The notes below the pieces were generated by a model, which saw nothing but the letters and a program-made list of their open reading frames with translations, was not told where the DNA came from and ran no database searches. From Halosimplex halophilum (GTDB lineage: Archaea; Halobacteriota; Halobacteria; Halobacteriales; Haloarculaceae): a stretch of 64,000 nucleotides of DNA. Location: the NCBI RefSeq assembly GCF_004698125.1, contig NZ_SRHV01000005.1, positions 558,001-622,000 on the forward strand, given 5' to 3'. Positions 1 through 64,000 of the stretch are shown here, piece after piece. Position 1 is the stretch's first letter, and every line of letters begins with the position of its first letter. Both the position numbers and the translations under genes were made by a program.

Positions 1-575
1 AGGAACTCGCCGCCGAGGGGGTCTACGCCGGCCAGCCCCACGGCGAGGACGTGTACGCGCTGGTGCTGTACTCGGAGGCCGACCCCGAGACGCTCGACGC
101 GGAGGTCGCCGACCTGCGCGACGGCTTCGACCGCTACGACACCCACGTCAAGACCGCCGTCTACGGCGACGTGGCCGACGACTCGGACACCACGGCCGTC
201 GTGAGCCTCTGGGACACCGAGAGCGCGGCCGACACCGCGGCGGACTTCCTCACCGACCTGCCGGAGGTCGTCGGCCGCCCGCAGGACCGGGAGGGCTTCG
301 GGACGATGGGGATGTTCTACACCGTCAAGCCCGACTACCGCGAGGAGTTCGTCGACACGTTCGGGGAGGTCGGCGGACTCCTCGCGGAGATGGACGGCCA
401 CCGCGAGACGGCCCTGCTGGCCAACCGCGAGGACGAGACGGACATGTTCATCGCCAGCCGCTGGGACGCGAAGGAGGACGCGATGGCCTTCTTCCGCTCC
501 GAGGACTTCCGCGAGACCGTCGAGTGGGGCCGCGAGGTGCTGGCCGACCGGCCGCGCCACGTGTTCCTGGCCTGA
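1..575 (+). CDS. pitA: PitA-type heme-binding protein, C-terminal part (5' end outside window)
   Basis: The frame is open from base 3 (reading ELAAEGVYAGQPHGEDVYAL) through the GTG at 51, so the start lies before the window and the GTG is an internal valine codon. The visible part matches the end of a chlorite-dismutase-like heme domain followed by an antibiotic-biosynthesis-monooxygenase (ABM) ferredoxin-like domain; this fusion is the haloarchaeal PitA family. The ABM part has the usual pattern of beta strands with aromatic residues (MFYTVKPDYREEF, MFIASRWDAKEDAMAFF). The exact reaction of PitA is not settled; related coproheme decarboxylases act in heme synthesis. Assignment rests on recognised sequence similarity, function is inferred. 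Confidence 0.8.
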   Translation, partial: ELAAEGVYAGQPHGEDVYALVLYSEADPETLDAEVADLRDGFDRYDTHVKTAVYGDVADDSDTTAVVSLWDTESAADTAADFLTDLPEVVGRPQDREGFGTMGMFYTVKPDYREEFVDTFGEVGGLLAEMDGHRETALLANREDETDMFIASRWDAKEDAMAFFRSEDFRETVEWGREVLADRPRHVFLA

Positions 576-656
576 GCCGGGCCGTCGAAACCGAGTTGGG
601 TTTTCGCCGTCCCGCCCGCCGACAGCTACAAGCGGGAGATAGCCGAACGGCGAGCC

Positions 657-1499
657 ATGACAGGACGAGTCGCGGACAGCGTGGCGGTCGTGACCGGCGG
701 CGCCCGCGGCATCGGCGAGGCGACCGCCCGGCGGCTGGCCGAAGAGGGCGCGGACGTGGCCGTCGTCGACGTACTGGGCGACCGGGCCGAGGCGGTCGCC
801 GACGACATCGCGGCCGAGACCGGCCGGGAGACGCTGGCCGTCGAGTGTGACGTGGGCGACGAGCGCGCGGTCGAGGAGATGGCCGAGCGGGTCGCCGAGC
901 GGTTCGGCGGTGTCGACGTGCTCGTGAACAACGCGGGGATCCGCGTCGACCCGAAGCCGGTCACCGAGGCCGACGAGGAGAGCTGGGACCGTATCCTCGC
1001 GATCAACCAGAAGGGCGTCGCCTTTTGCGCGAAACATCTGATCCCCCTGATGACCGGGACGGAGGGGGACCGTGAGCCCACCGGCGGACGCGAGGGCAAC
1101 GGCTCGGTCGTCAACGTCGCGTCGATGGGCGCCGAGGTCGGGCGGCCGGAGTGGGCCCAGTACGACTCGACGAAGGGCGCCATCGTCGCGATGACCAAAG
1201 ACATGGCCTGCGACCACGCGCCCGACGGGGTCAGGGTCAACGCCGTCTCGCCGGGCTACGTCGTCACCGAGTACCACCTCCCGGACGATCCCGAGGAGGC
1301 CCGCGAGTACCGCGACGAACAGACGACGCCCAGCGCCGACGGGCCGGGGGTCCTCAAGCGCGCGGCCGAGCCGCGGGAGATCGCCGACGCCGTCGTCTTC
1401 CTGGCCTCCGACGAGGCGTCGTTCGTCACCGGAACCAACCTGCGGGTCGACGGCGGGGTGTCGGCCGTGGGGACGGGCTTCGACTGGGACCCCGCGTAG
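657..1499 (+). CDS. SDR-family NAD(P)-dependent oxidoreductase
   Basis: A 280-residue classical short-chain dehydrogenase. The cofactor-binding turn TGGARGIG is at residues 13-20, the NNAG motif follows near residue 91, and the catalytic set is Ser156, Tyr169 and Lys173 (YDSTK). The length is slightly above the 250-residue norm because of a Gly/Glu-rich insert at about 138-150 just before the catalytic serine. The C-terminal FVTGTNLRVDGG is the usual end of glucose-1-dehydrogenase and 3-oxoacyl-ACP-reductase-like members. The ATG at 657 is preceded by a short AT-containing stretch (caagcgggagat). Substrate cannot be read from the sequence. It stands alone between pitA and a convergent MFS gene. 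Confidence 0.9.
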   Translation: MTGRVADSVAVVTGGARGIGEATARRLAEEGADVAVVDVLGDRAEAVADDIAAETGRETLAVECDVGDERAVEEMAERVAERFGGVDVLVNNAGIRVDPKPVTEADEESWDRILAINQKGVAFCAKHLIPLMTGTEGDREPTGGREGNGSVVNVASMGAEVGRPEWAQYDSTKGAIVAMTKDMACDHAPDGVRVNAVSPGYVVTEYHLPDDPEEAREYRDEQTTPSADGPGVLKRAAEPREIADAVVFLASDEASFVTGTNLRVDGGVSAVGTGFDWDPA

Positions 1500-1529
1500 G
1501 GCGTCAGTCCCCGGCGCCACGAGCGAGCG

Positions 1530-2744
1530 TCACCGGTCGGTGACCCACAGGACGAGCGTCAGCGCCGTCGCGGCGACCAGCGCGGCCGCGAGCAGCTGGA
1601 ACGCGGGGGTGAACCCGGCGGTCTCGGAGAGGTAGCCGACGACCGCGGGCGAGGCGGCGCCGGCGACCATCAGCAGGGTCCTGACGACGCCGAGGCTGCC
1701 GCCGGCGACCGATTCCGGCGTGACCTCCATCATGTAGGCGCCCCGGACCGGGCGGTAGCCGTGGGCGCCCAGCCCCAGCAACACGACGGCGCCGCCGAGC
1801 ACGAGCGGGCCGCCGGTCGCCGAGAACGCCAGCACGGCGACCATCCCGGCGGTGGCGACCGCGAGCGTCAGCGCCAGGATGGGCTCGACGCCCACCCGGT
1901 CGCTGGCCTCGCCGGTGACCAGCTGGACGAGGCTGACCAGGAAGAGCGCGCTGAAAAGCAGGTTCGCCGTCGCCGACGACACCGCGGTCTCCTCGGCGAG
2001 GTACAGCGGCAGGAAGGCCACGGCCCCGTTGTAGGTGAAGGAGAAACAGACCGTGACGACGACGAACAGCGTGAACCGGGGGTCCCGGAAGAGCGCGACG
2101 TACGCGCTCAGCGGGACGGATCCGCCGTCGTCGTCGTCCGCGGCCGCGGCGGCCGGCTCGTCGGGGAGCCGCCGCGGGGTGACCCAGGCGAACGCCGCGG
2201 CGAGGCCGACGCCGACGGCGCCGGCGGCCAGGAAGAGCGTCCGCCAGGGGGCGCCGAGGACGCCCGGTGCGGCCGAGGCGAGGACGACCGCGGCCGGCGC
2301 GGCGGCGCCGCCGAAGGTCCCGAACGTGTCGAACACGCCCAGCGCGCGGCCGGTCCCGCGGGGGTAGGCGCGCGCGAGCAGGCTGACGCCGACGGTCTTG
2401 TAGGTGCCCGTCCCCGCGCCGACCAGCGCCATCGCGCCGACGAGCACCCAGAGGGGGGCGTCGACCGCGAGCACGACCGCGGCGCCGGCCGTGAGCAGCG
2501 CCCCGGCGGTGATCACCCGGACCGACCCGATCCGGTCGGCGAGCAGGCCCGACGGGAACTGCATCAGCGCGTAGACGAGCATCAGCGCCGTGAACGCCGA
2601 CCCGAGGACGGTCCGCGAGACGCCGTAGGTCGCGCCGATCGTCTCGAACAGCGGCGGGAAGGCGTACCGGAGGAACTTCCCGAGGAACCACACCAGCGCG
2701 GTCGCCACGAGCGCGTCGAAGCGCGCGAACCGACGCGGGATCAC
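1530..2744 (-). CDS. MFS transporter
   Basis: A 404-residue major facilitator with about twelve hydrophobic segments, the size expected for the family. The segment GLLADRIGSVRVIT between helices 2 and 3 is the MFS motif A (G-x-x-x-D-R-x-G). The GTG at 2744 (MIPRRFARFDALVATALVW) is chosen because the frame upstream, although open to 3227, has low-complexity Ala/Pro text and then runs antisense to the zinc-ribbon gene. Substrate is unknown. It is convergent with the SDR gene. An in-frame 39-bp repeat lies just upstream (2793-2871), so a longer N-terminus cannot be fully excluded, although no good start codon was found there. Confidence 0.85.
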   Translation of the reverse strand: MIPRRFARFDALVATALVWFLGKFLRYAFPPLFETIGATYGVSRTVLGSAFTALMLVYALMQFPSGLLADRIGSVRVITAGALLTAGAAVVLAVDAPLWVLVGAMALVGAGTGTYKTVGVSLLARAYPRGTGRALGVFDTFGTFGGAAAPAAVVLASAAPGVLGAPWRTLFLAAGAVGVGLAAAFAWVTPRRLPDEPAAAAADDDDGGSVPLSAYVALFRDPRFTLFVVVTVCFSFTYNGAVAFLPLYLAEETAVSSATANLLFSALFLVSLVQLVTGEASDRVGVEPILALTLAVATAGMVAVLAFSATGGPLVLGGAVVLLGLGAHGYRPVRGAYMMEVTPESVAGGSLGVVRTLLMVAGAASPAVVGYLSETAGFTPAFQLLAAALVAATALTLVLWVTDR

Positions 2745-2792
2745 CGGGCCGACCCTCCCGGGCCGGGCCGAGGTCGGGCCGACGCCCGCGCC

Positions 2793-2871
2793 GGTCGCGC
2801 TGCCGGGCGGGGCCGCGAGGCGGGCACCGTCGGTCGCGTCGCTGGGCGGAGCCGCGAGGTTGGCATCGCTG
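2793..2871. repeat. Two-copy 39-40 bp tandem repeat upstream of the MFS gene
   Basis: Two imperfect units follow each other, each with the core gggcggrgccgcgagg and beginning ggtcgcg. In the MFS frame on the minus strand they would read as a 13-residue repeat (ANLAAPPSDATDG, ARLAAPPGSATG). Either this is a low-complexity N-terminal extension or slippage in the intergenic region. Confidence 0.6.
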
Positions 2872-3015
2872 GCCGGTGTCGCCGGCCGGGCGTCGGGGTC
2901 CGAGACCGTTGCAGTCGCACGGTATCGGAGAAGGCGGGTCGCGGGGAAAATACGTCCCGGTTTCGGCGAGGGCGACCCCGTCAGAGCCAAGGGACTCGGC
3001 GCCGAACCCGCTGTC

Positions 3016-3393
3016 GTGCCAGACGACAGCGACGACGGGGACGGCCCCCCGGGCGGTCCGGCGCCGACGGAGCTAGACGACGCACCGACGGTGAGCTGTT
3101 CGCGCTGCGACCGCGAGTGGGACCTCGGGTACGAACTCGACGAGCTGGGCGTCGGCAACCAGGCGGTCGAGCAGTTCGCGCTCGACCACAAGCGCCACAC
3201 GGGCCACTTCCCCGACGACGTGGCCACGTGGCTCGCCGAGTGTCGGCGCTGTCCGGAGGGGTCCGAACACCTCGCGCGCCACGCCGCCGAGCGCTGGGCC
3301 AGAATTCACGCCCGCCACACGCGCCACTCGGTCGCTATCGAACACGCGGTCGACGACGAGACCACCGTCGTCGAACCCGAAGACGCCGCGTAG
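3016..3393 (+). CDS. Small zinc-ribbon protein
   Basis: A 125-residue acidic protein starting at GTG 3016 (MPDDSDDGDG). It has two CxxC knuckles, CSRC near residue 33 and CRRC near residue 79, separated by a helical segment with several histidines (HKRHTGH), which suggests one structural zinc site. The C-terminal half carries further His-rich helices (HARHTRHSVAIEH). This start is preferred to an upstream ATG at 2860 because the text before it is Arg-rich and non-acidic. It resembles small haloarchaeal zinc-binding proteins of unknown role; nucleic-acid or protein binding is a guess. It is convergent with the sufU-like gene. Confidence 0.7.
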   Translation: MPDDSDDGDGPPGGPAPTELDDAPTVSCSRCDREWDLGYELDELGVGNQAVEQFALDHKRHTGHFPDDVATWLAECRRCPEGSEHLARHAAERWARIHARHTRHSVAIEHAVDDETTVVEPEDAA

Positions 3394-3475
3394 AGACGAG
3401 CGACCGTCGAGAGCGCGGAGGCCCGTCGACGGCGCGCAACGGTGTGTCGCGAGCCCGTCCGCACGGGCGAGTCGG

Positions 3476-3907
3476 CTACTCCTCGTCGTCCTCGGTGGTC
3501 GTCTTCTCGACGTCGAGTTCGTCGAAGTAGATCTCCGCGCCGTCCTGTGCGACCTTCTCCGCGAGGACCGCGCACTTGACGCGCATCGGCGAGATGTCGA
3601 CGCCGAGCATGTCGATCACGTCGTCCCTGTCCATCTCCCGCAGCTCCTCGACGGACATGCCCGCGAGCTGCTCGGAGAGCATCGACGCGGAGGCCTGCGA
3701 GATGGCGCAGCCGTCGCCGCGGAAGGCCACCCGCTCGATGGTCTCCTCGGCGTCGTCGAGGACGACGTCCATCTCGATAGTGTCGCCGCACATCGGGTTC
3801 TCGCCGACGTGGGTGAACGTGGCCTCCTCGAGCTCCCCGTAGTTGCGCGGGTTCTTGTAGTGGTCGAGGATCTGCTGTCGGTACATGTCCGAGCCGCCGA
3901 TACCCAT
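3476..3907 (-). CDS. sufU: SufU/IscU-like iron-sulfur cluster scaffold
   Basis: A 143-residue protein of the NifU N-terminal (IscU/SufU) fold. The three cluster-ligand cysteines are Cys40 (NPMCGD), Cys67 (GDGCAIS) and Cys112 (VKCAVL), with the conserved aspartate after the first. The N-terminal MYRQQILDHYKNPRN is characteristic of SufU. Between the second and third cysteines lies the insert typical of SufU rather than IscU. ATG 3907 is used; the ATG at 3886 (MYRQQ) is equally plausible. The protein accepts sulfur from a cysteine desulfurase and builds or transfers Fe-S clusters; no desulfurase is adjacent. The acidic tail (EKTTTEDDEE) fits halophily. Confidence 0.9.
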   Translation of the reverse strand: MGIGGSDMYRQQILDHYKNPRNYGELEEATFTHVGENPMCGDTIEMDVVLDDAEETIERVAFRGDGCAISQASASMLSEQLAGMSVEELREMDRDDVIDMLGVDISPMRVKCAVLAEKVAQDGAEIYFDELDVEKTTTEDDEE

Positions 3908-4040
3908 TGTCGGCCGACGATATGCCCTACCCGCGGAAAAGGATTCCGAGGGAGCGGTTGGCACGCGGCCGAACGACGCCGGGGTATACACTCTATACCT
4001 CGGATCGCCGGGCGGTTTCGCGCCGTGAACCTACACCGAA

Positions 4041-4048
4041 GTTTATTA
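4041..4048 (+). promoter_or_regulatory. Putative TATA box for the 4085 gene
   Basis: GTTTATTA lies about 40 bases before the ATG at 4085, which would place transcription start near 4070 with a short leader. It is the only AT-rich octamer in this interval. Confidence 0.4.
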
Positions 4049-4084
4049 CCTACCGTCCCGGAAATACACGACAACCACAGGGCA

Positions 4085-5332
4085 ATGTTCGACCGAGTAA
4101 ACGACGCGATATCCGGTGGTGGGTCCGGGGAGGTCGACGCGGAGCACCTCGACGACCTGCTCCGCGACGGCGAGGAGCTGCAGCACGCGCTCGCCAACGA
4201 CGGCACGATCGAACACACGGAGGACGGTCGAACGACGACGATCGAATCGGGGGGCGGCCACGGCGCCTACATGCTCGTGACCGACGAGCGGGTGCTGTGG
4301 GTGCTGGGCGACCAGCCCGACGAGCCCGAGATCGCCTTCGAGCTGACCCGGCTGCAGACCAGCCACGTCCGCAAGGGGCTGATCAACAGCAAACTGGAGG
4401 TCCAGACCTACGACGAGACGGTCGTCTTCGACCCCGACGAGGGCGACGCCGAGGCGGCCGAGGACTACATCAGCAACGTCGGCTCGTCGTGGGCGGACAT
4501 GTCCAGCGCCCTCTCGCAGGCCCGCGACGCCATCGCCGCATACGAGGACGCCTGCGAGCGCGGCGCCGACCCCAACCAGCACGCGCTGGCCGCCCGCTCG
4601 CAGTTCTCCCAGGCCCGCCGATGTGCCACCCGCGAGGACCGCGCGCCCGAACAGAAGATCCGCGCCGAGATCCGGGAGGTCGTCGCGGAGCTGGCCCACA
4701 CCCGCGTTACTTCGTGGCTCGACCGCGCCGAGTCCCAGTACGAGGACGTCGAGGCGGCCCTCGACGAGGGTCGCTACGGCGACGCCTGCGAGGCGTACGT
4801 CGACGCCGCCGAGGCCGTCGAGGAGGCCCGCGACGTGATCGACGACGTGGACGACGTGCCCGAGGGCGCCGAGGACCGTCTCGACGCCGTCGAGGCCGAC
4901 CTGCGCGAGGCGGGCGAGCGGTTCCTCGACGACGCCGCCGGGCGCTGCGAGACGGCGCTCGACGCCGAGGAGGCGACCGTCGCAGTCGACGCCTGGGAGG
5001 CGGCGTTCGACCGCTACCGCGCGGCGGCCGACGCCGGCTGGAACGGCCACGCCCCCGTCTCCGAGGACGCGCTGGAGTACCAGCTCACCTGGGTCACCGC
5101 CGGCCTGCTGGAGGCGATGAGCGCCCACGCCGCCGCGCTCGAACGCGAGGGCGACGAGACCGACGACTCCGACGCGGCCGGCGACTACTACGAGGACGCC
5201 GAGGAGTGGTTCGAGCGCGCCCGCGACCTGGCCGACGAACGCCCCCACCACGACCCGGGCGACTACGAGGCCGAGCGCGACCGCGTCGAGGAGAAGCGCC
5301 TGGAGAGCGCCGGCTGGGAGTTCGGCGGCTGA
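4085..5332 (+). CDS. PH-like domain protein with long acidic coiled-coil/TPR-like region
   Basis: A 415-residue, strongly acidic soluble protein. Residues about 60-125 (GAYMLVTDERVLWVLG... KLEVQTYDETVVFDP) look like a bacterial-PH/GRAM-type beta domain, with the pattern "tdeRvlwv" seen in bPH proteins. The remaining 280 residues are Ala/Glu/Asp-rich helices with repeated ALDEGRYGDACEAYVDAAEAVEEARD-like text cut into shorter helical hairpins, suggesting TPR-like or coiled-coil packing. No signal peptide or membrane helix is seen. ATG 4085 is chosen because the acidic coding character begins there and a TATA-like box precedes it. The function is unknown. Confidence 0.75.
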   Translation: MFDRVNDAISGGGSGEVDAEHLDDLLRDGEELQHALANDGTIEHTEDGRTTTIESGGGHGAYMLVTDERVLWVLGDQPDEPEIAFELTRLQTSHVRKGLINSKLEVQTYDETVVFDPDEGDAEAAEDYISNVGSSWADMSSALSQARDAIAAYEDACERGADPNQHALAARSQFSQARRCATREDRAPEQKIRAEIREVVAELAHTRVTSWLDRAESQYEDVEAALDEGRYGDACEAYVDAAEAVEEARDVIDDVDDVPEGAEDRLDAVEADLREAGERFLDDAAGRCETALDAEEATVAVDAWEAAFDRYRAAADAGWNGHAPVSEDALEYQLTWVTAGLLEAMSAHAAALEREGDETDDSDAAGDYYEDAEEWFERARDLADERPHHDPGDYEAERDRVEEKRLESAGWEFGG

Positions 5333-5377
5333 CCGGCCGGCCGTCCCACCGCCGTTCTCACTCGCCGCCCCGGTCTC

Positions 5378-6145
5378 TCACTGCGCCAGCACCACGACCC
5401 GCATCGAGTCGAGCGTGAGGTCGCTCCCGTCGAACCCGCCGAACAGCCGCACGTCCGCGAAGCCCGCGCGCTCGCAGAGTTCCCGGAGCACCGGCGGCGC
5501 GTACAGCCGGTTCTCCCACTCCATGGTGTCGACGTGCTCGTAGCCGTCGCCGGCCGCGTCGAACACGTCCAGCGTCGTCGAGAACCGGCTCGTCTCCACG
5601 TCGAAGGACTGACGGTAGAGGGTCAGCCGTCCGTCTTCCTCGGTGACGGTCGCCTCGTCGAGGTCGGCGACGAAGGCGTCGCGGTTGGACTGCTCGACGA
5701 CGAGGACGCCGTCGTCGGCGAGCAGCTCGCGGGCGTCGGCCAGGACCGACTCGTCCGTCTCGCGGCCGTAGTAGCCCAGCGAGTTCCAGAAGACGGTGAC
5801 GAGGTCGTAGCTCCCCGACAGATCGTCCAGTTCGCGCATATCGTGGTGGTGGAAGGCGGTCGACTCGTCGAGGCCGCGGTCGCTCGCCCGCTCGCGCGCC
5901 CGGTCGAGGAACGGTTCGGAGAAGTCCAGCCCCTCCGCCGCGACCCCGCGGTCGGCCAGCGCGAGGGCGTGCCGGCCGACGCCGCAGGCCACGTCGAGCG
6001 AGGTATCGGGTTCGCAGCCGAACTCGGCAGCCAGCAGGTCCAGCAGGGCCGCGACCTCCTCGTCGGCCGCGGCGAACATGTCCTCGAAGTGCTCGGCGAA
6101 GAGATCCGCCTGCTCCCGGAAGACCCGGTCGGCCCAGTGGGTCAT
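5378..6145 (-). CDS. Class I SAM-dependent methyltransferase
   Basis: A 255-residue protein with a Rossmann methyltransferase core. Motif I is LDVACGVGRHALALADRG (near residues 49-66), the acidic residue ending beta-2 is in GLDFSEPFLDRAR, and motif IV is SYDLVTVFWNSLGYY. The N-terminal helix (ADRVFREQADLFAEHFEDM) and the C-terminal strands complete the fold. The text resembles the broad methyltransferase-11/25 group that acts on small molecules; the substrate cannot be predicted. It is convergent with the PH-like gene and lies 60 bases before the stop of the J-domain-ferredoxin gene, in the same direction. Confidence 0.88.
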   Translation of the reverse strand: MTHWADRVFREQADLFAEHFEDMFAAADEEVAALLDLLAAEFGCEPDTSLDVACGVGRHALALADRGVAAEGLDFSEPFLDRARERASDRGLDESTAFHHHDMRELDDLSGSYDLVTVFWNSLGYYGRETDESVLADARELLADDGVLVVEQSNRDAFVADLDEATVTEEDGRLTLYRQSFDVETSRFSTTLDVFDAAGDGYEHVDTMEWENRLYAPPVLRELCERAGFADVRLFGGFDGSDLTLDSMRVVVLAQ

Positions 6146-6206
6146 ACCCGGAGTGTCGCTCCACCCCCGGAAAAATCCCGGGTGCCCGTGTCACGGGCCC
6201 CCGCGG

Positions 6207-6932
6207 TCAGTCGTCGTGGGCCTGCTCGAACGGCCGCGGCGGGAGCAGCAGGTCCTCCAGTTCGGGCATCGACTTGACGTTGTACAGCACCTGCAGTTCG
6301 TCGGTGACCGGCATCCCGTTGCACGAGAGCTGGAAGCCTTTCTCCAGCATCTCCGGCGGGAGGACGTGGTCGACGCGGGTGCGCATGTCGCCCTCCAGCA
6401 CGATGACCGCGCAGTTGGCGCAGGCGCCGCCGCGGCAGGCAAAGGGCCAGGCGAAGCCGTGGCGTTCGGCGGCCTCCAGCAGCGACTCGCGCGGGCGGAC
6501 CCAGAACTGGCCGTAGTCCTCGCGGTCGAGGCCGCCGTCGGCGGCCATCTCCATCAGGTCGGGGTCGTCGACGCGCCACCCGCGGTCGTCGAGCACCTCG
6601 TAGTTGAGGTACTCGACGCGACAGCGCTGCTCGCGGCGGGGCTCGTCGTCCTCGCCGGGCGACTCGGCGGCCGCCGCCCGCTCGGCCGGCGAGCGGTCCT
6701 CGCCCTCGCTCGACTCGTCGACCGCGTCGCCGCCCCCGTCCTTGATCTCCTCGTAGGCGGCCCTCACGAGCTGGAACTCGCGGGCCGACCCCCCGTGGTC
6801 CGGGTGGGCGTCCTTGACTCGCTCCCGGTAGGCCTCCCGTATCTCCGCCTCGTCGGCGTCGGGCTCGACCGAGAGAACGTCGAACGGCGACTCCACGCCC
6901 GCCCCTAGCGGCAAGAGGCGCATAAACCCCAT
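6207..6932 (-). CDS. J-domain / [2Fe-2S] ferredoxin fusion protein
   Basis: A 241-residue protein with two modules. Residues about 15-68 form a J domain (SPFDVLSVEPDADEAEIREA, then the HPD motif in KDAHPDHGG), which would stimulate a DnaK ATPase. Residues about 104-235 are a Halobacterium-type plant-like ferredoxin: VEYLNYEVLDDRGW, the acidic helical insertion, the cluster cysteines in CRGGACANC (166, 171, 174) and a fourth at 204. An acidic linker joins them. ATG 6932 is used, but ATG 6923 and GTG 6896 are also possible and the last would start directly at the J domain. It is likely a soluble electron carrier with a chaperone tether. Confidence 0.85.
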   Translation of the reverse strand: MGFMRLLPLGAGVESPFDVLSVEPDADEAEIREAYRERVKDAHPDHGGSAREFQLVRAAYEEIKDGGGDAVDESSEGEDRSPAERAAAAESPGEDDEPRREQRCRVEYLNYEVLDDRGWRVDDPDLMEMAADGGLDREDYGQFWVRPRESLLEAAERHGFAWPFACRGGACANCAVIVLEGDMRTRVDHVLPPEMLEKGFQLSCNGMPVTDELQVLYNVKSMPELEDLLLPPRPFEQAHDD

Positions 6933-7136
6933 CTTTTCCCCCGTCCGGGCCCCGCGAGCCGCGGGCGTCCCCCGCCTGCTGTCCCGTCCGGTCGGGGCGG
7001 CCGGCGAGCGCCCGGAGGGATCCATCGCTCGCCGTGCGTGGCGATCTCGGCCGGTTCGCGGCGAGTACACCCACGAGTCCACGGCCGAGGCGGATGGCGT
7101 AACACATATCCCGAGCGTCGCGCGAAGTGGGGGCGT

Positions 7137-8063
7137 ATGGACACGCGGTCGCGACTGGCCCGCGCGCTCGACACGCCGGTACTGTTCTGCCGGCACGCGA
7201 ACCGGCTGTACCACCGGCGGCTCGGGCTCCGCCGGCACAACGACAGCGGGGTCGACCCGTTCGAGGCCGACTGGGACGCGCTGGTCGTGCTCGACGCCTG
7301 CCGGTACGACATGTTCGAGCGGCGGTCGACGCTGCCGGGCGAGCTCGAACGCCGGGAGTCCCGGGCCTCGACGACCGTGGAGTTCCTGCGGGCGAACGTC
7401 GACGGCAGGGACCTGCGCGACACCGTCTACGTGACCGCCAACCCGCAACTCCACCAGCACCGCGACTCGATCCGGGCCGAGTTCGCCGATGTCGTCGAGG
7501 TCTGGTCGGGCGAGGGCTGGAGCGAGGAACACGGGACGGTCCTCCCGGAGACGATGACCGAGGCGGCGCTGCGGGCCCGGGAGGACTACCCCCACAAGCG
7601 GCTCGTCGTCCACTACATGCAACCGCACTACCCGTTCGTCGGCGCCGAGACGGACTTCGACGGCGGCGACTTCACCGACCCCGGGGCGACCGAGGAGAAC
7701 GTCTGGGTGCAGCTGCTCCGGGGGGACCTCGACGTCGACCGCGAGGAGATCTGGGAGATCTACGAGGCCAACCTGGACCGGGCGCTGCCACACGTCGAGC
7801 GACTGCTGGACGGGCTCGACGGGCGGACGGTCGTGACGGCCGACCACGGGAACATGGTCGGCGAGCGGGCGTTCCCGGTCCCGTTCCGCGAGTGGGGCCA
7901 CCCCCGCGGGGTCTACACGCCGGAACTGGTCGACGTGCCGTGGCTCGTCCACGAGGACGGCCCGCGACCCGCTATCGACGCCTCGGAGCCGGCCGCCGGG
8001 AGCGAATCGCTCGCCGACGACGTGGTCGCCGACCGGCTGCGGGACCTGGGGTACGCGGAGTAA
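7137..8063 (+). CDS. Alkaline-phosphatase-superfamily protein (DACRYD family)
   Basis: A 308-residue protein of the sulfatase/phosphodiesterase fold. The first metal aspartate is in LDACRYD (Asp53), the second metal site is TADHGNMVGE, and HYMQPHYPF supplies further ligands. The usual sulfatase CxPSR formylglycine motif is absent; a Ser/Thr run (RASTT) sits where the nucleophile should be, so hydrolysis or transfer of phosphate-linked head groups is more likely than sulfate cleavage. There is no signal peptide. It ends in RLRDLGYAE, a tail shared with three other members in this window. The stop at 8063 is two bases from the GT4 start at 8066, so they form an operon. Confidence 0.8.
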   Translation: MDTRSRLARALDTPVLFCRHANRLYHRRLGLRRHNDSGVDPFEADWDALVVLDACRYDMFERRSTLPGELERRESRASTTVEFLRANVDGRDLRDTVYVTANPQLHQHRDSIRAEFADVVEVWSGEGWSEEHGTVLPETMTEAALRAREDYPHKRLVVHYMQPHYPFVGAETDFDGGDFTDPGATEENVWVQLLRGDLDVDREEIWEIYEANLDRALPHVERLLDGLDGRTVVTADHGNMVGERAFPVPFREWGHPRGVYTPELVDVPWLVHEDGPRPAIDASEPAAGSESLADDVVADRLRDLGYAE

Positions 8064-8065
8064 CC

Positions 8066-9298
8066 GTGAAAGTGGGATTCGTCCACCCGACGTACCCGCA
8101 GGGCGAGGGGACGGGCGCGACCCACAGCGCCTCCCGCATCGTCTTCGAGCTGGCCGACCGCGGCCACGACGTGACGGTGTACTGCTGGGCGGACCCGCCG
8201 GACGGCTGGACCGTCGACGCCGACCTCTCGGTGCGCCCGCTCGACACCGACGGCGCCCCGTACCACTCGGCGCTGCAGCTGGACCGCGCGCTGCGCGAGC
8301 GGGTCCCCGAGTTCGACGCCTACGACGTGGTCCACAGCTACGTGATGAACAGCCTGCCGGCGCTTGGCGAGGTCGCCGCGGAGACGAGCGCGGCGACGGT
8401 CCTGACGCTGAACGCCTACGGGGCGGTCTGCCCGAAGAACGACCTCCGGTACATGGACCGCGAGCCCTGCGAGCGCAACGGCCTCGCGAAGTGCGCGGCG
8501 TGTTCGGTCGCGACCAGCGGCGGCCACGACGAACACGGCCCCCTCTACCGGTCGGCCAGCCGGCTGGGCTACCTGAAACTGGTCCGCGACGGCGAGCGGG
8601 TCGCCGACCGGATCGACGGCTACCACGCGCTCTCGCCGCACATCCGCGAGACCTACGCCGACTTCGGCTTCCCGCGCGAGCGCCTCTCGGTGATCCCGAA
8701 CGTCCTCGACGAGCGGTTCGACAGGCCCCACGAGAGCGACTTCGAGCCGCCCTACGAGCTGCTGTACGTCGGGTCGCTCGACGAACACAAGGGGGTCGAC
8801 CGCCTCCTGCCGGTCCTCGACCGGCTGAACCGGTCGGGGGAGTCCCACCGGCTGACCGTCGTCGGCGACGGCGGGCTGCGGACCGACCTGGCGGAGGCGG
8901 CCGCCGAGCGGGGACTCGACGAGGCCGTGACGTTCACGGGCTGGCTCGAAAACGACGACCTCCCGGAGCTGTACGCCGCCCACGACTGTTTCGTCTACCC
9001 CGGGCGCTGGGACGAACCCTTCGGCCGGGTGTTCCTCGAAGCGCTCGCGACGGGGACGCCGGTCGTCGCCAGCGACGTGGGCAGCGTCGCCGAGATCGTC
9101 GGCGAGGGCGGCCGGACCACCGACGGCTCCGTCGACGGGTTCGTCACGGCCATCCGGGAACTGTTCGACGGCGACCCCGAGGGCGTCTCCGCGGCGGCGA
9201 CGCGGACCGTCGACCGCTACCGGGCCGACGCCGTCGTCCCGCAGTTCGTCGACCTCTACGAGCGGGTCCTCGAACGGGCGGGCGCCGGCGACCGGTAG
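8066..9298 (+). CDS. GT4-family glycosyltransferase
   Basis: A 410-residue GT-B enzyme starting at GTG 8066 (MKVGFVHPTYPQ). The N-terminal acceptor domain begins KVGFVHPTYPQGEGTGATHSA; the C-terminal donor domain has VGSLDEHKGVDRL and the E-x7-E motif in DEPFGRVFLEALATGTPVVASD. A cysteine cluster at about residues 133-153 (VCPKN...CERNGLAKCAACS) is unusual for GT4 and may bind a metal. Cytoplasmic, transferring a sugar from a nucleotide donor to an unknown acceptor. It overlaps operonically with the upstream phosphatase-like gene. The next gene downstream has its own promoter with an iron-box-like palindrome. Confidence 0.88.
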   Translation: MKVGFVHPTYPQGEGTGATHSASRIVFELADRGHDVTVYCWADPPDGWTVDADLSVRPLDTDGAPYHSALQLDRALRERVPEFDAYDVVHSYVMNSLPALGEVAAETSAATVLTLNAYGAVCPKNDLRYMDREPCERNGLAKCAACSVATSGGHDEHGPLYRSASRLGYLKLVRDGERVADRIDGYHALSPHIRETYADFGFPRERLSVIPNVLDERFDRPHESDFEPPYELLYVGSLDEHKGVDRLLPVLDRLNRSGESHRLTVVGDGGLRTDLAEAAAERGLDEAVTFTGWLENDDLPELYAAHDCFVYPGRWDEPFGRVFLEALATGTPVVASDVGSVAEIVGEGGRTTDGSVDGFVTAIRELFDGDPEGVSAAATRTVDRYRADAVVPQFVDLYERVLERAGAGDR

Positions 9299-9383
9299 CC
9301 GCCACGGCCGACCGGACGGACTCCGTCGACCGTCCGGATCCAGAATGCGCCGGAGAGCGGCTGACAGCCGCAGAGCGGTGTAC

Positions 9384-9398
9384 TTTAGGCCGACCAAA
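9384..9398 (+). promoter_or_regulatory. Iron-box-like palindrome 1 (TTTAGGCCGACCAAA)
   Basis: An inverted repeat with one weak half, in the 200-base gap before the DUF4330 gene. Its left half coincides with a TATA-like TTTA. It matches the shape of the other palindromes in this region and of the DtxR-family consensus (TTAGGnnnnCCTAA). Confidence 0.55.
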
Positions 9399-9456
9399 CG
9401 ATATGTGAAAGCCTTTTACCGTCGACCGAAGAGGTGCGGGTACGCTGATATCGCAC

Positions 9457-9504
9457 ATGCGACCGACGCCATCGCAGCCGTCCCCCGGGGGCGTGCTCCC
9501 GTGA
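9457..9504 (+). CDS. Mini-ORF coupled to the DUF4330 gene
   Basis: A 15-codon frame (MRPTPSQPSPGGVLP) whose TGA overlaps the GTG start of the next gene as GTGA. It lies behind iron box 1. It may act as a leader for translational coupling; a chance open frame is possible in such GC-rich DNA. Confidence 0.25.
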   Translation: MRPTPSQPSPGGVLP

Positions 9505-10601
9505 CGGTCATCGACGAGTCCGGGCGCCTGTTCGGCCTGGTCAACGTCTACGACGCGCTCGTCGTGGTCCTCCTCGTCGGCGCCGTCGGCGCGGGCGTCC
9601 TGCTCGTCGACCCCTTCGGCGGGGGCGGCGAGCCGGCCACGCGCTACGCGACGGTCGACCTGGGGACCCAGCCCCTCTCGACGGCCGCGCGCATCGGCGA
9701 GGGCAACGAGTCCGGCGGCGCGCTGACGGTCACCGACACGTACGTCGGACCCGGCGACGGCGACGGCGTGTCGGTCGTGGTCCGCGTCCGCGTCAACGGG
9801 TCGCTCGTCGACGACCCGCAAGCGGAGGCTCCCGTCTTCGAGTTCGACGGCGAGCCCCTGCGTCGCGGTGACGAGCTGGCGCTGGAGACGGCCGCCTACG
9901 ACGCCGAGGGCGAGGTCGTCGAGCTCGGCGGGCGGTCGGCGACGCTGGAGACGGGACGGCTGTCCGTCCTCGTCGAGGCGAGCGTCCCGCCGGCGACGGC
10001 CGACCTGGTCGACCGCGGCGCCGGCTACCGGATCGACGACCGGACGGTCGCGACGGTCACCGACACCACGGTCGCCTCCGTCGGGCCGGGCAACCGGACC
10101 GCCCTGCTCGGCCTCTCGCTGCGGACGGTCCGCTACGGCGGCGCCACCTACTTCGGCGACAGGGAGCTGCTCGTGGGCCAGACGGTCCCGTTCCGCACCG
10201 ACCGCTACGCGCTGTCGGGGTCGGTGACCCGGTGGGGCAACGCCTCGCTGCCGGGCGCGCCGGCGACGGTGACAGCCGTGGTCCGGCTGGACGGCGTCGA
10301 GCCGGACATCGCCGACGGGCTCGAAGCCGGGATGGTCGAGCGCCGCGACGGGCGGACGGTCGCGGAGATCGCCGACGTGCGCTCGGAACCGGCGTCGGTC
10401 GTCCTCACCAGCGAGGACGGCAACATCTACGAGCGCGACCACCCCCGCAACCTCGACGTCTACCTCACCGTCGACCTCCGGGTCCGCCGGACCGACGACG
10501 GCCTCCGGTTCCGCACCCGGCCGGTCCGGGAGGGCTCGGACGTGCTGCTGGACTTCCGGTCGGTCGTCGTCGACGGGACCGTCACCGACCTGGAACCCTG
10601 A
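9501..10601 (+). CDS. DUF4330-family membrane-anchored protein
   Basis: A 366-residue protein starting at GTG 9501 (MTVIDESGRLFGLVNVYDA). The opening IDESGRLFGLVNVYDALVVVLL followed by a single transmembrane helix (about residues 20-40) is the DUF4330 signature. The remaining ~320 residues are extracytoplasmic, beta-rich and acidic, with Asn-x-Ser/Thr sequons (NESG is not one; NGS, NRT, NAS are). The frame is open further upstream to 9345, but the family start supports 9501. A palindrome like the iron boxes of the neighbouring siderophore genes lies 103 bases upstream, so it may belong to the iron regulon. Its role is unknown; a surface or envelope function is inferred from topology. Confidence 0.75.
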   Translation: MTVIDESGRLFGLVNVYDALVVVLLVGAVGAGVLLVDPFGGGGEPATRYATVDLGTQPLSTAARIGEGNESGGALTVTDTYVGPGDGDGVSVVVRVRVNGSLVDDPQAEAPVFEFDGEPLRRGDELALETAAYDAEGEVVELGGRSATLETGRLSVLVEASVPPATADLVDRGAGYRIDDRTVATVTDTTVASVGPGNRTALLGLSLRTVRYGGATYFGDRELLVGQTVPFRTDRYALSGSVTRWGNASLPGAPATVTAVVRLDGVEPDIADGLEAGMVERRDGRTVAEIADVRSEPASVVLTSEDGNIYERDHPRNLDVYLTVDLRVRRTDDGLRFRTRPVREGSDVLLDFRSVVVDGTVTDLEP

Positions 10602-10676
10602 CCGACCTGGCGCCCCGGACCGGTCCGGCCGACCACGGCGGCGACCGAAACGGCCGAACGCGGACCGATGCACCGG

Positions 10677-10692
10677 TTTCGGCCGCCCTAAA
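10677..10692 (+). promoter_or_regulatory. Iron-box-like palindrome 2 (TTTCGGCCGCCCTAAA)
   Basis: The first of two palindromes before the siderophore operon. The halves TTTcGG and CCcTAAA are imperfect. The right half provides an AT-rich TATA-like run (ctaaaaaa). Confidence 0.5.
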
Positions 10693-10705
10693 AAATCGGA
10701 ACCGT

Positions 10706-10722
10706 TTTGAGGGTCGCCTAAA
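10706..10722 (+). promoter_or_regulatory. Iron-box-like palindrome 3 (TTTGAGGGTCGCCTAAA)
   Basis: The second palindrome before the siderophore operon, with the better right half GCCTAAA. The run CCTAAAATT centred at about 10722 is 27-29 bases before the ATG at 10751, the spacing expected of a TATA box for a leaderless haloarchaeal mRNA, so a bound repressor would block the promoter. Confidence 0.5.
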
Positions 10723-10750
10723 ATTGATCCAGGCAACGAGGGCAACGCGA

Positions 10751-10819
10751 ATGAGACTGCAAATCGAGCGTACGTGTTCCGGTGCGAAGTGTGCCGGGAC
10801 GGGGCCGGTTCGGGCATGA
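10751..10819 (+). CDS. Mini-ORF leading the siderophore operon
   Basis: A 22-codon frame beginning MRLQIERTCSGAKCAG, with two cysteines four residues apart. Its TGA overlaps the ATG of the acyltransferase gene (ATGA). Its ATG is at the position predicted for a leaderless transcript from the TATA-like part of palindrome 3. It could be a short regulatory or coupling peptide, or a small metal-responsive leader; expression is unproven. Confidence 0.35.
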   Translation: MRLQIERTCSGAKCAGTGPVRA

Positions 10820-11403
10820 CCGGGCCGCAGGAGGTCGTCAGTTCGGACTACAGTTACGTCACCGTCGACGAGGACGTGGGGAAGACGGTCGGCTTCCGCG
10901 AGGTGGAGATCGAGCGGGACCTCGGGCGGCTGCACGCCTGGCTGAACAGCGAGCACGTCCTGCCCTACTGGACGCAGGACGACCCGCTGCCGGTCGTCCG
11001 CGAGACGATCGAGGAGCGGGCGAACGACGACGGACAGACGCTGTACATCGGCTCGCTCGACCACGTGCCGATGAGCTACTGGGAGTCCTACTGGGCGGCC
11101 GAGGACCGCATCGCCGACTACTACGACGCCGACCCGGCCGACCGGGGGATCCACCTGCTCATCGGCCCCGAGGAGTACCTCGGCGAGGGCTACGGCGCGC
11201 CGCTGGTGCGGGCGATGGTCGCCTTCCAGTTCCGTCACCCCGAGACCGACCGGATCGTCACCGAGCCCGACGCCCGCAACGAGCGGGCGATCCGCGTCTT
11301 CGAGAAGAGCGGCTTCGAGCGGGTCCGCGAGGTCGACCTCCCCGACAAGACGGGCCAGCTCATGTTCTGCGACCGCGAGACCTTCGAGGAGGGGGACGCG
11401 TGA
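10816..11403 (+). CDS. iucB: IucB-type siderophore N-acyltransferase (GNAT, Acetyltransf_8)
   Basis: A 195-residue GNAT protein of the IucB/AlcB group. The diagnostic stretch is DLGRLHAWLNSEHVLPYW, where the His and Trp bind the N-hydroxylated side chain, followed by PMSYWESYWA and the acetyl-CoA segment LGEGYGAPLVRAMV, then EPDARNERAIRVFEKSGF. It would acylate the hydroxylamine made by the adjacent N-hydroxylase, giving a hydroxamate iron ligand. ATG 10816 is chosen over the in-frame GTG at 10774 because the family start aligns there. Its stop overlaps the next start (GTGA at 11400), so the two are translated together. It is the first full gene behind two iron-box palindromes. Confidence 0.88.
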   Translation: MTGPQEVVSSDYSYVTVDEDVGKTVGFREVEIERDLGRLHAWLNSEHVLPYWTQDDPLPVVRETIEERANDDGQTLYIGSLDHVPMSYWESYWAAEDRIADYYDADPADRGIHLLIGPEEYLGEGYGAPLVRAMVAFQFRHPETDRIVTEPDARNERAIRVFEKSGFERVREVDLPDKTGQLMFCDRETFEEGDA

Positions 11404-12773
11404 CCGACCGCGTCCACGACGTGATCGGGATCGGCGTCGGGCCGTTCAACCTCGGGCTGGCGGCGCTGCTCGACGGCGCCGACGCCGACCTGGACGCCCG
11501 CTTCCTCGAACAGGAGCCGGAGTTCGGCTGGCACGAGGGGATGCTCGTCGAGGACACCACCATGGAGGTGCCGTTCCTCGCGGATCTCGTCACGATGGCG
11601 GACCCGTCGAACCCCCACAGCTACCTCAACTACCTGCAGGCCGAGGACCGGCTCTACGAGTTCTACTTCTACGAGGAGTTTTTCATCCCGCGCCGCGAGT
11701 ACAACGAGTACTGCCGGTGGGTGGCCGACCGGCTCCCCTCCCTGGCGTTCGACACCCGCGTCACCGACCTCCGGGTCGAAGACGACCTGTTCGTCGTCGA
11801 GACGGTCGACCCGAAGACGGGCGAGCGGGCGAGCTACGCCGCCGAGGACGTGGTGATGGGGATCGGCACTCAACGGCACGTCCCCGAGCAGTTCGAGGAC
11901 TGCCTCGGCCGGGACGTGTTCCACTCGGCGTCGTACCTCCACAACCGCGACCGCTGTCTCGACGCCGACTCGGTCACCGTCGTCGGCTCCGGCCAGAGCG
12001 CCGCCGAGGTGTTCCGCGACCTCCTCGAACGCCAGGCCGACCGCTCGTTCAGCCTCGACTGGATCACCCGCTCGCGGGGCTTCTTCCAGATGATCGACGG
12101 CAAGCTCGGCCACATGATCTACACCCCCGACTACACGGAGTACTTCTACGACCTCGACCAAGAGCGCAAGGACGAGCTGCTGGCGGACCAGGACCACCTG
12201 TACAAGGGGATCGACGAGCGGACGAGCGCGAAGATCTACGACGCGCTCTACCAGCGCTCGGTCGGCGAGGGCGACCCCGACGTGGGGATGCTCGCCGCGA
12301 CCGAGGTGACCGACATCGGCACCGTCGACGTGGGCACCGACCGGACGGACCGCTACCAGCTGATCTGCGAGCACTGGCAGGAGGAGGAACGGTTCCTCCA
12401 CGAGAGCGAGGTGGTCGTCCTCGCGACCGGCTACACCCGGACGGACCCGCCCTTCCTCGCGCCGCTGGAGGACCGGATCCGCCGCGACGGCCAGGGCCGC
12501 CTGCAGATCACGAAGGACTACCGGCTGGAAGCGGACCTGCCGGGCGAGGTCTTCGTCCAGAACGCCGAGCTGCACACCCACGGGATCAACGCCCCCGACC
12601 TCGGGCTCGGACCGCACCGCAACGCGACGATCATCAACCAGCTCGCCGGCGAGGACGTGTACGACGACTCGCGGGCCGACACCTTCCAGCAGTTCTCGGT
12701 CGACGACTTCGTCGCCGAGCGGGCGGCCCGGCGCATCCCCGAGTCGCGACCGCGGCTCCGGGGCGACGACTGA
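11400..12773 (+). CDS. iucD: IucD/SidA-family lysine or ornithine N-hydroxylase
   Basis: A 457-residue flavin monooxygenase starting at GTG 11400. The FAD motif GIGVGPFNLGLA is at residues 10-21, the NADPH motif GSGQSAAE starts at residue 196, and the late ATGY motif of N-hydroxylating monooxygenases is near residue 342. EVPFLADLVTMADPSNPHSYLNYL-type text, here in shorter blocks, is typical of the family. It would hydroxylate a terminal amine (Lys, Orn or a diamine) using NADPH and oxygen, the first step to a hydroxamate. Lys versus Orn cannot be told from sequence. It sits between the acyltransferase (4-base overlap) and an asparagine-synthetase-like gene one base downstream. Confidence 0.92.
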   Translation: MTDRVHDVIGIGVGPFNLGLAALLDGADADLDARFLEQEPEFGWHEGMLVEDTTMEVPFLADLVTMADPSNPHSYLNYLQAEDRLYEFYFYEEFFIPRREYNEYCRWVADRLPSLAFDTRVTDLRVEDDLFVVETVDPKTGERASYAAEDVVMGIGTQRHVPEQFEDCLGRDVFHSASYLHNRDRCLDADSVTVVGSGQSAAEVFRDLLERQADRSFSLDWITRSRGFFQMIDGKLGHMIYTPDYTEYFYDLDQERKDELLADQDHLYKGIDERTSAKIYDALYQRSVGEGDPDVGMLAATEVTDIGTVDVGTDRTDRYQLICEHWQEEERFLHESEVVVLATGYTRTDPPFLAPLEDRIRRDGQGRLQITKDYRLEADLPGEVFVQNAELHTHGINAPDLGLGPHRNATIINQLAGEDVYDDSRADTFQQFSVDDFVAERAARRIPESRPRLRGDD

Positions 12774-12774
12774 G

Positions 12775-14721
12775 ATGGTCGGCCTCTCCGGGGTGTTCGG
12801 CGCGGGCGCCGGCAGCTGCGACGTGGAGACGGTCCCGGCCGCCGTCGACGACGAGGAGACCGGCCGCTACCGCGACCGCGACGCCGAGGTGCGGTCGGCG
12901 TTCCACGCGGGGACGGCGACCGACCAGCCCGCCGAGACCGCCGACGGCGCGCTCGTGTGGGTCTGGGGCGAGGTGTACAGCGTCGCCGACGGCGGCGACC
13001 GGACGACGGTCGACCCCAACGAGTCCGCCCGCGTGTGCGCGCGAGAGTACGCGGAACACGGCCTGGACTTCGTCGAGCGGCTCGACGGGGAGTTCGCCGG
13101 CTGGGTGTACGACCCCGCTGCCGGGACGGTCTCGCTGTTCCTCGACCGCCTGGGCGCGCGGCCGCTGTACTACGCGGACGCGGGCGATAGCCTCGCCGTC
13201 TCGACGAACGTCCAGACGGTCCCGGTCGTCTCGGGCTTCGAGCCGCGTTTCGACGGGGAGTACCTCGCCGAGTACCTCTACAGCCGGCGGACCCAGGGAA
13301 CGGAGACGCCGATCGAGGGCGTCCAGCAGCTACCGCCGGCGACGGTCCTGACCTACGACGTCGACACCGGCGAGGCCGAGCGGTGGACCTACTGGGAGCC
13401 GCGCCACCGGCCGGTCGACGAGCCGCTGTCGTACTTCGTCCGGGAGCTGGCCGAGCGCTTCGAGCGGGCGGTCGCCGACCGGACGGCCGACGACGGCGAC
13501 CACGGCCTGCTGTTGAGCGGCGGCAGCGACTCCCGGGCGGTGCTGGCGGCCGCCGACGAGTCGCTGGCGGCGTTCCACCTGGCCGACGGCGAGACCCGCG
13601 AGGCCCGCGTCGCCGAGCGGGTGGCCGACGCCGCGGGCGCGGACTTCCACCGGCTGGACCGCGGGCCGGGCTACCACGCCGAGCTGCTGGAGCGGGCGGC
13701 GCCGATCCAGGAGTTCGTCGGCCCGTTCCACACGGGCCACGCGCTCGGGTTCGCCGACGAGATCCGCGACGAGGCCGACACGCTGCTGACGGGGCTGTAC
13801 AGCGACGACCTCTTCGGCTCCTGGAGCGTCTCGCAGGCGACGCTCGACCTGCCCGCGGGCGTCCGCTTCTGGCTCCCCGTCGAGCGGCTCCCCTCGACGA
13901 CCGACGCGTTCGTCGACGGTCAGGTGACGGCGGGGCCGACGCGCCGGCCGGCCTTCCTCGACGCGACGCCGCTGGGCGAGTTGCTCGCCGACAACGTCGA
14001 GGCCCGGGACGGCCGGGTCGACTACCACGGCGTCGGCTACGAGTCGGTCGAACAGCTCAGCCTCAGCTCGACGCTGTACCCCATCACGAACGGGATCGGC
14101 TTCGATCTGTACAGCGCCTTGCAGATCGCGCCGACGCGCAACCCGTTCCTCGACCGCCGGCTGGTCGAGTTGCACCTGTCGATGCCCCTGCGGTATCGGC
14201 TGCGCGCGGACCCGCTCCACCGGGCGATCGACCGCCTCGACGGGTCGCTGGCCGCGGTCCCCCACGCGGGGACGCGGCTGCCGCTGACCTACCCGAAGGC
14301 GGCCCACGCGGTCGGCAACCGCGTGGTCAACCAGCTCGACAAGCTCGGCGCGGGCGGCTACCGGACGGAGGGGCCCTGGCAGGACAGGGACGAGGTCGTC
14401 CGGACCGACGACTTCGTCGGCCGGGCCCTGGAGCGCAACGCCGACTTGCTCCGCCGGCTCCCGGGGATCGACGCCGGGGCCGCCCGCGAGACCTACCGTC
14501 GTCATCGCGCCGGCGAGACGGACGCCGCCGAGGAACTCTACCGGCTGGTCAGCGTCCTCGAGATGCCGCTGACGCGGCGCGTCCTCGGCGAGGACGACAC
14601 GGAGAGCGACGACGGACGTGACGGCGACAGAAGCGACGGACGTGGCGGCGGAGGCGACAGGCGTGACGCCGGCGACGGAAGCGACGACGACGGCCCGCGA
14701 ACGGAACCAGTCCGGGCGTGA
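12775..14721 (+). CDS. Asparagine-synthetase-like ligase 1 (no glutaminase Cys)
   Basis: A 648-residue AsnB-fold protein. The N-terminal Ntn-like domain begins MVGLSGVFG instead of MCGI, so the catalytic Cys2 is missing and glutamine hydrolysis is not expected; FLDRLGARPLYY keeps the domain core. The synthetase domain has the PP-loop SGGSDSR at residues 248-254. It should adenylate a carboxylate and pass it to an amine, as beta-lactam synthetase and lasso-peptide cyclase do. The last ~45 residues are an Asp/Gly/Arg-rich tail of low complexity. It is the third gene of the hydroxylase-acyltransferase operon, one base after iucD, and has a close paralogue at 19136. The proposed siderophore ligase role is inference. 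Confidence 0.85.
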   Translation: MVGLSGVFGAGAGSCDVETVPAAVDDEETGRYRDRDAEVRSAFHAGTATDQPAETADGALVWVWGEVYSVADGGDRTTVDPNESARVCAREYAEHGLDFVERLDGEFAGWVYDPAAGTVSLFLDRLGARPLYYADAGDSLAVSTNVQTVPVVSGFEPRFDGEYLAEYLYSRRTQGTETPIEGVQQLPPATVLTYDVDTGEAERWTYWEPRHRPVDEPLSYFVRELAERFERAVADRTADDGDHGLLLSGGSDSRAVLAAADESLAAFHLADGETREARVAERVADAAGADFHRLDRGPGYHAELLERAAPIQEFVGPFHTGHALGFADEIRDEADTLLTGLYSDDLFGSWSVSQATLDLPAGVRFWLPVERLPSTTDAFVDGQVTAGPTRRPAFLDATPLGELLADNVEARDGRVDYHGVGYESVEQLSLSSTLYPITNGIGFDLYSALQIAPTRNPFLDRRLVELHLSMPLRYRLRADPLHRAIDRLDGSLAAVPHAGTRLPLTYPKAAHAVGNRVVNQLDKLGAGGYRTEGPWQDRDEVVRTDDFVGRALERNADLLRRLPGIDAGAARETYRRHRAGETDAAEELYRLVSVLEMPLTRRVLGEDDTESDDGRDGDRSDGRGGGGDRRDAGDGSDDDGPRTEPVRA

Positions 14722-14794
14722 GCGGCGGCGGATTGCCGGCGGGGCGAGCGGTCGCTCGCGGCCACTGATTCTCTGAGAAACGAGTTCCGACTAC

Positions 14795-15931
14795 TCACTC
14801 CCGCGGGAACCACTGCAGCGGGTGGTCGGCGACGAGGTCGACGCGGACGGGCTGGCCGATCTCGAAGACCTCGGTGTGGTTCTGGAGGCAGTGGATGGTG
14901 TCGCCGCTGTTCGTCTCGACGCGGTAGACGAACGAGGGGCCCTGGTACTGCCGGCTCGTAATCCGTCCGTGGGCGTCGGCCTCGTTGGTCGGCGTCGCCC
15001 GCAGGTCGTCCGGGCGGACGAGCACGTCGACCACCTCGCCGTGCGTGGCGTCGAGGTCGGCGATCCGGTCGGCGTCGATCCGGCCCAGGTCGGTCGCGAG
15101 GCCGTCGCCCTGGCGCTCGGCCGCGAGAAAGCCCGTGCGGCCGAGGAAGGAGGCGACGAACCGCGAGGCGGGCCGCTCGAAGATCCGCTCGGGGCGGCCG
15201 ACCTGCTGGAGGCGGCCGTCGTTCATGATGCCGACGCGGTCGGCGACCGACAGCGCCTCCTCCTGGTCGTGGGTGACCCAGATGGCGGTGACCCCCGTCT
15301 CGTCGATGATCCGGCGGATCTCCTCGCGCATCGAGACGCGGAGGCTCACGTCGAGGTTGCTGAGCGGCTCGTCCAGCAGCAACACGTCGGGCTCGGGGGC
15401 CAGCGACCGCGCGAGCGCGACGCGCTGTTTCTGGCCGCCCGAGAGCTCGCCGGGGTAGTCGTCGCCGTGCTCCGCGAGGTCGACCAGCGAGAGCAGCTCC
15501 GCGACGCGCTCGCGGCGGTCGGCCTCGTCCCAGTCGTCGAGGCCGAAGCCGACGTTCTCGGCGGCGGTCATGTGCGGAAAGAGCGCGAAGTCCTGGAAGA
15601 CGAGGCCGATGCCGCGCCGCTCCGGCGGGACGAACGTGCCGTCGTCGGCGTCGGCGATGGTCCCGTCGCGCAGCTCGATCGACCCGGCGTCGGGGTGTTC
15701 GAGGCCGCCGACCAGCCGCAGGGTCGTCGTCTTCCCGCAGCCCGACGGCCCGAGCAGGGTGAGTACCTCGCCGTCGCCGACGGTCAGCGACAGGTCCTCG
15801 ACCGCGGTCTCGGAGGCGTACGACCGGACGACGCCGTCGAGTTCGAGCACGGGGTCGCCGACCGGACCGTCGACGGCGTCGGTCGATGCTGCGTGCGAGG
15901 CGGACCGTTTCTGGTGGATATCGCGTGACAT
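14795..15931 (-). CDS. fbpC: FbpC-type iron(III) ABC transporter ATPase
   Basis: A 378-residue importer ATPase. Walker A is GPSGCGKTT, the signature LSGGQKQR, Walker B VLLLDEPLSNLD, and the H-loop WVTHDQEEALSVADR. The C-terminal ~110 residues form a TOBE-like regulatory domain (VLVRPDDLRATP ... GDTIHCLQNHTEVFEIGQ). This is the CysA/PotA/FbpC group. It is the last gene of an fbpABC operon, four bases after the permease stop, driven from the iron-box promoter upstream of fbpA. The order binding protein, permease, ATPase and the regulation point to ferric iron, though the ATPase alone could serve thiamine or other cargo. Confidence 0.88.
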   Translation of the reverse strand: MSRDIHQKRSASHAASTDAVDGPVGDPVLELDGVVRSYASETAVEDLSLTVGDGEVLTLLGPSGCGKTTTLRLVGGLEHPDAGSIELRDGTIADADDGTFVPPERRGIGLVFQDFALFPHMTAAENVGFGLDDWDEADRRERVAELLSLVDLAEHGDDYPGELSGGQKQRVALARSLAPEPDVLLLDEPLSNLDVSLRVSMREEIRRIIDETGVTAIWVTHDQEEALSVADRVGIMNDGRLQQVGRPERIFERPASRFVASFLGRTGFLAAERQGDGLATDLGRIDADRIADLDATHGEVVDVLVRPDDLRATPTNEADAHGRITSRQYQGPSFVYRVETNSGDTIHCLQNHTEVFEIGQPVRVDLVADHPLQWFPRE

Positions 15932-15935
15932 GAGT

Positions 15936-17594
15936 TCAGTCCTCCTGTGAGAGGATGACGACCATCGAGAGCCCCGAGACGACGATCAGCGCGAGGGCGG
16001 GGACCGCGACCGCTCCGTAGTTGGCACTTTCGCGGAGGCCCCAGATATACGTGACGAGTGTCTCGAAGCCCGTCGGATGCAACAGCAGGGTCGCGGGCAG
16101 TTCCTTCATCGTCGTGAGGAAGACCAGCGCGGCGCCGCCGATCACCCCCGGCGCGATGAGGGGGAGCGTGATCCGCCGGAAGGCGGCCGACCGGCTGCGC
16201 CCGAGGGTGCGCGCGGCCTCCGTGAGGCTGCGGTCGACCCGGCGGACCGACGAGCGGGTCGCCCCGACCGCCTGCGGGAGGAAGCGCACGACGTAGGCGA
16301 AGATCAGAAGCGGCAGCGCCTGGTAGAGCTGGGGGGCGTAGTCCGCGCCGAAGAGATCCGTCGAGACCCCGGTCGCGGTCGACTGGTACCAGACGCCGAA
16401 GAACACGAGCGCCAGCCCGAGGACGATCCCGGGCATCGCGTAGCCGACGTAGGTCGCGCGGTCGAACAGCTCGGCCAGCCGCGAGCGGTACCGCGCCGCG
16501 TAGTAGGCGACGGGGATCGCCGCGACCGCACAGACCAGCGCCGTCGCCAGCGACACCTTCATCGAGTTGAAGGCGAAGCCCCACTGGAACTCGGTCCCGA
16601 TCCGCGCGGCCGTCTCGGGGCTGCGGACCAGCCACAGCAGCAGGACGCCGACCGGGACGACCAGACAGAGGAAGACGACGGCGGAACAGAACAGAAGCGC
16701 CGGGAGCTTCCAGGCGCCCAGCGAGACCGCCGTGTCGCTCTCCTGGTTGGGGCTCGTCCCGACGTAGGCGCCCTGGGTCGAGTCGCCGATCCGCGACTCG
16801 ATGGCGAGGATGACCGCCGTGATCGCCAGCAGCTGCAGCGACAGCAAAGCGGCGGTCTCGCGGCCGAACGTGTTGAACTCGACCATGATGACCCGGGTGA
16901 ACACGTCCAGGCGCAGCAGCGCGGGCGTCCCGAAATCCGAGAGGGCGTACAGCGCGACCAGCAGGGCGCCGGAGGTGATCCCCGGCAGCAGCTGGGGGAG
17001 CGTCACCCGTCTGAACGCCGCCCACCGGGAGATCCCCAGCGTGCGCGCGGCCTCGACGAGCCGCTGGTCGAAGGACAGCAGCGACGCCCGGGTCGTGATG
17101 AACACGTAGGGGTAGGTGTACAGCGTGAGCACGAGCGTCGTCCCCGGGAAGCCGTAGATCGAGGGGATCGACGCGATCCCGAGCGGCGCGAGCGCGTCGG
17201 CCAGTTCGCCGCCGGGGCCGAACGCCATGATGAACGTGAACGCGCCGAGGTAGCTCGGGACGACCAGCGGGAGCGCCACGGCGATCGTCCAGAACCGGCG
17301 GAAGGGGAGGTCGGTCCGGACGGTCAGGAAGGCGAGCGGGACGCCCAGCAGGACCGACGCCCCGGTGACGGCGGCGACGAGCCCGAGGCTCGTCAGGAGG
17401 ATCTCGACGGTCGCCGGCCGGACGAGGATCGACAGCGCGTAGTCGGTGTCGACCTGGAGGACCCGGAGGACGATCCACGCGAGCGGCGAGAGCACCGCGG
17501 CGGCGACGGCGCCGCTCAGCAGGGCCAGCCCGACCGGGCGGTCCTCGGTCTCGCCGCGGTCGAACGGTTCGGCCAGCCGGTCGACGACGGACAT
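15936..17594 (-). CDS. fbpB: FbpB-type iron(III) ABC transporter permease
   Basis: A 552-residue membrane protein with about twelve helices, formed of two fused permease modules. Each has an EAA loop: EAARTLGISRWAAFRRVTLP in the first half and EAARTLGRSRSAAFRRITLP in the second. This double-module size is usual for FbpB/ThiP permeases. The ATG at 17594 lies one base after the stop of fbpA, so the genes are translationally linked. The permease forms the channel for substrate delivered by the lipoprotein FbpA and powered by FbpC. Confidence 0.9.
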   Translation of the reverse strand: MSVVDRLAEPFDRGETEDRPVGLALLSGAVAAAVLSPLAWIVLRVLQVDTDYALSILVRPATVEILLTSLGLVAAVTGASVLLGVPLAFLTVRTDLPFRRFWTIAVALPLVVPSYLGAFTFIMAFGPGGELADALAPLGIASIPSIYGFPGTTLVLTLYTYPYVFITTRASLLSFDQRLVEAARTLGISRWAAFRRVTLPQLLPGITSGALLVALYALSDFGTPALLRLDVFTRVIMVEFNTFGRETAALLSLQLLAITAVILAIESRIGDSTQGAYVGTSPNQESDTAVSLGAWKLPALLFCSAVVFLCLVVPVGVLLLWLVRSPETAARIGTEFQWGFAFNSMKVSLATALVCAVAAIPVAYYAARYRSRLAELFDRATYVGYAMPGIVLGLALVFFGVWYQSTATGVSTDLFGADYAPQLYQALPLLIFAYVVRFLPQAVGATRSSVRRVDRSLTEAARTLGRSRSAAFRRITLPLIAPGVIGGAALVFLTTMKELPATLLLHPTGFETLVTYIWGLRESANYGAVAVPALALIVVSGLSMVVILSQED

Positions 17595-17595
17595 C

Positions 17596-18885
17596 TTACA
17601 GCACGCCGGTCTCGCGGAGCAGTTGCAGCGTCGGCTCCAGGTCCGACAGCTCCGCCAGGTTGAGGTCCGGCGGGTTCAGCTCGTCGATGCGCGGCAGGTC
17701 GCCGACGGGCGGGACGCTCGGCAACAGCGGGTACTCGTAGCCGCGGGTGCCCAGGAACTCCTGGGCCTCGATGCTGAGCAGGTGGTGGATGAAGTCCGCC
17801 GCCAGCTCCTCGTTGTCGGTGCCCCTGATGATCTCGGTGCCCGAGCAGTTGATGAGCGCGCCGGCGTCGCCCTGCGTGAACGCCAGGTCCAGCGGCGCGT
17901 CGGGGCGCTCCTCGTAGACCAGCCGCGAGTAGTAGTGGTTCCCGAAGCCGGCGTCGAGCTCGCCGCTCGCGACCTGGTTCGCGACGACCAGCTCGTTGTC
18001 GTAGGCGCCGATGCCCTGCTGTTGCATCCCGTTGAGCCACTCCCTGGCCGTCTCCTCGCCGTCGATGAGCCGCATCGCCGTGATGAACGACTGGAAGGCG
18101 CCGTAGGTGGGCGCCCACCCCATCGCGTCCTGGAAGCGGTCGTCGTCGGGGAACGCCAGGATGTCGTTCGGGATGTCCGACGCGGAGTACTCGTCGGTGT
18201 TGTAGGGGATGCTGCGGGCCCGCCCCATCGTCCCGACCCACTGGTCGGTGGGGTGGAACGTGTCCGGGATGCTCCGGACGACGCGCTCGGGCAGTTCGAC
18301 GGTCGCGTCGTTCTCCGCGACGATCCCGATCGACCCCGCGTCGATGGCCCAGAAGATGTCCGCCGGGCTCGACCCCGCGGTCGCCTCCTCGATGATCGTG
18401 TTGGCGAGCTGGGCGGAGGAGGCCTTGCGAACGTCGACCGTGAAGTCGCGGTAGGTCTGCTCGATCCGCCACATGAGGTTCTCGTAGAGGCCGCCCTCGC
18501 CGCCGCCGAGGTACACCGTCAGCTCGCCCCGCAGGTCCGGCAGGTCGAGCATCGAGATGCCCGTGTACTCGCCCGGGCGGTCGTCGATCAGCGGCCCGGT
18601 GCCGCGCCACTCCTCGATGTTGTAGAGCTCGTCGGTCCCGTAGGTCCGCGGTTCCGGGACCGTCCCGGTCGCCGTCGCACCCTCCCGGGCCGACCCCGGC
18701 GCGGACGTGGCGGTCCCGCCGTCGCCGCCGTCGCCGCTCCCGTCGCTACCGCACCCCGCGAGCGCGAGCAGGCCGGCCGTCGAACCGGCCGCCTTCAGGA
18801 ACCGCCGGCGTCCCGGCGTCGGCGCGCGCCCGTTCGCCGGGCGCCGATCACCGCCCTCGCCCTCGCCGCTCCGGTCTTCGTGCAT
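17596..18885 (-). CDS. fbpA: FbpA-type iron(III)-binding lipoprotein (Tat exported)
   Basis: A 429-residue extracellular solute-binding protein. The N-terminus has a twin-arginine stretch RRRFLKAAG, a hydrophobic run and the lipobox LALAGC with Cys45 as the probable lipidated residue, followed by a Gly/Ser/Asp-rich tether. The mature part (LTVYLGGGEGGLYENL, AGSSPADIFWAIDAGS, TQGDAGALINCSGTEI) matches the FbpA/ThiB family. ATG 18885 fits a leaderless mRNA, because the TATA-like ttttta on the minus strand is 26-31 bases upstream and forms half of iron box 4. This is direct sequence support for iron control of the operon. Confidence 0.9.
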   Translation of the reverse strand: MHEDRSGEGEGGDRRPANGRAPTPGRRRFLKAAGSTAGLLALAGCGSDGSGDGGDGGTATSAPGSAREGATATGTVPEPRTYGTDELYNIEEWRGTGPLIDDRPGEYTGISMLDLPDLRGELTVYLGGGEGGLYENLMWRIEQTYRDFTVDVRKASSAQLANTIIEEATAGSSPADIFWAIDAGSIGIVAENDATVELPERVVRSIPDTFHPTDQWVGTMGRARSIPYNTDEYSASDIPNDILAFPDDDRFQDAMGWAPTYGAFQSFITAMRLIDGEETAREWLNGMQQQGIGAYDNELVVANQVASGELDAGFGNHYYSRLVYEERPDAPLDLAFTQGDAGALINCSGTEIIRGTDNEELAADFIHHLLSIEAQEFLGTRGYEYPLLPSVPPVGDLPRIDELNPPDLNLAELSDLEPTLQLLRETGVL

Positions 18886-18899
18886 GGATAGGGATGGAT

Positions 18900-18914
18900 T
18901 TTGGCCGGCCTAAA
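18900..18914 (-). promoter_or_regulatory. Iron-box-like palindrome 4 (TTTAGGCCGGCCAAA) at the fbpABC promoter
   Basis: On the minus strand it reads TTTAGGCCGGCCAAA, 15 bases upstream of the fbpA ATG, and overlaps the TATA-like element. Binding of a DtxR-type iron repressor here would stop transcription. Confidence 0.65.
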
Positions 18915-19033
18915 AACTTGTTATGTTCGGCCGCGGGCGGGCGACGGCGACGGGGTCCAGCGGCCCGAGCCGGCGGTTCCGGGCCGTCAGTCCCGGTGGC
19001 GGCCGCCCTCGCGACCGACCGCTTGCGAAAGGC

Positions 19034-19049
19034 TTTAGGTACACCTAAA
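19034..19049 (+). promoter_or_regulatory. Iron-box-like palindrome 5 (TTTAGGTACACCTAAA), best match
   Basis: A palindrome with two perfect 7-base arms (TTTAGGT / ACCTAAA) around AC. It is the closest to the DtxR-family consensus. The left arm is about 27 bases before the ATG at 19064 and can serve as the TATA box for the second synthetase gene. It lies 120 bases from palindrome 4, so the divergent fbpABC and synthetase promoters carry one box each. Confidence 0.75.
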
Positions 19050-19063
19050 AAGACTGGCCACGT

Positions 19064-19135
19064 ATGCGAGACGGGAATCGAGCCGGCCGTTCGCGGGCGA
19101 ACGGGGAGAGCGCGGGTCGGGCGGGGCGGTCGTAG
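19064..19135 (+). CDS. Mini-ORF leading asparagine-synthetase-like gene 2
   Basis: A 23-codon Arg/Gly/Ser-rich frame starting MRDGNRAGRSRANG. Its TAG is immediately followed by the ATG at 19136. The start is where a leaderless transcript from palindrome 5 would begin. Its basic composition is unlike normal acidic haloarchaeal proteins, so it may be only a coupling leader or not translated. Confidence 0.3.
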   Translation: MRDGNRAGRSRANGESAGRAGRS

Positions 19136-20956
19136 ATGGTCGGACTGTCCGGCGTCGTCGGCGAGGGCGCGGACGCCGCCGTCGAGACGGTGGCGCCGAC
19201 GGTCGACGACGAGCGGGCGAGCACCTACCGGGACGGGGGGATCGCCGTCCGGTCGGCGTTCCACGAGGGCGCGGCGGTCGACCAGCCGGTCGAGACCGCC
19301 GACGGCGCGCTCGTCTGGACGTGGGGCGAGGTGGTCGCCGTCACGGACGACGGCGGCGAGCGCCGGCGGGTCGACCCCACCGAGTCCGCGCGGGTCTGCG
19401 CCGAGCAGTACGCCGACCACGGGACCGGGTTCGCCGACCGCCTCGACGGGGAGTTCGTCGGGCTGGTCTACGACCCCGACGCGGAACTGGCGACGTTCTT
19501 CGTCGACCGCGTCGGCGCGCGGCCGCTGTACTACGCGCGCGGCGACGGGACCCTCGCCTTCTCGACGAGTATCCAGACGGTGCCGTCGGTGCCGGGCCAC
19601 GAGCCGTCCTTCGCCGGGGAGTACCTCGCGGAGTACCTCTACGCCCGGCGGACCCAGGGCACGAAGACGCCCGTCGACGGGATCGAGCAGATCGCCCCCG
19701 CGACGCTGCTGTCGTACGACGCCGGGGGCGACCGGCTGGACGACCGCCAGTACTGGCGGCCGCGGTACGACCCGGTCGACGAGCCGCTGTCGTACTTCGT
19801 GCGGGAGCTCGCCGAGCGCTTCGAGGCGGCGGTCGCCGACCGGATGCCCCGGGACGGCGACTACGGCCTGCTGCTGAGCGGCGGGAGCGACTCCCGGACG
19901 GTGCTGGCGGCCGCCGACGACCCGCCCGACTGCTATCACATGGGCGACGGCTGGAACCGCGAGGCCCGCTACGCGAAGGAGGCCGCCGACGCCGCGGGCG
20001 CGCGGTTCGAACGCCTCGACCGCGGCCTCGACTACCACGAGACGCTGCTGGAGCGGGCGGCGCCGATCCAGGAGTTCCTCGGCCCCTTCCAGTCGGGGCA
20101 CATGCTCGGCTACGCCGACACGCTCGCCGGCCACGACGCGCTGTTCACGGGGCTGTACTCCGACGTGCTGTTCGGCTCCTGGAGCGTGCCCCAGCTGGAG
20201 CTGTCGCTGCCGTTCGGCGTCACGCTGTGGCCCCCCGTCGCGGACGTGCCGGAGACGCCCGAGGACCACGCCGCCTGGCTGGCCGCCCGCGGGATGGCGC
20301 GCGACCCCGCGTTCGTCGACGCGCCCCCCTACGAGGAGATCCTGACCGCGAACCTCGCCGAGCGAGGGGGGTACGTCGAGGACCACGGCGTCCCCTGCGA
20401 GTCGGTCGGGGCGCTCTCGCTCGGCACGTACCTCTTCCCGGTCACGAACGGGATCGGCTTCGACATGTTCGCGTCGGCGCAGATCGCCCCGACGCGCACG
20501 CCGCTTTTGGACCGCCGGCTGATCGACCTGCACCTGTCGATGCCGCTGAAATACCGGCTGCGCGCGGACCCGCTCCAGCGCGCGCTCAAGCGGCTGGACC
20601 CGTCGCTGGCGGGTGTCCGCCACGCCTCCTCGAACGTCCCCGTCGGCGCCCACCGGGCCGCCCACCTCGTCGGCGACCGGGTCACGAACCAGATCGACAA
20701 GGTCCGCGGCCCCGACTCCTTCCGGACCGAGGGGCCGCTGCAGGACAAAAACGAGGTGATCCGCGAGAGCGACTTCCTCGGGCGCGCGCTGGAGCGCAAC
20801 GAGGCGCGCGGCCGCGCGCTGCCCTGCGTGGACTGGCCGCGCGTCGAGGAGACCTACCGGCGCCACCAGGCGGGCGAGACCGACGCCGCCGAGGAGCTCT
20901 ACCGGCTCGTCACCGTGCTGGAGAGCCCGGTCGCCGGACGCATCCTCGATCCCTGA
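19136..20956 (+). CDS. Asparagine-synthetase-like ligase 2 (no glutaminase Cys)
   Basis: A 606-residue paralogue of the 12775 protein, aligning over its full length (both have SGGSDSR at residues 248-254, LSYFVRELAERFE, IQEF-GPF, LTGLYSD/FTGLYSD and LHLSMPL-YRLRADPL). It also starts MVGLSGV, without Cys2, so an amine other than glutamine-derived ammonia should be the nucleophile. It lacks the acidic tail of ligase 1. It has its own iron-box promoter (19034), divergent from fbpABC. Two diverged ligases suggest two different amide bonds, or successive condensations, in one product. Function is inferred from context. Confidence 0.85.
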   Translation: MVGLSGVVGEGADAAVETVAPTVDDERASTYRDGGIAVRSAFHEGAAVDQPVETADGALVWTWGEVVAVTDDGGERRRVDPTESARVCAEQYADHGTGFADRLDGEFVGLVYDPDAELATFFVDRVGARPLYYARGDGTLAFSTSIQTVPSVPGHEPSFAGEYLAEYLYARRTQGTKTPVDGIEQIAPATLLSYDAGGDRLDDRQYWRPRYDPVDEPLSYFVRELAERFEAAVADRMPRDGDYGLLLSGGSDSRTVLAAADDPPDCYHMGDGWNREARYAKEAADAAGARFERLDRGLDYHETLLERAAPIQEFLGPFQSGHMLGYADTLAGHDALFTGLYSDVLFGSWSVPQLELSLPFGVTLWPPVADVPETPEDHAAWLAARGMARDPAFVDAPPYEEILTANLAERGGYVEDHGVPCESVGALSLGTYLFPVTNGIGFDMFASAQIAPTRTPLLDRRLIDLHLSMPLKYRLRADPLQRALKRLDPSLAGVRHASSNVPVGAHRAAHLVGDRVTNQIDKVRGPDSFRTEGPLQDKNEVIRESDFLGRALERNEARGRALPCVDWPRVEETYRRHQAGETDAAEELYRLVTVLESPVAGRILDP

Positions 20957-21073
20957 CCGCTACGGGTCGCCCGGCGACCGCGTCGGCCGCGACGCGCTCG
21001 CTGTTTCCCGGGGCGCGACGAGCGGCTCGCCGAAACCGCGGCGAACGCTCTCACGACGCCCCATCGCTCCTCC

Positions 21074-22873
21074 TTACCGCCGCTGCATCGCGTACAGGTC
21101 GGCGTACTCCCCCTCTCGTTCCAGCAGTTCGTCGTGGCCGCCGACCTCGGAGACCCGGCCGTCTTCGAGGGTGTAGATGCGGTCGGCGTTCTCGACGGTC
21201 GACAGCCGGTGAGCGACGGTGACGGTGATGTACTCGCGGTCCATCGCCTCGATGCCGCGCTGGACCTCGCGTTCGAGGTTGGCGTCGAGGTCGCTGGTCG
21301 CCTCGTCGAGACAGAGCACGTCGGCGTCGTCGAGCAGCGCGCGGGCGATGGCGACCCGCTGTTTCTGGCCGCCGGAGAGCCGGACGCCGTCGTCGCCGAC
21401 GTAGGTGTCCAGCCCGTCCGGGAGGTCGTCGAGGAACTCGTCGACGCGGGCGATCGCACAGGCCCGCTCGATCTCTTCGCGGGAGGCGTCGCGGTCGGCG
21501 ATCGTCAGGTTGTACCGGAGCGTGTCGTCGAAGATGTACGGGTCCTGGCCGACGACGGCGACGCGGTCGCGCCACTCGCCGACGGGCATCTCGTCGATCG
21601 GGACGCCGTTGGCGCGGATCTCCCCCTCGGTCGGTTCGTGCATGCGCGCGAGCAGCGAGACGACCGTCGACTTGCCGGCGCCCGACTGGCCGACGAAGGC
21701 GACGAACTCCCCCCGCTCGACCGAGAGGTCGACCCCGTCGAGGACGGTCGTCTCCTCGTCGTAGGCGAAGGACACGTCGTCGAAGGTGACCGACTCGACG
21801 CGGTCGGGGGCCTCGCGGCTTGCCCCCTCGGGCTCGGCGTTCTCGGCCAGCTCGCGCGTGAACTGCCGGGTCCGCACGAGGTGAGGGAGGTCCTGGCCGA
21901 TCCGGTAGTACAGCTCGTTGGCCCGGCTGGCCTTGGGGCCGAGCCGGAACATCGCGAACAGGAACAGGCCCAGCGAGCTCAGCGTCAGGTCGACGTAGGT
22001 CAGCGAGACGTAGATGAGCACGAACACCGACACGGCCACGGTCAGCTGGTAGGCGTTGTTGATCGCGGCCTGGTTGCGCCGCAGCTTGACGCGGGCGCTG
22101 GTGTACTGCTGGACGGCGTCGACGAAGTCGCCGTACAGCTCGTCGGTGAGGCCGAAGACCCGGCTCTCGCGCATCCCCTGGGTGCCGGCCTGGGCGGCGG
22201 CCTGGCGGCGCTCGTTGGCGTCGGCGACGCGGTCGCCCAGGTCGTCCTCGGGGTCGACGACGCCGCGCAACAGCAGCGTCACGCCCCCAAGGACGGCGGC
22301 GGTCAGCAGCGTGAGCCGCGGCGAGATGAACAGGGCGATCAGCCCGTAGACGATCCCCAGGAACGACTGCTCGATGAACAGGACGAGCCGCCGGATGACC
22401 TGCCCGGCGTGGTAGGTCTGGGTGATGATCGCGTTGAGCACGTCGTCCGAGCCCGCCTCGTCGAGGTACGTGATCTCCGCGCGGAAGGCGTTCGCGAACG
22501 CCTCGGTCTGGAGGTGTTCGATGTAGGCCATCCGGAGCCGCTCGCGGAGCCACGCCACGAGGAAGCTCGCCGCGAAGCGGACGGTCATCACGGCCGCGAC
22601 GCCGACGACGGCCGTCGCGAGCGTCAGCGGCACGTTCAGCAGCCGGTAGGCCGTCGCGAACAGGCCGGCGGCCCCGCCCTCCAGCGACCCGCCGCCCGAC
22701 TGGACCAGCTCGATGATCGGGAGGATGAAACTCAGTCCGACCCCCTCCAGCACGGCCGCGATCATGCCGACGCCGACGATCAGCCCCGTGAGCCGCGGGT
22801 CGTACCGCAGGACGCTCCGCAGGGCGTCGAGCTTCTCGCCTCGGGTCGCGGTCGGTGTGTCGGGATCTGTCAT
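21074..22873 (-). CDS. Exporter-type ABC transporter (fused permease and ATPase)
   Basis: A 599-residue half transporter of the MsbA/McjD type. The first ~320 residues hold about six membrane helices; the ATPase has Walker A GQSGAGKST, signature LSGGQKQR, Walker B VLCLDEATSDLD and H-loop TVAHRLSTV. ATG 22873 (MTDPDTPTATRGEKLDALRS) is preferred to the ATG at 22936, because a TATA-like atttatac at 22928-22921 would place transcription start between them. It is convergent with ligase 2 and divergent from a GT2 gene, with an iron-box-like palindrome between. It is a good candidate for exporting the product of the cluster, but lipid or glycolipid flipping is possible. Confidence 0.88.
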   Translation of the reverse strand: MTDPDTPTATRGEKLDALRSVLRYDPRLTGLIVGVGMIAAVLEGVGLSFILPIIELVQSGGGSLEGGAAGLFATAYRLLNVPLTLATAVVGVAAVMTVRFAASFLVAWLRERLRMAYIEHLQTEAFANAFRAEITYLDEAGSDDVLNAIITQTYHAGQVIRRLVLFIEQSFLGIVYGLIALFISPRLTLLTAAVLGGVTLLLRGVVDPEDDLGDRVADANERRQAAAQAGTQGMRESRVFGLTDELYGDFVDAVQQYTSARVKLRRNQAAINNAYQLTVAVSVFVLIYVSLTYVDLTLSSLGLFLFAMFRLGPKASRANELYYRIGQDLPHLVRTRQFTRELAENAEPEGASREAPDRVESVTFDDVSFAYDEETTVLDGVDLSVERGEFVAFVGQSGAGKSTVVSLLARMHEPTEGEIRANGVPIDEMPVGEWRDRVAVVGQDPYIFDDTLRYNLTIADRDASREEIERACAIARVDEFLDDLPDGLDTYVGDDGVRLSGGQKQRVAIARALLDDADVLCLDEATSDLDANLEREVQRGIEAMDREYITVTVAHRLSTVENADRIYTLEDGRVSEVGGHDELLEREGEYADLYAMQRR

Positions 22874-22920
22874 CGTGGGTGTCGAGAGACCGTTCGTACA
22901 ACGGTGCTTCTCCGTCGGGC

Positions 22921-22928
22921 GTATAAAT
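22921..22928 (-). promoter_or_regulatory. Putative TATA box of the ABC exporter gene
   Basis: On the minus strand it reads ATTTATAC, 48 bases upstream of the ATG at 22873; transcription should begin near 22898. Confidence 0.5.
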
Positions 22929-22967
22929 CCATTCAATTTTGCCCGGATAATCGAGAGAACGTTGTTG

Positions 22968-22982
22968 TTTAGGCCGGCCGAA
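22968..22982 (+). promoter_or_regulatory. Iron-box-like palindrome 6 (TTTAGGCCGGCCGAA)
   Basis: It lies between the divergent ABC exporter and GT2 genes. The left half gttgtttagg may be the TATA element of the rightward GT2 unit; it is 40 bases upstream of the exporter's TATA box. It differs from palindrome 4 at one base. Confidence 0.5.
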
Positions 22983-23035
22983 GCGAGCGGCCGGAAGCGA
23001 GGCGTTGATAGGGGGCCGTCGGCGATATCGGGACG

Positions 23036-23092
23036 ATGCAGCCGGGTCCATCGCGGACGTGTCGGGCGGTCGCGGGGGCGATGGGAGCGTGA
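23036..23092 (+). CDS. Mini-ORF coupled to the GT2 gene
   Basis: An 18-codon frame (MQPGPSRTCRAVAGAMGA) whose TGA overlaps the GTG start at 23089 as GTGA. It lies behind palindrome 6. Same caveat as the other mini-ORFs: it may be a chance frame. Confidence 0.25.
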   Translation: MQPGPSRTCRAVAGAMGA

Positions 23093-23988
23093 GCCCCGCG
23101 ACGAGCATCGTCGTGCCGGTGTACAACGACCCCGACGGCCTGGAGCGGACCCTGGAGTCGCTCGCCGACCAGACGGCCGAAGACTACGAGGTGGTCGTCG
23201 CGGACAACGGGTCGACCGACGGGACGGCCGCGGTCGCCCGCGAGTTCGCCGACGGCGACCGGGTCCGCCGCGTCGTCGCGGACGCGGTCCAGAGTTCCTA
23301 CGCCGCGCGCAACGCCGGCGTCGAGGCCGCCGACGGCGATGTCGTCGCCTTCCTCGACGCGGACATGTGGGTCGACGCCGACTACGTGGCGTCGATCACG
23401 CGGCTGATGGAGGCCGACGACCGCGACTACGTGGGCTGTCGCGTCGAAGTGGTCGCCGACGACGGGCTCGTCGCCCGCTACCGGCGCGCGACGGGCTTCG
23501 ACGTGGAGCGGTACCTCCGCGAGAAGCGGTTCGCGCCGACCTGCTGTCTGGTGACCCGCCGCCGGGTGTTCGAGGCCGTCGGCCGCTTCGACAGCAGGTT
23601 GCGGTCGAACGGCGACCTGGAGTTCGGCCGGCGCGTGGCCGCGGCGGGGTTCGACCTCGACTACGCGCCCGAGGTGACGGTGTACCACCCCGCCCGGTCG
23701 TCGCTCGGCGCGGTCCTCGCCCAGAGCGCGCGGATCGGTCGCGGTCGCGCCGAGCTCCGGGCCCACCACGGCGACCGGTTCGACGTGCGCCACCCGCTGG
23801 ACCCCCGGCAGTTCCTCCCGGTGAACCCCCTCGCGTTCCGGGACCGGGCGGGCGACGCCGCCGACGGACCCGCCGAGGCGGCCGGCTGGTACCTGGTCGC
23901 CTGCCTCCAGAAGTGGGCGCTCGCGGCCGGCCACCTGCGCGAGAGCGCGCTCGGGTCGGCCGGCGAGCCGAGCCCGGACCCGCGTTGA
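23089..23988 (+). CDS. GT2-family glycosyltransferase
   Basis: A 299-residue GT-A enzyme starting at GTG 23089 (MSPATSIVVPVYND). It has the nucleotide-sugar motif VVVADNGSTDGT, the DxD-type FLDADMWVD, and a conserved acceptor-side segment RFDSRLRSNGDLEFGRRV. There is no transmembrane helix. Its start overlaps a mini-ORF and it follows an iron-box-like palindrome, so it may glycosylate the siderophore, as glucosyltransferases do for salmochelin; it could equally serve a surface glycan. It is convergent with the ABC ATPase at 24009. Confidence 0.85.
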   Translation: MSPATSIVVPVYNDPDGLERTLESLADQTAEDYEVVVADNGSTDGTAAVAREFADGDRVRRVVADAVQSSYAARNAGVEAADGDVVAFLDADMWVDADYVASITRLMEADDRDYVGCRVEVVADDGLVARYRRATGFDVERYLREKRFAPTCCLVTRRRVFEAVGRFDSRLRSNGDLEFGRRVAAAGFDLDYAPEVTVYHPARSSLGAVLAQSARIGRGRAELRAHHGDRFDVRHPLDPRQFLPVNPLAFRDRAGDAADGPAEAAGWYLVACLQKWALAAGHLRESALGSAGEPSPDPR

Positions 23989-24008
23989 CTACCCGAGTCG
24001 TCCGGCGC

Positions 24009-24667
<659 letters not shown>

Positions 24668-24671
<4 letters not shown>

Positions 24672-26293
24672 GGCGCCACCCCCGCGCCGATGGCGCGACA
24701 CTCGCCGGGGGCCCACCGGAGGGCGATCGACGAGTCCGCGCCGCCGTCATAGACGATGTCTCCCGTCACGGTCCACCCCTCGTAGCGCCGCTCTGATAGC
24801 TGGACCGGTCCGGTCCCGGTCGGCGCGCCGACGGTCGTCCACGACTCCCGGACCAGCGTCGGGCAGTCGGGAGGCGGCGCCGCGCCGCGGAGCCACGCGG
24901 TCGTCGGCGCGTCCGTGACCGCGGCGCCGCGGTAGTTGTACGCGACGTAGGTGAGGTGGTCGTCGGTGGCCCACCCGCCGTCGACGCGCTCGGTCGCGAA
25001 GGTCGCGGCGTCGAACTCGTCGGGTTCCGTCACGGGCTCGAACGGGAACGCCGCCAGCCCGGCGAACGGGTACGGCGCGGAGACGAGCACGGCCGCGGCG
25101 ACGACGACGACCGCGACCCGCCCGCGGGTCGGCCGGCGGGCGCCGTACCACGCCAGCGCGACGGCCGTCGCCACGGCCAGCCCGAGGTGGAGGTGCGTCG
25201 TCGAGCGGACGAACAGATCCAGGTACGCCGGGGTGCGTCCGCCGGTGAGCGCGAACCCCATCGCGGCCAGCGGGCCGACGACGGCGGCGAACATCGCGAG
25301 CCCGCGCTCGCTCGCCAGCCGCGGGAGCCCGCCCGCGGCGACGAGGACGACCAGCACCAGCGGGAGCGTGAGCGCGACCAGCAGCGGCGAGGTGGTCGCC
25401 TCCCCCGGGAAGATCGACACGACGGCGTTGACCGCGAGGACGGCGACGCCCGCGCCGCAGATCGCGAGCGGGAAGCCGCGCTGGACGCGCCGCGGGGCGA
25501 CATCGAGCCACCGCGCCAGCGCGACCGCGAGGATCACCCAGGCGAGGAAGAGCCCCAGCGAGCCGGAGACGGCCTCGGTCCGCGCCAGGTCGGCGAGTTC
25601 GTAGTAGCCGAACGCGAACAGCCAGAACCCGGCGACGCCGGCGGCCCCGCCGACCGCCCGCCGGAGCGTGAACCGGCGGGCGACGGCGAGGGCGACCAGC
25701 GTCGTGCCGGCGAGGCCGGCGACGACGGTCGAGAGGTTGTGGCCGAACGGGAGCAGCAGGCCGAGCGCGACGGCCGCGCCGAGCCAGCGCCGCCGGCCCG
25801 TGGCGAGCGCCCGGTCGAGCGCGAGGAGGAAACAGGCCAGCAGCGCCAGGCCGTACACCTCGGCGTTGACCGACATCGAGCGGAACAGGTAGGGGCCGTT
25901 GACCGCCAGGACGAGGCCGGCGACGGCGGCCGCTCCCCGTCGATACGGCCGCGGGAGGTCGGCGGCCAGCGACCGGGCGTAGGCCATCGCGACCAGCGCC
26001 GGGACGACGCCGAGGCAGGCGACCAGCGGCTGGGCGACGGTCATCGCGTCGAGGCCGACGACCGCGCCGGCCGTCGCGATCAGCGTCACGAACAGGTACG
26101 AGTCGGGCGCCGGCGCCCCGGGGCCGGAGAGCGCCACGCCGTCGGCCGCGAGGATCCGCTCGGCGTCGCTGACGAACACGAACGCGTCCGTGTTGTACGG
26201 CAGCGGCGAGAGGTGCAGCGACGACAGCCGGGCGGCCACCACGACCGCGAGGACGGCCGCGACGAGCACCGCGTCCGGACGGCGCTCGCTCAC
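24668..26293 (-). CDS. Multispan membrane protein, GT-C-like
   Basis: A 541-residue protein with about twelve membrane helices and a C-terminal ~120-residue extracytoplasmic domain. The first loop (SPLPYNTDAFVFVSDAERILAA) holds an Asp as in GT-C glycosyltransferases, which use such loops for catalysis. The C-terminal domain has WATDDHLTYVAYNY and ESWTTVG, both shared with the paralogue at 60711. GTG 26293 overlaps the stop of the permease gene by four bases. The function is unknown; use of a lipid-linked sugar is a family-based guess. Confidence 0.7.
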
Positions 26294-29283
26294 GACTCAC
26301 CCCCGAACAGCCGCGACGGGTCGACCGAGCTGTACCACCGGGCGACGGCGCCCGCGCTCGCGAGCGCCAGCGCCAGCGAGCCGAGGGCGAGCGGCCCGAC
26401 GACGGCGACCGGGACGCCCGCGGTCACGCGGACGCCGAACACGGTGAACGCCCCGGCCCACGAGAGCGCCCACAGGGCCACCACCGCGAGCGCGACGCTG
26501 GCGAGCGTGGCCGGGGCGCCGATGCGGACGGCGTCGCCGAGCACCAGCCGGGCGACCCGGCGCGGGCCCGCGCCGACGGCCCGGTGGATCCCGATGTCGC
26601 CGCGGCGGGCCTGGACCGCGTCGGCGAACGCCGCGACGGTGCTCCCGGTCGTCATCACGACGCCGAGCGCGACCAGCGTCGCCAGCACCAGCCAGATGTT
26701 GCCGAACACGCGCGACAGCAGCCCGCTCGTGCCGGCCGCGCCCGAGACGCGCCCGCTCGACGCGAGCGCGCTCGCCAGCCGGTCGTCGCCGGCCACCCGG
26801 TAGACCCGCTCGACGACGGTGCCGCCCGCGCTCGCCCGGACGGTGTACGTCCCGGGCGGCCTAGGGTCGAGCGTCGCCGTCCGCGTCAGACTCTCGCCGG
26901 GGGCCAGCCGGACGGACTCCGAGCGGTCGACGCCCGGCCCGGCGAGGGTCACGGTCCGTTCGAGCGCGCTCGCCCACGGGTTCGTCACCCGGACCCGGGC
27001 CGTCGGTTCGGTGAGCGCCCCCGTCTCGTTGGGGACCACGAGCCGGATCCCTGGCTCGCGGGGCGCGCCGGCGACCAGCCGGACCCGGGTAGTCGCCGCC
27101 CGGTCGCCGGCGGTCGCCCGGAGCGCGTACGTCCCGGGCGTCTCGGGCAACCGGAGTCGCGCGACCCCGTCCTCGCCGGTTCGGGCCGTCCGGTCGCCGA
27201 CCGAGACGGTCGCGTCCCCGACACGCTCGCCGGCCAGCGTGCGGACCGGGAGCCGGAGGGTGGTGCCGGGCGGCCCCTCGTCGGGCAGCGGCGGGAGGGT
27301 GAGCGTGTCGGGTGCGCGGACGCGGACCTCCCGCGTCGTCGACCCGACGGCCACCCGCTGGACGCCCTCACCGGTCGCGTCGAACTCGACGGTGACGGTC
27401 CGGCGCTCGTCGGGGTCGAGCGACACTTCGGCTCGCTGGGTCCGGTCGCCGAACCGCACGCGGACCGTCCGGGTCGTCCGCTCGGCGCCGACGTTGCGGA
27501 GGTGGACCCCGACAGCGACCGTCTCGCCGCGGGCGACCTGGTCCGGCGCGTCCACGCCGAGGACGACGACGCCGTCGGACGACTCGTTCGCGGGGGGTTC
27601 GCCGAGCCGGACCAGGTTCGCGTAGCCCGGGTACACGTCCGACAGGTGGCGCGCGAGCGGCAGCGAGACGAGGAGGTGGTCGTCGGCCGCGCCGCTCGCG
27701 TCGAACGCGCCGACGACCTCGACGGTGGCGACGGCGCGGCTCGTGCTTCCCCCGACGGCGATCGTTTCGCCCGGTTCGACGCCGAGCGTCCCGGCGAGAT
27801 CGGAGCCGATCACGGCCTCGTCGGTCCCGTTCGGCGCGCGGCCCGCGACGACCCGGGCGTCCGAGACGGAGCGGTACGCCTCGAACGACGCGCCGCGGGC
27901 GGGGAACGGCCGGCCGTCGTGGACGAGAAACAGGAGGATCTCGGCGCTCGCGGGCGTGCCGGACTGCCGGAGGGCGTCGGCGTAGCCCGCCGGGACGCTG
28001 CTGTCGACGGGGTGGAGCGCGTCCGGCCCGACGATCGTCGCGCTCCCCTGGGTCGCCGTGGCGCCGACGCCGCCGACGACGCTCCCCAGCGAGACGACGA
28101 CGAGGACGAACGTGACGAACACGGCCAGGGTGGCCGTCGTCGGCACGGCCGCCCCGGCCGGCAGCAGCGACGGCCCGTCGAACCACCCGGGCCCGCCGTC
28201 GAAACCAGGTACCCCGTCGAACCCGAACAGGCGGTCGCCGTCGGGTTTCGGGTCCAGCGGCGCCCCGCGGGTGACCGACCGGGACGCGAGCGCGCCGGCA
28301 ACGACGCCCACGGCGACGAACGTCGCGCAGACGGCGGCGACGAGCGGCGCGGTCCGCCCGTCGACCGCCAGCGGGAGGCCGACGGGCAGTCCCAGCGTCA
28401 CCGCGGCGGCCGTCGCCGCGTTCGGCACGACGACGCCGATGGCGTAGCCCAGCGCCACGCCCGCGAGCGTGAGCAGCCCGGCGCGGGCGGCGACGACGAG
28501 GCCGATACGCCGCGGGGTCGCGCCGGTCGCCCGGAGGACGACCAGCGCCGCCCGCCGGTCGCGGACGGTCATCCGCGTGACGCTGAACACGACCACGCCG
28601 ACGAGGACCGCGGCGCTCGCACAGACCACGGCCAGCACGCCGAGCATCTGCCGCGTGCCCGCGAGGAAGAAGGCGAGCGCGCCCGTCAGCGGCGCGCCGT
28701 CCCCGGGAACCGGCGACGACGCCGGGCGGACCACGAGCGCCCGGTCGGCACCCAGCTCCCGTGCGGTCGCCGCGTCGGTGACCAGCCACGAGTCGGGGAA
28801 CACGGCGGCCTCCGCGCGGTGGTCGACCGCCCGGTCGAGCGTGGTCCCGTCCCCGACGAGCGTGACCGCGTCGCCCGTCACCGGGCCGGCGACGCCGTCG
28901 GGTACCGAGACGCTCGCGATCCCGCCCCTGGAGGGTGAGGTCCCGTCGGCGGTCGAGGCGTCGTCAGCAGGCGTGGAGTCGCCAGAGCGAGCGGAGTCGT
29001 CGGTTCCTCCGGCGGGGACCCCGACGACGGTCCGCGACTCGCCGTCGACCGTGGCGGTCGCCACCGGGAGGGTCGTCCCGTCGGCCGGGGCGGCCCCGGG
29101 GTCGTCCGTCAGCGCGACCGTCGACTCGGCCCCGTGTTCGCCGGCGATCGCCGTCGTCTGCCCGGCGACGCCGAGCAACACGAGCACCGCGCCGACCAGG
29201 AACGCCGTCGCCACGGCGACGACCAGCACCGCGAGCTGGTCGCGTGCCGACCACCGGGTGACGAGCGCCCGTGCGTAGTTCAT
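26290..29283 (-). CDS. FtsX-type ABC permease with extracytoplasmic CARDB/Ig-like domains
   Basis: A 997-residue membrane protein. It begins with a helix (LAVLVVAVATAFLVGAVLVL) and an extracytoplasmic domain, then an FtsX module (SVTRMTVRDRRAALVVLRATGATPRRIG), a second extracytoplasmic part with a MacB-like segment (VVGSDLAGTLGVEPGETIAVGG, split here by context), CARDB/Ig-like repeats (about residues 560-830) and a final FtsX module (RRGDIGIHRAVGAGPRRVARLVLGD). This architecture suits a transporter or mechanotransducer of envelope molecules. The partner ATPase is at 24009. A paralogue of similar size is at 57586. Confidence 0.8.
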   Translation of the reverse strand: MNYARALVTRWSARDQLAVLVVAVATAFLVGAVLVLLGVAGQTTAIAGEHGAESTVALTDDPGAAPADGTTLPVATATVDGESRTVVGVPAGGTDDSARSGDSTPADDASTADGTSPSRGGIASVSVPDGVAGPVTGDAVTLVGDGTTLDRAVDHRAEAAVFPDSWLVTDAATARELGADRALVVRPASSPVPGDGAPLTGALAFFLAGTRQMLGVLAVVCASAAVLVGVVVFSVTRMTVRDRRAALVVLRATGATPRRIGLVVAARAGLLTLAGVALGYAIGVVVPNAATAAAVTLGLPVGLPLAVDGRTAPLVAAVCATFVAVGVVAGALASRSVTRGAPLDPKPDGDRLFGFDGVPGFDGGPGWFDGPSLLPAGAAVPTTATLAVFVTFVLVVVSLGSVVGGVGATATQGSATIVGPDALHPVDSSVPAGYADALRQSGTPASAEILLFLVHDGRPFPARGASFEAYRSVSDARVVAGRAPNGTDEAVIGSDLAGTLGVEPGETIAVGGSTSRAVATVEVVGAFDASGAADDHLLVSLPLARHLSDVYPGYANLVRLGEPPANESSDGVVVLGVDAPDQVARGETVAVGVHLRNVGAERTTRTVRVRFGDRTQRAEVSLDPDERRTVTVEFDATGEGVQRVAVGSTTREVRVRAPDTLTLPPLPDEGPPGTTLRLPVRTLAGERVGDATVSVGDRTARTGEDGVARLRLPETPGTYALRATAGDRAATTRVRLVAGAPREPGIRLVVPNETGALTEPTARVRVTNPWASALERTVTLAGPGVDRSESVRLAPGESLTRTATLDPRPPGTYTVRASAGGTVVERVYRVAGDDRLASALASSGRVSGAAGTSGLLSRVFGNIWLVLATLVALGVVMTTGSTVAAFADAVQARRGDIGIHRAVGAGPRRVARLVLGDAVRIGAPATLASVALAVVALWALSWAGAFTVFGVRVTAGVPVAVVGPLALGSLALALASAGAVARWYSSVDPSRLFGGES

Positions 29284-29379
29284 CGGGACCGGACTGTCGT
29301 TGTCCGACCCACCGGGGTTCCGCCAATATATCTTGCTGTCGAGCTCACCCCGGCCGTCGAGGCCGCCGCTCCGTCCCGC

Positions 29380-30060
29380 TCAGCGCCGGAAGTCGGGCCT
29401 GATCGCCCGGAGGAGTCGATTCACCTGGTCGACGACCGCGGGGAACCCGTCGGGTCCGGTCGACCCACCGGTTTCCGCGTCCGCGTCCGCGTCCGGTTCC
29501 GAATCCGACTCCGGAGGGACTGCCCCCGAATCCCGGGCGTCCCCGTCGTCGGTCGGCCCGGTCGCCGGCTCACACCCGATAGAGATGTTCATCTCCCCCT
29601 CGCAGGGGCTGCAGGTCGACGTGTCGAGCGCGTCGCGGACCGCCCGCGCGTCGTCGTTGCGAGTCTCGGCGCAGTCGTTCGGGTTGAGACAGAGCCAGCA
29701 CCCCTCGTCCTTTTTGTACTCGTCCTCGGCGACGTAGCCGACGACGACCTCTCCCTCGGCCGCGGTGTAACAGTGGGCGTCCCAGTCCCAGGGCACGTCC
29801 TCCCGCGGCCCCCGCTTCTCCAGCAGCCGGCACTCGTAGCCGTCGTCGACGGCGACGACCGCGTAGTCGCCGTCCGTCCCGCTGCACACCCGCTCGCAGC
29901 CGAAGAACTTCCCGTTGTGGGCGCTGGCCGTGCCCGAGAACGCGGTCACGGCGACGGCCGTCCCGCCCGCCGCCTTCAGCACGGTTCGTCGGTCGATCCG
30001 TCTCGGTCTCCCGTCGGTCGCTCCCTGCCCGTCGTGGTCCGCTCGGTTGCTGGTTGTCAT
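29380..30060 (-). CDS. Cys-rich Tat-exported protein
   Basis: A 226-residue protein with a clear twin-arginine signal (RRTVLKAAGG, hydrophobic run, then TASA before the mature HNGKFFGC). The mature ~120-residue core contains ten cysteines, including CERVC, CWLCLNPNDC and CSPC, an unusual density for a haloarchaeal secreted protein; they could form disulfides or bind a metal. The C-terminal 70 residues are acidic, Pro/Ser-rich and probably disordered. No family is recognised. It is transcribed alone. Confidence 0.75.
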   Translation of the reverse strand: MTTSNRADHDGQGATDGRPRRIDRRTVLKAAGGTAVAVTAFSGTASAHNGKFFGCERVCSGTDGDYAVVAVDDGYECRLLEKRGPREDVPWDWDAHCYTAAEGEVVVGYVAEDEYKKDEGCWLCLNPNDCAETRNDDARAVRDALDTSTCSPCEGEMNISIGCEPATGPTDDGDARDSGAVPPESDSEPDADADAETGGSTGPDGFPAVVDQVNRLLRAIRPDFRR

Positions 30061-31080
30061 CGAGTACGTGCGCCTCGCTTGTCCCGTGTCGACCGGTCGC
30101 TCGCGGTTTGTAATGGCGCGACTGAATCCGTCGCAGGCGGTGCTTACCGGTGTGTTCGGACAGTCGTCTTCGACGCTTTCGATCGGTGACGTTCATCCGA
30201 GCCGACGGTGGGCAACGAGCGGCCACTCGTCCGAACGGGACATCGAGGCAGTGTATCAATTTCCAGACTATCTTCGCCGAACCGGCCGCGATCTACAACC
30301 CCCCGAAATACCCGGGTCGGGCGGAACAACCCTGTGTATTCCCTTTTGATCCGACGGTACACACTGGGTAGATCACCGCTATAATCACGATTTTCACCCC
30401 GATTCGCGCCTAGGCACACCCCAAATCCAGCGATCGAAGCCGGTCGGCTACAATCCCGTATCGGACATATTCACACGGGAAAGGCGTTAAAGGAGCTGAA
30501 CCGCTGTACACGCCACTCGCCGAAACATGTCAACACCCTCATTGCGGCGAACCCCCGAAATCGGAAATACATAGCAATAGCGACGCTCTAACACGTGGTA
30601 TGTGACACTTCAGAATGGTGGTATGTGTCGGCTGGGGGCCAGCCGCCGACCGCGCTCCGTCGGCATTTCGGACGGCTGAGCGACCCCGGAGCAGGCTCAG
30701 TCGTTTGTGCCGGTGATCCCCTGGGTATCTCGCTTCCGTTCGGAGGATTGTCCGCTATACTAGCGGGGATCTCCCAGCTATGATATCCGGGATACTGCGA
30801 CAGTCAGTGCGTGGTACCGGCAACTCGTCGATCAACGAGGGGTGCAGCGATGACAAATAGATGACTAGTGAGGATCCGCGGACAGCTGGTGTCACCGGTG
30901 GGTCCAGTCCTGGTCGCCCGTGGGGCAAGCCGACGACTGCCGATCGAGACGCGAGACGACGCGCTCCCGACGCCGGGCGCACACCCGCGCTGGCTCGATT
31001 CGGTCGCGTCCGTCACCCGGTTCGTGCCCGGTCGGGCGGCTGGTTCGCTCCGCAGACGCTAGTCGCTCCCCCCGCGGACG
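30061..31080 (+). other. Intergenic stretch without a convincing gene
   Basis: About 1 kb of lower-GC sequence. Frames of 60-90 codons exist (for example 30144-30419 minus and 30595-30783 plus) but none has haloarchaeal composition or a recognisable motif. A small perfect hairpin ggctgg-ggg-ccagcc lies at 30630-30644. The stretch marks the left edge of the accessory region. Confidence 0.5.
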
Positions 31081-31653
31081 CTAGTCACCGACGACACCAG
31101 CTGTCGCCGGGGTCGACGCCTCGGCGTCCGCCGGCTCGTCCTTCGAACGCGTCTCCCCGGGGATCGCCGCGTCGGCTGGCAGCACCACCCGGCGTTCCTT
31201 GTACCGGAGGCCGTCGGCACGCCGCGAGCGCAACTCGTCGTACAGCCGGTGGTTCGCCAGGTCCAGCAGCGCGTCGATCGTCCGCCGGGCGAGTTTCGTC
31301 GCGTAGTCCCGGCTCACGTCGCCCTCCTGGATCCGGATCCACGTCGCCAGCTCGCCGGCGTCGAGGTACTCCCGGACGCCGTTACAGCCCTCGTTCCAGA
31401 GGTCGCCAGTGGACTCCTGGCGGGCTTGCCAGACCTGTGCGGCCAGTCGGTCCGGGCGCGTATCCGTGACGGACTGCAGCGTCGTCTCGTCCAGGTGCGC
31501 GAGTTGCTGGATGGGCAGCAGATCCCCGTGGGCGAGCGTGACACCGTCGTCGTGATCGAGCGGGTCGGTACGGTCGGGGTGTGGTGGCCGTGGCAGGTCG
31601 GCTCTGCATTGACTCGCCCGCAGTTGCCCGTGTGTGCTGACCGCCCTCGGCAC
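31081..31653 (-). CDS. Hypothetical protein, accessory region
   Basis: A 190-residue soluble protein. The central part (residues about 65-165) is helical: DRLAAQVWQARQESTGDLWN, REYLDAGELATWIRIQEGD, RTIDALLDLANHRLYDELRSR, ending in a basic ERRVVLPADAAIPGE. It resembles accessory proteins seen on haloarchaeal plasmids and integrated elements, though no function is known. The N-terminal 40 residues are Pro/His/Arg-rich and may not be translated; an internal start was not found. The C-terminal tail is acidic. It may be part of a former integrated element. Confidence 0.55.
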   Translation of the reverse strand: MPRAVSTHGQLRASQCRADLPRPPHPDRTDPLDHDDGVTLAHGDLLPIQQLAHLDETTLQSVTDTRPDRLAAQVWQARQESTGDLWNEGCNGVREYLDAGELATWIRIQEGDVSRDYATKLARRTIDALLDLANHRLYDELRSRRADGLRYKERRVVLPADAAIPGETRSKDEPADAEASTPATAGVVGD

Positions 31654-32234
31654 GTTCGCTCGCTGGAGATACTACCGCAGGCGACAGCAGCGCTGAAAGC
31701 CCTCGGCGCGCTCGCGGTCGCTGAGCGGGATATCCGTGCTCTCCGCACCGCCCGCGCGGATAGTGCCCGCTCAGGCGACCAAGCAAGCGCGAGCGTGCCT
31801 CGCCCTTTCAGTCCGCCAGGACCGCGACCGCACGGCACCGCAGACGGCCACGGGCCTCCCCAACCGATTCGCGACACACGAGTCGCGAATCCCTCGCGCG
31901 ATTTCGTCGCGGCACGGAGGCCGCGACAGCGCGCGCCGACCGCACTGCATTTGTCTGTCTTCTGGTTGGGCGGGTATCGCGTACGCTTTATTGGCTTGTG
32001 AGTACTGGTGGCGTAGGCGCGATCATCACCGCCGCCGGTTAGGGGTGTGTCTGAGATGGGCGATGAACCCTTTGAACCCTTTGTCGAGCAAGCGTACCGC
32101 TGACTCTCATATGGCTGTTATGCGGCTTTCATAGAACGATCTATTGGGTGGCGAGGTTATTTTCACCGTAGAATCGGCTGAATAAGCTGGTTAGCATGCG
32201 TACAGAATATACGACCAATTCAGAACGTTTTGGG
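31654..32234 (+). other. Intergenic transition from GC-rich to AT-rich DNA
   Basis: No gene is supported. The stretch contains a perfect hairpin (31866-31891) and ends where base composition shifts, at about 32,130, to the AT-rich block that carries the flippase gene. Confidence 0.5.
31866..31891. repeat. Perfect inverted repeat
   Basis: The arms GATTCGCGAC and GTCGCGAATC are 10 bases and flank the loop ACACGA. It could be a hairpin terminator, a protein-binding site or the remnant of a mobile-element end. Confidence 0.6.
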
Positions 32235-33683
32235 TTATGGTACGTACTGACTGAGGGTATGAGGAAGGACCTTCTGAGCCGACTCCCGAACCGGTGTATA
32301 ACTAAACAGAACAACTGAGTAAATGAGACCGCCAAATAGGACGATAGACAACAGATCTACTATCGAATTCACCTCAATAGCCGAGCGGACCGCGTAGATG
32401 CAAAATGCCATAAAGCCCGATGCAGCGGCCGCCCATCCCACTTCTTGAACCGGGAACGATATCGCTACGAACCGGCGTAGATATGCAACCTGCAATATGA
32501 GGAGGACAGCGGAGGCCATTGTTGTGGCCAAGGCCGCACCGACAATTCCAAACTGCCAGATCAATATGATGTTCCCCACCAGGTTGATGGCCATAGTTAT
32601 CACCATCGCATAGGCTGCTATTGCCGGCCGATCTATCGCCCAGAGGACGCGACCGAAAATCGAATGCATCGATTGCAATATTTTCTCACCTGCTAAGATA
32701 ATTAGGGCGATCCACGCCACTGTGAACTCCGCTCCAAAAAGGACTCCAAGAAGATCCCGTGAAAGAACCGAAATCCCCGCAAACGCTGGGATAACGACCA
32801 ATAGCCCCGGCAGCAAGGCTTTAGGAATGAGAGATTCAATTCGATCAACCTCCCCATCTGCATCCCATTGACTCATCTGCGGGAAAATCGACACAGATAT
32901 CGATTGTGTGAGCATCATGACAACAAGTGAGAGTCGCCAAGCATTTTCATAAGCCCCTATTTCAACTCGAGAAGAAGCGATCCCGATGGTAACATAGGCA
33001 GTCAGAATTAGTACATCCATCCAGCTGTAAAAGGATCCTCCGACCGAAGAGATCATATTGAATTGCCCGTAATCTAACAAGGACCGTGCATGCTTCATTG
33101 TTGGTCGCCCTATTGTTGTTGAAACCCTCCACCATCCAACAATAACCATTAGAAGGGATCCAAACAGATAGCCGTAAACCAACGCATATACGCCCATTCC
33201 CTGAAGATAGAGCAGGTAGCCCATACTGAGCCAACCAAGTGGGCGCAGAGCTTCAACAAAGGCGGTTTCACCTACACGAAGCTCACCTCGGAGGATCTTG
33301 ATAGAAAATTTCCCGGCTTGGCTAATAAAAAGCGTCAGCACCAGAGGAACTGCGAGATCTGCACCAAGAAACTGATTAACATAACCGCCAAATAGCAGTA
33401 TTGCGGCTGCAATGAAAATAAGTGGGGGAATTTTCATTATGATTGCGGTCGCAAGATACTGACTCGCATCTTCACCCTCACTAATTCGCTTTTCTGCTGC
33501 ATACGATATCCCGAAATTTGCTGGGATCGCCATTATCGAGAGGAAGGCAATGAAAGGGTAATACGTGCCGAGGGGTGAAGCTCCCAATTCTCTGGAAAAT
33601 ATCACAACCGCTGCGAAACTTGCGAGCGAATTACAGACTCGCGCAATGAAGACTTTGAGACTTGATTTGGCGATATCCATCAT
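32235..33683 (-). CDS. Flippase of the polysaccharide-transport (Wzx/MATE-like) family
   Basis: A 482-residue membrane protein with 12-14 helices. The N-terminal FIARVCNSLASFAAVVIFSRELG and GTYYPFIAF patterns, plus NMISSVGGSFYSWMD in the middle, are typical of Wzx-like oligosaccharide flippases. ATG 33683 (MMDIAKSSLKVF) is chosen because the hydrophobic helix starts directly after it; the frame is open to 33767. It would move a lipid-linked glycan across the membrane for S-layer or exopolysaccharide assembly. GC content is well below that of flanking genes, a sign of transfer. It follows the phosphatase-like gene at 33768 in the same direction. Confidence 0.88.
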   Translation of the reverse strand: MMDIAKSSLKVFIARVCNSLASFAAVVIFSRELGASPLGTYYPFIAFLSIMAIPANFGISYAAEKRISEGEDASQYLATAIIMKIPPLIFIAAAILLFGGYVNQFLGADLAVPLVLTLFISQAGKFSIKILRGELRVGETAFVEALRPLGWLSMGYLLYLQGMGVYALVYGYLFGSLLMVIVGWWRVSTTIGRPTMKHARSLLDYGQFNMISSVGGSFYSWMDVLILTAYVTIGIASSRVEIGAYENAWRLSLVVMMLTQSISVSIFPQMSQWDADGEVDRIESLIPKALLPGLLVVIPAFAGISVLSRDLLGVLFGAEFTVAWIALIILAGEKILQSMHSIFGRVLWAIDRPAIAAYAMVITMAINLVGNIILIWQFGIVGAALATTMASAVLLILQVAYLRRFVAISFPVQEVGWAAAASGFMAFCIYAVRSAIEVNSIVDLLSIVLFGGLIYSVVLFSYTPVRESAQKVLPHTLSQYVP

Positions 33684-33767
33684 TTCACCGTCCGATAAAC
33701 TGATGGGTGGTATAATATTGATTGAGCAGGGCCTTGGAGTTACCTGCAACCGTATCGAAGGGACCAA

Positions 33768-34649
33768 TCACAGATAACCAAGCGCCTGGAGTTGCTCATC
33801 TACATTTGCTGAATTGATTGGGTTAGTTCCCTCTGAGATGATCTCTCGCCGGTTGTCCTCAGAATTCGCCGAAACGAACCAAGGGACCGAGCGAACACAA
33901 CTAACGCCACACCCATACGGATGGCCATAATACGAGAACGACCCAATATTACCGAACAATGGCTCACCAAGCATCTCGCCATGATCAGCAGATATTACCG
34001 TCTTACCGAATGAACCTTCAATAATTGGTTGAATCGACTCCTGCACGAGATCAAAATTTTCCTTGTAAGCTTCTCGGATGCTGTTTTCCGAGATGTCGTT
34101 TCTCCTTACTGCTTTCTGAAGGGGTTCAGATTGAAATGAAACATCCTCACCACTGGGACCGAGGTACGGGGCATGTGGTTGCATGTAGTGAGCCAGAATT
34201 CGCTTATTCGGAAATTCTTCTATCATTTCCAACGTTCTCTCGGTGATGTCATCTGGCGGTGTCAGCCCTGAACTACTGTCTTTTGGTTCGACCCATTCAA
34301 ACCGATGAACACTGATTCCTACTTCCTCAGCGAGCTGCCTATAAAACGGATTTGCCGATATGACGACCAGATCTCCGTACGAACCATCAGAGAAATTCCC
34401 CCGGATCCATTCCTCGCTGGTCGAGCCGCGCGATCGCCTTTTTGAGAGATCCCCCTCCAACGAATTACGTTCGGCGAATAGATCATATCGGCAAGCGTCC
34501 AGTATTAGAAGGATATCCCAGTCTTGATTATGAACATTAATCCCTTCAGGATTGTAAGGCGGATCTTTCGATACTTTGTAATTCCGCCAAAGTTCAGCCG
34601 CTGTCACCTTCGGATAACATAACCCAAATTTTATTTTCTCAATTTTCAT
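33768..34649 (-). CDS. Alkaline-phosphatase-superfamily protein (DACRYD family), AT-rich
   Basis: A 293-residue relative of the 7137 protein, starting at ATG 34649 (MKIEKIKFGLCYP). It shares LDACRYD, HYMQPHAPY, SADHGEMLGE and the tail QLQALGYL. The nucleophile region is RGSTSEEWIRG, again with Ser/Thr rather than CxPSR. No signal peptide is seen. It lies just before the flippase and just after a small membrane-protein gene, so it probably works on a lipid-linked or surface glycan. Low GC and AT-rich codons suggest acquisition from another lineage. Confidence 0.8.
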   Translation of the reverse strand: MKIEKIKFGLCYPKVTAAELWRNYKVSKDPPYNPEGINVHNQDWDILLILDACRYDLFAERNSLEGDLSKRRSRGSTSEEWIRGNFSDGSYGDLVVISANPFYRQLAEEVGISVHRFEWVEPKDSSSGLTPPDDITERTLEMIEEFPNKRILAHYMQPHAPYLGPSGEDVSFQSEPLQKAVRRNDISENSIREAYKENFDLVQESIQPIIEGSFGKTVISADHGEMLGEPLFGNIGSFSYYGHPYGCGVSCVRSVPWFVSANSEDNRREIISEGTNPINSANVDEQLQALGYL

Positions 34650-34821
34650 GCCGAGATTTTGAGGCAAGACCCTGAAATGCCGCCTCTGCCAGCTTGAACC
34701 CGCCAATGTTAGTCAGAATACCGAGACCATATATAAGCAAAACAGCAGCTGCTAAAATCTTCATTCCTTTCGCATCAATATGCTCTTCTGGAGCCACCCC
34801 AGTCATGATAGAGTAGAACAT
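34639..34821 (-). CDS. Small single-span membrane protein
   Basis: A 60-residue protein with one hydrophobic helix (ILAAAVLLIYGLGILTNIGG) between polar ends. It overlaps the start of the 33768 gene by 11 bases and shares its AT-rich composition, so it is probably the first gene of that small operon. No family is recognised. Confidence 0.55.
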   Translation of the reverse strand: MFYSIMTGVAPEEHIDAKGMKILAAAVLLIYGLGILTNIGGFKLAEAAFQGLASKSRHEN

Positions 34822-34901
34822 TTGCTAAACCGTATTAGATTTAATGATTGTAGTTACCACAAAATAACCTGATCGCGGCGACTTATATAGGGCAGACCAT
34901 G

Positions 34902-35590
34902 TCAAGCTGCGGTCACGGACTCCTCAATCCATTCGTATCCGCCCGATCCATCGGGCTGTGCGGAGTAGTTCGGGAGCGGAGACGATGCGCTCGTGTCATA
35001 GACTGTCGCCTTCGTCTTCGCAGCGAACACGGCGTGACCGTTCCACTGTCCCGTTGTAGCAGGATTGCCGTCATTGACGCTCCAGCCGTTGACAACTGTC
35101 CGCGTTCCGTGCGTGACCGAGCTGTCGACGTAGTCGCTGAAAACGAAGTCATCGGCGAACGAAAGATCCAAGCCCGTGTTTGAGATGATCACGTTGTTTG
35201 CGATGCTGTCCTTCCCACGAAGTTGTACGTCTTCGGGAAGATCGCCGTCCGCGTTGGTTGACTCGCCGATGTAGACGTTGTTATAGATGACGTGGGCCTT
35301 GGAGGTATTCTCCCAGTCGAACGCACGTTGCCCTCCAGACGCGCTGTCGAGCATGACCCAGACGTTGTTGAGCATCGTCCGCTCGTGGTGGTCGAAGATG
35401 ATCCCCGTCTCGATGCCGTGTCCGAGTTCGTCGTGGATGATATTATTAGAAATGAGTGACTGGCGGACGTTGAGTCGCATCCCAGCTGTCTGGCTGCCCT
35501 TTATTTCTGTCCAGTCCCGATGTAGCACCGCTTGAGAAACGACGAGGTGCCGGTGTTGATCGCGTATTGGTCTGCACGATCAACGTTCAT
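34902..35590 (-). pseudogene. Right-handed beta-helix (pectate-lyase-like) protein remnant, frameshifted
   Basis: The longest frame (34902-35528, 208 codons) reads like the end of a parallel beta-helix domain (SLISNNIIHDELGHGIETG, TMLNNVWVMLD, NNVYIG, SIANNVIISNTG). Before about 35,510 the matching text moves to another frame: ATG 35590 gives NVDRADQYAINTGTSSFLK then KRCYIGTGQK and a stop. The two frames join within about 15 bases, so a single-base shift is likely. Stops before 35590 show that the N-terminal half is gone. It was probably a secreted surface or polysaccharide-binding protein. Confidence 0.6.
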
Positions 35591-35657
35591 CCCCTAGAGC
35601 CATAGTTCCGTCCCCTTTTCCGCTCGAATCGCATCCCCGCTCCCTGGATTCTCTACT

Positions 35658-35970
35658 CAGAAGTCGATGAGTGCGCCGTCGTCTGGTTCGACGCCGCTCA
35701 GAACTGGTCCGTCTATCCCACCAAATACTGGATATTCGAGTTATTGTTTTTCCCTTCGATCTTGAATCGCTTGCAGTCGATGTACGGTCTCGTCGTAGGA
35801 CTCCTCGCTGCTGCCTGCTCCGCGACCCCCCAAGAGAATGTCTCCGCGGGGAAATCCAGAATCTGCGATAGGGGCGTTGTCGACGGCAGTTTAAACGCTG
35901 TCGTAGCCCTCGAGTACAGTTCGTCGTCGTCGTTGAGCGCACGGACGAGTGCCGACTCGTCATTGTTCAC
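35658..35970 (-). pseudogene. Short hypothetical gene with a frameshift
   Basis: A GTG at 35970 opens an 85-codon acidic frame (MNNDESALVRALNDDDELY) that stops at 35713. A second frame picks up plausible text, PVFGGIDGPVLSGVEPDDG, to a stop at 35658. The switch falls in AACAATAACTCG near 35,740. Joined, it gives a protein of about 103 residues. No family is recognised. A sequencing error could also explain the shift. A TATA-like tataat lies upstream near 36,010. Confidence 0.4.
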
Positions 35971-36225
35971 GCTACGCTCTGTACTGAGCAGATTGGGAGG
36001 TGAAGTCTGGTATAATACCCTCTATAAGGGGAAATCCCAACGTCGATATCAAATTGTTAAGACATCTTATCGATACCCCTCAGGGATTTCTGCGGGAGAC
36101 ATTAGAACCATAGGACACCGAAGGATCCTCTGTCTCTGGGCCTGGCAGGAAATACGTACATTTCGATAAGCTGTGATCTATAGATCAATTGAACCGAAAT
36201 TAGAATCGCTATGACTGGACGCGTG

Positions 36226-37458
36226 TTATTGCGTTCGGATCGCCTCGTCGGACCGACCACGATCGGTCGCGTAGGTCACCGGCAGGTCGTACCGCTCGCC
36301 GTTGAGGAACAGGTCGCGGTAGTAGGTGTCGAGTTTCGAGGGGCCGTAGAAGGGATCGCCGCGACCCACGCCGACGGCGTGGACGGTCGCATCCCCGTAC
36401 GCCTCCAGCAGATCGAACCCGACCGGGACGAACTCGTAGGTCTCCTGGGAGAACCGCTTCCAGGGCTGGTCGTCGATCCCGCGGAACTCGTCGGTCACCG
36501 TCCGGGTGTGCCACGCCCCGGGCTCGCGGTCGGCGTACATCGTCCGGAAGACGAGCGTGAAGCCGTCGACGACCGACGGCTCCGGCTCGGGCGTCCCCGT
36601 CTCCGTGCCGTCGTTTGGGTCGTCGGTCGGCGTGTCCGTCGCCGTCTCCGTTTCTTCGGTCTCCCCGGTCTGCAGGAGGAGCCACGCCTCGTCCGGCCCG
36701 ACGCTCTCCATCTCGTGGTCGGTCCCGACGCCGGTCACGTCCTCGTCCGTCACGAGCCAGTCGTAGACGAACCCGCTATCCACTTGTTCGGTGTCTTCGT
36801 CGGCCTCGTCGTCGCTTTCGGTTCCGTCCGCCTCGTCGCCATTGTCTTCCTCATCGTCGCCCCTATCCTCGTTCTCGCTCCGCCCCTCGTCGCCGTCGGG
36901 TTCGTACTCGTAGATGTCCCGGACCGTGAGGTTTCGATTCCGGACATTCACCACGGAGATCCCGTAATCGAACGTCACGGCCTCGTCGTCGTTCTGTTCC
37001 CGGCTGTCGTCGCTGGTCTCTTCCTGTTCGTCTTCGTCTCCGCCGTCGTCTGTGTCCTCCGCTTTCGGGAGCGACGTGATCCGGACGACGCCGTCCTCTC
37101 TGTTTCCTCGACCCTGCCCTCTCTCGCCTCCTTGACCTTGTCCCCCTTCGCCTTCCCGGCTTTTTCCCCTCTCGCTTCCCTGACCTTGTCCGCTCTCGTC
37201 TCCCCGTCCTTGACCGTCGTCTTCGTCGTCGCCGTCCGATCCGGTCGGATCCTCGGACGTTTCGATACGGACGGTGTCGCTGAACCCGCGGAACTCGTTG
37301 TCTTCGCCGACGCCGATCGTCGCCGCTCGCCCGCCGTTCGCGAGGAGCACTCTCGCTCCGAACGCGGGCGTGACCTCACGCTGGACGTTCCACAGCACTC
37401 CGCCACCCACGAGCGCCGCACCCACTCCTCTCAGTACCGTTCGTCGTGTCGGTCGCAT
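36226..37458 (-). CDS. Tat-exported acidic surface protein with low-complexity segments
   Basis: A 410-residue protein with a twin-arginine-like N-terminus (RRTVLRGVGAALVGGG). The mature part begins with a beta domain (ARVLLANGGRAATIGVG, EDNEFRGFSDTVRIET), then a ~50-residue repeat of Gly-Gln-Gly and Glu-Arg-Gly units, a second beta segment (EAVTFDYGISVVNVRNRNLTV), a run of Asp/Glu, and a C-terminal domain (TLVFRTMYADREPG, DLLEAYGDATVHAVG). The layout resembles a cell-surface protein with flexible acidic linkers. No family is recognised. It follows the decayed genes and precedes a small membrane protein in the same direction. Confidence 0.7.
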   Translation of the reverse strand: MRPTRRTVLRGVGAALVGGGVLWNVQREVTPAFGARVLLANGGRAATIGVGEDNEFRGFSDTVRIETSEDPTGSDGDDEDDGQGRGDESGQGQGSERGKSREGEGGQGQGGERGQGRGNREDGVVRITSLPKAEDTDDGGDEDEQEETSDDSREQNDDEAVTFDYGISVVNVRNRNLTVRDIYEYEPDGDEGRSENEDRGDDEEDNGDEADGTESDDEADEDTEQVDSGFVYDWLVTDEDVTGVGTDHEMESVGPDEAWLLLQTGETEETETATDTPTDDPNDGTETGTPEPEPSVVDGFTLVFRTMYADREPGAWHTRTVTDEFRGIDDQPWKRFSQETYEFVPVGFDLLEAYGDATVHAVGVGRGDPFYGPSKLDTYYRDLFLNGERYDLPVTYATDRGRSDEAIRTQ

Positions 37459-37633
37459 GGTTCAGAGATACTGGATCGGAATCCATAATTATCAACTAGA
37501 TACCAGGTATGCGCGGCCGAGTAAGTTCGCAACAGTGATCGATAGGGTGGGACGTCACCGAGTAAGGAAAGGCAATGACCGCCGCGAGGTCCTTCGACTG
37601 CGGTTGAACGGTTCCGTTACTCGGACGGTCCGG

Positions 37634-37996
37634 TCACGCCCGGTCTTCGGTCGTCCGGATGTCTTCGGAGCCGGAGCGGCCGGACAGGATCGGGAGTCGG
37701 CTGGCGATCCAGTGTTTGTACCTGATACCCAGGATGTTGACGACCGTCGTGAAGTAGAGCGCGCTCAGGAAGTACCACGGTTTCCGCTCGATCTCCGTCG
37801 GGATTCCGCTGTTCGGAAGGAACCCGATATGGGAGGCGTTGCCAAACGCCGACAGCACCCCGAGAAACAGGAGCGCGTACGCGAGCAGCGGGTAATCACG
37901 GTACACGAGTCCGACGAACAGTCCCAGCAGGAGGCCCAGTTGCAGAGTGTGGATTTCCACGTAGGAGTTGAACAGTTGCGGCAGAATTTCCGGCAT
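37634..37996 (-). CDS. Small multispan membrane protein
   Basis: A 120-residue protein with about four hydrophobic segments (LQLGLLLGLFVGLVY, LLAYALLFLGVLSAFGN, WYFLSALYFTTVVNILG). ATG 37996 (MPEILPQLFNSYVEIH) is preferred; ATG 38050 would add 18 polar residues. No family is recognised. It is located among surface-glycan genes. Confidence 0.6.
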   Translation of the reverse strand: MPEILPQLFNSYVEIHTLQLGLLLGLFVGLVYRDYPLLAYALLFLGVLSAFGNASHIGFLPNSGIPTEIERKPWYFLSALYFTTVVNILGIRYKHWIASRLPILSGRSGSEDIRTTEDRA

Positions 37997-38050
37997 TCCT
38001 ATCGGCCCTCCACCTCGGTCGCGATCTCGTCCGAGGTCGTCCATCGGCAC

Positions 38051-38846
38051 GGTTCGACGCGCATACCATATCGAAACCAGTTGGTTCCCTTAACGTCCCG
38101 GTATACAGTATCAATTCTGAGAATATGCTCTAGAAAAACCTCAAAAAGCTGGACAAGGTGCTAGTAAGCCATTTTCCAAATAATCGTATCTAGTAGTGAT
38201 ATTTAGAAGGTGGAGGAAAGGAGAAGATCGGAGCGAGGATTGGTTCACTCGAATTGCTGTTCGGGTGGGTTGCGATGTCGAGCTGTCCGAACAGTTCGTA
38301 CAGTGCGCCCCGCGCTCGACAGTGGGGTTGCGCGATAGCACCACGGTTCGCGCGCGGCAGATCGGGGGCTCGTACGAACACCACATCGCCGGCGAGGCAG
38401 GACGAACCACGTCGCGCGCGATCGGGAACGCTTTCGAATCGACGTGTACGTACACGCCGTTTCGACCGAATAGTTCGGAATATCGAATCACCGCTATTAG
38501 CGCCGCTCGCTGGTGATCGTTTCCTTTCCGATTCCGTAGGTCCCCTCCCAATTGTTCCGGCTTCCAGTAAAGTTAAGTTAGCTTGTTTACACTCTAGAAA
38601 TGCATAGACGTAATCCGGTGCCGTGGAAGTATATCCGCTCGGCAATTCCGTGGGTGGTGTTGCCGAGCGGGGGTAGGTGGACGATGCGACCGACGACAGG
38701 CATACACAGCGGCCGTCCAAGTGCCGAACAGCGTTCTGGAGCGGCGCGTGTAGCTGAGATGGATGCCTGTTCCGCGGTCGGTATCGGATTCGAGCGGGGC
38801 GGCGGGCGGGTCCTGAGCGTTCGCGAAGCGGGGGTAGGTGATACTG
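38051..38846 (+). other. Intergenic stretch of about 0.8 kb without a convincing gene
   Basis: Open frames here have Arg/Ser-rich composition and no motif. An AT-rich run with agttaagttagc (about 38,570) may be the promoter of the GT2 gene at 38847 with a long leader, or of a lost gene. Confidence 0.45.
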
Positions 38847-40154
38847 ATGTCCGGTGAAACTATCGAGACCAGAGAGGAAGGGCAACGGGAACGGGCCGAC
38901 TCTGTCGCGGTGGGTGTGATCGCGACGGCGGACAACACCGACGGTGCGCTGCGGACGATCCATCGCGCGCTCGACCGGGGCCACGACGTATTCGTGTTAC
39001 AGCCCGGCGAAACGGAGTCCGAAACGGTCCGGTTCGCGAAACAGTTCGATGTTGAGATCGTCCGAGTGCAGGCCAGCGGCGACCTCCAGCGATACAAGGA
39101 GGAGCTGGCGATCGCTGCCTCGGTCAAGGATTACGACGCCGTCATCGTCCCGCCGCCCGAGTGTGAGCGGATCGTCTACGACGAGACGCTCGCTGCGATC
39201 ACCGAGAACTCGATTCAGGTCGACGCCGTCACCGAACGGGATGTCGAATTCTCCGGCGAGACTGTGGTCGGGATTCCGGCTTACAACGAGGCTGGTTCGA
39301 TTGGCGACGTTGTGCGGGAGGCGCGGGCGCATGCGGATTCGGTACTGGTCGTTGACGACGGGTCGGCCGACGATACGGCTGCGGAGGCTCGTTCGGCCGG
39401 TGCTGTAGTTATCGAACACGAACGGAACCAGGGCTACGGGCAGGCGTTGAAGACGCTGTTCGATGAGGCAGCAGATCGGGACGTTGGTTCACTCGTGGTG
39501 ATCGACGCTGACGGCCAGCATGATCCCTCGGACATTTCGCGACTGGCTGGTGAATTGGAGTCAGGTGATGCGGACCTGATTATCGGGAGCCGATTCGCTA
39601 GCAACGGGGATACGAACGCACCCGTGTATCGCCGGTTCGGTCTCTGGATCGTGAACACGCTGACAAACCTGAGTATGGGCGTCGTCCGCCCGCGGTCACG
39701 GGTTCAGGATACGCAGAGTGGGTTCCGAGCATACGACTCTGATCTACTGGAATCATTAGCTACAGACGGTGAGATTGGTGACCGAATGAGTGCAAGTACT
39801 GATATTCTATATCACGTCCATGAAAATCAATTTAAAATCAAAGAAGTTGGTACTACTATTGACTATGAAGTAGAAGATGCAAATTCACATAATCCTATTT
39901 CTCATGGACTGACACTGGTGAATAATATTCTAAAGACTGTTGAGCGTCAGCGGCCGATATCTACGTTAGGAGTTCCCGGGTTTGTGAGCACGGTTATTGG
40001 AATTAGCTTCGGATATTGGTGTTTCTCGAATTTCATTGCGAGTGGCTCATTCCCACTTGGATTGGCAATCATATCCGTGTTTTTCACGCTTACAGGTATC
40101 TTCTCTAGCTTTACCGGCATAATTCTGCACGCTCTCAATCAACATTTAAAATAG
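38847..40154 (+). CDS. GT2 (DPM1-like) glycosyltransferase with an extra N-terminal domain
   Basis: A 435-residue protein from ATG 38847 (MSGETIETREEG). Residues about 20-130 are an additional Rossmann-like domain (SVAVGVIATADNTDGALR, DYDAVIVPPPECERIV). The GT2 core follows, with GIPAYNEAGSIGDVV, LVVDDGSADDT, VIDADGQHDP and IIGSRF, and ends with two membrane helices. This is the form of polyprenol-phosphate sugar transferases. It would load a sugar on dolichol phosphate for protein glycosylation. The first 880 bases are GC-rich, the last ~420 AT-rich; the change near 39,730 suggests a recombination joint within the gene. Confidence 0.85.
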   Translation: MSGETIETREEGQRERADSVAVGVIATADNTDGALRTIHRALDRGHDVFVLQPGETESETVRFAKQFDVEIVRVQASGDLQRYKEELAIAASVKDYDAVIVPPPECERIVYDETLAAITENSIQVDAVTERDVEFSGETVVGIPAYNEAGSIGDVVREARAHADSVLVVDDGSADDTAAEARSAGAVVIEHERNQGYGQALKTLFDEAADRDVGSLVVIDADGQHDPSDISRLAGELESGDADLIIGSRFASNGDTNAPVYRRFGLWIVNTLTNLSMGVVRPRSRVQDTQSGFRAYDSDLLESLATDGEIGDRMSASTDILYHVHENQFKIKEVGTTIDYEVEDANSHNPISHGLTLVNNILKTVERQRPISTLGVPGFVSTVIGISFGYWCFSNFIASGSFPLGLAIISVFFTLTGIFSSFTGIILHALNQHLK

Positions 40155-40182
40155 AAGTGTTGAATCACCCTCATTAAAAATC

Positions 40183-40195
40183 GATATATTAAAAA
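40183..40195 (+). promoter_or_regulatory. Putative TATA box of the GT4 gene at 40272
   Basis: GATATATTAAAAA is the most TATA-like run in the 117-base gap, but it is about 80 bases from the ATG. The surrounding DNA is AT-rich, so the call is weak. Confidence 0.3.
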
Positions 40196-40271
40196 CAATC
40201 TCAAATAAGCTTCAAAATCGCCTAATCGGATGCTACTAACCAAACATGAACGCTAGATCACGGAGTCTTCA

Positions 40272-41417
40272 ATGAAGGTTGCTCTCCTCTCAATTATGTA
40301 CCCTCCCGACTCAGGAGGTGCTGAAACTTATGCATATGAATTGTCAAGAGCATTAGCTCAACGTGGACATCAAGTTGATGTCTATACTGCAACTACTGAG
40401 CGGCTTCCAAAAGATCTGGATCATCCGTCAGGTGTTACAGTAGAACGTCTATTTAAGCGAAGGAAGATACCAGTACTAGAAACTATCTATTATAGTCTTA
40501 GGGCGCGATCTGTAGTTGATTTCAGTGAATATGATATTATTCATGGAACAATGATGCCAGCCTCTACGATCGCCTTGACACCAGGTCTCGGAATGACCGA
40601 TGTACCAATAGTGTTGACCAGCCACGGCACATCGCTAGGTGAATTCCGTTCACACAACCCTGACTCATTTATTGACTATTTGCTGAAATATGGGCTGCAT
40701 CCTGGTAATTTCGTACTTGACAATATTGCGGCTCGAACTGTAGATAGTGTGATTGCTATAAGTGAACATGTGGAAAATGAACTATCAAATTACTATAATA
40801 TATCAGACAAAGCAACGATGATACCACATGGTGTTGATACTGAACGGTTTCAACCTAAAAACAAGATACACTCTGCAGTAGACCCTAAATTGTATAATAT
40901 ATTAACGGTTGGTCGTCTAGGACCACGAAAAGGAATTGGACTTGCAATTCGTGGCATTGCTGAACTTGACTCTCCTGATGTCCGTCTGCTTATCGGAGGA
41001 ACTGGCCGTCATGAGGATCGTTTACGTGAACTGGCACAGTCCCTAGGAATTAAAGAGCAGGTCAAATTCTTAGGGTATGTGCCAGATGACGAACTGCCGC
41101 TACTATATTCTTCGGTTGATGTATTTTCATTGACTTCTAGATATGAAGGACTAGGGCTTGTGCTATTAGAAGCGATGGCTTGTGGAACTCCGGTTGTTGC
41201 AACAGATGTTGGTGGTGTATCAACTGTGGTTAACGACGGAAACAATGGATATTTGATTTCACGTGACAGATCTGAATTTGCAAAGCGAATACTTGAATTA
41301 AAGAATCCAGAACACCTTAAGAAAATGTCTGATGAAGCAAAAAGATTCGGTCAGTCTTCTAGTTGGGCGGATGTAGCGAGACGAGTTGAGAATGTATATG
41401 ATGAATTGGTGTACTAG
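40272..41417 (+). CDS. GT4-family glycosyltransferase, AT-rich
   Basis: A 381-residue GT-B enzyme. The N-terminal domain begins MKVALLSIMYPPDSGGAETY with the Gly-Gly-Ala-Glu donor-pocket turn; the C-terminal part has LTVGRLGPRKGIGLAIRGI and the E-x7-E motif in YEGLGLVLLEAMACGTPVVATD. It is a soluble cytoplasmic enzyme that would add a sugar to a lipid-linked acceptor. It is the first complete gene in the AT-rich block and uses A/T-ending codons unlike most of the window. It is followed by a phosphatase-superfamily gene in the same direction. Confidence 0.9.
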   Translation: MKVALLSIMYPPDSGGAETYAYELSRALAQRGHQVDVYTATTERLPKDLDHPSGVTVERLFKRRKIPVLETIYYSLRARSVVDFSEYDIIHGTMMPASTIALTPGLGMTDVPIVLTSHGTSLGEFRSHNPDSFIDYLLKYGLHPGNFVLDNIAARTVDSVIAISEHVENELSNYYNISDKATMIPHGVDTERFQPKNKIHSAVDPKLYNILTVGRLGPRKGIGLAIRGIAELDSPDVRLLIGGTGRHEDRLRELAQSLGIKEQVKFLGYVPDDELPLLYSSVDVFSLTSRYEGLGLVLLEAMACGTPVVATDVGGVSTVVNDGNNGYLISRDRSEFAKRILELKNPEHLKKMSDEAKRFGQSSSWADVARRVENVYDELVY

Positions 41418-41461
41418 CTCACACCGAAGAAAATAGATAGCTGACCTGAATACACAGATAT

Positions 41462-42571
41462 ATGGATTTACTTGTCATCGGTTGGGATGGGGCAAGCTAC
41501 CGTCATTTAAAAGAGTTTGACCTCCCATTCTGGGATGGGCTTTCGCACAAGGATTATCTATATCCGGAAGGATTGTTCCACGACGCCTCATACATCAGTA
41601 GTGCTAATGCTTGGACAACGATGACCACTGGTGCTGGCTTTCGTCAGCACAAAATTCTGGGGTTTGTCTATGGTAAATATACTGGCCATCCTCTCATGAA
41701 GGGAGTCTCTCTGATGGCAAGGAATCAGGCGGTTCCTGATTTCTTCCGCCGGGTACTAGTGAGTGAAGGAATAGGGCGGCTCGCGACCGATACTGGTCGA
41801 GTAGATGCGGAGAAGTCTCACATCCAAAGTTCAGATATTCCATTCAAACGTATATGGGACCTGTTACCCGGAACAGCGCAAGTATTTGGCCTTCCTCTTA
41901 CTTATCCACCTTGGGAAATTAATGGATCGCTGATGTCAGGTATACCTGCACCGCGTCCTGAAGAAGCGACACAACCGCTTGTTTATCCCCCAGAATTAGA
42001 GGACGTGATCTACGATGGGTCTCACAACGGGTACTACGTCGATCTGCCGTCGCCAGTTAATGATTCGTCTGTTGATGAGTCAGAATATGCTGACGCACAT
42101 TTGCAAAAATCAGGATCTTTATCGGAGCGTTATAAGCATGTGTATAACTCATCTGAAGAAAATCCTACGTTCGGGTTCCTTATGCTGCGAAGCATTGACG
42201 ATGTCTTACACGCAACTGAGGACAAGATGATTATTGAAGATGTGTATGATCGAATTGATAAAATCTCAAGTGATCTGGTGAGTTCGATAGATCCTGATGA
42301 TGTCCTTATCCTATCAGACCACGGAATGGCACCTACTTCACCACTTCGTGTTGATAAAGATCTAAAAATGGATCACGATACTAGACAGGGCGTTTGGGGG
42401 GGAACTACTGATTTCGATCTATCCAATCAAATAGATGTAGGTCCGTCTATCTTGGATTACTTTGACGTTGATACTGAACTCCCACAGGAGCGGGACGAAT
42501 ACGAACTTGTGACGAATGAGCTTGATGATGAAGCAGTCCATCAACGGCTCGAAGACCTTGGCTATGCTTAG
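41462..42571 (+). CDS. Type I phosphodiesterase-like alkaline-phosphatase-superfamily protein
   Basis: A 369-residue protein beginning MDLLVIGWDGASYRHL, where Asp9 is a metal ligand. The probable Thr nucleophile lies in SSANAWTTMTTGAG, as in nucleotide pyrophosphatase/phosphodiesterase members, and LILSDHGMAP gives the second metal site. It ends in RLEDLGYA like three other superfamily proteins here. There is no signal peptide. It could transfer or cut phosphodiester-linked groups on a glycan precursor. AT-rich; it precedes a multispan membrane protein by nine bases. Confidence 0.82.
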   Translation: MDLLVIGWDGASYRHLKEFDLPFWDGLSHKDYLYPEGLFHDASYISSANAWTTMTTGAGFRQHKILGFVYGKYTGHPLMKGVSLMARNQAVPDFFRRVLVSEGIGRLATDTGRVDAEKSHIQSSDIPFKRIWDLLPGTAQVFGLPLTYPPWEINGSLMSGIPAPRPEEATQPLVYPPELEDVIYDGSHNGYYVDLPSPVNDSSVDESEYADAHLQKSGSLSERYKHVYNSSEENPTFGFLMLRSIDDVLHATEDKMIIEDVYDRIDKISSDLVSSIDPDDVLILSDHGMAPTSPLRVDKDLKMDHDTRQGVWGGTTDFDLSNQIDVGPSILDYFDVDTELPQERDEYELVTNELDDEAVHQRLEDLGYA

Positions 42572-42580
42572 TGTGGACGA

Positions 42581-44470
42581 ATGAAAACGGCCCGTTTGGC
42601 GCGCTACTTGCGAAGATCTGCTCCTTATCTTATTCTCTTAGCCGCTTTTGGAGCAACTGCACTCGTTCTTGTGTTAGAATTCTGGGCGTTTCTTGGTCCT
42701 GTCTTCGGGGCCCTATTGGGTGGGATACTTGGAGTGGGAAACCGGCTATTCGGTTCAGACTCTACTCCCTCTTATCAAGAACGGCCACTTGATTGGCGAG
42801 CTCCAACTATCATTATTTTGATATTCATATCACTCTCAATAGCAATATACCAACCTGTAAACGGCTATCGGCCCCTTTCACATTATATCCTATTTGGTGG
42901 AACGTCTGGATTTATTGGGTACCAAATATATATTGGCCAACCACGCCGACAGGTCCTAGCTCAACTTGTTGTGTTAACTTCAGTAACGTACTGGAGTACG
43001 CAGCTCACATATCCTGCGGGTGCATATGCACCAGATACTGTATCTTTTATTCCGGCGACAAAAGCTATCCTTGAAAATAATGCCGTCCCAACTCCTTCGC
43101 TGTATGAGAGCACTCCTACACATATGATATATGTCGCTATAACTTCTGAACTAAGCGGACTTTCAACTGATCATCTATATTTGTCTCTCTCTACATGTGC
43201 TCTCATCTGTTCCGTGGCTCTAGTTGGTTATATTGATCGAGTCATCAAGTCGATCGATAAAAGGACTGCACTCTTTGCGGCCCTATTTTTCGGGATAATG
43301 GGATTCACACTTCGGCGTGGACTTTACCCCAATAAAATGAACTTCTTTAAACCACTCATTGTTATTGTTATCATCTCCTTTTTTGCTTTATCGTATTCAA
43401 ACCGGGATTCACGCCGTTACGTACTACTTGGCATATTAAGCGTAATTGGCTTAGTATTTGGCCATACCTACAGTACAGGAGCAGCTATTATGGTAATTAC
43501 AGTTATCTGGGCCTTTAGCAGGTTTTCTCATTTAGGCAAGAACCTTGACTATTCTTCCCCAACCCGAATTCGATCAACGACTGCATTTGTGTTCTTTACT
43601 ATTGTCGTGTTTTTAGGGTACTCACTCGTTGATAAAGGGAGTCTCATAAACCGACTCGCTAGTCTTATTCTTTCGACGCTTGCTGCTACTGGCCAATTTT
43701 CCGGTTCCGCGTCAACTGGAACTTCTGGTGGAAGGTACTCTACGCTTTCATTATCCCTTCTGTTGTTTTCCACAGCCGGTCAGATGATACTGTTTACTCT
43801 AAGCGTCACCGGGGTTAGTACTGCCTTTGATTACAGAGAGTGGTCGTATGATGCTATCAACACGTGGATCGCCACTGGAATGTCCATAATTGGATTCAGC
43901 GTCTTTGTAAACGCTGTGGACATTCCAACTCCCAGAATATATTCTCTTCTGGGTATGTTCGGTCTAAATATCGTCATGGTTATCGGGATTCTAATTCTTG
44001 TCAAAGTCTGGTCTAAATCATATCGACCAACAATTTGTGCCATCATCATCGCTGTCTTCGCAATACTTTCTCTAGCCTCTCCAGTGGCTGGAATCGCATT
44101 GTCAAGCATAGGTGATGAAGTTCCACATATTCGAACATATGAAACATCTCCCAACCTTGAAAGTAAAGAGTGGTCAAATCAATATCTCCAAGACGACTTT
44201 TTAACATCCCAAGATCCCGATACAGATATTCCTTTGAGGGAACTCTCAGCAACCTCGGCAACGATAGATCAGTCACGAATTCAGAGAGGCCAAGTCTATA
44301 TTTTCACGGATTTAGCGACAGAAAATGGGGTGATTCTAGAAAGCGGTTCTGCGGGCTTAGGTGGCCGGAGATACGTTTTTCTTACAATAGCACCGAGTAA
44401 CTGTAGACATAGCATTATATATTCAAATTATGAGACATTCATATACAGTTCGATAGGCTCTTGTCAATAG
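42581..44470 (+). CDS. Multispan membrane protein, GT-C or polymerase-like
   Basis: A 629-residue protein with about 13 membrane helices and a ~120-residue polar C-terminus. A loop after the first helices (YPAGAYAPDTVSFIPATKAI) has an Asp and the layout of GT-C enzymes. It could be a glycan polymerase (Wzy-like) or a glycosyltransferase that uses dolichol-linked donors outside the membrane. No precise family is recognised. It is AT-rich and is nine bases downstream of the phosphodiesterase-like gene, so the two are probably co-transcribed. Confidence 0.65.
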   Translation: MKTARLARYLRRSAPYLILLAAFGATALVLVLEFWAFLGPVFGALLGGILGVGNRLFGSDSTPSYQERPLDWRAPTIIILIFISLSIAIYQPVNGYRPLSHYILFGGTSGFIGYQIYIGQPRRQVLAQLVVLTSVTYWSTQLTYPAGAYAPDTVSFIPATKAILENNAVPTPSLYESTPTHMIYVAITSELSGLSTDHLYLSLSTCALICSVALVGYIDRVIKSIDKRTALFAALFFGIMGFTLRRGLYPNKMNFFKPLIVIVIISFFALSYSNRDSRRYVLLGILSVIGLVFGHTYSTGAAIMVITVIWAFSRFSHLGKNLDYSSPTRIRSTTAFVFFTIVVFLGYSLVDKGSLINRLASLILSTLAATGQFSGSASTGTSGGRYSTLSLSLLLFSTAGQMILFTLSVTGVSTAFDYREWSYDAINTWIATGMSIIGFSVFVNAVDIPTPRIYSLLGMFGLNIVMVIGILILVKVWSKSYRPTICAIIIAVFAILSLASPVAGIALSSIGDEVPHIRTYETSPNLESKEWSNQYLQDDFLTSQDPDTDIPLRELSATSATIDQSRIQRGQVYIFTDLATENGVILESGSAGLGGRRYVFLTIAPSNCRHSIIYSNYETFIYSSIGSCQ

Positions 44471-44502
44471 TTATGTCGGACCCAATCAAACATGGAACCA
44501 AA

Positions 44503-45561
44503 TCATTGGATCTCATCAATTAATGATTTAAACTCCTCGTGAAAGATCTTTGTCCGAACATCCGGGGAAAATGACATTGCATACTCACGACATTCCTTCG
44601 CAATATTTTCTCTCTCAGCCACTGTTCGATCAAAATATTGAACAATACCACTGGCAATTGATTCTGGGTTTGGATCTACTACGAGGGCTGGTTCAATTCC
44701 TTTGAGCTCTGAGCTAGCGCCCGTTGTCTCTGTTACTAATGGAGGTACACCTGCCACCATGGATTCAATAACAGAGACACCAAAGACCTCTAATCGCGAA
44801 GGCTGTACGTACAGACCGATTGATTCAAACACCGTATCTAAGTCTTCAACGTATCCTTTAACTCTGACCCCCTCCGTATTCTCGTGCTTGGCTTGATGGC
44901 CTTTCCCTACTATTTCCAGTTTTAAGTCTGGAAAATGATTACGTACATCTGGCCAAGAATCGACGAGCATGTCGATGCCTTTGTAATCCCCTACGTTTCC
45001 CCTATTTGCACTTGCGATCACTGCCACTTTTTTTGACTCTAGATCTGTCGACAATGTGGACAAAGATTTGAAAACATCCCTTTGAACATAGGGTTTGGCT
45101 GTTCTCACGGTAGATGGTGATCCAAATAGTTGCTGCAGGAATGTTGCTGAATCCGCTGAAACAGCTATTGCGCCATCAATAAAGTGTTGGCAAAGGAATT
45201 GTAATATTTTGGACCTGGTCCGTAAGTACCTAGTATCCGTTTGCGCTTGGTTTGGGAACCCCCCCAAAGAAAGTTCACGGAGACGATGATCTCCTCCCAA
45301 ATATATTAAATTCGAATCAGAAAAGATAGTTGCTGCAATACCTGAGTACAATGGACGTGACCCTTCTGTAATATATATGTCGTAATCTGGCAAAGAGAAT
45401 CCGTTGAAAAACTCATTAAGTGGTGAATCTATTTTGGACCCATCTGATCGTGGATTGCAGCAAATAAAATCAGCTCCTATGGCGTCAGCAAATCCAGTGT
45501 GCGCTGGATGTGGTTGCTCACCATAATATAGCATCGCAATATTTTTATCTTGAAGACTCAT
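44503..45561 (-). CDS. GT4-family glycosyltransferase (minus strand)
   Basis: A 352-residue GT-B-type enzyme. The donor half is clear: KVAVIASANRGNVGDYKGID, LEIVGKGHQAKH and the E-x7-E region VQPSRLEVFGVSVIESMVAG. The acceptor half is short (about 150 residues). It is convergent with the membrane-protein gene and is separated from it by 32 bases. AT-rich codons match the other genes of the block. Confidence 0.85.
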   Translation of the reverse strand: MSLQDKNIAMLYYGEQPHPAHTGFADAIGADFICCNPRSDGSKIDSPLNEFFNGFSLPDYDIYITEGSRPLYSGIAATIFSDSNLIYLGGDHRLRELSLGGFPNQAQTDTRYLRTRSKILQFLCQHFIDGAIAVSADSATFLQQLFGSPSTVRTAKPYVQRDVFKSLSTLSTDLESKKVAVIASANRGNVGDYKGIDMLVDSWPDVRNHFPDLKLEIVGKGHQAKHENTEGVRVKGYVEDLDTVFESIGLYVQPSRLEVFGVSVIESMVAGVPPLVTETTGASSELKGIEPALVVDPNPESIASGIVQYFDRTVAERENIAKECREYAMSFSPDVRTKIFHEEFKSLIDEIQ

Positions 45562-45694
45562 GTCAGGTGTGTTTTCTCCCCCAATTAATAATACAATTAC
45601 AATTCATGTATTCCGAACTGAGGGAGTACTGCTAAATTAGGGCGATCCCTTCTAATTACGTGCAATGAATTTACATTCGGGCCCATCAGGGTTG

Positions 45695-47026
45695 TCATTT
45701 ATAGCCAAGCGCTTCTAATCTGTCTTCGATCTCACCTGACGTTTCCACATTGGGGCCTGTGCCTTCCGAGCTTTCTGGATGTCTACTACTGAAGGACTTA
45801 AGATATTTCAAGAGTTCTCTGGAACGCTCTGACTCTTCGGGACTAAGTGGCGTTACCTCCCTTGGATCTGTTTCTAAGTCGTAGACAGCAGTATTGAGTA
45901 TCTTACCGTCTTCTTTCATCTCAATAAATACTTTCCATCTTTTTCCGTGAACAGCAAACCGTCGAACGCCTTCGTCCTCATCTTCTCCGGTTGCACTCGC
46001 GAAGACGTGGTCCTCCCGGTCCGGGATCTCGTACCCTTTCTCTCGGGCGGTTACCAGCGGCGTCCCGGCAACACCATCGAGGTCACCGCCTACTTGTTCG
46101 AGGATCGTCGGTACAGCATCCAGTGTGCTTACTGGGGTATCCACCTCCATTGCGGAGTTGCCGGGCGGACTCACGAACAGCGGAACATGCAGTAGCGTGT
46201 CGTGAAGGTAGCGCGGATGTGTGTAATAGCCGTGCTCGCCGAACGCGTCGCCGTGGTCCGCCGTGACGATGACCAGCGCGTCCTCCAGCCGGCCGCGTCG
46301 CTCGAGTTCGTCGAAGAACGATTCGAGCTTCCCGTCCAGATACCGGATCTCGTCGTCGTAGCTGTCGCGCAACAGTCGCTGCTCCTCGTCGGTGATCGAC
46401 TCGGGCTTCTTCCAGGACCGTCGATACAGCGACTCGGCCTCGCTCGCCGTCAGTTCCCGCTCGGCGTAGTGGCGATCGGGCGCGTGATACGGGCCGTGGG
46501 GGTCCATGTAGTGGTTCCAGAGGAAGACGGGCCCGTCCGTATCGTCCAGCCAGTCGAGCGACCGCTCGTTGATCTCGGGGGCCCGAGCGTAGTATTGGCC
46601 GCCGCGGTTCAACACGAACCGGTCGAGCGCCTGCTGTGCGAGCGCGATGAGCTTGTTCTGGCCGAACACGAGGTCGTCGTAGAACTCGTCGAACCCGGCG
46701 TCGAACCCGTAGGCCCGCGAGAGATACGGATTGGAGTGGAACCCACCCGTGGTGTACCCCTCCGCCCGGAGGCGACCTGCCAGCGTCTCCTCTTCGGGTA
46801 CCTGTACGAACCCGTTCGCCGCGAACTCGGACGGTCGCTCCCCGGACAGCAGCGGCGGCATCGCCTCCCGAGTGTGAGAGCTCACGGAGAAGGCGTTCGA
46901 GAACGAGACGGTCCGGTCGACGAGCGAGTCGAAGAACGGCGTCTCTCGGTGGTGGCCGTAACACGAGAGATGGTCGGCCCGTAACGCGTCGATCGTGAAC
47001 AGGAATATATCTGGCCTGTCAGACAT
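45695..47026 (-). CDS. Sulfatase-like alkaline-phosphatase-superfamily protein, GC-chimeric
   Basis: A 443-residue protein starting at ATG 47026 (MSDRPDIFLFTIDALRADHL). Metal aspartates are in TIDALRADHLSCYG and VTADHGDAFGEHG; HYMDPHGPYHAP gives further ligands. The nucleophile position reads SSHTREAMPPLLSG, with Thr in place of the formylglycine Cys. The C-terminal tail is RLEALGYK. Upstream of about 45,990 (the protein's C-terminal ~100 residues) the DNA is AT-rich, the rest is GC-rich, so the gene joins two sources. It may act on a glycan-linked phosphate or sulfate. Confidence 0.85.
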   Translation of the reverse strand: MSDRPDIFLFTIDALRADHLSCYGHHRETPFFDSLVDRTVSFSNAFSVSSHTREAMPPLLSGERPSEFAANGFVQVPEEETLAGRLRAEGYTTGGFHSNPYLSRAYGFDAGFDEFYDDLVFGQNKLIALAQQALDRFVLNRGGQYYARAPEINERSLDWLDDTDGPVFLWNHYMDPHGPYHAPDRHYAERELTASEAESLYRRSWKKPESITDEEQRLLRDSYDDEIRYLDGKLESFFDELERRGRLEDALVIVTADHGDAFGEHGYYTHPRYLHDTLLHVPLFVSPPGNSAMEVDTPVSTLDAVPTILEQVGGDLDGVAGTPLVTAREKGYEIPDREDHVFASATGEDEDEGVRRFAVHGKRWKVFIEMKEDGKILNTAVYDLETDPREVTPLSPEESERSRELLKYLKSFSSRHPESSEGTGPNVETSGEIEDRLEALGYK

Positions 47027-47129
47027 TCTGCTTGGGTTACCGTTCCACACGAGACTGTATAAAGACTCCTTCTTCCACACTTCTTCCGCAAATGCTAATC
47101 CTCATACGAAGGCGGACAGATCATCGCGT

Positions 47130-48248
47130 GTGAACGTCGCCTATCTCACGCCCGTCGTCTACCCGTTCGTGAAGGGCGGTGTGGAAAAGCGGATCCACGA
47201 GGTGGGGACGCGGCTCGCTGACCGCGGCCACGATATCACCGTCTACTCGCGACACTGGTGGGACGGTCCGGAGACGATGACCCACGAGGGGATGACGCTC
47301 CGGGCGATCGGCCCCGCTGGTGAGATTTACGCCGACGGCGACCGCCGGTCGATCCCGAGCGCGCTCGGACTCGCTGCCCGTTCGCTACCCGCCGTGCTCC
47401 GCAACGACCACGACCTCCTCGTGACGCCGGTCGCACCGTACTTCCACGTCTCGACATTGTGGCTTGGGACGCTCCTCAGGAGGACGCCGCTGGTCGTGAC
47501 GTGGCACGAGGTGTGGGGCGACTACTGGCTCGATTACATGGGACAGCTCGGCCGAGTGGGTGACCTCGTCGAGCGAGTGACGGCGAAAGTCCCTTGCCAT
47601 CCCGTAACGCCGTCAGAGATGACTGCCGAACGACTGACACGGATCGGCCCCTCGCGAGACGAGATCGATGTCATCCCGAACGGGATCGATACGGCGTCGA
47701 TCCGGGACGGTCCACCGGCGACGGACGGGTACGACGTGCTCTACGCCGGGCGACTCATCGAGGACAAGAACGTCGACATGCTCCTCGACGCGTTCGGCCG
47801 GGCGGACCCCGACGCGACGCTGGGGATTATCGGCGACGGCCCGATGCGCGAATCGCTGGAGGCACACGTGGCCGGACTCGACTGTGCCGACCGCGTCACG
47901 TTTCTCGGATTCCTCGACGAATACGAAGACGTACTCGCCCACATGCGGGCCGCGCCGCTGTTCGTCTCGCCGTCGTTCAGGGAAGGGTTCGGGATCACCC
48001 TGCTCGAAGCGATGGCGGCCGACTGCACGGTTATCACGGTGGACCACCACTTCAGCGCGGCGAGCGAGGTCGTCGGCGATGCGGGCTTCGTCACCGACCC
48101 GACCGTCGAGGGGATCGTCGATGCGCTCGACCGTGCGCTCGACGGTGAGCGCCCGCCCCGGGACCCGGTCGAAGCGGCGCGAGCGTACGACTGGGAGAAC
48201 GTCGCCGACCGGACGGAGTCCTGCTATTCCCGGATCGTCAACCCCTGA
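47130..48248 (+). CDS. GT4-family glycosyltransferase
   Basis: A 372-residue GT-B enzyme starting at GTG 47130 (MNVAYLTPVVYPFVKGGVEK). It has the KGGVEKRIHE turn of the acceptor domain, LYAGRLIEDKNVDMLLDAF in the donor domain and the E-x7-E motif in FREGFGITLLEAMAADC. It is divergent from the sulfatase-like gene with about 100 bases between. GC-rich composition places it outside the AT-rich block. It probably adds a sugar to a surface glycan. Confidence 0.9.
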   Translation: MNVAYLTPVVYPFVKGGVEKRIHEVGTRLADRGHDITVYSRHWWDGPETMTHEGMTLRAIGPAGEIYADGDRRSIPSALGLAARSLPAVLRNDHDLLVTPVAPYFHVSTLWLGTLLRRTPLVVTWHEVWGDYWLDYMGQLGRVGDLVERVTAKVPCHPVTPSEMTAERLTRIGPSRDEIDVIPNGIDTASIRDGPPATDGYDVLYAGRLIEDKNVDMLLDAFGRADPDATLGIIGDGPMRESLEAHVAGLDCADRVTFLGFLDEYEDVLAHMRAAPLFVSPSFREGFGITLLEAMAADCTVITVDHHFSAASEVVGDAGFVTDPTVEGIVDALDRALDGERPPRDPVEAARAYDWENVADRTESCYSRIVNP

Positions 48249-48338
48249 CCGTCCCAGCTATCTCGCCGGGGGTGGTCTTCGGTTCTTATTTAGGAACTCC
48301 TCCCGTCCCGTGAAACACACGCAGAAGGTCGATATCGC

Positions 48339-48617
48339 ATGAGCCTTACCGGTCGCCGACGCTTCGTGCAGGGCAATCTCGTCTGGCTGCTCGCCACAGC
48401 CCTGGTGCTCGTGCTCCTCGACGCGCTCACTCTCGAACTGTTCTTCGTCGTCGCGCTGATCGGCTTTTTCATCACGCTCGAACTCGCCACACCCGCCACG
48501 GTCACGCCGCAGTGGCGCCGGCGACTCCGCTGGATCGTCGCCGTCGGCCTGATCGTCTTCGGGTACATCGTCGTCAGACGCATCCTTGCCATCCTGCCGG
48601 CGGGTGTCCTCCCATGA
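48339..48617 (+). CDS. Small two- to three-span membrane protein
   Basis: A 92-residue protein with helices at about 14-32, 33-50 and 66-85 (LVWLLATALVLVLLDALTL, FFVVALIGFFITLEL, WIVAVGLIVFGYIVV). The TGA overlaps the next ATG (ATGA at 48614). A TTATTTAGG run about 45 bases before the ATG may hold the TATA box. It is the first gene of the DUF4350-moxR operon. Confidence 0.75.
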   Translation: MSLTGRRRFVQGNLVWLLATALVLVLLDALTLELFFVVALIGFFITLELATPATVTPQWRRRLRWIVAVGLIVFGYIVVRRILAILPAGVLP

Positions 48618-49708
48618 CGCCGCCGTGGCGCGAGGTCTCGTACCCGCGGGCGCTCGTCGTCGCCCTCGCGACAGTGCTCGCTATCACGCTCCTCTACGGC
48701 GGGCTCACGTCGACTGCGGCCTTCGGCGCGTACAACTCGGCGTGGGACGGCGCGAGCGAACTCCGGGACCTCGCCGACCGACAGGACAGTGAGACCGTCC
48801 TCCTGCAGAACACTACGACCTACGCCGACCACCCACCCAACCAGTCCATCGCGATCGTCCTCTCGCCTGACGCCGAGTACACCCCCAGAGAAGCGGACCG
48901 CGTCGAGGCGTTCGTCCGCGAGGGCGGGACACTGATCGTCGCAGAGGACTTCGATCCGGAGCCGGACGCGCTCCTGGAGGCCATCGGCGCCGAGGTGCGG
49001 TTCAACGGCAGTCTCCTCCGGGACGAACGCAACCACGACACCGCGCCGACGTTCCCCGTCGCCGACGCCCGCACCGACCACCCCTACACCGCGGGCGTCG
49101 ATCGACTCACCCTCAATCGCGGGACCCCGGTCGAACCCGGCAACGCGACCGTCCTCGCGACCACCAGTAACTACAGCTATCTGGACACGAACCTCGACGG
49201 CGACCTGGACGACACGGAGACCATGCAGCGGTATCCGGTCGCCGCCGTCGAGTCGGTCGGCGCGGGCGACGTAGTCGCCGTCGGCGACCCGAGCATCTTC
49301 ATCAACGCGATGCTCGACCGGCAGGGCAACCGGGCGTTCGCGCGGACGCTCCTCGGTTCCCATGATACCGCGCTGGTCGACGTGTCCCACCTCGATGCGC
49401 TCCCCCCGCTCGTCCGCGCGCAGTTCGCGCTCAGGGGCGCGCCGCTGCTCCAGATCACGGTCGGCCTCGCGCTCGTGCTCGTCGTCACGTACCTGAGCGA
49501 AGCCGGGGCGCTCGCCGCGAGGGCCCGACACCGATTCGCCCCGGGTGAGCCCGACCCGGCACTCGACGCGCCGGTCGGCCCCGGGGCGGACCGCGAGGCG
49601 GCCGCGGCGTGGGTCCGGGAGCGCCACCCCGACTGGGACGCCGAGCGCGTCCGGCGGGTAACGGACAGGGTTATGGCCCGCTCGTCGAAAGGGCAAGACG
49701 ATGACTGA
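48614..49708 (+). CDS. DUF4350-domain membrane protein
   Basis: A 364-residue protein: an N-terminal helix (LVVALATVLAITLLYGG), an extracytoplasmic DUF4350 domain (SIAIVLSPDAEYTPREADRV, FVREGGTLIVAEDF, AGDVVAVGDPSIFINAMLD) with an alpha/beta GATase-like fold, a second helix (LLQITVGLALVLVVTYLSEAG) and a cytoplasmic tail. Proteins of this kind occur beside moxR and DUF58 in many prokaryotes. Its stop overlaps the moxR start by eight bases. Confidence 0.82.
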   Translation: MTPPWREVSYPRALVVALATVLAITLLYGGLTSTAAFGAYNSAWDGASELRDLADRQDSETVLLQNTTTYADHPPNQSIAIVLSPDAEYTPREADRVEAFVREGGTLIVAEDFDPEPDALLEAIGAEVRFNGSLLRDERNHDTAPTFPVADARTDHPYTAGVDRLTLNRGTPVEPGNATVLATTSNYSYLDTNLDGDLDDTETMQRYPVAAVESVGAGDVVAVGDPSIFINAMLDRQGNRAFARTLLGSHDTALVDVSHLDALPPLVRAQFALRGAPLLQITVGLALVLVVTYLSEAGALAARARHRFAPGEPDPALDAPVGPGADREAAAAWVRERHPDWDAERVRRVTDRVMARSSKGQDDD

Positions 49709-50705
49709 CCCCTCGGAGCTGTACGCCGCCCTGGAGGAGGAGATCGGGACCGTCCTGATCGGCCTCGAAGACCAGGTCGGCCTGCTGACCATCGCGGCGC
49801 TGACCCGCGGGCACGTCCTCCTCGAAGGGGTGCCGGGCGTCGCGAAGACCTCGCTCGCCAACGTCTTCGCGCAGGCGACGGGCCTTGAGTACAACCGCGT
49901 CCAGATGACGCCGGACATCCTCCCCGCGGACATCACGGGCACGAAGGTCTACCGCGAGGAGACCGGCCGCTTCGAGGTCCAGCGCGGCCCCGTCTTCTCG
50001 AACGTCGTCGTCGCCGACGAGATCAACCGCGCGACGCCGAAGACCCAGTCCGCCCTCCTCGAAGCGATGGAGGAGAACCGCGTCACCATCGAGGGCGACA
50101 CCCACGACCTGCCGGACCCGTTCATGGTCATCGCGACGCAGAACCCCATCGAGATGGAGGGCATCTTCGAGCTCCCGGAGGCCCAGCGCGACCGCTTCCA
50201 GCTGAAGGTGTCCGTCGACCTCCCCTCGAAGGACGACGAGCTCGCGCTCATCGAGCGGTTCCACGACGACCCGACGCTGGCCCCCGAGGACGTCGAGCAG
50301 GTCGTCACCCGCGACCAGTTCCGCGCAGCCCGCGAGGCCGTCGCGAACGTCCACATCGACGACAGCATCGAGGAGTACATCGTCGATGTCGTCGAGCGGA
50401 CCCGCGACCACCGCGACGTGGAACACGGCGCCTCGCCGCGGGCGACGCTGGCCTTCCTCAACACCGCGAAGGCCCGCGCGGCCATCTTCGGCCGCGACTA
50501 CGTCATCCCCGACGACGTGAAGGCCATGGCCGAGCCGGTGCTCGTCCACCGGCTCATCCTGAGCACCGAGGCGGAACTCGGCGACGCCGACCGCGCGGCG
50601 GTCGTCACCGACGTGCTCGACTCCGTGGTCCCGCCCGGCGGCGGCGAAGACGCACAGGTGCCGGGAGCGGAGACACCCGACGCGGAGAGCGCAGAACAGG
50701 ACTGA
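49701..50705 (+). CDS. moxR: MoxR-family AAA+ ATPase
   Basis: A 334-residue AAA+ protein. Walker A is GVPGVAKTS, Walker B VVADEINRATPKTQ, followed by SALLEAMEE and sensor 1 ATQNPIEMEG. The C-terminal lid domain is complete. MoxR ATPases act as chaperones with DUF58 (vWA-like) proteins, and a DUF58 protein is encoded 1.6 kb away on the other strand. The role is likely assembly or quality control of an envelope or redox complex. Confidence 0.93.
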   Translation: MTDPSELYAALEEEIGTVLIGLEDQVGLLTIAALTRGHVLLEGVPGVAKTSLANVFAQATGLEYNRVQMTPDILPADITGTKVYREETGRFEVQRGPVFSNVVVADEINRATPKTQSALLEAMEENRVTIEGDTHDLPDPFMVIATQNPIEMEGIFELPEAQRDRFQLKVSVDLPSKDDELALIERFHDDPTLAPEDVEQVVTRDQFRAAREAVANVHIDDSIEEYIVDVVERTRDHRDVEHGASPRATLAFLNTAKARAAIFGRDYVIPDDVKAMAEPVLVHRLILSTEAELGDADRAAVVTDVLDSVVPPGGGEDAQVPGAETPDAESAEQD

Positions 50706-50756
50706 ACGGGAGAACGAAACAGGGTCTGCTTCCCGCGTCCCGGGCGCCGACAGTAC

Positions 50757-51716
50757 CTACTCGCTTGACTCGTCTGCGTCCCACCGGTAGGTCAGCAGGT
50801 AGCTGTCCCGGCCCTCGGTGGGGTCGGCGTCGAGCCGGACCGGCCGTTCGAGGCGGCGGGCCAGCGCGACGGCGTACAGCGAGGCGACGGGCGCGTCGAA
50901 CCCGTCGGCCGGACCGTAGACCGTCTCGCCGACGCCGACGGTCAGGCGGCCGCGCTCGCCCGCGTCGGCCCGCGCGTGGTCGACGAGTTCGAACTGCTCG
51001 ACGAGCGCGTCGCCGACCTGTTCGACCAGCGCGGCGGGGCGGTCGGCGGGCTCGCCGGGCAGCGACTCCCGGAACGACTCGTAGAGCGGCGCCCCCGTCG
51101 GCGTGAACGCCGCGCCGCGGCCGCCCTCCGCGTCGGGGACGACCAGCGAGTCGGCGAGCGCGTCGTCGCCGGGCACGGCGTAGTCCTCGTACTGCGGGAC
51201 GAACAGCCGCACCCGGCTCTCGCTCTCGCCGACGGGGACGTAGACCCGCTCGTCGGCCAGCCCGAGTTCGGCGACCAGTTCGACCCGGTCGCCGGCCAGC
51301 GTCTCGTAGACGCTCCGGGTCACGTCTGCGGCGACGAACCGCTCGGGCGTCAGGTAGTACGTAAGCAGGCCGCCGAACAGCCCGATCGCGCCCAGCACCA
51401 GCAACACGTCCCGCAGACTCGGGAGGAGGCCGGCGCCGGCGACGCCCACGAGTCCGAGCGCGGCAAGCCCGAGTGCCGTCCGGCGGTACTGGGCCGTCCG
51501 CGCCCGCTCGTAGGTCGCCCGCAGCCGCTGGTTGCGCTCCCGGAGCCGTTCGAGCTCGACGACGAGGTCGTCGCGCGACCGCTCGTCCGCGTCGGGAGAC
51601 CCGTCGGCGCCGGCCGTGTTCGTCTCGACCCCGATCGCGGCCTCCTCAGATCCGGGTGCGGCCGCGTCGCTCGCCGGCGCCTCGCTCCCGTCGCCGACGG
51701 CGTCGTCACGACTCAT
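50757..51716 (-). CDS. Coiled-coil membrane protein of the moxR cluster
   Basis: A 319-residue protein from ATG 51716 (MSRDDAVGDG). The first 55 residues are acidic and disordered, residues about 50-75 form a coiled coil (VVELERLRERNQRLRATYER), two helices follow (LGLAALGLVGVAGAG, VLLVLGAIGLFGGLL), and the rest is a soluble alpha/beta domain (VELVAELGLADERVYVPVGE, YDVG-like text absent). It overlaps the end of the upstream gene by 11 bases, so it belongs to the minus-strand DUF58 operon. No function is known. Confidence 0.72.
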   Translation of the reverse strand: MSRDDAVGDGSEAPASDAAAPGSEEAAIGVETNTAGADGSPDADERSRDDLVVELERLRERNQRLRATYERARTAQYRRTALGLAALGLVGVAGAGLLPSLRDVLLVLGAIGLFGGLLTYYLTPERFVAADVTRSVYETLAGDRVELVAELGLADERVYVPVGESESRVRLFVPQYEDYAVPGDDALADSLVVPDAEGGRGAAFTPTGAPLYESFRESLPGEPADRPAALVEQVGDALVEQFELVDHARADAGERGRLTVGVGETVYGPADGFDAPVASLYAVALARRLERPVRLDADPTEGRDSYLLTYRWDADESSE

Positions 51717-52299
51717 CTGGATCACCGAACTCGGAGAGGGCGATTAAATCCAGGGATACGAACCCGGCGGCGCTCGCCAGCAGGACGGCGAGGACGGCCA
51801 CCCACAGGCTGCCGGCGAGCGCGTAGGTCCCGGCCGCGAGCGCCCCGACCAGCGCCAGCGCGACGACTACCGCGAAGGCGTCGCGCACCCGATGCGCGGT
51901 GACGGTCGTCGTCACCAGCAGGCCGGCCAGCGCGACCACCGGGACGGCCGTCGTCGTCAGCGGCGTCTCCGCGGGGACGAGCGCCACCACGGCTATCTGT
52001 CCGGCCGCGAACACGGCGACGTTGGGCAGCACGACCCAGGCGAGCGCGAGCAGGACCGTCGCGGCCACGCCGGGGACGCCCGCGACCAGCCAGAGCCACC
52101 CGCCCACGACCGCGAAGACGAGTAGGTCGATCCCCGAGCGCCAGCGGTCGTCGGCCCACCCCGAACTCTGTCCGTCCCGCTCGTCCGGCCCCCGGCCATC
52201 GGTCGCCGGCCGTTCCCCACCGTCGGTCGCCGGCCGTCCCTCGTCGTCCGTCGCCGCGGACGAGCGGCCGCTCGCCGACCCGGACGGCGTCGTGCTCAT
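51706..52299 (-). CDS. Small multispan membrane protein of the moxR cluster
   Basis: A 197-residue protein with an acidic Gly/Asp-rich N-terminal 50 residues and about five helices (LLVFAVVGGWLWLVAGVPG, VLLALAWVVLPNVAVFAAG, VPVVALAGLLVTTTV). ATG 52299 overlaps the stop of the DUF58 gene (ATGA), so the two are co-translated. No function is known; it may anchor the DUF58 partner. Confidence 0.75.
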   Translation of the reverse strand: MSTTPSGSASGRSSAATDDEGRPATDGGERPATDGRGPDERDGQSSGWADDRWRSGIDLLVFAVVGGWLWLVAGVPGVAATVLLALAWVVLPNVAVFAAGQIAVVALVPAETPLTTTAVPVVALAGLLVTTTVTAHRVRDAFAVVVALALVGALAAGTYALAGSLWVAVLAVLLASAAGFVSLDLIALSEFGDPDES

Positions 52300-53765
52300 C
52301 GTCCCCTCCGCTGTCGCGCCCGGTCCTCGCCGGGTGCCTCCGCGAGCACGGTCGACAGCCTGTCGGCGGGCCCCACCTCGAAGGCGGACACCTCGGGAAG
52401 CGCGGCCAGTTCGCGGCGGAACTCCTCGAAGTCGACGTAGGCGTCGTAGGCCGCGTCGAGGTCGTCGAGCCCGCCCGGCTCGAACAGCGGCGTCGGCGTC
52501 AGGAAGACGAGCACGGGGCCGCGCCCCCGGGCCACCTTGACGGCCTCGCGCAGCTCCGTCCGGTTGGCGTCGTCGGTCACGACGACCGTCCACAGGGCGC
52601 CGGCCCCCGTCGCGGCCGCCTCGACGGCCCGGTAGAGCGGGCGGTCGCTGATGGCCCGGACGTACGCGTCCGGCCGGTCGAAGAAGGGCCGCAGCCGCGC
52701 CGCGAACGCCGACTCGTCGCCGTCCAGCCGCTGGCGCGTCGCCCGCACGCGGTCCGGCGCGGTCGGCGTGGGCGACGACGCTTCCCCGGTCGTACTCGTC
52801 GGCTCCGGTCGCTGGTCGGCGTCGTCTCCGGGGTCGAGGGCGTCGAGGTGGCGCCGGATCGCCCGGAGGTGGTCCAGGTCCGCCCGGGGTTCGAACACGC
52901 CGGTCACCCCCTCGTCGCCGACCGTCTCGCAGCCCACCCGGTCGGCCGACTCCCCGGCCTGGTCGACGAACGCCAGCGCGACGTGGCGGGCGTAGTCGAG
53001 CTTCGTCTGGCCGGGCGCGCCGGTCGCCATCGTCGCCCGGTGGTCGACGAACAGCTGCGTCTCCCGCTCGGTCCGGGCGGTGAACTCCCGGACGTGCGTC
53101 TCGTTCAGCCGCGCGGTCGCCTTCCAGTCGATCCGGCGGAAGGCGTCGCCCGCGACGTAGCGGCGCACTTCCGCGGGCTCCAGCCCGCGCCCGGACCGCC
53201 CCGCGTCGTGGTCGCCGAAGCCCGCGGCGATCGGGTCGCCGCCCTCGCCGACGTGGACGGTCCGCGGTCGCCGCGGCTCGACCGCGACCGTCGGCGTCGG
53301 GGCGTCGGGCACGACGCGCTGCTCGAACAGCCCGAGCCGGTCGCGGGCCGTCACCGTCGGCGCCCCGACCCGGAAGGTGCCCGCGACGGGCCACTCGAAC
53401 TCGTAGGTGCCCGTCGTCTCCGTCGCCCGCCCGTCCAGCCACAGGGGTTCGACGGCGCCGTCGGCGCCCACGGGCGCCTCCGGGTCGACCCGCAGCGTCA
53501 GCGAGTGGGCGGGGTCGACCCGGGCGGTGACGGTCAGGAAGGTCGAGGCGCCGGTCACCGTCCGTGACGCGGAACTCGACTGCGTGAGTTCGAGCGCCCC
53601 CGAGACCGTTCGCAGCGCCGCGACGAAGCGGTACTGCTGGGCGAGCAGCCACGCACAGACGCCGCAGACGCCCGCGAGCAGGACCGGCCGGCCGACCACG
53701 ACGGCCCACCCGCCAGCCGCGGCTGCCAGCGCCGCGAGCGCCCAGAACCGACTCGTCGGCCGCAT
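52296..53765 (-). CDS. DUF58-family protein
   Basis: A 489-residue protein starting at ATG 53765 (MRPTSRFWALAALAAAAGG). Two N-terminal helices are followed by a beta domain and the DUF58 signature YVAGDAFRRIDWKATARLNE (about residues 205-224), then a vWA-like segment (RETQLFVDHRATM) with a partly lost metal site. DUF58 proteins are the usual partners of MoxR ATPases. A ~40-residue Pro/Thr/Asp insert (DQRPEPTSTTGEASSPTPT) interrupts the vWA-like part. It is the first gene of the three-gene minus-strand operon, divergent from the DUF4129 gene. Confidence 0.92.
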   Translation of the reverse strand: MRPTSRFWALAALAAAAGGWAVVVGRPVLLAGVCGVCAWLLAQQYRFVAALRTVSGALELTQSSSASRTVTGASTFLTVTARVDPAHSLTLRVDPEAPVGADGAVEPLWLDGRATETTGTYEFEWPVAGTFRVGAPTVTARDRLGLFEQRVVPDAPTPTVAVEPRRPRTVHVGEGGDPIAAGFGDHDAGRSGRGLEPAEVRRYVAGDAFRRIDWKATARLNETHVREFTARTERETQLFVDHRATMATGAPGQTKLDYARHVALAFVDQAGESADRVGCETVGDEGVTGVFEPRADLDHLRAIRRHLDALDPGDDADQRPEPTSTTGEASSPTPTAPDRVRATRQRLDGDESAFAARLRPFFDRPDAYVRAISDRPLYRAVEAAATGAGALWTVVVTDDANRTELREAVKVARGRGPVLVFLTPTPLFEPGGLDDLDAAYDAYVDFEEFRRELAALPEVSAFEVGPADRLSTVLAEAPGEDRARQRRGR

Positions 53766-53906
53766 TGGATACGTACTCGGAGCCTCCGTAGTTGAGGCTA
53801 CTGGTCTCGCGACTCCTGTCGCCCCCTCGCCCCCACTGGCCGCCCCTGCTTGCATTGTAAACGGAACTGCTTTACGCGCATCGGCGTACCGATCGGATCA
53901 GGACAG

Positions 53907-56093
53907 ATGGTCGGCCGACCGCGAGCGTTCGCCGCCGTCGGCTTCGCGCTCCTCCTCGTCGTCAGCGGATTCCCGCTCCCCGGTGCGCTCGCGAGCGACG
54001 CGCTCGCGAGCCGCCCGGCCCCGGACGAGCGGGCGGGACCGTCGCCGGCGGCCGACCGCAGCGGCGCCCTCGCGGTCCAGGCCGGCCCGCGCCAGGCCGA
54101 CAACGAGACGCGTCAGCACGACAACCCCGCGAACGTCTCCGAAGCGGGCGACCTCCTCGACGTGCGCGGGTGGCTGTCGAACCGGATGCTCGACCGTCTC
54201 TCGACGGGCGCCGTCCAGCTCGACCAGGGGCAGTACGAGCGGGCCCGCTCGCTGGTCGGCGACGAGTTCGGGTCGCGCCTCGGCCAGTACGTCGACGTGG
54301 TCGGCGAGACCGAGACCGAGAGCGACGACGACAGCGACGACCCCTACCGGACGACGCGGCGCGCACAGCGCAACCTCACCGAGACGGTCCGCGCCTACGA
54401 CGAGACCTTCGAGGACTACGAAGAGGCGGTTGAGGCCGACAACGAGACCGCGGCGCGCGAACACGCCCGTCGCCTCCAGCGGCTCGCCTCGGACGTGCGC
54501 CGGCTCAACCGGACGGCCATCGGGGGGTACCAGCGTCTAGAGAACCAGACGGGAACGGACCTGGACCGGGCGACCACGAGCATCGAGACGGTCGCCGAGA
54601 ACGTCACCGAGCGCCAGCAGGACGTCGACATGGCGCTGTTCACCGAGACCGAGCTCGCGGTGTCGCCGGCGTCGGCGTCGATCGCCTACACCGACCCCCT
54701 GCGCGCCAGCGGGCGGCTGACCACGGCCGCGGGCGAGCCCGTCGCGGACCGTGCGGTGCGCATCCGGGTCGCCGGTCGGACCCACACCGTCCAGACGGAC
54801 GACAGCGGGGCCTTCCAGCTGGTGTACCGGCCCCGGACGGTCCGGGTCGACCGGTCGTCGCTCGCCGTCAGCTACGTCCCGGCCGACACCGCGCCGTACC
54901 TCGCCGCAAACGACAGCGTCGCCGTCGACATCGAACAGGTCACGGCGGACCTGACTGTCGAAGAGGCGACTGGGACGGCCGCCTTCGGCGACCGCGTCGG
55001 GGCCACCGCGCGTCTCGCGGTCGACGACCGGCCCGTCCAGGGCATCCCCGTCCGGGCGGCGATCGGGGACACTGCACTCGGCCAAACCCCCTCGGGCGAG
55101 GACGGCCTGGCGTCGGTGAACGGGTCGCTCCCCGCGACGGTCCCGGCCGGGGACCGGTCGCTGTCGCTGACTGCCGGGACGAACCGGTCGGCGGTCACGG
55201 CCGACCCGGCCACGCGGACGGTCCGGGTCCAGTCGACCGCGACGAACCTCACCGTCACCGCCGACCAGCCCACCGCCCAGATCGCGGTTTCGGGCCGGCT
55301 CGCCACGGTCGGGGGCCGACCGGCGAGCGGTCGCGCGGTCGAGGTCGCGGTCGCCGACGCCGTCACGGAGACGGTCCGGACGGGCCCGGAGGGAGCCTAC
55401 ACCGTCGCGGTCGACGCCGGCGCGCTCGGGCTCGCCGACAACGAGACCGTCACCGTCCGGGCCCAGTTCGACGGCGAGGGCACCAACCTCGGCGGCGCCG
55501 CGGCGACGACGCGGCTCACCTACCGGAACGCGAGCGCGGCCGGCGGCGCGAACGGCGGTAACGGTCCCTTACCGGGCGACCTGGACCCCCGCGACGCCCC
55601 GGTGTCACCCCTCGCGCTCGGCGGTCTCGCCGCGCTCGCGGTCCTGTTCGCGGTCCTTCTCGCGCTCCGCCGGCGGTACGCGGGCGACGGCGACGGGTCG
55701 CCGGACGGGCCGACGCCGACCCCTGCAGACGACGGCCCGACCGAGGCCGCGAACGGCGGAGCGGAGGCAGGCGCCGCGGCTGGGGCGGCGACCGGCCTCG
55801 ACTTCGGCCCCGCGGAGTCGTTCCTCGGCCGGGGGGACCGGGCCGCGGCGGTCCGGTACACCTACCAGCACCTCCGGAGTCACGTCGCCCCGGAAGTCGG
55901 CGCCGCCGAGTCGGACACCCACTGGGAGTTCGTCGAACGCTGCCGGGCCGACGGGATGAGCGATGCCCGCCTCGACGCCGTCCGCGACCTCGTCGAGGCC
56001 TACGAGGCCGTCGAGTTCCGCCCCGGGGCGGCCGACCCCGACGCCGAGGCGCTGCTGGCGGCTGTCACCGACGAGTGGCCCACGCAGTCGGCG
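53907..56093 (+). CDS. DUF4129-domain cell-surface membrane protein
   Basis: A protein of about 729 residues starting at ATG 53907 (MVGRPRAFAAVGFALLLVVS) with a signal peptide and likely cleavage after about residue 32. An extracytoplasmic region follows with a helical part (RAQRNLTETVRAYDETFEDY) and three to four Ig-like repeats, then a membrane helix (LALGGLAALAVLFAVLLAL), a disordered acidic linker and a C-terminal cytoplasmic DUF4129 domain (AVRYTYQHLRSHVAPEVG, DTHWEFVERCRADGM). DUF4129 often occurs fused to transglutaminase in moxR/DUF58 loci; no transglutaminase is present here. The stop codon is at 56094-56096. Confidence 0.85.
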
Positions 56094-56132
56094 TGACCGC
56101 TCTCTCCCCCGCTCGACTGACGGTGTTGCAGC

Positions 56133-56295
56133 CGAAACGTTGCGGTGCACGAAACGTAACGATCGGCGAAACGTACTGCTGGTCGGAACGTAATGCTGGC
56201 CGAAACGTTACGCCAGCCGAACGTAACACTCATCGCGACGTAACACTCGTCGAAACGTAACGCCGGTCGTGACGCTCGCCGAAACGTGCGTCAGT
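56133..56295. repeat. Ten-copy 17-bp tandem repeat
   Basis: The units follow the consensus CGAAACGTAACGCTGGT: seven are 17 bases, two are 16 and one is 12. The block CGAAACGT is the most conserved part. It lies in the gap between two convergent genes (ends 56096 and 56333), with no spacers between units. Confidence 0.85.
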
Positions 56296-56332
56296 CGGAC
56301 ATCCCACGAACGATACCGCCCGGTACGGCCCC

Positions 56333-57454
56333 TCAGGCGGTGACGTTGACCCAGAGGTGCGTCTCGCGGTAGGCGTTGTCGATGGTCGGGTCCTCTGGCG
56401 GCGAGCCGCGGTACAGCAGGAACAGCAGCCGCAGGTTCGTCCCCTCGAATGTCGGGGTGACGGTGCGCTGGGTGTGGTAAGTCTCGTTGTGCGCGAGCGT
56501 CGTCCCGAACGTCGAGAGCCGTTCCGACCGCTGCACCGTCGATTCGTTGTTAGCCACCCGCACACGCTGGAGCTGCGAGACGACGGTGTACTCGGTCCGG
56601 TCGTGTTCCTGGTTGCCGATGCCGACCACCAGGGGCCGACCCTCGTCGACGGTGAACTCCGTGGGGTAGTTGTCGGCGACCAGCTCGCCGTCGTCGCCCT
56701 CGGTCAGCAGGTAGAACTCGGAGAACTGCTCGCCCTGCTGGGGGACGAGCACGGCGTAGCCGACGCTCGACGTGGCCAGGAGGACGCTCGCGACGAGCGC
56801 GACGTTCAGCACCGCGTCGGTCCGCGTCGCTGGTGCGAACAGCTCCGCCCGCGCGGCGGCGCCCCACTCGCGATACGGGACGCGGAACCGTTCGGCGGCG
56901 GGCAGCTCCCACCGGCGGTAGGCCGCGACGGCGACGGCGACCACCGTGAACCCGCTCAGGCTGACGAGGATCGGCACCAGCCGGATGCCCCACGGCGTGA
57001 AGTTGAGCACGAGCCCGATCAGGGGGACGATGGCGATGCTCAGCCCGAACGACAGCGCGACGCGTTCGAGGCCGTCGATCCCGCGGTCGCCCGCCCCTTC
57101 CACGCCGGGGTCGGCATCGGCGTCCGCGTCGGTGTCGCCGGGCATCTCGATGTCCGCGTCGGTAGCCGCCCCGGACCCGTCGTCGTCGAACGCGAGCGGC
57201 GCGTCGCCGCGCTCGGGGAACAGCGCCGCGACGAAGGCGTAGCCGGGGACGAAGAGGACGAACGCCAGGCCGAAGACGACCCGCAGCGGCGTCTCCCGAA
57301 CCACCGGTGCGAGCGCGGCCACGTCCGTCAGGCCGACGACGGCGAGGGCCGCGGCCAGGTCCGCCGGCAGCTGTCGCACCCCGCGGCCGAGTCGGAGGAC
57401 TGTCCGCGTGATCGGGTTGTGGCTCCCGTCCGCGGCGGCCGGTCTGTCGTCCAC
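56333..57454 (-). CDS. DUF1616-family membrane protein
   Basis: A 373-residue protein. Helices begin at about residue 32 and the early text (LRVVFGLAFVLFVPGYAFVAALFPER) is the DUF1616 hallmark. An acidic loop (DADIEMPGDTDADADADPG) separates it from further helices (LSFGLSIAIVPLIGLVLNF); the C-terminal ~130 residues are an extracytoplasmic beta domain with sequons (NES, NET). The family is common in archaeal envelope loci; its function is unknown. It is divergent from the second FtsX-type permease. Confidence 0.88.
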   Translation of the reverse strand: MDDRPAAADGSHNPITRTVLRLGRGVRQLPADLAAALAVVGLTDVAALAPVVRETPLRVVFGLAFVLFVPGYAFVAALFPERGDAPLAFDDDGSGAATDADIEMPGDTDADADADPGVEGAGDRGIDGLERVALSFGLSIAIVPLIGLVLNFTPWGIRLVPILVSLSGFTVVAVAVAAYRRWELPAAERFRVPYREWGAAARAELFAPATRTDAVLNVALVASVLLATSSVGYAVLVPQQGEQFSEFYLLTEGDDGELVADNYPTEFTVDEGRPLVVGIGNQEHDRTEYTVVSQLQRVRVANNESTVQRSERLSTFGTTLAHNETYHTQRTVTPTFEGTNLRLLFLLYRGSPPEDPTIDNAYRETHLWVNVTA

Positions 57455-57585
57455 GCCCCGTGGTAGGCTCGCTGGTCACAATAAGTCTGCTCCTCCGGCC
57501 GAGCGGCGACGACGCGCCGTCTCCGGGTCGTCCCACCGAAACACTCACCTGAGCCCCCGCGGAATGGACTCGACAGACTTCCCGA

Positions 57586-60500
57586 ATGAGCTACGCCCGG
57601 GTGTTGCTCGTCCGCTGGTCGCGGCGCGACGTGCTCGCGGTCGCCGCGCTCGCGGCGGTCGTCGCCTTCCTCACCGGCGCCGGGCTGTTCTACGTCGCCG
57701 CGGCCGACCGCCCGACCGACCTCGCCAGCGAGTACCGGCCGGCCGGCGAGGTCCGGGAGTTCGCCTCGGTCGACCGCGCCCGCCGCGCGGCCGGCGACGA
57801 CGCCCTCGTGCTCCCGTTCGCGACGCTCGACGCCGGCCGGCTCGTCGTCGGCCTCGACTCCGCGGACCGACAACGAGCCCAGCGGCTCGACCTCGTCGTC
57901 CCGACACCCCCCGACGAGGGCCTCGGCAGCCCCGCACCGGGCGCCCCCTCGTCCGTGACCGTCGACGGGGATGGGGGACAGACCACGTTCACCGTCTCGC
58001 GGGTCGGCGACGGCGGGCTCGTCCCCGACCGGTGGTACGTCGCCCGCCCGGGCGTCGTCGAGACGCTCGGCCCCTCGGGCGCCCTCCTGGTCGAGCCGCC
58101 CTCCGACGCGACCGGCGAGGCCCGGACCGCGACCGGGGAGGGTGGGGCCGCGACACGCGCTGGGGGCGACCGGACCGCGACGCGCGCCGGGGCGACGACG
58201 GTCCTCCGCGGGACGCTCCTGTTCTTCGAGCGCGGGACCGAGCAGGTCCTCCGCGGGTTCGGGCTGCTGGTGGCGGCCGCGGGCGTCCTCGCGGCGGTCA
58301 CGGTCACCAGCGTCGTCCGGATGACCGTCGCCGACCGCGTCGAGACGATCCAGGTCGTCCGCGCGACCGGCGGGACGCCGGCCCGGGTGCTGGCCCTGTT
58401 CGCGACCCGGGGCCTGTTGCTGACGCTGGCGGCCGTCGCCGCGGGCTACGCGGTCGGGACGGTCGTCAGCTCGCTCGTCACGTCCGTCGCCGTCTCCGTC
58501 GGGCTCTCGACGACGCTGACGCCCCGGGTGTCGGCCGAGGCGGCCGCACTGCTCGCGGTCACGTACCTCCCCCTGCTCGCCGTCGGCTTCCTGGCCGGGG
58601 GCGTGGCGGCGCTGCCGGCCGCACGCCGGTCGCCCGCGGCGCTCACCGACCCGTCGAGCGGCGCCCTGGCCGCGCTCGGGCGGCTCGCCGTCGGCCTGCC
58701 CGCCGCGCTCCGGCCGCGCGTGCTCGACTGGCGGGCCGTCGTCCCGACCGCGGCGACCATCGCCGTCTTCGCGACGCTCGTGTTGCTGGTCCTCTCGGGC
58801 GGCGCCGTGGCCGGCCCGCTCGCCGGCGAGTCGAGCGCGACCGTCCTGGAGTCGGGCGCGATCCACCCGATCGCCAGCAGCGTCCCCCAGTCCCACGCCG
58901 CGGCGTTCCGTGACGTGGGCATCGCTGCGAGCCCCGAGATCCTCATGTTCAGCGTCGTCGGCGACCGGCCGACGATCGTCAGGGGCGCCCGCTACGACGA
59001 CTTCGCGGCGGTCACGGACGCCGAACTGCGCCGCGGGCGCCCCGCAGCGGCCCCCGACGAGGCGATGGTCGGGAGCGACCTGGCCCGCACCCACGACCTC
59101 GCGGTCGGCGACACCGTCGTCGTCGGGAGCGGGCTGCAGCCGACCCTCGACCGCGTGACGGTCGTCGGCCGGTACGACGCCCCCGGCGCCTACGACGACC
59201 AGCTCCTGGTGTCGCTGGCGGCCGCGCGCCACCTCTCGACCAGGGACGACGGGTCGGTCAACTTCGTCCGCCTCGAACGCGCCCCCGACGGCGACGCGCT
59301 GGCCGACGGCGTGCAGGTGCTCGATGTCAGCGTCGACCGGCCGGCGACGACGCCGACCGTCGGCGTCAACGTCTCGCTCGTCAACGTGGCCGACACGACG
59401 GCCGAGCGGTCCCTCACCGTCGCGCTCGGCGAGCGCCAGCGGACGCGGTCGGTCACCGTCGGCCCGCGCGAGCGACGGGAGGCCCGGTTCGAGGTCCCCG
59501 TCCCGTCGCAGGGCACCTACCGGCTCTCGGTCGGGAACCGCAGCCGGACCGTGACGGTCCAGTCGCCCGGCGCGCTCGCCGTCGGGGGACTCCCCGAAAG
59601 AGTCCCACCCGGGAGTTCGCCGCAGTTCCGGGTCCGGACGGTCGCTGGCGGCCCGGCCGCGAACGCGACGGTCGAGGTGGGCGGTCGGTCCGAGCCGGTC
59701 GGTCCCGATGGACGAGTCCGCGTCACCTTCCCGACGGCGGGCACCGTCACCGTCCGCGCGACGGCGGGTGACCGGGCGGTCGAGCGGACGGTCGCCGTCG
59801 ACCCGAACGCGACGCGGCGGCTCGGGACGGCCCTCCGGGTCCGCCCGCGCAACGTGAGCGAACTCACGGCGCCGACGGCGACGGTTCGGCTCTCGAACCC
59901 GTGGAACCGGACCGCCCGCCGGACGGCCGCCGTCCGCGGCCCCGGCGACACTGCCGAGCGGGCCGTCGCGGTCGGGCCCGGCGAGTCGACCGCGTGGTCG
60001 GTCGCGCTCCCGCGGCGCCCGCGCGGGGAGTACGCCGTCACGCTGGCGCTCAACGGTAGCCGCGTCGACGGGACGACCTACCGGGTCGTCGGCGGCGACG
60101 GCGTCTCGACGGTCGCGCTGCGCAACGCCGACGTCGCCGAGGGCGGCGGGCTCGGCGTCGCGATCGCGACGGTGTTCGGCAACCTGCAGGTGATCGTCGC
60201 CGCGCTGGTCGCGCTGGCGGGGCTGATGGTCAGCGGGACGCTGGTCGCCGCCTTCGCCCGGACGATCCACGCCCGCGAGCGGACGCTGGGGATCCACCGC
60301 GCGACCGGCGCCTCGCCGCGCCAGGTGGTCGGCCTCCTCTGTCGGGACGGCCTGCTCGTGGGCGTCGCCGGCGTCGCCGCGGGCGTCGCCGCGGGCGCGG
60401 GGGCGCTGCTCGCGCTGTCGGCCCGGGGGATGCTCGTCTTCTTCGGGATCAGCGTCACCCCCTCGCTCACCCCGGCGCGGCTCGCCCTCGTCGCCGGCGG

Positions 60501-60714
60501 GGCGCTCGTGCTGGTCGCCGTCGGCGTCGTCGTCCCGGCGCTCGCTCTCGTCCGCCGCCCGCCCGCGTCGCTGTTCGGCGGCGACACCGGCGCCCCCGCC
60601 GACTCCGGCGCCGGTATCGCACTCCCGGGCGACGACGCCGTGGTCGGACCCGGTGACGACGCTGCGGTCGTGTCCGGCGACGACCGCGGCAGTTCGGAGG
60701 GGAGCGAGCCGTGA
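57586..60714 (+). CDS. FtsX-type ABC permease, second copy (no adjacent ATPase)
   Basis: A 1042-residue paralogue of the 26290 protein, aligning from MSYARVLLVRWSRRDVLAV onward. It has an FtsX module (SVVRMTVADRVETIQVVRAT), the MacB-like segment (VGSDLARTHDLAVGDTVVVG), Ig/CARDB-like repeats and a final FtsX module (RERTLGIHRATGASPRQVVG). Its stop overlaps the next gene by four bases. Unlike the first cassette, no ATPase follows in the window, so it may borrow the 24009 motor. A ~40-residue acidic/Gly tail is unique to this copy. Confidence 0.8.
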   Translation: MSYARVLLVRWSRRDVLAVAALAAVVAFLTGAGLFYVAAADRPTDLASEYRPAGEVREFASVDRARRAAGDDALVLPFATLDAGRLVVGLDSADRQRAQRLDLVVPTPPDEGLGSPAPGAPSSVTVDGDGGQTTFTVSRVGDGGLVPDRWYVARPGVVETLGPSGALLVEPPSDATGEARTATGEGGAATRAGGDRTATRAGATTVLRGTLLFFERGTEQVLRGFGLLVAAAGVLAAVTVTSVVRMTVADRVETIQVVRATGGTPARVLALFATRGLLLTLAAVAAGYAVGTVVSSLVTSVAVSVGLSTTLTPRVSAEAAALLAVTYLPLLAVGFLAGGVAALPAARRSPAALTDPSSGALAALGRLAVGLPAALRPRVLDWRAVVPTAATIAVFATLVLLVLSGGAVAGPLAGESSATVLESGAIHPIASSVPQSHAAAFRDVGIAASPEILMFSVVGDRPTIVRGARYDDFAAVTDAELRRGRPAAAPDEAMVGSDLARTHDLAVGDTVVVGSGLQPTLDRVTVVGRYDAPGAYDDQLLVSLAAARHLSTRDDGSVNFVRLERAPDGDALADGVQVLDVSVDRPATTPTVGVNVSLVNVADTTAERSLTVALGERQRTRSVTVGPRERREARFEVPVPSQGTYRLSVGNRSRTVTVQSPGALAVGGLPERVPPGSSPQFRVRTVAGGPAANATVEVGGRSEPVGPDGRVRVTFPTAGTVTVRATAGDRAVERTVAVDPNATRRLGTALRVRPRNVSELTAPTATVRLSNPWNRTARRTAAVRGPGDTAERAVAVGPGESTAWSVALPRRPRGEYAVTLALNGSRVDGTTYRVVGGDGVSTVALRNADVAEGGGLGVAIATVFGNLQVIVAALVALAGLMVSGTLVAAFARTIHARERTLGIHRATGASPRQVVGLLCRDGLLVGVAGVAAGVAAGAGALLALSARGMLVFFGISVTPSLTPARLALVAGGALVLVAVGVVVPALALVRRPPASLFGGDTGAPADSGAGIALPGDDAVVGPGDDAAVVSGDDRGSSEGSEP

Positions 60715-62375
60715 GCGAGCGCTGGACGCCCCGTCGGGCGGCCGCGGCGCTGGCGGCCGTCTTCGCGGTCGGGGTCGCGCTCCGCGCGCTCCCGCTGTGG
60801 CAGTCGCCGCTCCCGTTCAACCCCGACGGGCTCGTCCACGCGCGCAACGCCCAGCGGGCCGTCCGGACGGGCCGCTTCCCACTGGCGGTCATGGCCACCG
60901 ACGACCTGGGGTTCGGCGCCCTCCTCGCGGTCGCCCAGTCGGTCACCGGCGTCCGCAGCGTCGCGCTCGGCCAGCCGCTGATCGCCGCCGTCGGGACCGT
61001 CCCCGCGCTGGTCGCCGGCGCGCTCGCTGCGCGGACGGGCCGGCGGCTCGGCCTGGCGCCCGCCCGCGCCCGGTTCGCGGGCGTCCTCGCGGCGCTGTTG
61101 CTCGCCGTCGAGGGGATCTACCTCTACCGGTCGATGCCCGTTGACGAGCAGACGCCCGGCCTGTCGCTGCTCGCGGTCGCCGTCCTCGCCAGCGCCCTCG
61201 CGCTGTGGTCGACCGACCGGCGCTGGTTCCTCGTCGCGCTCCCCGCCGCGCTCGTCCTCCCGCCGCTGCACAACCTCGAAGGGTTCGTCCTCGGCCTGTC
61301 GCTGCTGCTCCTCGCCGGGCTCGCGGCGTCCCCGCGGACCCGGGGTCGGGCCCCGGCGGGCGTCGCCCTCGCGCTCGCGGTCGGGTTCTGGGCGTACTTC
61401 GCGGCCTACAACGTCGGCCTCGCGCGGCTCACGCCGGCGGAGATCATCCAGACCGGACGGCTCACGGCCGCGCCCGGACTGCTCGTCGCGTGGCTGGTCC
61501 TCTCGCTGGTCGTCGTCGTGCTGCTGTCGCGGTCGCGGCCCCGCTCCCAGCGACTCCTCCTCGCGACCCCGTTTCTCGCGCTGTTCGCGCTGCTGGCCGT
61601 CAACCTCCTCGGCCCGGTGTTCCCGGGGACGCCCGAGACGGCGCGAGGGACTCTCCTGCCCGCGCTCCCGTTGCTCGTGCCGACGCTCGTCGCCGTCTGG
61701 GCCTCCCCCTTCCTCCGCCGTGCGCCGGACGCGAACGCCGCGGTGGTCGCGCTCACCGCCGGGCCGCTCGCACTCGTCGGGTTCGCCCTCTCGGCCGCGC
61801 TGACGCCGGCGTACCTCGACACGGCGGTCCGCACCCACTGGTTCCTGCACCTCCCGGTGCTCGCCGTCGCGGCGGTCGGCTGTGCCGTCGCCCTCCGGTC
61901 GGTCGCGCCCGACCGACAGACCCTGCGGACCGTCGCCGTGGTCGGGCTCGTCGTCGCCGTCGCGGTCAGCATCCCGGTCGCGTTCGCCGGCCTCTCGCTG
62001 CACCCCTACAAGGGCGTCACGACGACCGGCGAGCTCGCCGCCTCGACGTTCGCCCACGACCACGTCGACGGACCGTGGACGAGCGACAACCACCTCGTCA
62101 GGATCACCCGCTACCACGGCGCCCGGATCGACGGGACGGAGACGCCGCTGTACGACTGGGTCCACAACCCCGGCGCGGCGCCGCCCGGCTGCCCGGTCGT
62201 CACGAAGTCCACCTGGACCACGGTCGGCGCGCAGTTCTTCCCGCGGCCGCCCGCGACCGTCGCGGCCGACCGCTTCGCCGACCTGCAGCGGGGGTCCCAC
62301 CGCGTGTACCACGGCGGGTCGACCCGGTCGCTGGCCGTGCTCGCCCCGCGGACGCCGGGCGGCGCCGACTGCTGA
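60711..62375 (+). CDS. Multispan membrane protein, GT-C-like, second copy
   Basis: A 554-residue paralogue of the 24668 protein starting at GTG 60711. The first loop (SPLPFNPDGLVHARNAQRAV) keeps the acidic residue; the C-terminal domain has WTSDNHLVRITRYHG and STWTTVG. It has about twelve helices. The 4-base overlap with the permease gene mirrors the first cassette, so the pair was duplicated as a unit. Function unknown. Confidence 0.72.
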   Translation: MSERWTPRRAAAALAAVFAVGVALRALPLWQSPLPFNPDGLVHARNAQRAVRTGRFPLAVMATDDLGFGALLAVAQSVTGVRSVALGQPLIAAVGTVPALVAGALAARTGRRLGLAPARARFAGVLAALLLAVEGIYLYRSMPVDEQTPGLSLLAVAVLASALALWSTDRRWFLVALPAALVLPPLHNLEGFVLGLSLLLLAGLAASPRTRGRAPAGVALALAVGFWAYFAAYNVGLARLTPAEIIQTGRLTAAPGLLVAWLVLSLVVVVLLSRSRPRSQRLLLATPFLALFALLAVNLLGPVFPGTPETARGTLLPALPLLVPTLVAVWASPFLRRAPDANAAVVALTAGPLALVGFALSAALTPAYLDTAVRTHWFLHLPVLAVAAVGCAVALRSVAPDRQTLRTVAVVGLVVAVAVSIPVAFAGLSLHPYKGVTTTGELAASTFAHDHVDGPWTSDNHLVRITRYHGARIDGTETPLYDWVHNPGAAPPGCPVVTKSTWTTVGAQFFPRPPATVAADRFADLQRGSHRVYHGGSTRSLAVLAPRTPGGADC

Positions 62376-62435
62376 AGCAGGGTGACACCGGGCGCTGACG
62401 GGCGGGTGGCGCCAAGTGCCGACGGGCGGGGGAGT

Positions 62436-63071
62436 CTACCGGGCCGTCCACTCCCCGTCGTCGAACTCGAGGACGGTGTCGAACACCGCGCTCAGTTTCG
62501 CGATCGTCTGCTCGTCGTGGGCTTTCGGGTCGATGTGGTAGTGGGCGACGGCGTCCGTCGCCGCGCAGCGGTCGGTGACCGCGTCGAGGAACCCGACGGC
62601 GTTGTCGACGTCGACGTACTGCAGCAGCGTCGTGAGCGACTGGAAACAGACGGCGACCGTCTCGGGCGCGTCGTCCCACTCGTCGAGACAGCCCGTGACC
62701 CTGACCCCGAGGCGCGTCAGGTTGTGCGGCGAGTTGACTCGCTCGACCGCACGGTCGGTGTCCCCCTCTCCCCCGGGGTCGTCCGGCGCGTCGGCGCCAC
62801 CCCCCTGACTTCCCTTCGAGGGGGCGCTCGCGTCGACGGTGACGATCCGCATCCGGGTCGGGTAGGCGCCCGCGAGCCGCTGCCAGGTGTCGACGTACTC
62901 GCCCGGTGACTTGGTGAACAGCACCGAGAGCGCGTACACGTCGGTCGATCCGTCGGGCGTCAGCAGGTCCAGGCAGACGCGCGGCTCGTCGCCCGTGAAC
63001 GACGGGCAGCAGACGAGGACGTTGTCACCGGGTCGTATCGCCACCTCAGACTGTTCGGTGACGGAACACAT
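62436..63071 (-). CDS. RecA/KaiC-like regulatory protein, haloarchaeal family
   Basis: A 211-residue protein. The opening RPGDNVLVCCPSFTGDEPRV is the beta-strand and loop where KaiC-like proteins carry a P-loop, but here it is degenerate (no GKT/S). YALSVLFTKSPGEYVDTWQ, VAVCFQSLTTLLQYVDVDNA and HYHIDPKAHDEQTIAKLSAVFDTVLEF (given in parts) fit a haloarchaeal RecA-like group of unknown function that often occurs with regulators. A Gly/Asp-rich loop at about 88-106 is an insert. ATG 63071 is used. Confidence 0.7.
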   Translation of the reverse strand: MCSVTEQSEVAIRPGDNVLVCCPSFTGDEPRVCLDLLTPDGSTDVYALSVLFTKSPGEYVDTWQRLAGAYPTRMRIVTVDASAPSKGSQGGGADAPDDPGGEGDTDRAVERVNSPHNLTRLGVRVTGCLDEWDDAPETVAVCFQSLTTLLQYVDVDNAVGFLDAVTDRCAATDAVAHYHIDPKAHDEQTIAKLSAVFDTVLEFDDGEWTAR

Positions 63072-63235
63072 GTGCGGGTGGTCGTTGGTACCCGGCTGTC
63101 GGTCATAAAGCTACGTGTCCCCGCAGCGAGCGTGGCCTGGTCGACCATGTTCGGGCGCCGGTCTCGCCGGGCGCGCGGTGTCGAACCCGTCCGGCCGAGC
63201 CGGTCGCCCCGGGCGGCCGCGCGGTCGCCGTCGAC

Positions 63236-64000
63236 TCAGGAGTTGCGGACGAGCGGTTCGTACCACTCGCGGTTCGCCCGGTACCACTCGACGAACGCCT
63301 CGACGCCCTCGCGGATGGTGTAGGTCGGCTCGTAGCCGATCAGCTCGCCGGCCTTCGACACGTCGGCGTGGCTGTGGTCGGCGTCGACCTCGTAGGCGTC
63401 GGTGTACTCAAGGTCGAGCTCGGGCGCCAGCTGGTCGCGGATCTCCTCGGCGAGCGTCTCGATGTCGATGTTGTCGGTGCTGCCGACGTTCATCACCTCG
63501 CCGTCGGCGGCGTCGGTCTCGAGCAGCGTCCGGTTGGCCGCGAGGATGTCGTCGACGTAGGTCATGTCGCGGGTCTGGGAGCCGTCGCCGTAGATGACCG
63601 GCGGCTCGCCGTTCATGCAGCGCGAGACGAAGTTCGAGATGGCCATGTTCGGGCGCATCCGCGGGCCGTAGACGGTGAAATACCGCAGCGCGACCGCGGG
63701 GACGCCGTAGCGCTCGGCGTACACCATCGCGTAGCGCTCGCCGGCCAGCTTCGAGGTGCCGTAGGGGCTGATCGGCGTCGTGAGGTGGTCCTCGTCGTAG
63801 GGGAGATAGCGCGGCTTGCCGTACACCGACGAACTGCTGGCGAACACCAGCCGTTCGACCCCGTGGTCGCGGGCGGCGTCCAGCACGTTCAGCGTCCCGT
63901 CGACGTTGACCTCGTCGTACTTGCGGGGGCTGTAGTCGGTGCGGACGCCCGCCTGGGCGGCCTGGTGGTAGACGTACTCGGCGTCGGCGACGAGGTCGTC
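63236..64000 (-). CDS. NAD-dependent nucleotide-sugar epimerase/dehydratase, C-terminal part (5' end outside window)
   Basis: The frame is open from the window edge (VADAEYVYHQAAQAGVRTD) to the stop at 63236. It holds the extended-SDR core without its first strands: the catalytic Ser-Ser in FASSSSVYG, the YGTSK motif (Tyr-x-x-x-Lys), RYFTVYGPRMRPNM and the sugar-binding DMTYVDDILAA. It resembles UDP-glucose 4-epimerase and related UronateI epimerases. It would supply nucleotide sugars for the glycan genes in this window. The Gly-rich NAD motif must lie beyond 64000. Confidence 0.9.
   Translation of the reverse strand, partial: DDLVADAEYVYHQAAQAGVRTDYSPRKYDEVNVDGTLNVLDAARDHGVERLVFASSSSVYGKPRYLPYDEDHLTTPISPYGTSKLAGERYAMVYAERYGVPAVALRYFTVYGPRMRPNMAISNFVSRCMNGEPPVIYGDGSQTRDMTYVDDILAANRTLLETDAADGEVMNVGSTDNIDIETLAEEIRDQLAPELDLEYTDAYEVDADHSHADVSKAGELIGYEPTYTIREGVEAFVEWYRANREWYEPLVRNS

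Follow-up and report, generated by a model that had tools for sequence, protein, structure and literature searches.

Joins within two coding genes of Halosimplex halophilum point to probable replacement of a surface-glycan cassette by homologous recombination

How did a block of AT-rich genes come to lie in the genome of Halosimplex halophilum with both of its edges inside coding genes? The window, the whole 64,000-nucleotide stretch of DNA analyzed here, was searched for changes in base composition between positions 36,000 and 50,000. Unsupervised binary segmentation of GC content placed three breaks, a weak one at 36,231 (LR 15) and two at 39,731 (LR 143) and 45,987 (LR 173), which were the only strong breaks in this range and each lay within an open gene. 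GC was 0.616 to the left of the two strong steps, 0.667 to the right, and 0.430 in the 6.3 kb block between them, whose left edge falls in a GT2 gene and whose right edge falls in a sulfatase-like gene. Local fits gave 2-lnL ranges of 39,701–39,755 for the left step and 45,942–45,998 for the right step, for which the global best was 45,987 and the local best 45,959. In both edge genes, the shift was concentrated at third codon positions. The preliminary description had drawn an AT-rich block at 39700–46000 with its edges within coding genes, steps near 39,730 and 45,990, and complete AT-rich genes inside; segmentation bore this out, with the steps right to within a few bases, both edge reading frames intact, and four complete genes (GC3 0.29–0.41) between them.

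The closest named relative of this Halosimplex is H. pelagicum R2 (G003, complete chromosome NZ_CP058909.1), and a third species of the genus is represented by genome G005. The first gene inside the block encodes a GT4 glycosyltransferase (40272..41417, + strand, GC3 0.29), which is at most 28% identical to any gene of the locus in H. pelagicum or G005. It is followed by a Type I phosphodiesterase/AlkP-superfamily protein (41462..42571, +, GC3 0.41), a 629-aa multi-spanning membrane protein (42581..44470, +), and a GT4-like glycosyltransferase (44503..45561, −, GC3 0.35). The 629-aa protein had no match in Pfam, NCBIfam, or PDB and had relatives in 9 other genomes of the 392 searched. The left flank (36229..38124; 76–77% nucleotide identity to H. 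pelagicum by blastn, 64% by tblastn) contains a 410-aa acidic protein (36,226–37,458, −) and a small membrane protein ORF (37,634–38,050, −). In the right flank, a GT4 glycosyltransferase 92% identical to that of H. pelagicum (47112..48248, +) is followed by an anchor operon (48512..56096) of a DUF4350 protein, a MoxR ATPase, the 50,757 ORF, a DUF58 protein, and the 53,850 ORF, which adjoins the locus in three Halosimplex genomes. A further AT-rich patch, with a flippase and an AlkP-like gene, was observed outside the block at 32.2–34.7 kb.

The left edge gene, GT2 (38,838–40,154, +), is an intact reading frame of 438 codons that divides into two unlike parts. The apparently native part, codons 1–298 (38838..39731), covers the N-terminal domain and the GT2 catalytic domain and has a GC3 of 0.72 and 83.5% nucleotide identity to H. 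pelagicum, whereas codons 299–438 (39732..40154) encode C-terminal hydrophobic segments at a GC3 of 0.34 and 70% identity. The GC step (39701..39755, best 39,731) lies at a conserved motif, RVQDTQSGFRAY, that ends at codon 298 and ranks fourth among the 12-codon windows of the gene for nucleotide conservation. GC3 changed from 0.72 to 0.34 at codon 297, and the change was abrupt over a few codons (0.68 at codons 276–300, 0.20 at 301–325). Four codons away, at codon 301 (39,738), nucleotide identity to H. pelagicum dropped from 83% to 70%; neither step was reached in any of 300 shuffles. Among codons for the same amino acid, third-position identity to H. pelagicum went from ~0.7 to ~0.4 past codon 300, such that the divergence raised at the boundary was mainly synonymous. 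The GT2 protein scored 116.8 bits against AglJ (TIGR04182), below the curated cut-off of 325 bits, and it is predicted to be a polyprenyl-phosphate glycosyltransferase type and not AglJ.

The right edge gene (45,695–47,080, −) is likewise intact, and its product is a predicted member of the Sulfatase family (PF00884, 147.6 bits vs. a gathering cut-off of 25). Its 5′ part (45987..47080), which contains the PF00884 domain and appears native, is 90% identical in protein to H. pelagicum over codons 23–368, and its AT-rich 3′ part (45695..45986) is 40% identical over codons 371–445. This drop occurs at codons 370–385, and the right junction (45928..45998) includes the GC step, a nucleotide-difference step at codon 370 (45,973), and an amino acid-difference step at codon 385 (45,928). 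GC3 was 0.86 in codons 1–284, 0.63 in 285–370, and 0.40 in 371–461, and the step was therefore two-stage, not single. Codons 285–370 have lowered GC3 yet remain ~80% identical to H. pelagicum, except for a variable patch at 326–350. The sliding GC and codon plots suggested in the preliminary description located GC and GC3 steps within both edge genes, at or within ~10–20 codons of the drops in identity to H. pelagicum.

C-terminal drops of this size were rare in the sampled part of the genome. A 400-kb sample of the 4.47-Mb genome yielded 203 ORFs of 250 aa or longer, and 1 of them showed a C-terminal GC3 drop comparable to those of the edge genes (LR of at least 30). This count took in C-terminal drops alone, for which the reading frame is not in doubt; whole-gene GC3 changepoints over the 203 ORFs had first made the edge genes look unremarkable because wrong upstream starts give false N-terminal steps. 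Among GT2 orthologues, the step was present only in the window and H. pelagicum and was absent in 41 of 43, including four (L137, L149, L141, and G005) that lack it despite an AT-rich downstream kilobase (36–49% GC). A gradual GC change common to all orthologues, which the preliminary description had named as the observation that would speak against exchange, was rejected on this basis.

The comparison of the locus between species supported replacement of its interior. By blastn, the window shares with H. pelagicum the left flank, the GT2 gene (38,504–40,147, 79% nucleotide identity), and the DNA from 45,929 to 50,643 (85%) and beyond, and no DNA match was found between the GT2 gene and 45,929. 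The interior in H. pelagicum is 10.2 kb long, AT-rich, and carries a different large membrane protein, a flippase, a family-less ORF, and two GT4s. Segmentation there gave exactly two breaks (16,119 and 26,314 of L052+L053), at about codon 310 of its GT2 gene and about codon 366 of its sulfatase gene. In G005, the GT2 gene and the DUF4350–MoxR operon enclose a third gene set. The position of the locus, with GT2 at the left and this operon at the right, is conserved in all three species; their interiors have no common gene above ~28% identity, and all contain GT4s, large membrane proteins, and AlkP/sulfatase-type genes. The strain comparison proposed in the preliminary description was in this way made between species, and it showed that the glycan genes at this position differ in H. 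pelagicum and G005. A GT2 gene of the same type also adjoins the MoxR/DUF58 operon in G004 and in two genomes from other genera of the family (G130 and G371). In G130, G371, and also G260 and G307, which belong to other families, this GT2 gene is located at the border of an AT-rich region that contains glycan genes. These comparisons also bear on an artefact in which foreign contigs were joined to Halosimplex DNA within the two genes. Contamination of 3.7% is reported for the assembly, but neither edge gene is interrupted at its join, and each can be aligned from end to end with its H. pelagicum counterpart (81% identity in both cases). The complete H. pelagicum chromosome also shows this arrangement, with steps of the same type. 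We regard such an artefact as very improbable, and an assembly chimera was rejected.

The two parts of each edge gene gave conflicting distances. In the N-terminal part of GT2, identity to the window was 85% for H. pelagicum, 76% for G005, and 45% for G260, whereas in the C-terminal part it was 76%, 80%, and 74%, respectively. H. pelagicum and G005 are 76% identical to each other in the N-part and 85% in the C-part, as in most of the family; the C-part is the more conserved part in most pairs, and this is reversed between the window and H. pelagicum. At sites compared among the window, H. pelagicum, and G005, differences specific to the window rose from ~0.2 to 0.4–0.5 per codon at GT2 codon 300, while those specific to H. 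pelagicum were nearly level along the gene (1 of 413 circular shifts equally extreme). Past codon 300 the window, not H. pelagicum, turns into the odd one out relative to G005. In the sulfatase-like protein, the N-part of the window was 90% identical to H. pelagicum and 61% to G290, from another family, and the C-part (371–445) was 40% and 39% identical. A control sulfatase pair with 91% identity in the N-part kept 78% in the C-part, and the C-part counts of identical residues differed (30/75 for the window and H. pelagicum vs. 47/60 for the control pair; Fisher p = 1e-5). The N-part tree of GT2 joined the window to H. pelagicum with support of 100/97. The C-part tree was weakly resolved: the three Halosimplex proteins formed one clade (99/90) and pairing of the window with H. 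pelagicum was not rejected (p-AU 0.36), so topology alone is no proof of recombination, and the evidence for a conflict between the two parts comes from distances, site patterns, and base composition. Gene trees of the two parts, as suggested beforehand, were the weakest of the checks: the N- and C-part distances were strongly discordant, with the GT2 C-part topology poorly resolved. The proposal that the edge proteins are chimeric is supported in both genes by this distance conflict together with the composition joins.

Homologues of the block genes, the sulfatase, and the 47,112 GT4 occur as one module in H. carlsbadense 2-9-1 (G007), G002, and several other haloarchaea, often with a Wzx flippase. 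Compared with the module elsewhere, the genes in the window are inverted and differently ordered with respect to the sulfatase. In G306, G335, and G007, the sulfatase–GT4 core is GC-rich and composition falls toward the distal genes. Since the sulfatase and the right-hand GT4 are part of the recurring module, what appears to have been exchanged is part of a glycan locus and not a whole one between housekeeping genes. This refines the earlier notion of conserved flanking genes, as the right edge gene itself belongs to the glycan module; the joins, identity drops, and strain comparison agree with a glycan block replaced through its flanks, while recombination and the donor enter as inferences.

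Both edge genes of H. pelagicum contain GC steps as well, and the module of the window recurs beside the sulfatase–GT4 pair in H. carlsbadense and other haloarchaea. Both facts would fit a history in which the cassette and edge-gene ends of the window are the older ones and exchange took place only in H. pelagicum. Against this, the window is the odd one out past GT2 codon 300 when compared with G005, its GT2 step is stronger than that of H. pelagicum (0.40 vs. 0.25), and its module has the inverted, rearranged order noted above, which makes exchange in H. pelagicum alone improbable. The ranges of the GC3 step in GT2 do not overlap (codons 286–303 in the window, 308–337 in H. pelagicum), which suggests separate events in the two species, with a single old event followed by change as the alternative. 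The step in H. pelagicum adjoins MSASTDILYHVH, the most conserved 12-codon window of GT2.

Insertion by an integrase or at a tRNA was rejected: there were no direct repeats of at least 18 nt in 38.0–48.5 kb, no integrase or transposase was found at the block boundaries, and no tRNA marks a boundary, the closest being at 59.9 kb. Taken together, the edges free of repeats and tRNAs, the homology on both sides, and the joins within homologous genes argue for double homologous recombination. We consider it likely that a surface-glycan cassette was replaced in this way through its flanking genes, which would make the block a replacement genomic island. The cassette of GT4, phosphodiesterase, 629-aa membrane protein, and GT4 would have entered the chromosome by a double exchange with an AT-rich relative carrying the same two edge genes, with one crossover near GT2 codon 298 and the other near codons 364–385 of the sulfatase-like gene. 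Both edge genes would have remained open and become chimeric, GT2 keeping its own N-terminal and catalytic domains and gaining a C-terminal membrane part of foreign origin, and the sulfatase-like gene keeping its own catalytic domain with a foreign C-terminal tail. The H. pelagicum locus would have undergone an exchange of its own, which brought in a different cassette with joins close to those of the window. A changed surface glycan may have been the result.

A cassette assembled gene by gene between the two edge genes, through transposition or illegitimate joining, is unlikely; in this scenario the AT-rich ends of the edge genes would stem from AT-biased mutation acting locally and from faster evolution under relaxed constraint, both spreading out of the adjacent AT-rich DNA, although it would account for the C-parts of both edge genes being not only AT-rich but faster diverging, for the two-stage drop in the sulfatase-like gene, and for the GT2 C-part topology not differing significantly. 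It accords poorly with a GT2 step that spans a few codons, with its absence from other orthologues that are equally AT-rich downstream, with the reversal of the usual conservation of the C-part, and with the lack of repeats at the edges. For the favored exchange, no donor was found: across 392 genomes of the order, the best matches to interior genes reached ~50% identity, and searches of the order and the family that used the GT2 C-part, the interior GT4, the 629-aa protein, and the sulfatase C-part gave no close one. A scan of named genomes matched H. pelagicum and H. carlsbadense without a donor, and haloarchaeal plasmids did not carry the block, giving only distant GT2 matches in Haladaptatus. 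An identical cassette in another lineage is the clearest evidence (the "smoking gun") for exchange of a replacement island, not a condition for membership, and no close copy was present in the 392 genomes of the order or the plasmids.

Bacterial O-antigen and capsule loci have central, variable, AT-rich glycan genes that are swapped through conserved flanks; the present case differs in being archaeal and in that its edge genes also count among the glycan genes and end up chimeric. Replacement flexible genomic islands exchanged via homologous recombination have been described, including fGI1 of Haloquadratum walsbyi (Lopez-Perez et al. 2014, PMC4033161), which serves as a precedent (PMC4033161, PMC4535781). 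The locus resembles these islands in its constant position in each lineage, its surface genes, its unrelated content of equivalent function, its conserved flanks, the climb in divergence at the boundary, and edges that lack a mobile-element signature. In that work strains of one species are compared and divergence peaks flank the island, whereas here the comparison is between species with edge genes at ~80% protein identity; the joins also fall within two coding genes of the locus, where GC changes sharply, and a search for an identical cassette in another lineage found none. Another haloarchaeal surface-biosynthesis island is likewise diversified by homologous recombination, but its gene content is different and mobile elements and viruses are involved, none of which were seen in the block. 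In the agl and alternative N-glycosylation clusters of Haloferax, recombination has been detected within aglJ, aglD, and aglB (PMC5867893). Glycosylation loci vary between close relatives there too, but no aglB-type gene was recognized in the block, and the GT2 is far below the AglJ cut-off. The benefit proposed in these precedents is virus escape or altered cell–cell recognition (PMC4033161, PMC4535781, PMC5867893).

We tentatively raise the idea, which we hold as possible rather than probable, that GT2 and the sulfatase are standing exchange ports in Halosimplex, where crossovers recur beside conserved catalytic motifs. If so, the catalytic halves would stay with the host while the membrane and C-terminal halves would travel with the cassette, matched to its glycan. 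The locus is an unusually clear instance of a known route by which microbes alter their surface, an archaeal case between species and not strains, with both joins placed to tens of bases within coding genes and with a sister species in which another cassette is bounded by joins in both of these genes. It becomes testable whether crossovers take place at the conserved motifs of the edge enzymes and whether each chimeric enzyme suits the glycan genes that were imported.

Between positions 40,272 and 48,248 of the window, gene order differed from that of two other Halosimplex genomes, H. carlsbadense (G007, locus L213) and G002 (locus L211). The block genes were inverted relative to the sulfatase-GT4 pair, and the order of the phosphodiesterase gene and the gene for a 629-aa protein was swapped. 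A GC gradient was observed across the glycan module in several haloarchaea (loci L236, L240, and L213), with the sulfatase-GT4 core at the GC-rich end and the distal genes at the AT-rich end. The 629-aa protein (42,581-44,470), a multi-spanning membrane protein, had no match in Pfam, NCBIfam, or PDB. Among 392 genomes, relatives were identified in eight others at 32-38% identity and in a ninth at 25%, and a GT4 gene adjoined in most cases. The protein is perhaps a GT-C transferase or polymerase.

Elsewhere in the H. halophilum genome (G000), only one ORF in the genome sample had a stronger C-terminal drop in GC3, from 0.90 to 0.32 (G000:C1:57,527-58,882; L187:7,527-8,882). Its C-terminus was of low complexity and rich in Ser, Thr, and Asn. 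In genome G006, a glycan cluster (C1:1,155,000-1,204,999; L207-L209) carried DUF4350/MoxR genes in opposite orientation at both flanks, one operon copy being full and the other partial.

A further AT-rich patch was observed beyond the block limits, at 32,235-34,706, encoding a Wzx-type flippase (GC3 of 0.49) and an AlkP-like protein (0.47). A fragment at 34,902-35,528, which had no family match, resembled a right-handed beta-helix protein and may be a decayed gene. In H. carlsbadense, homologues of the patch flippase and AlkP-like gene sit within the same glycan module as the block-gene homologues, which indicates that the glycan gene set in the window is split by the 34.9-38.8 kb stretch.
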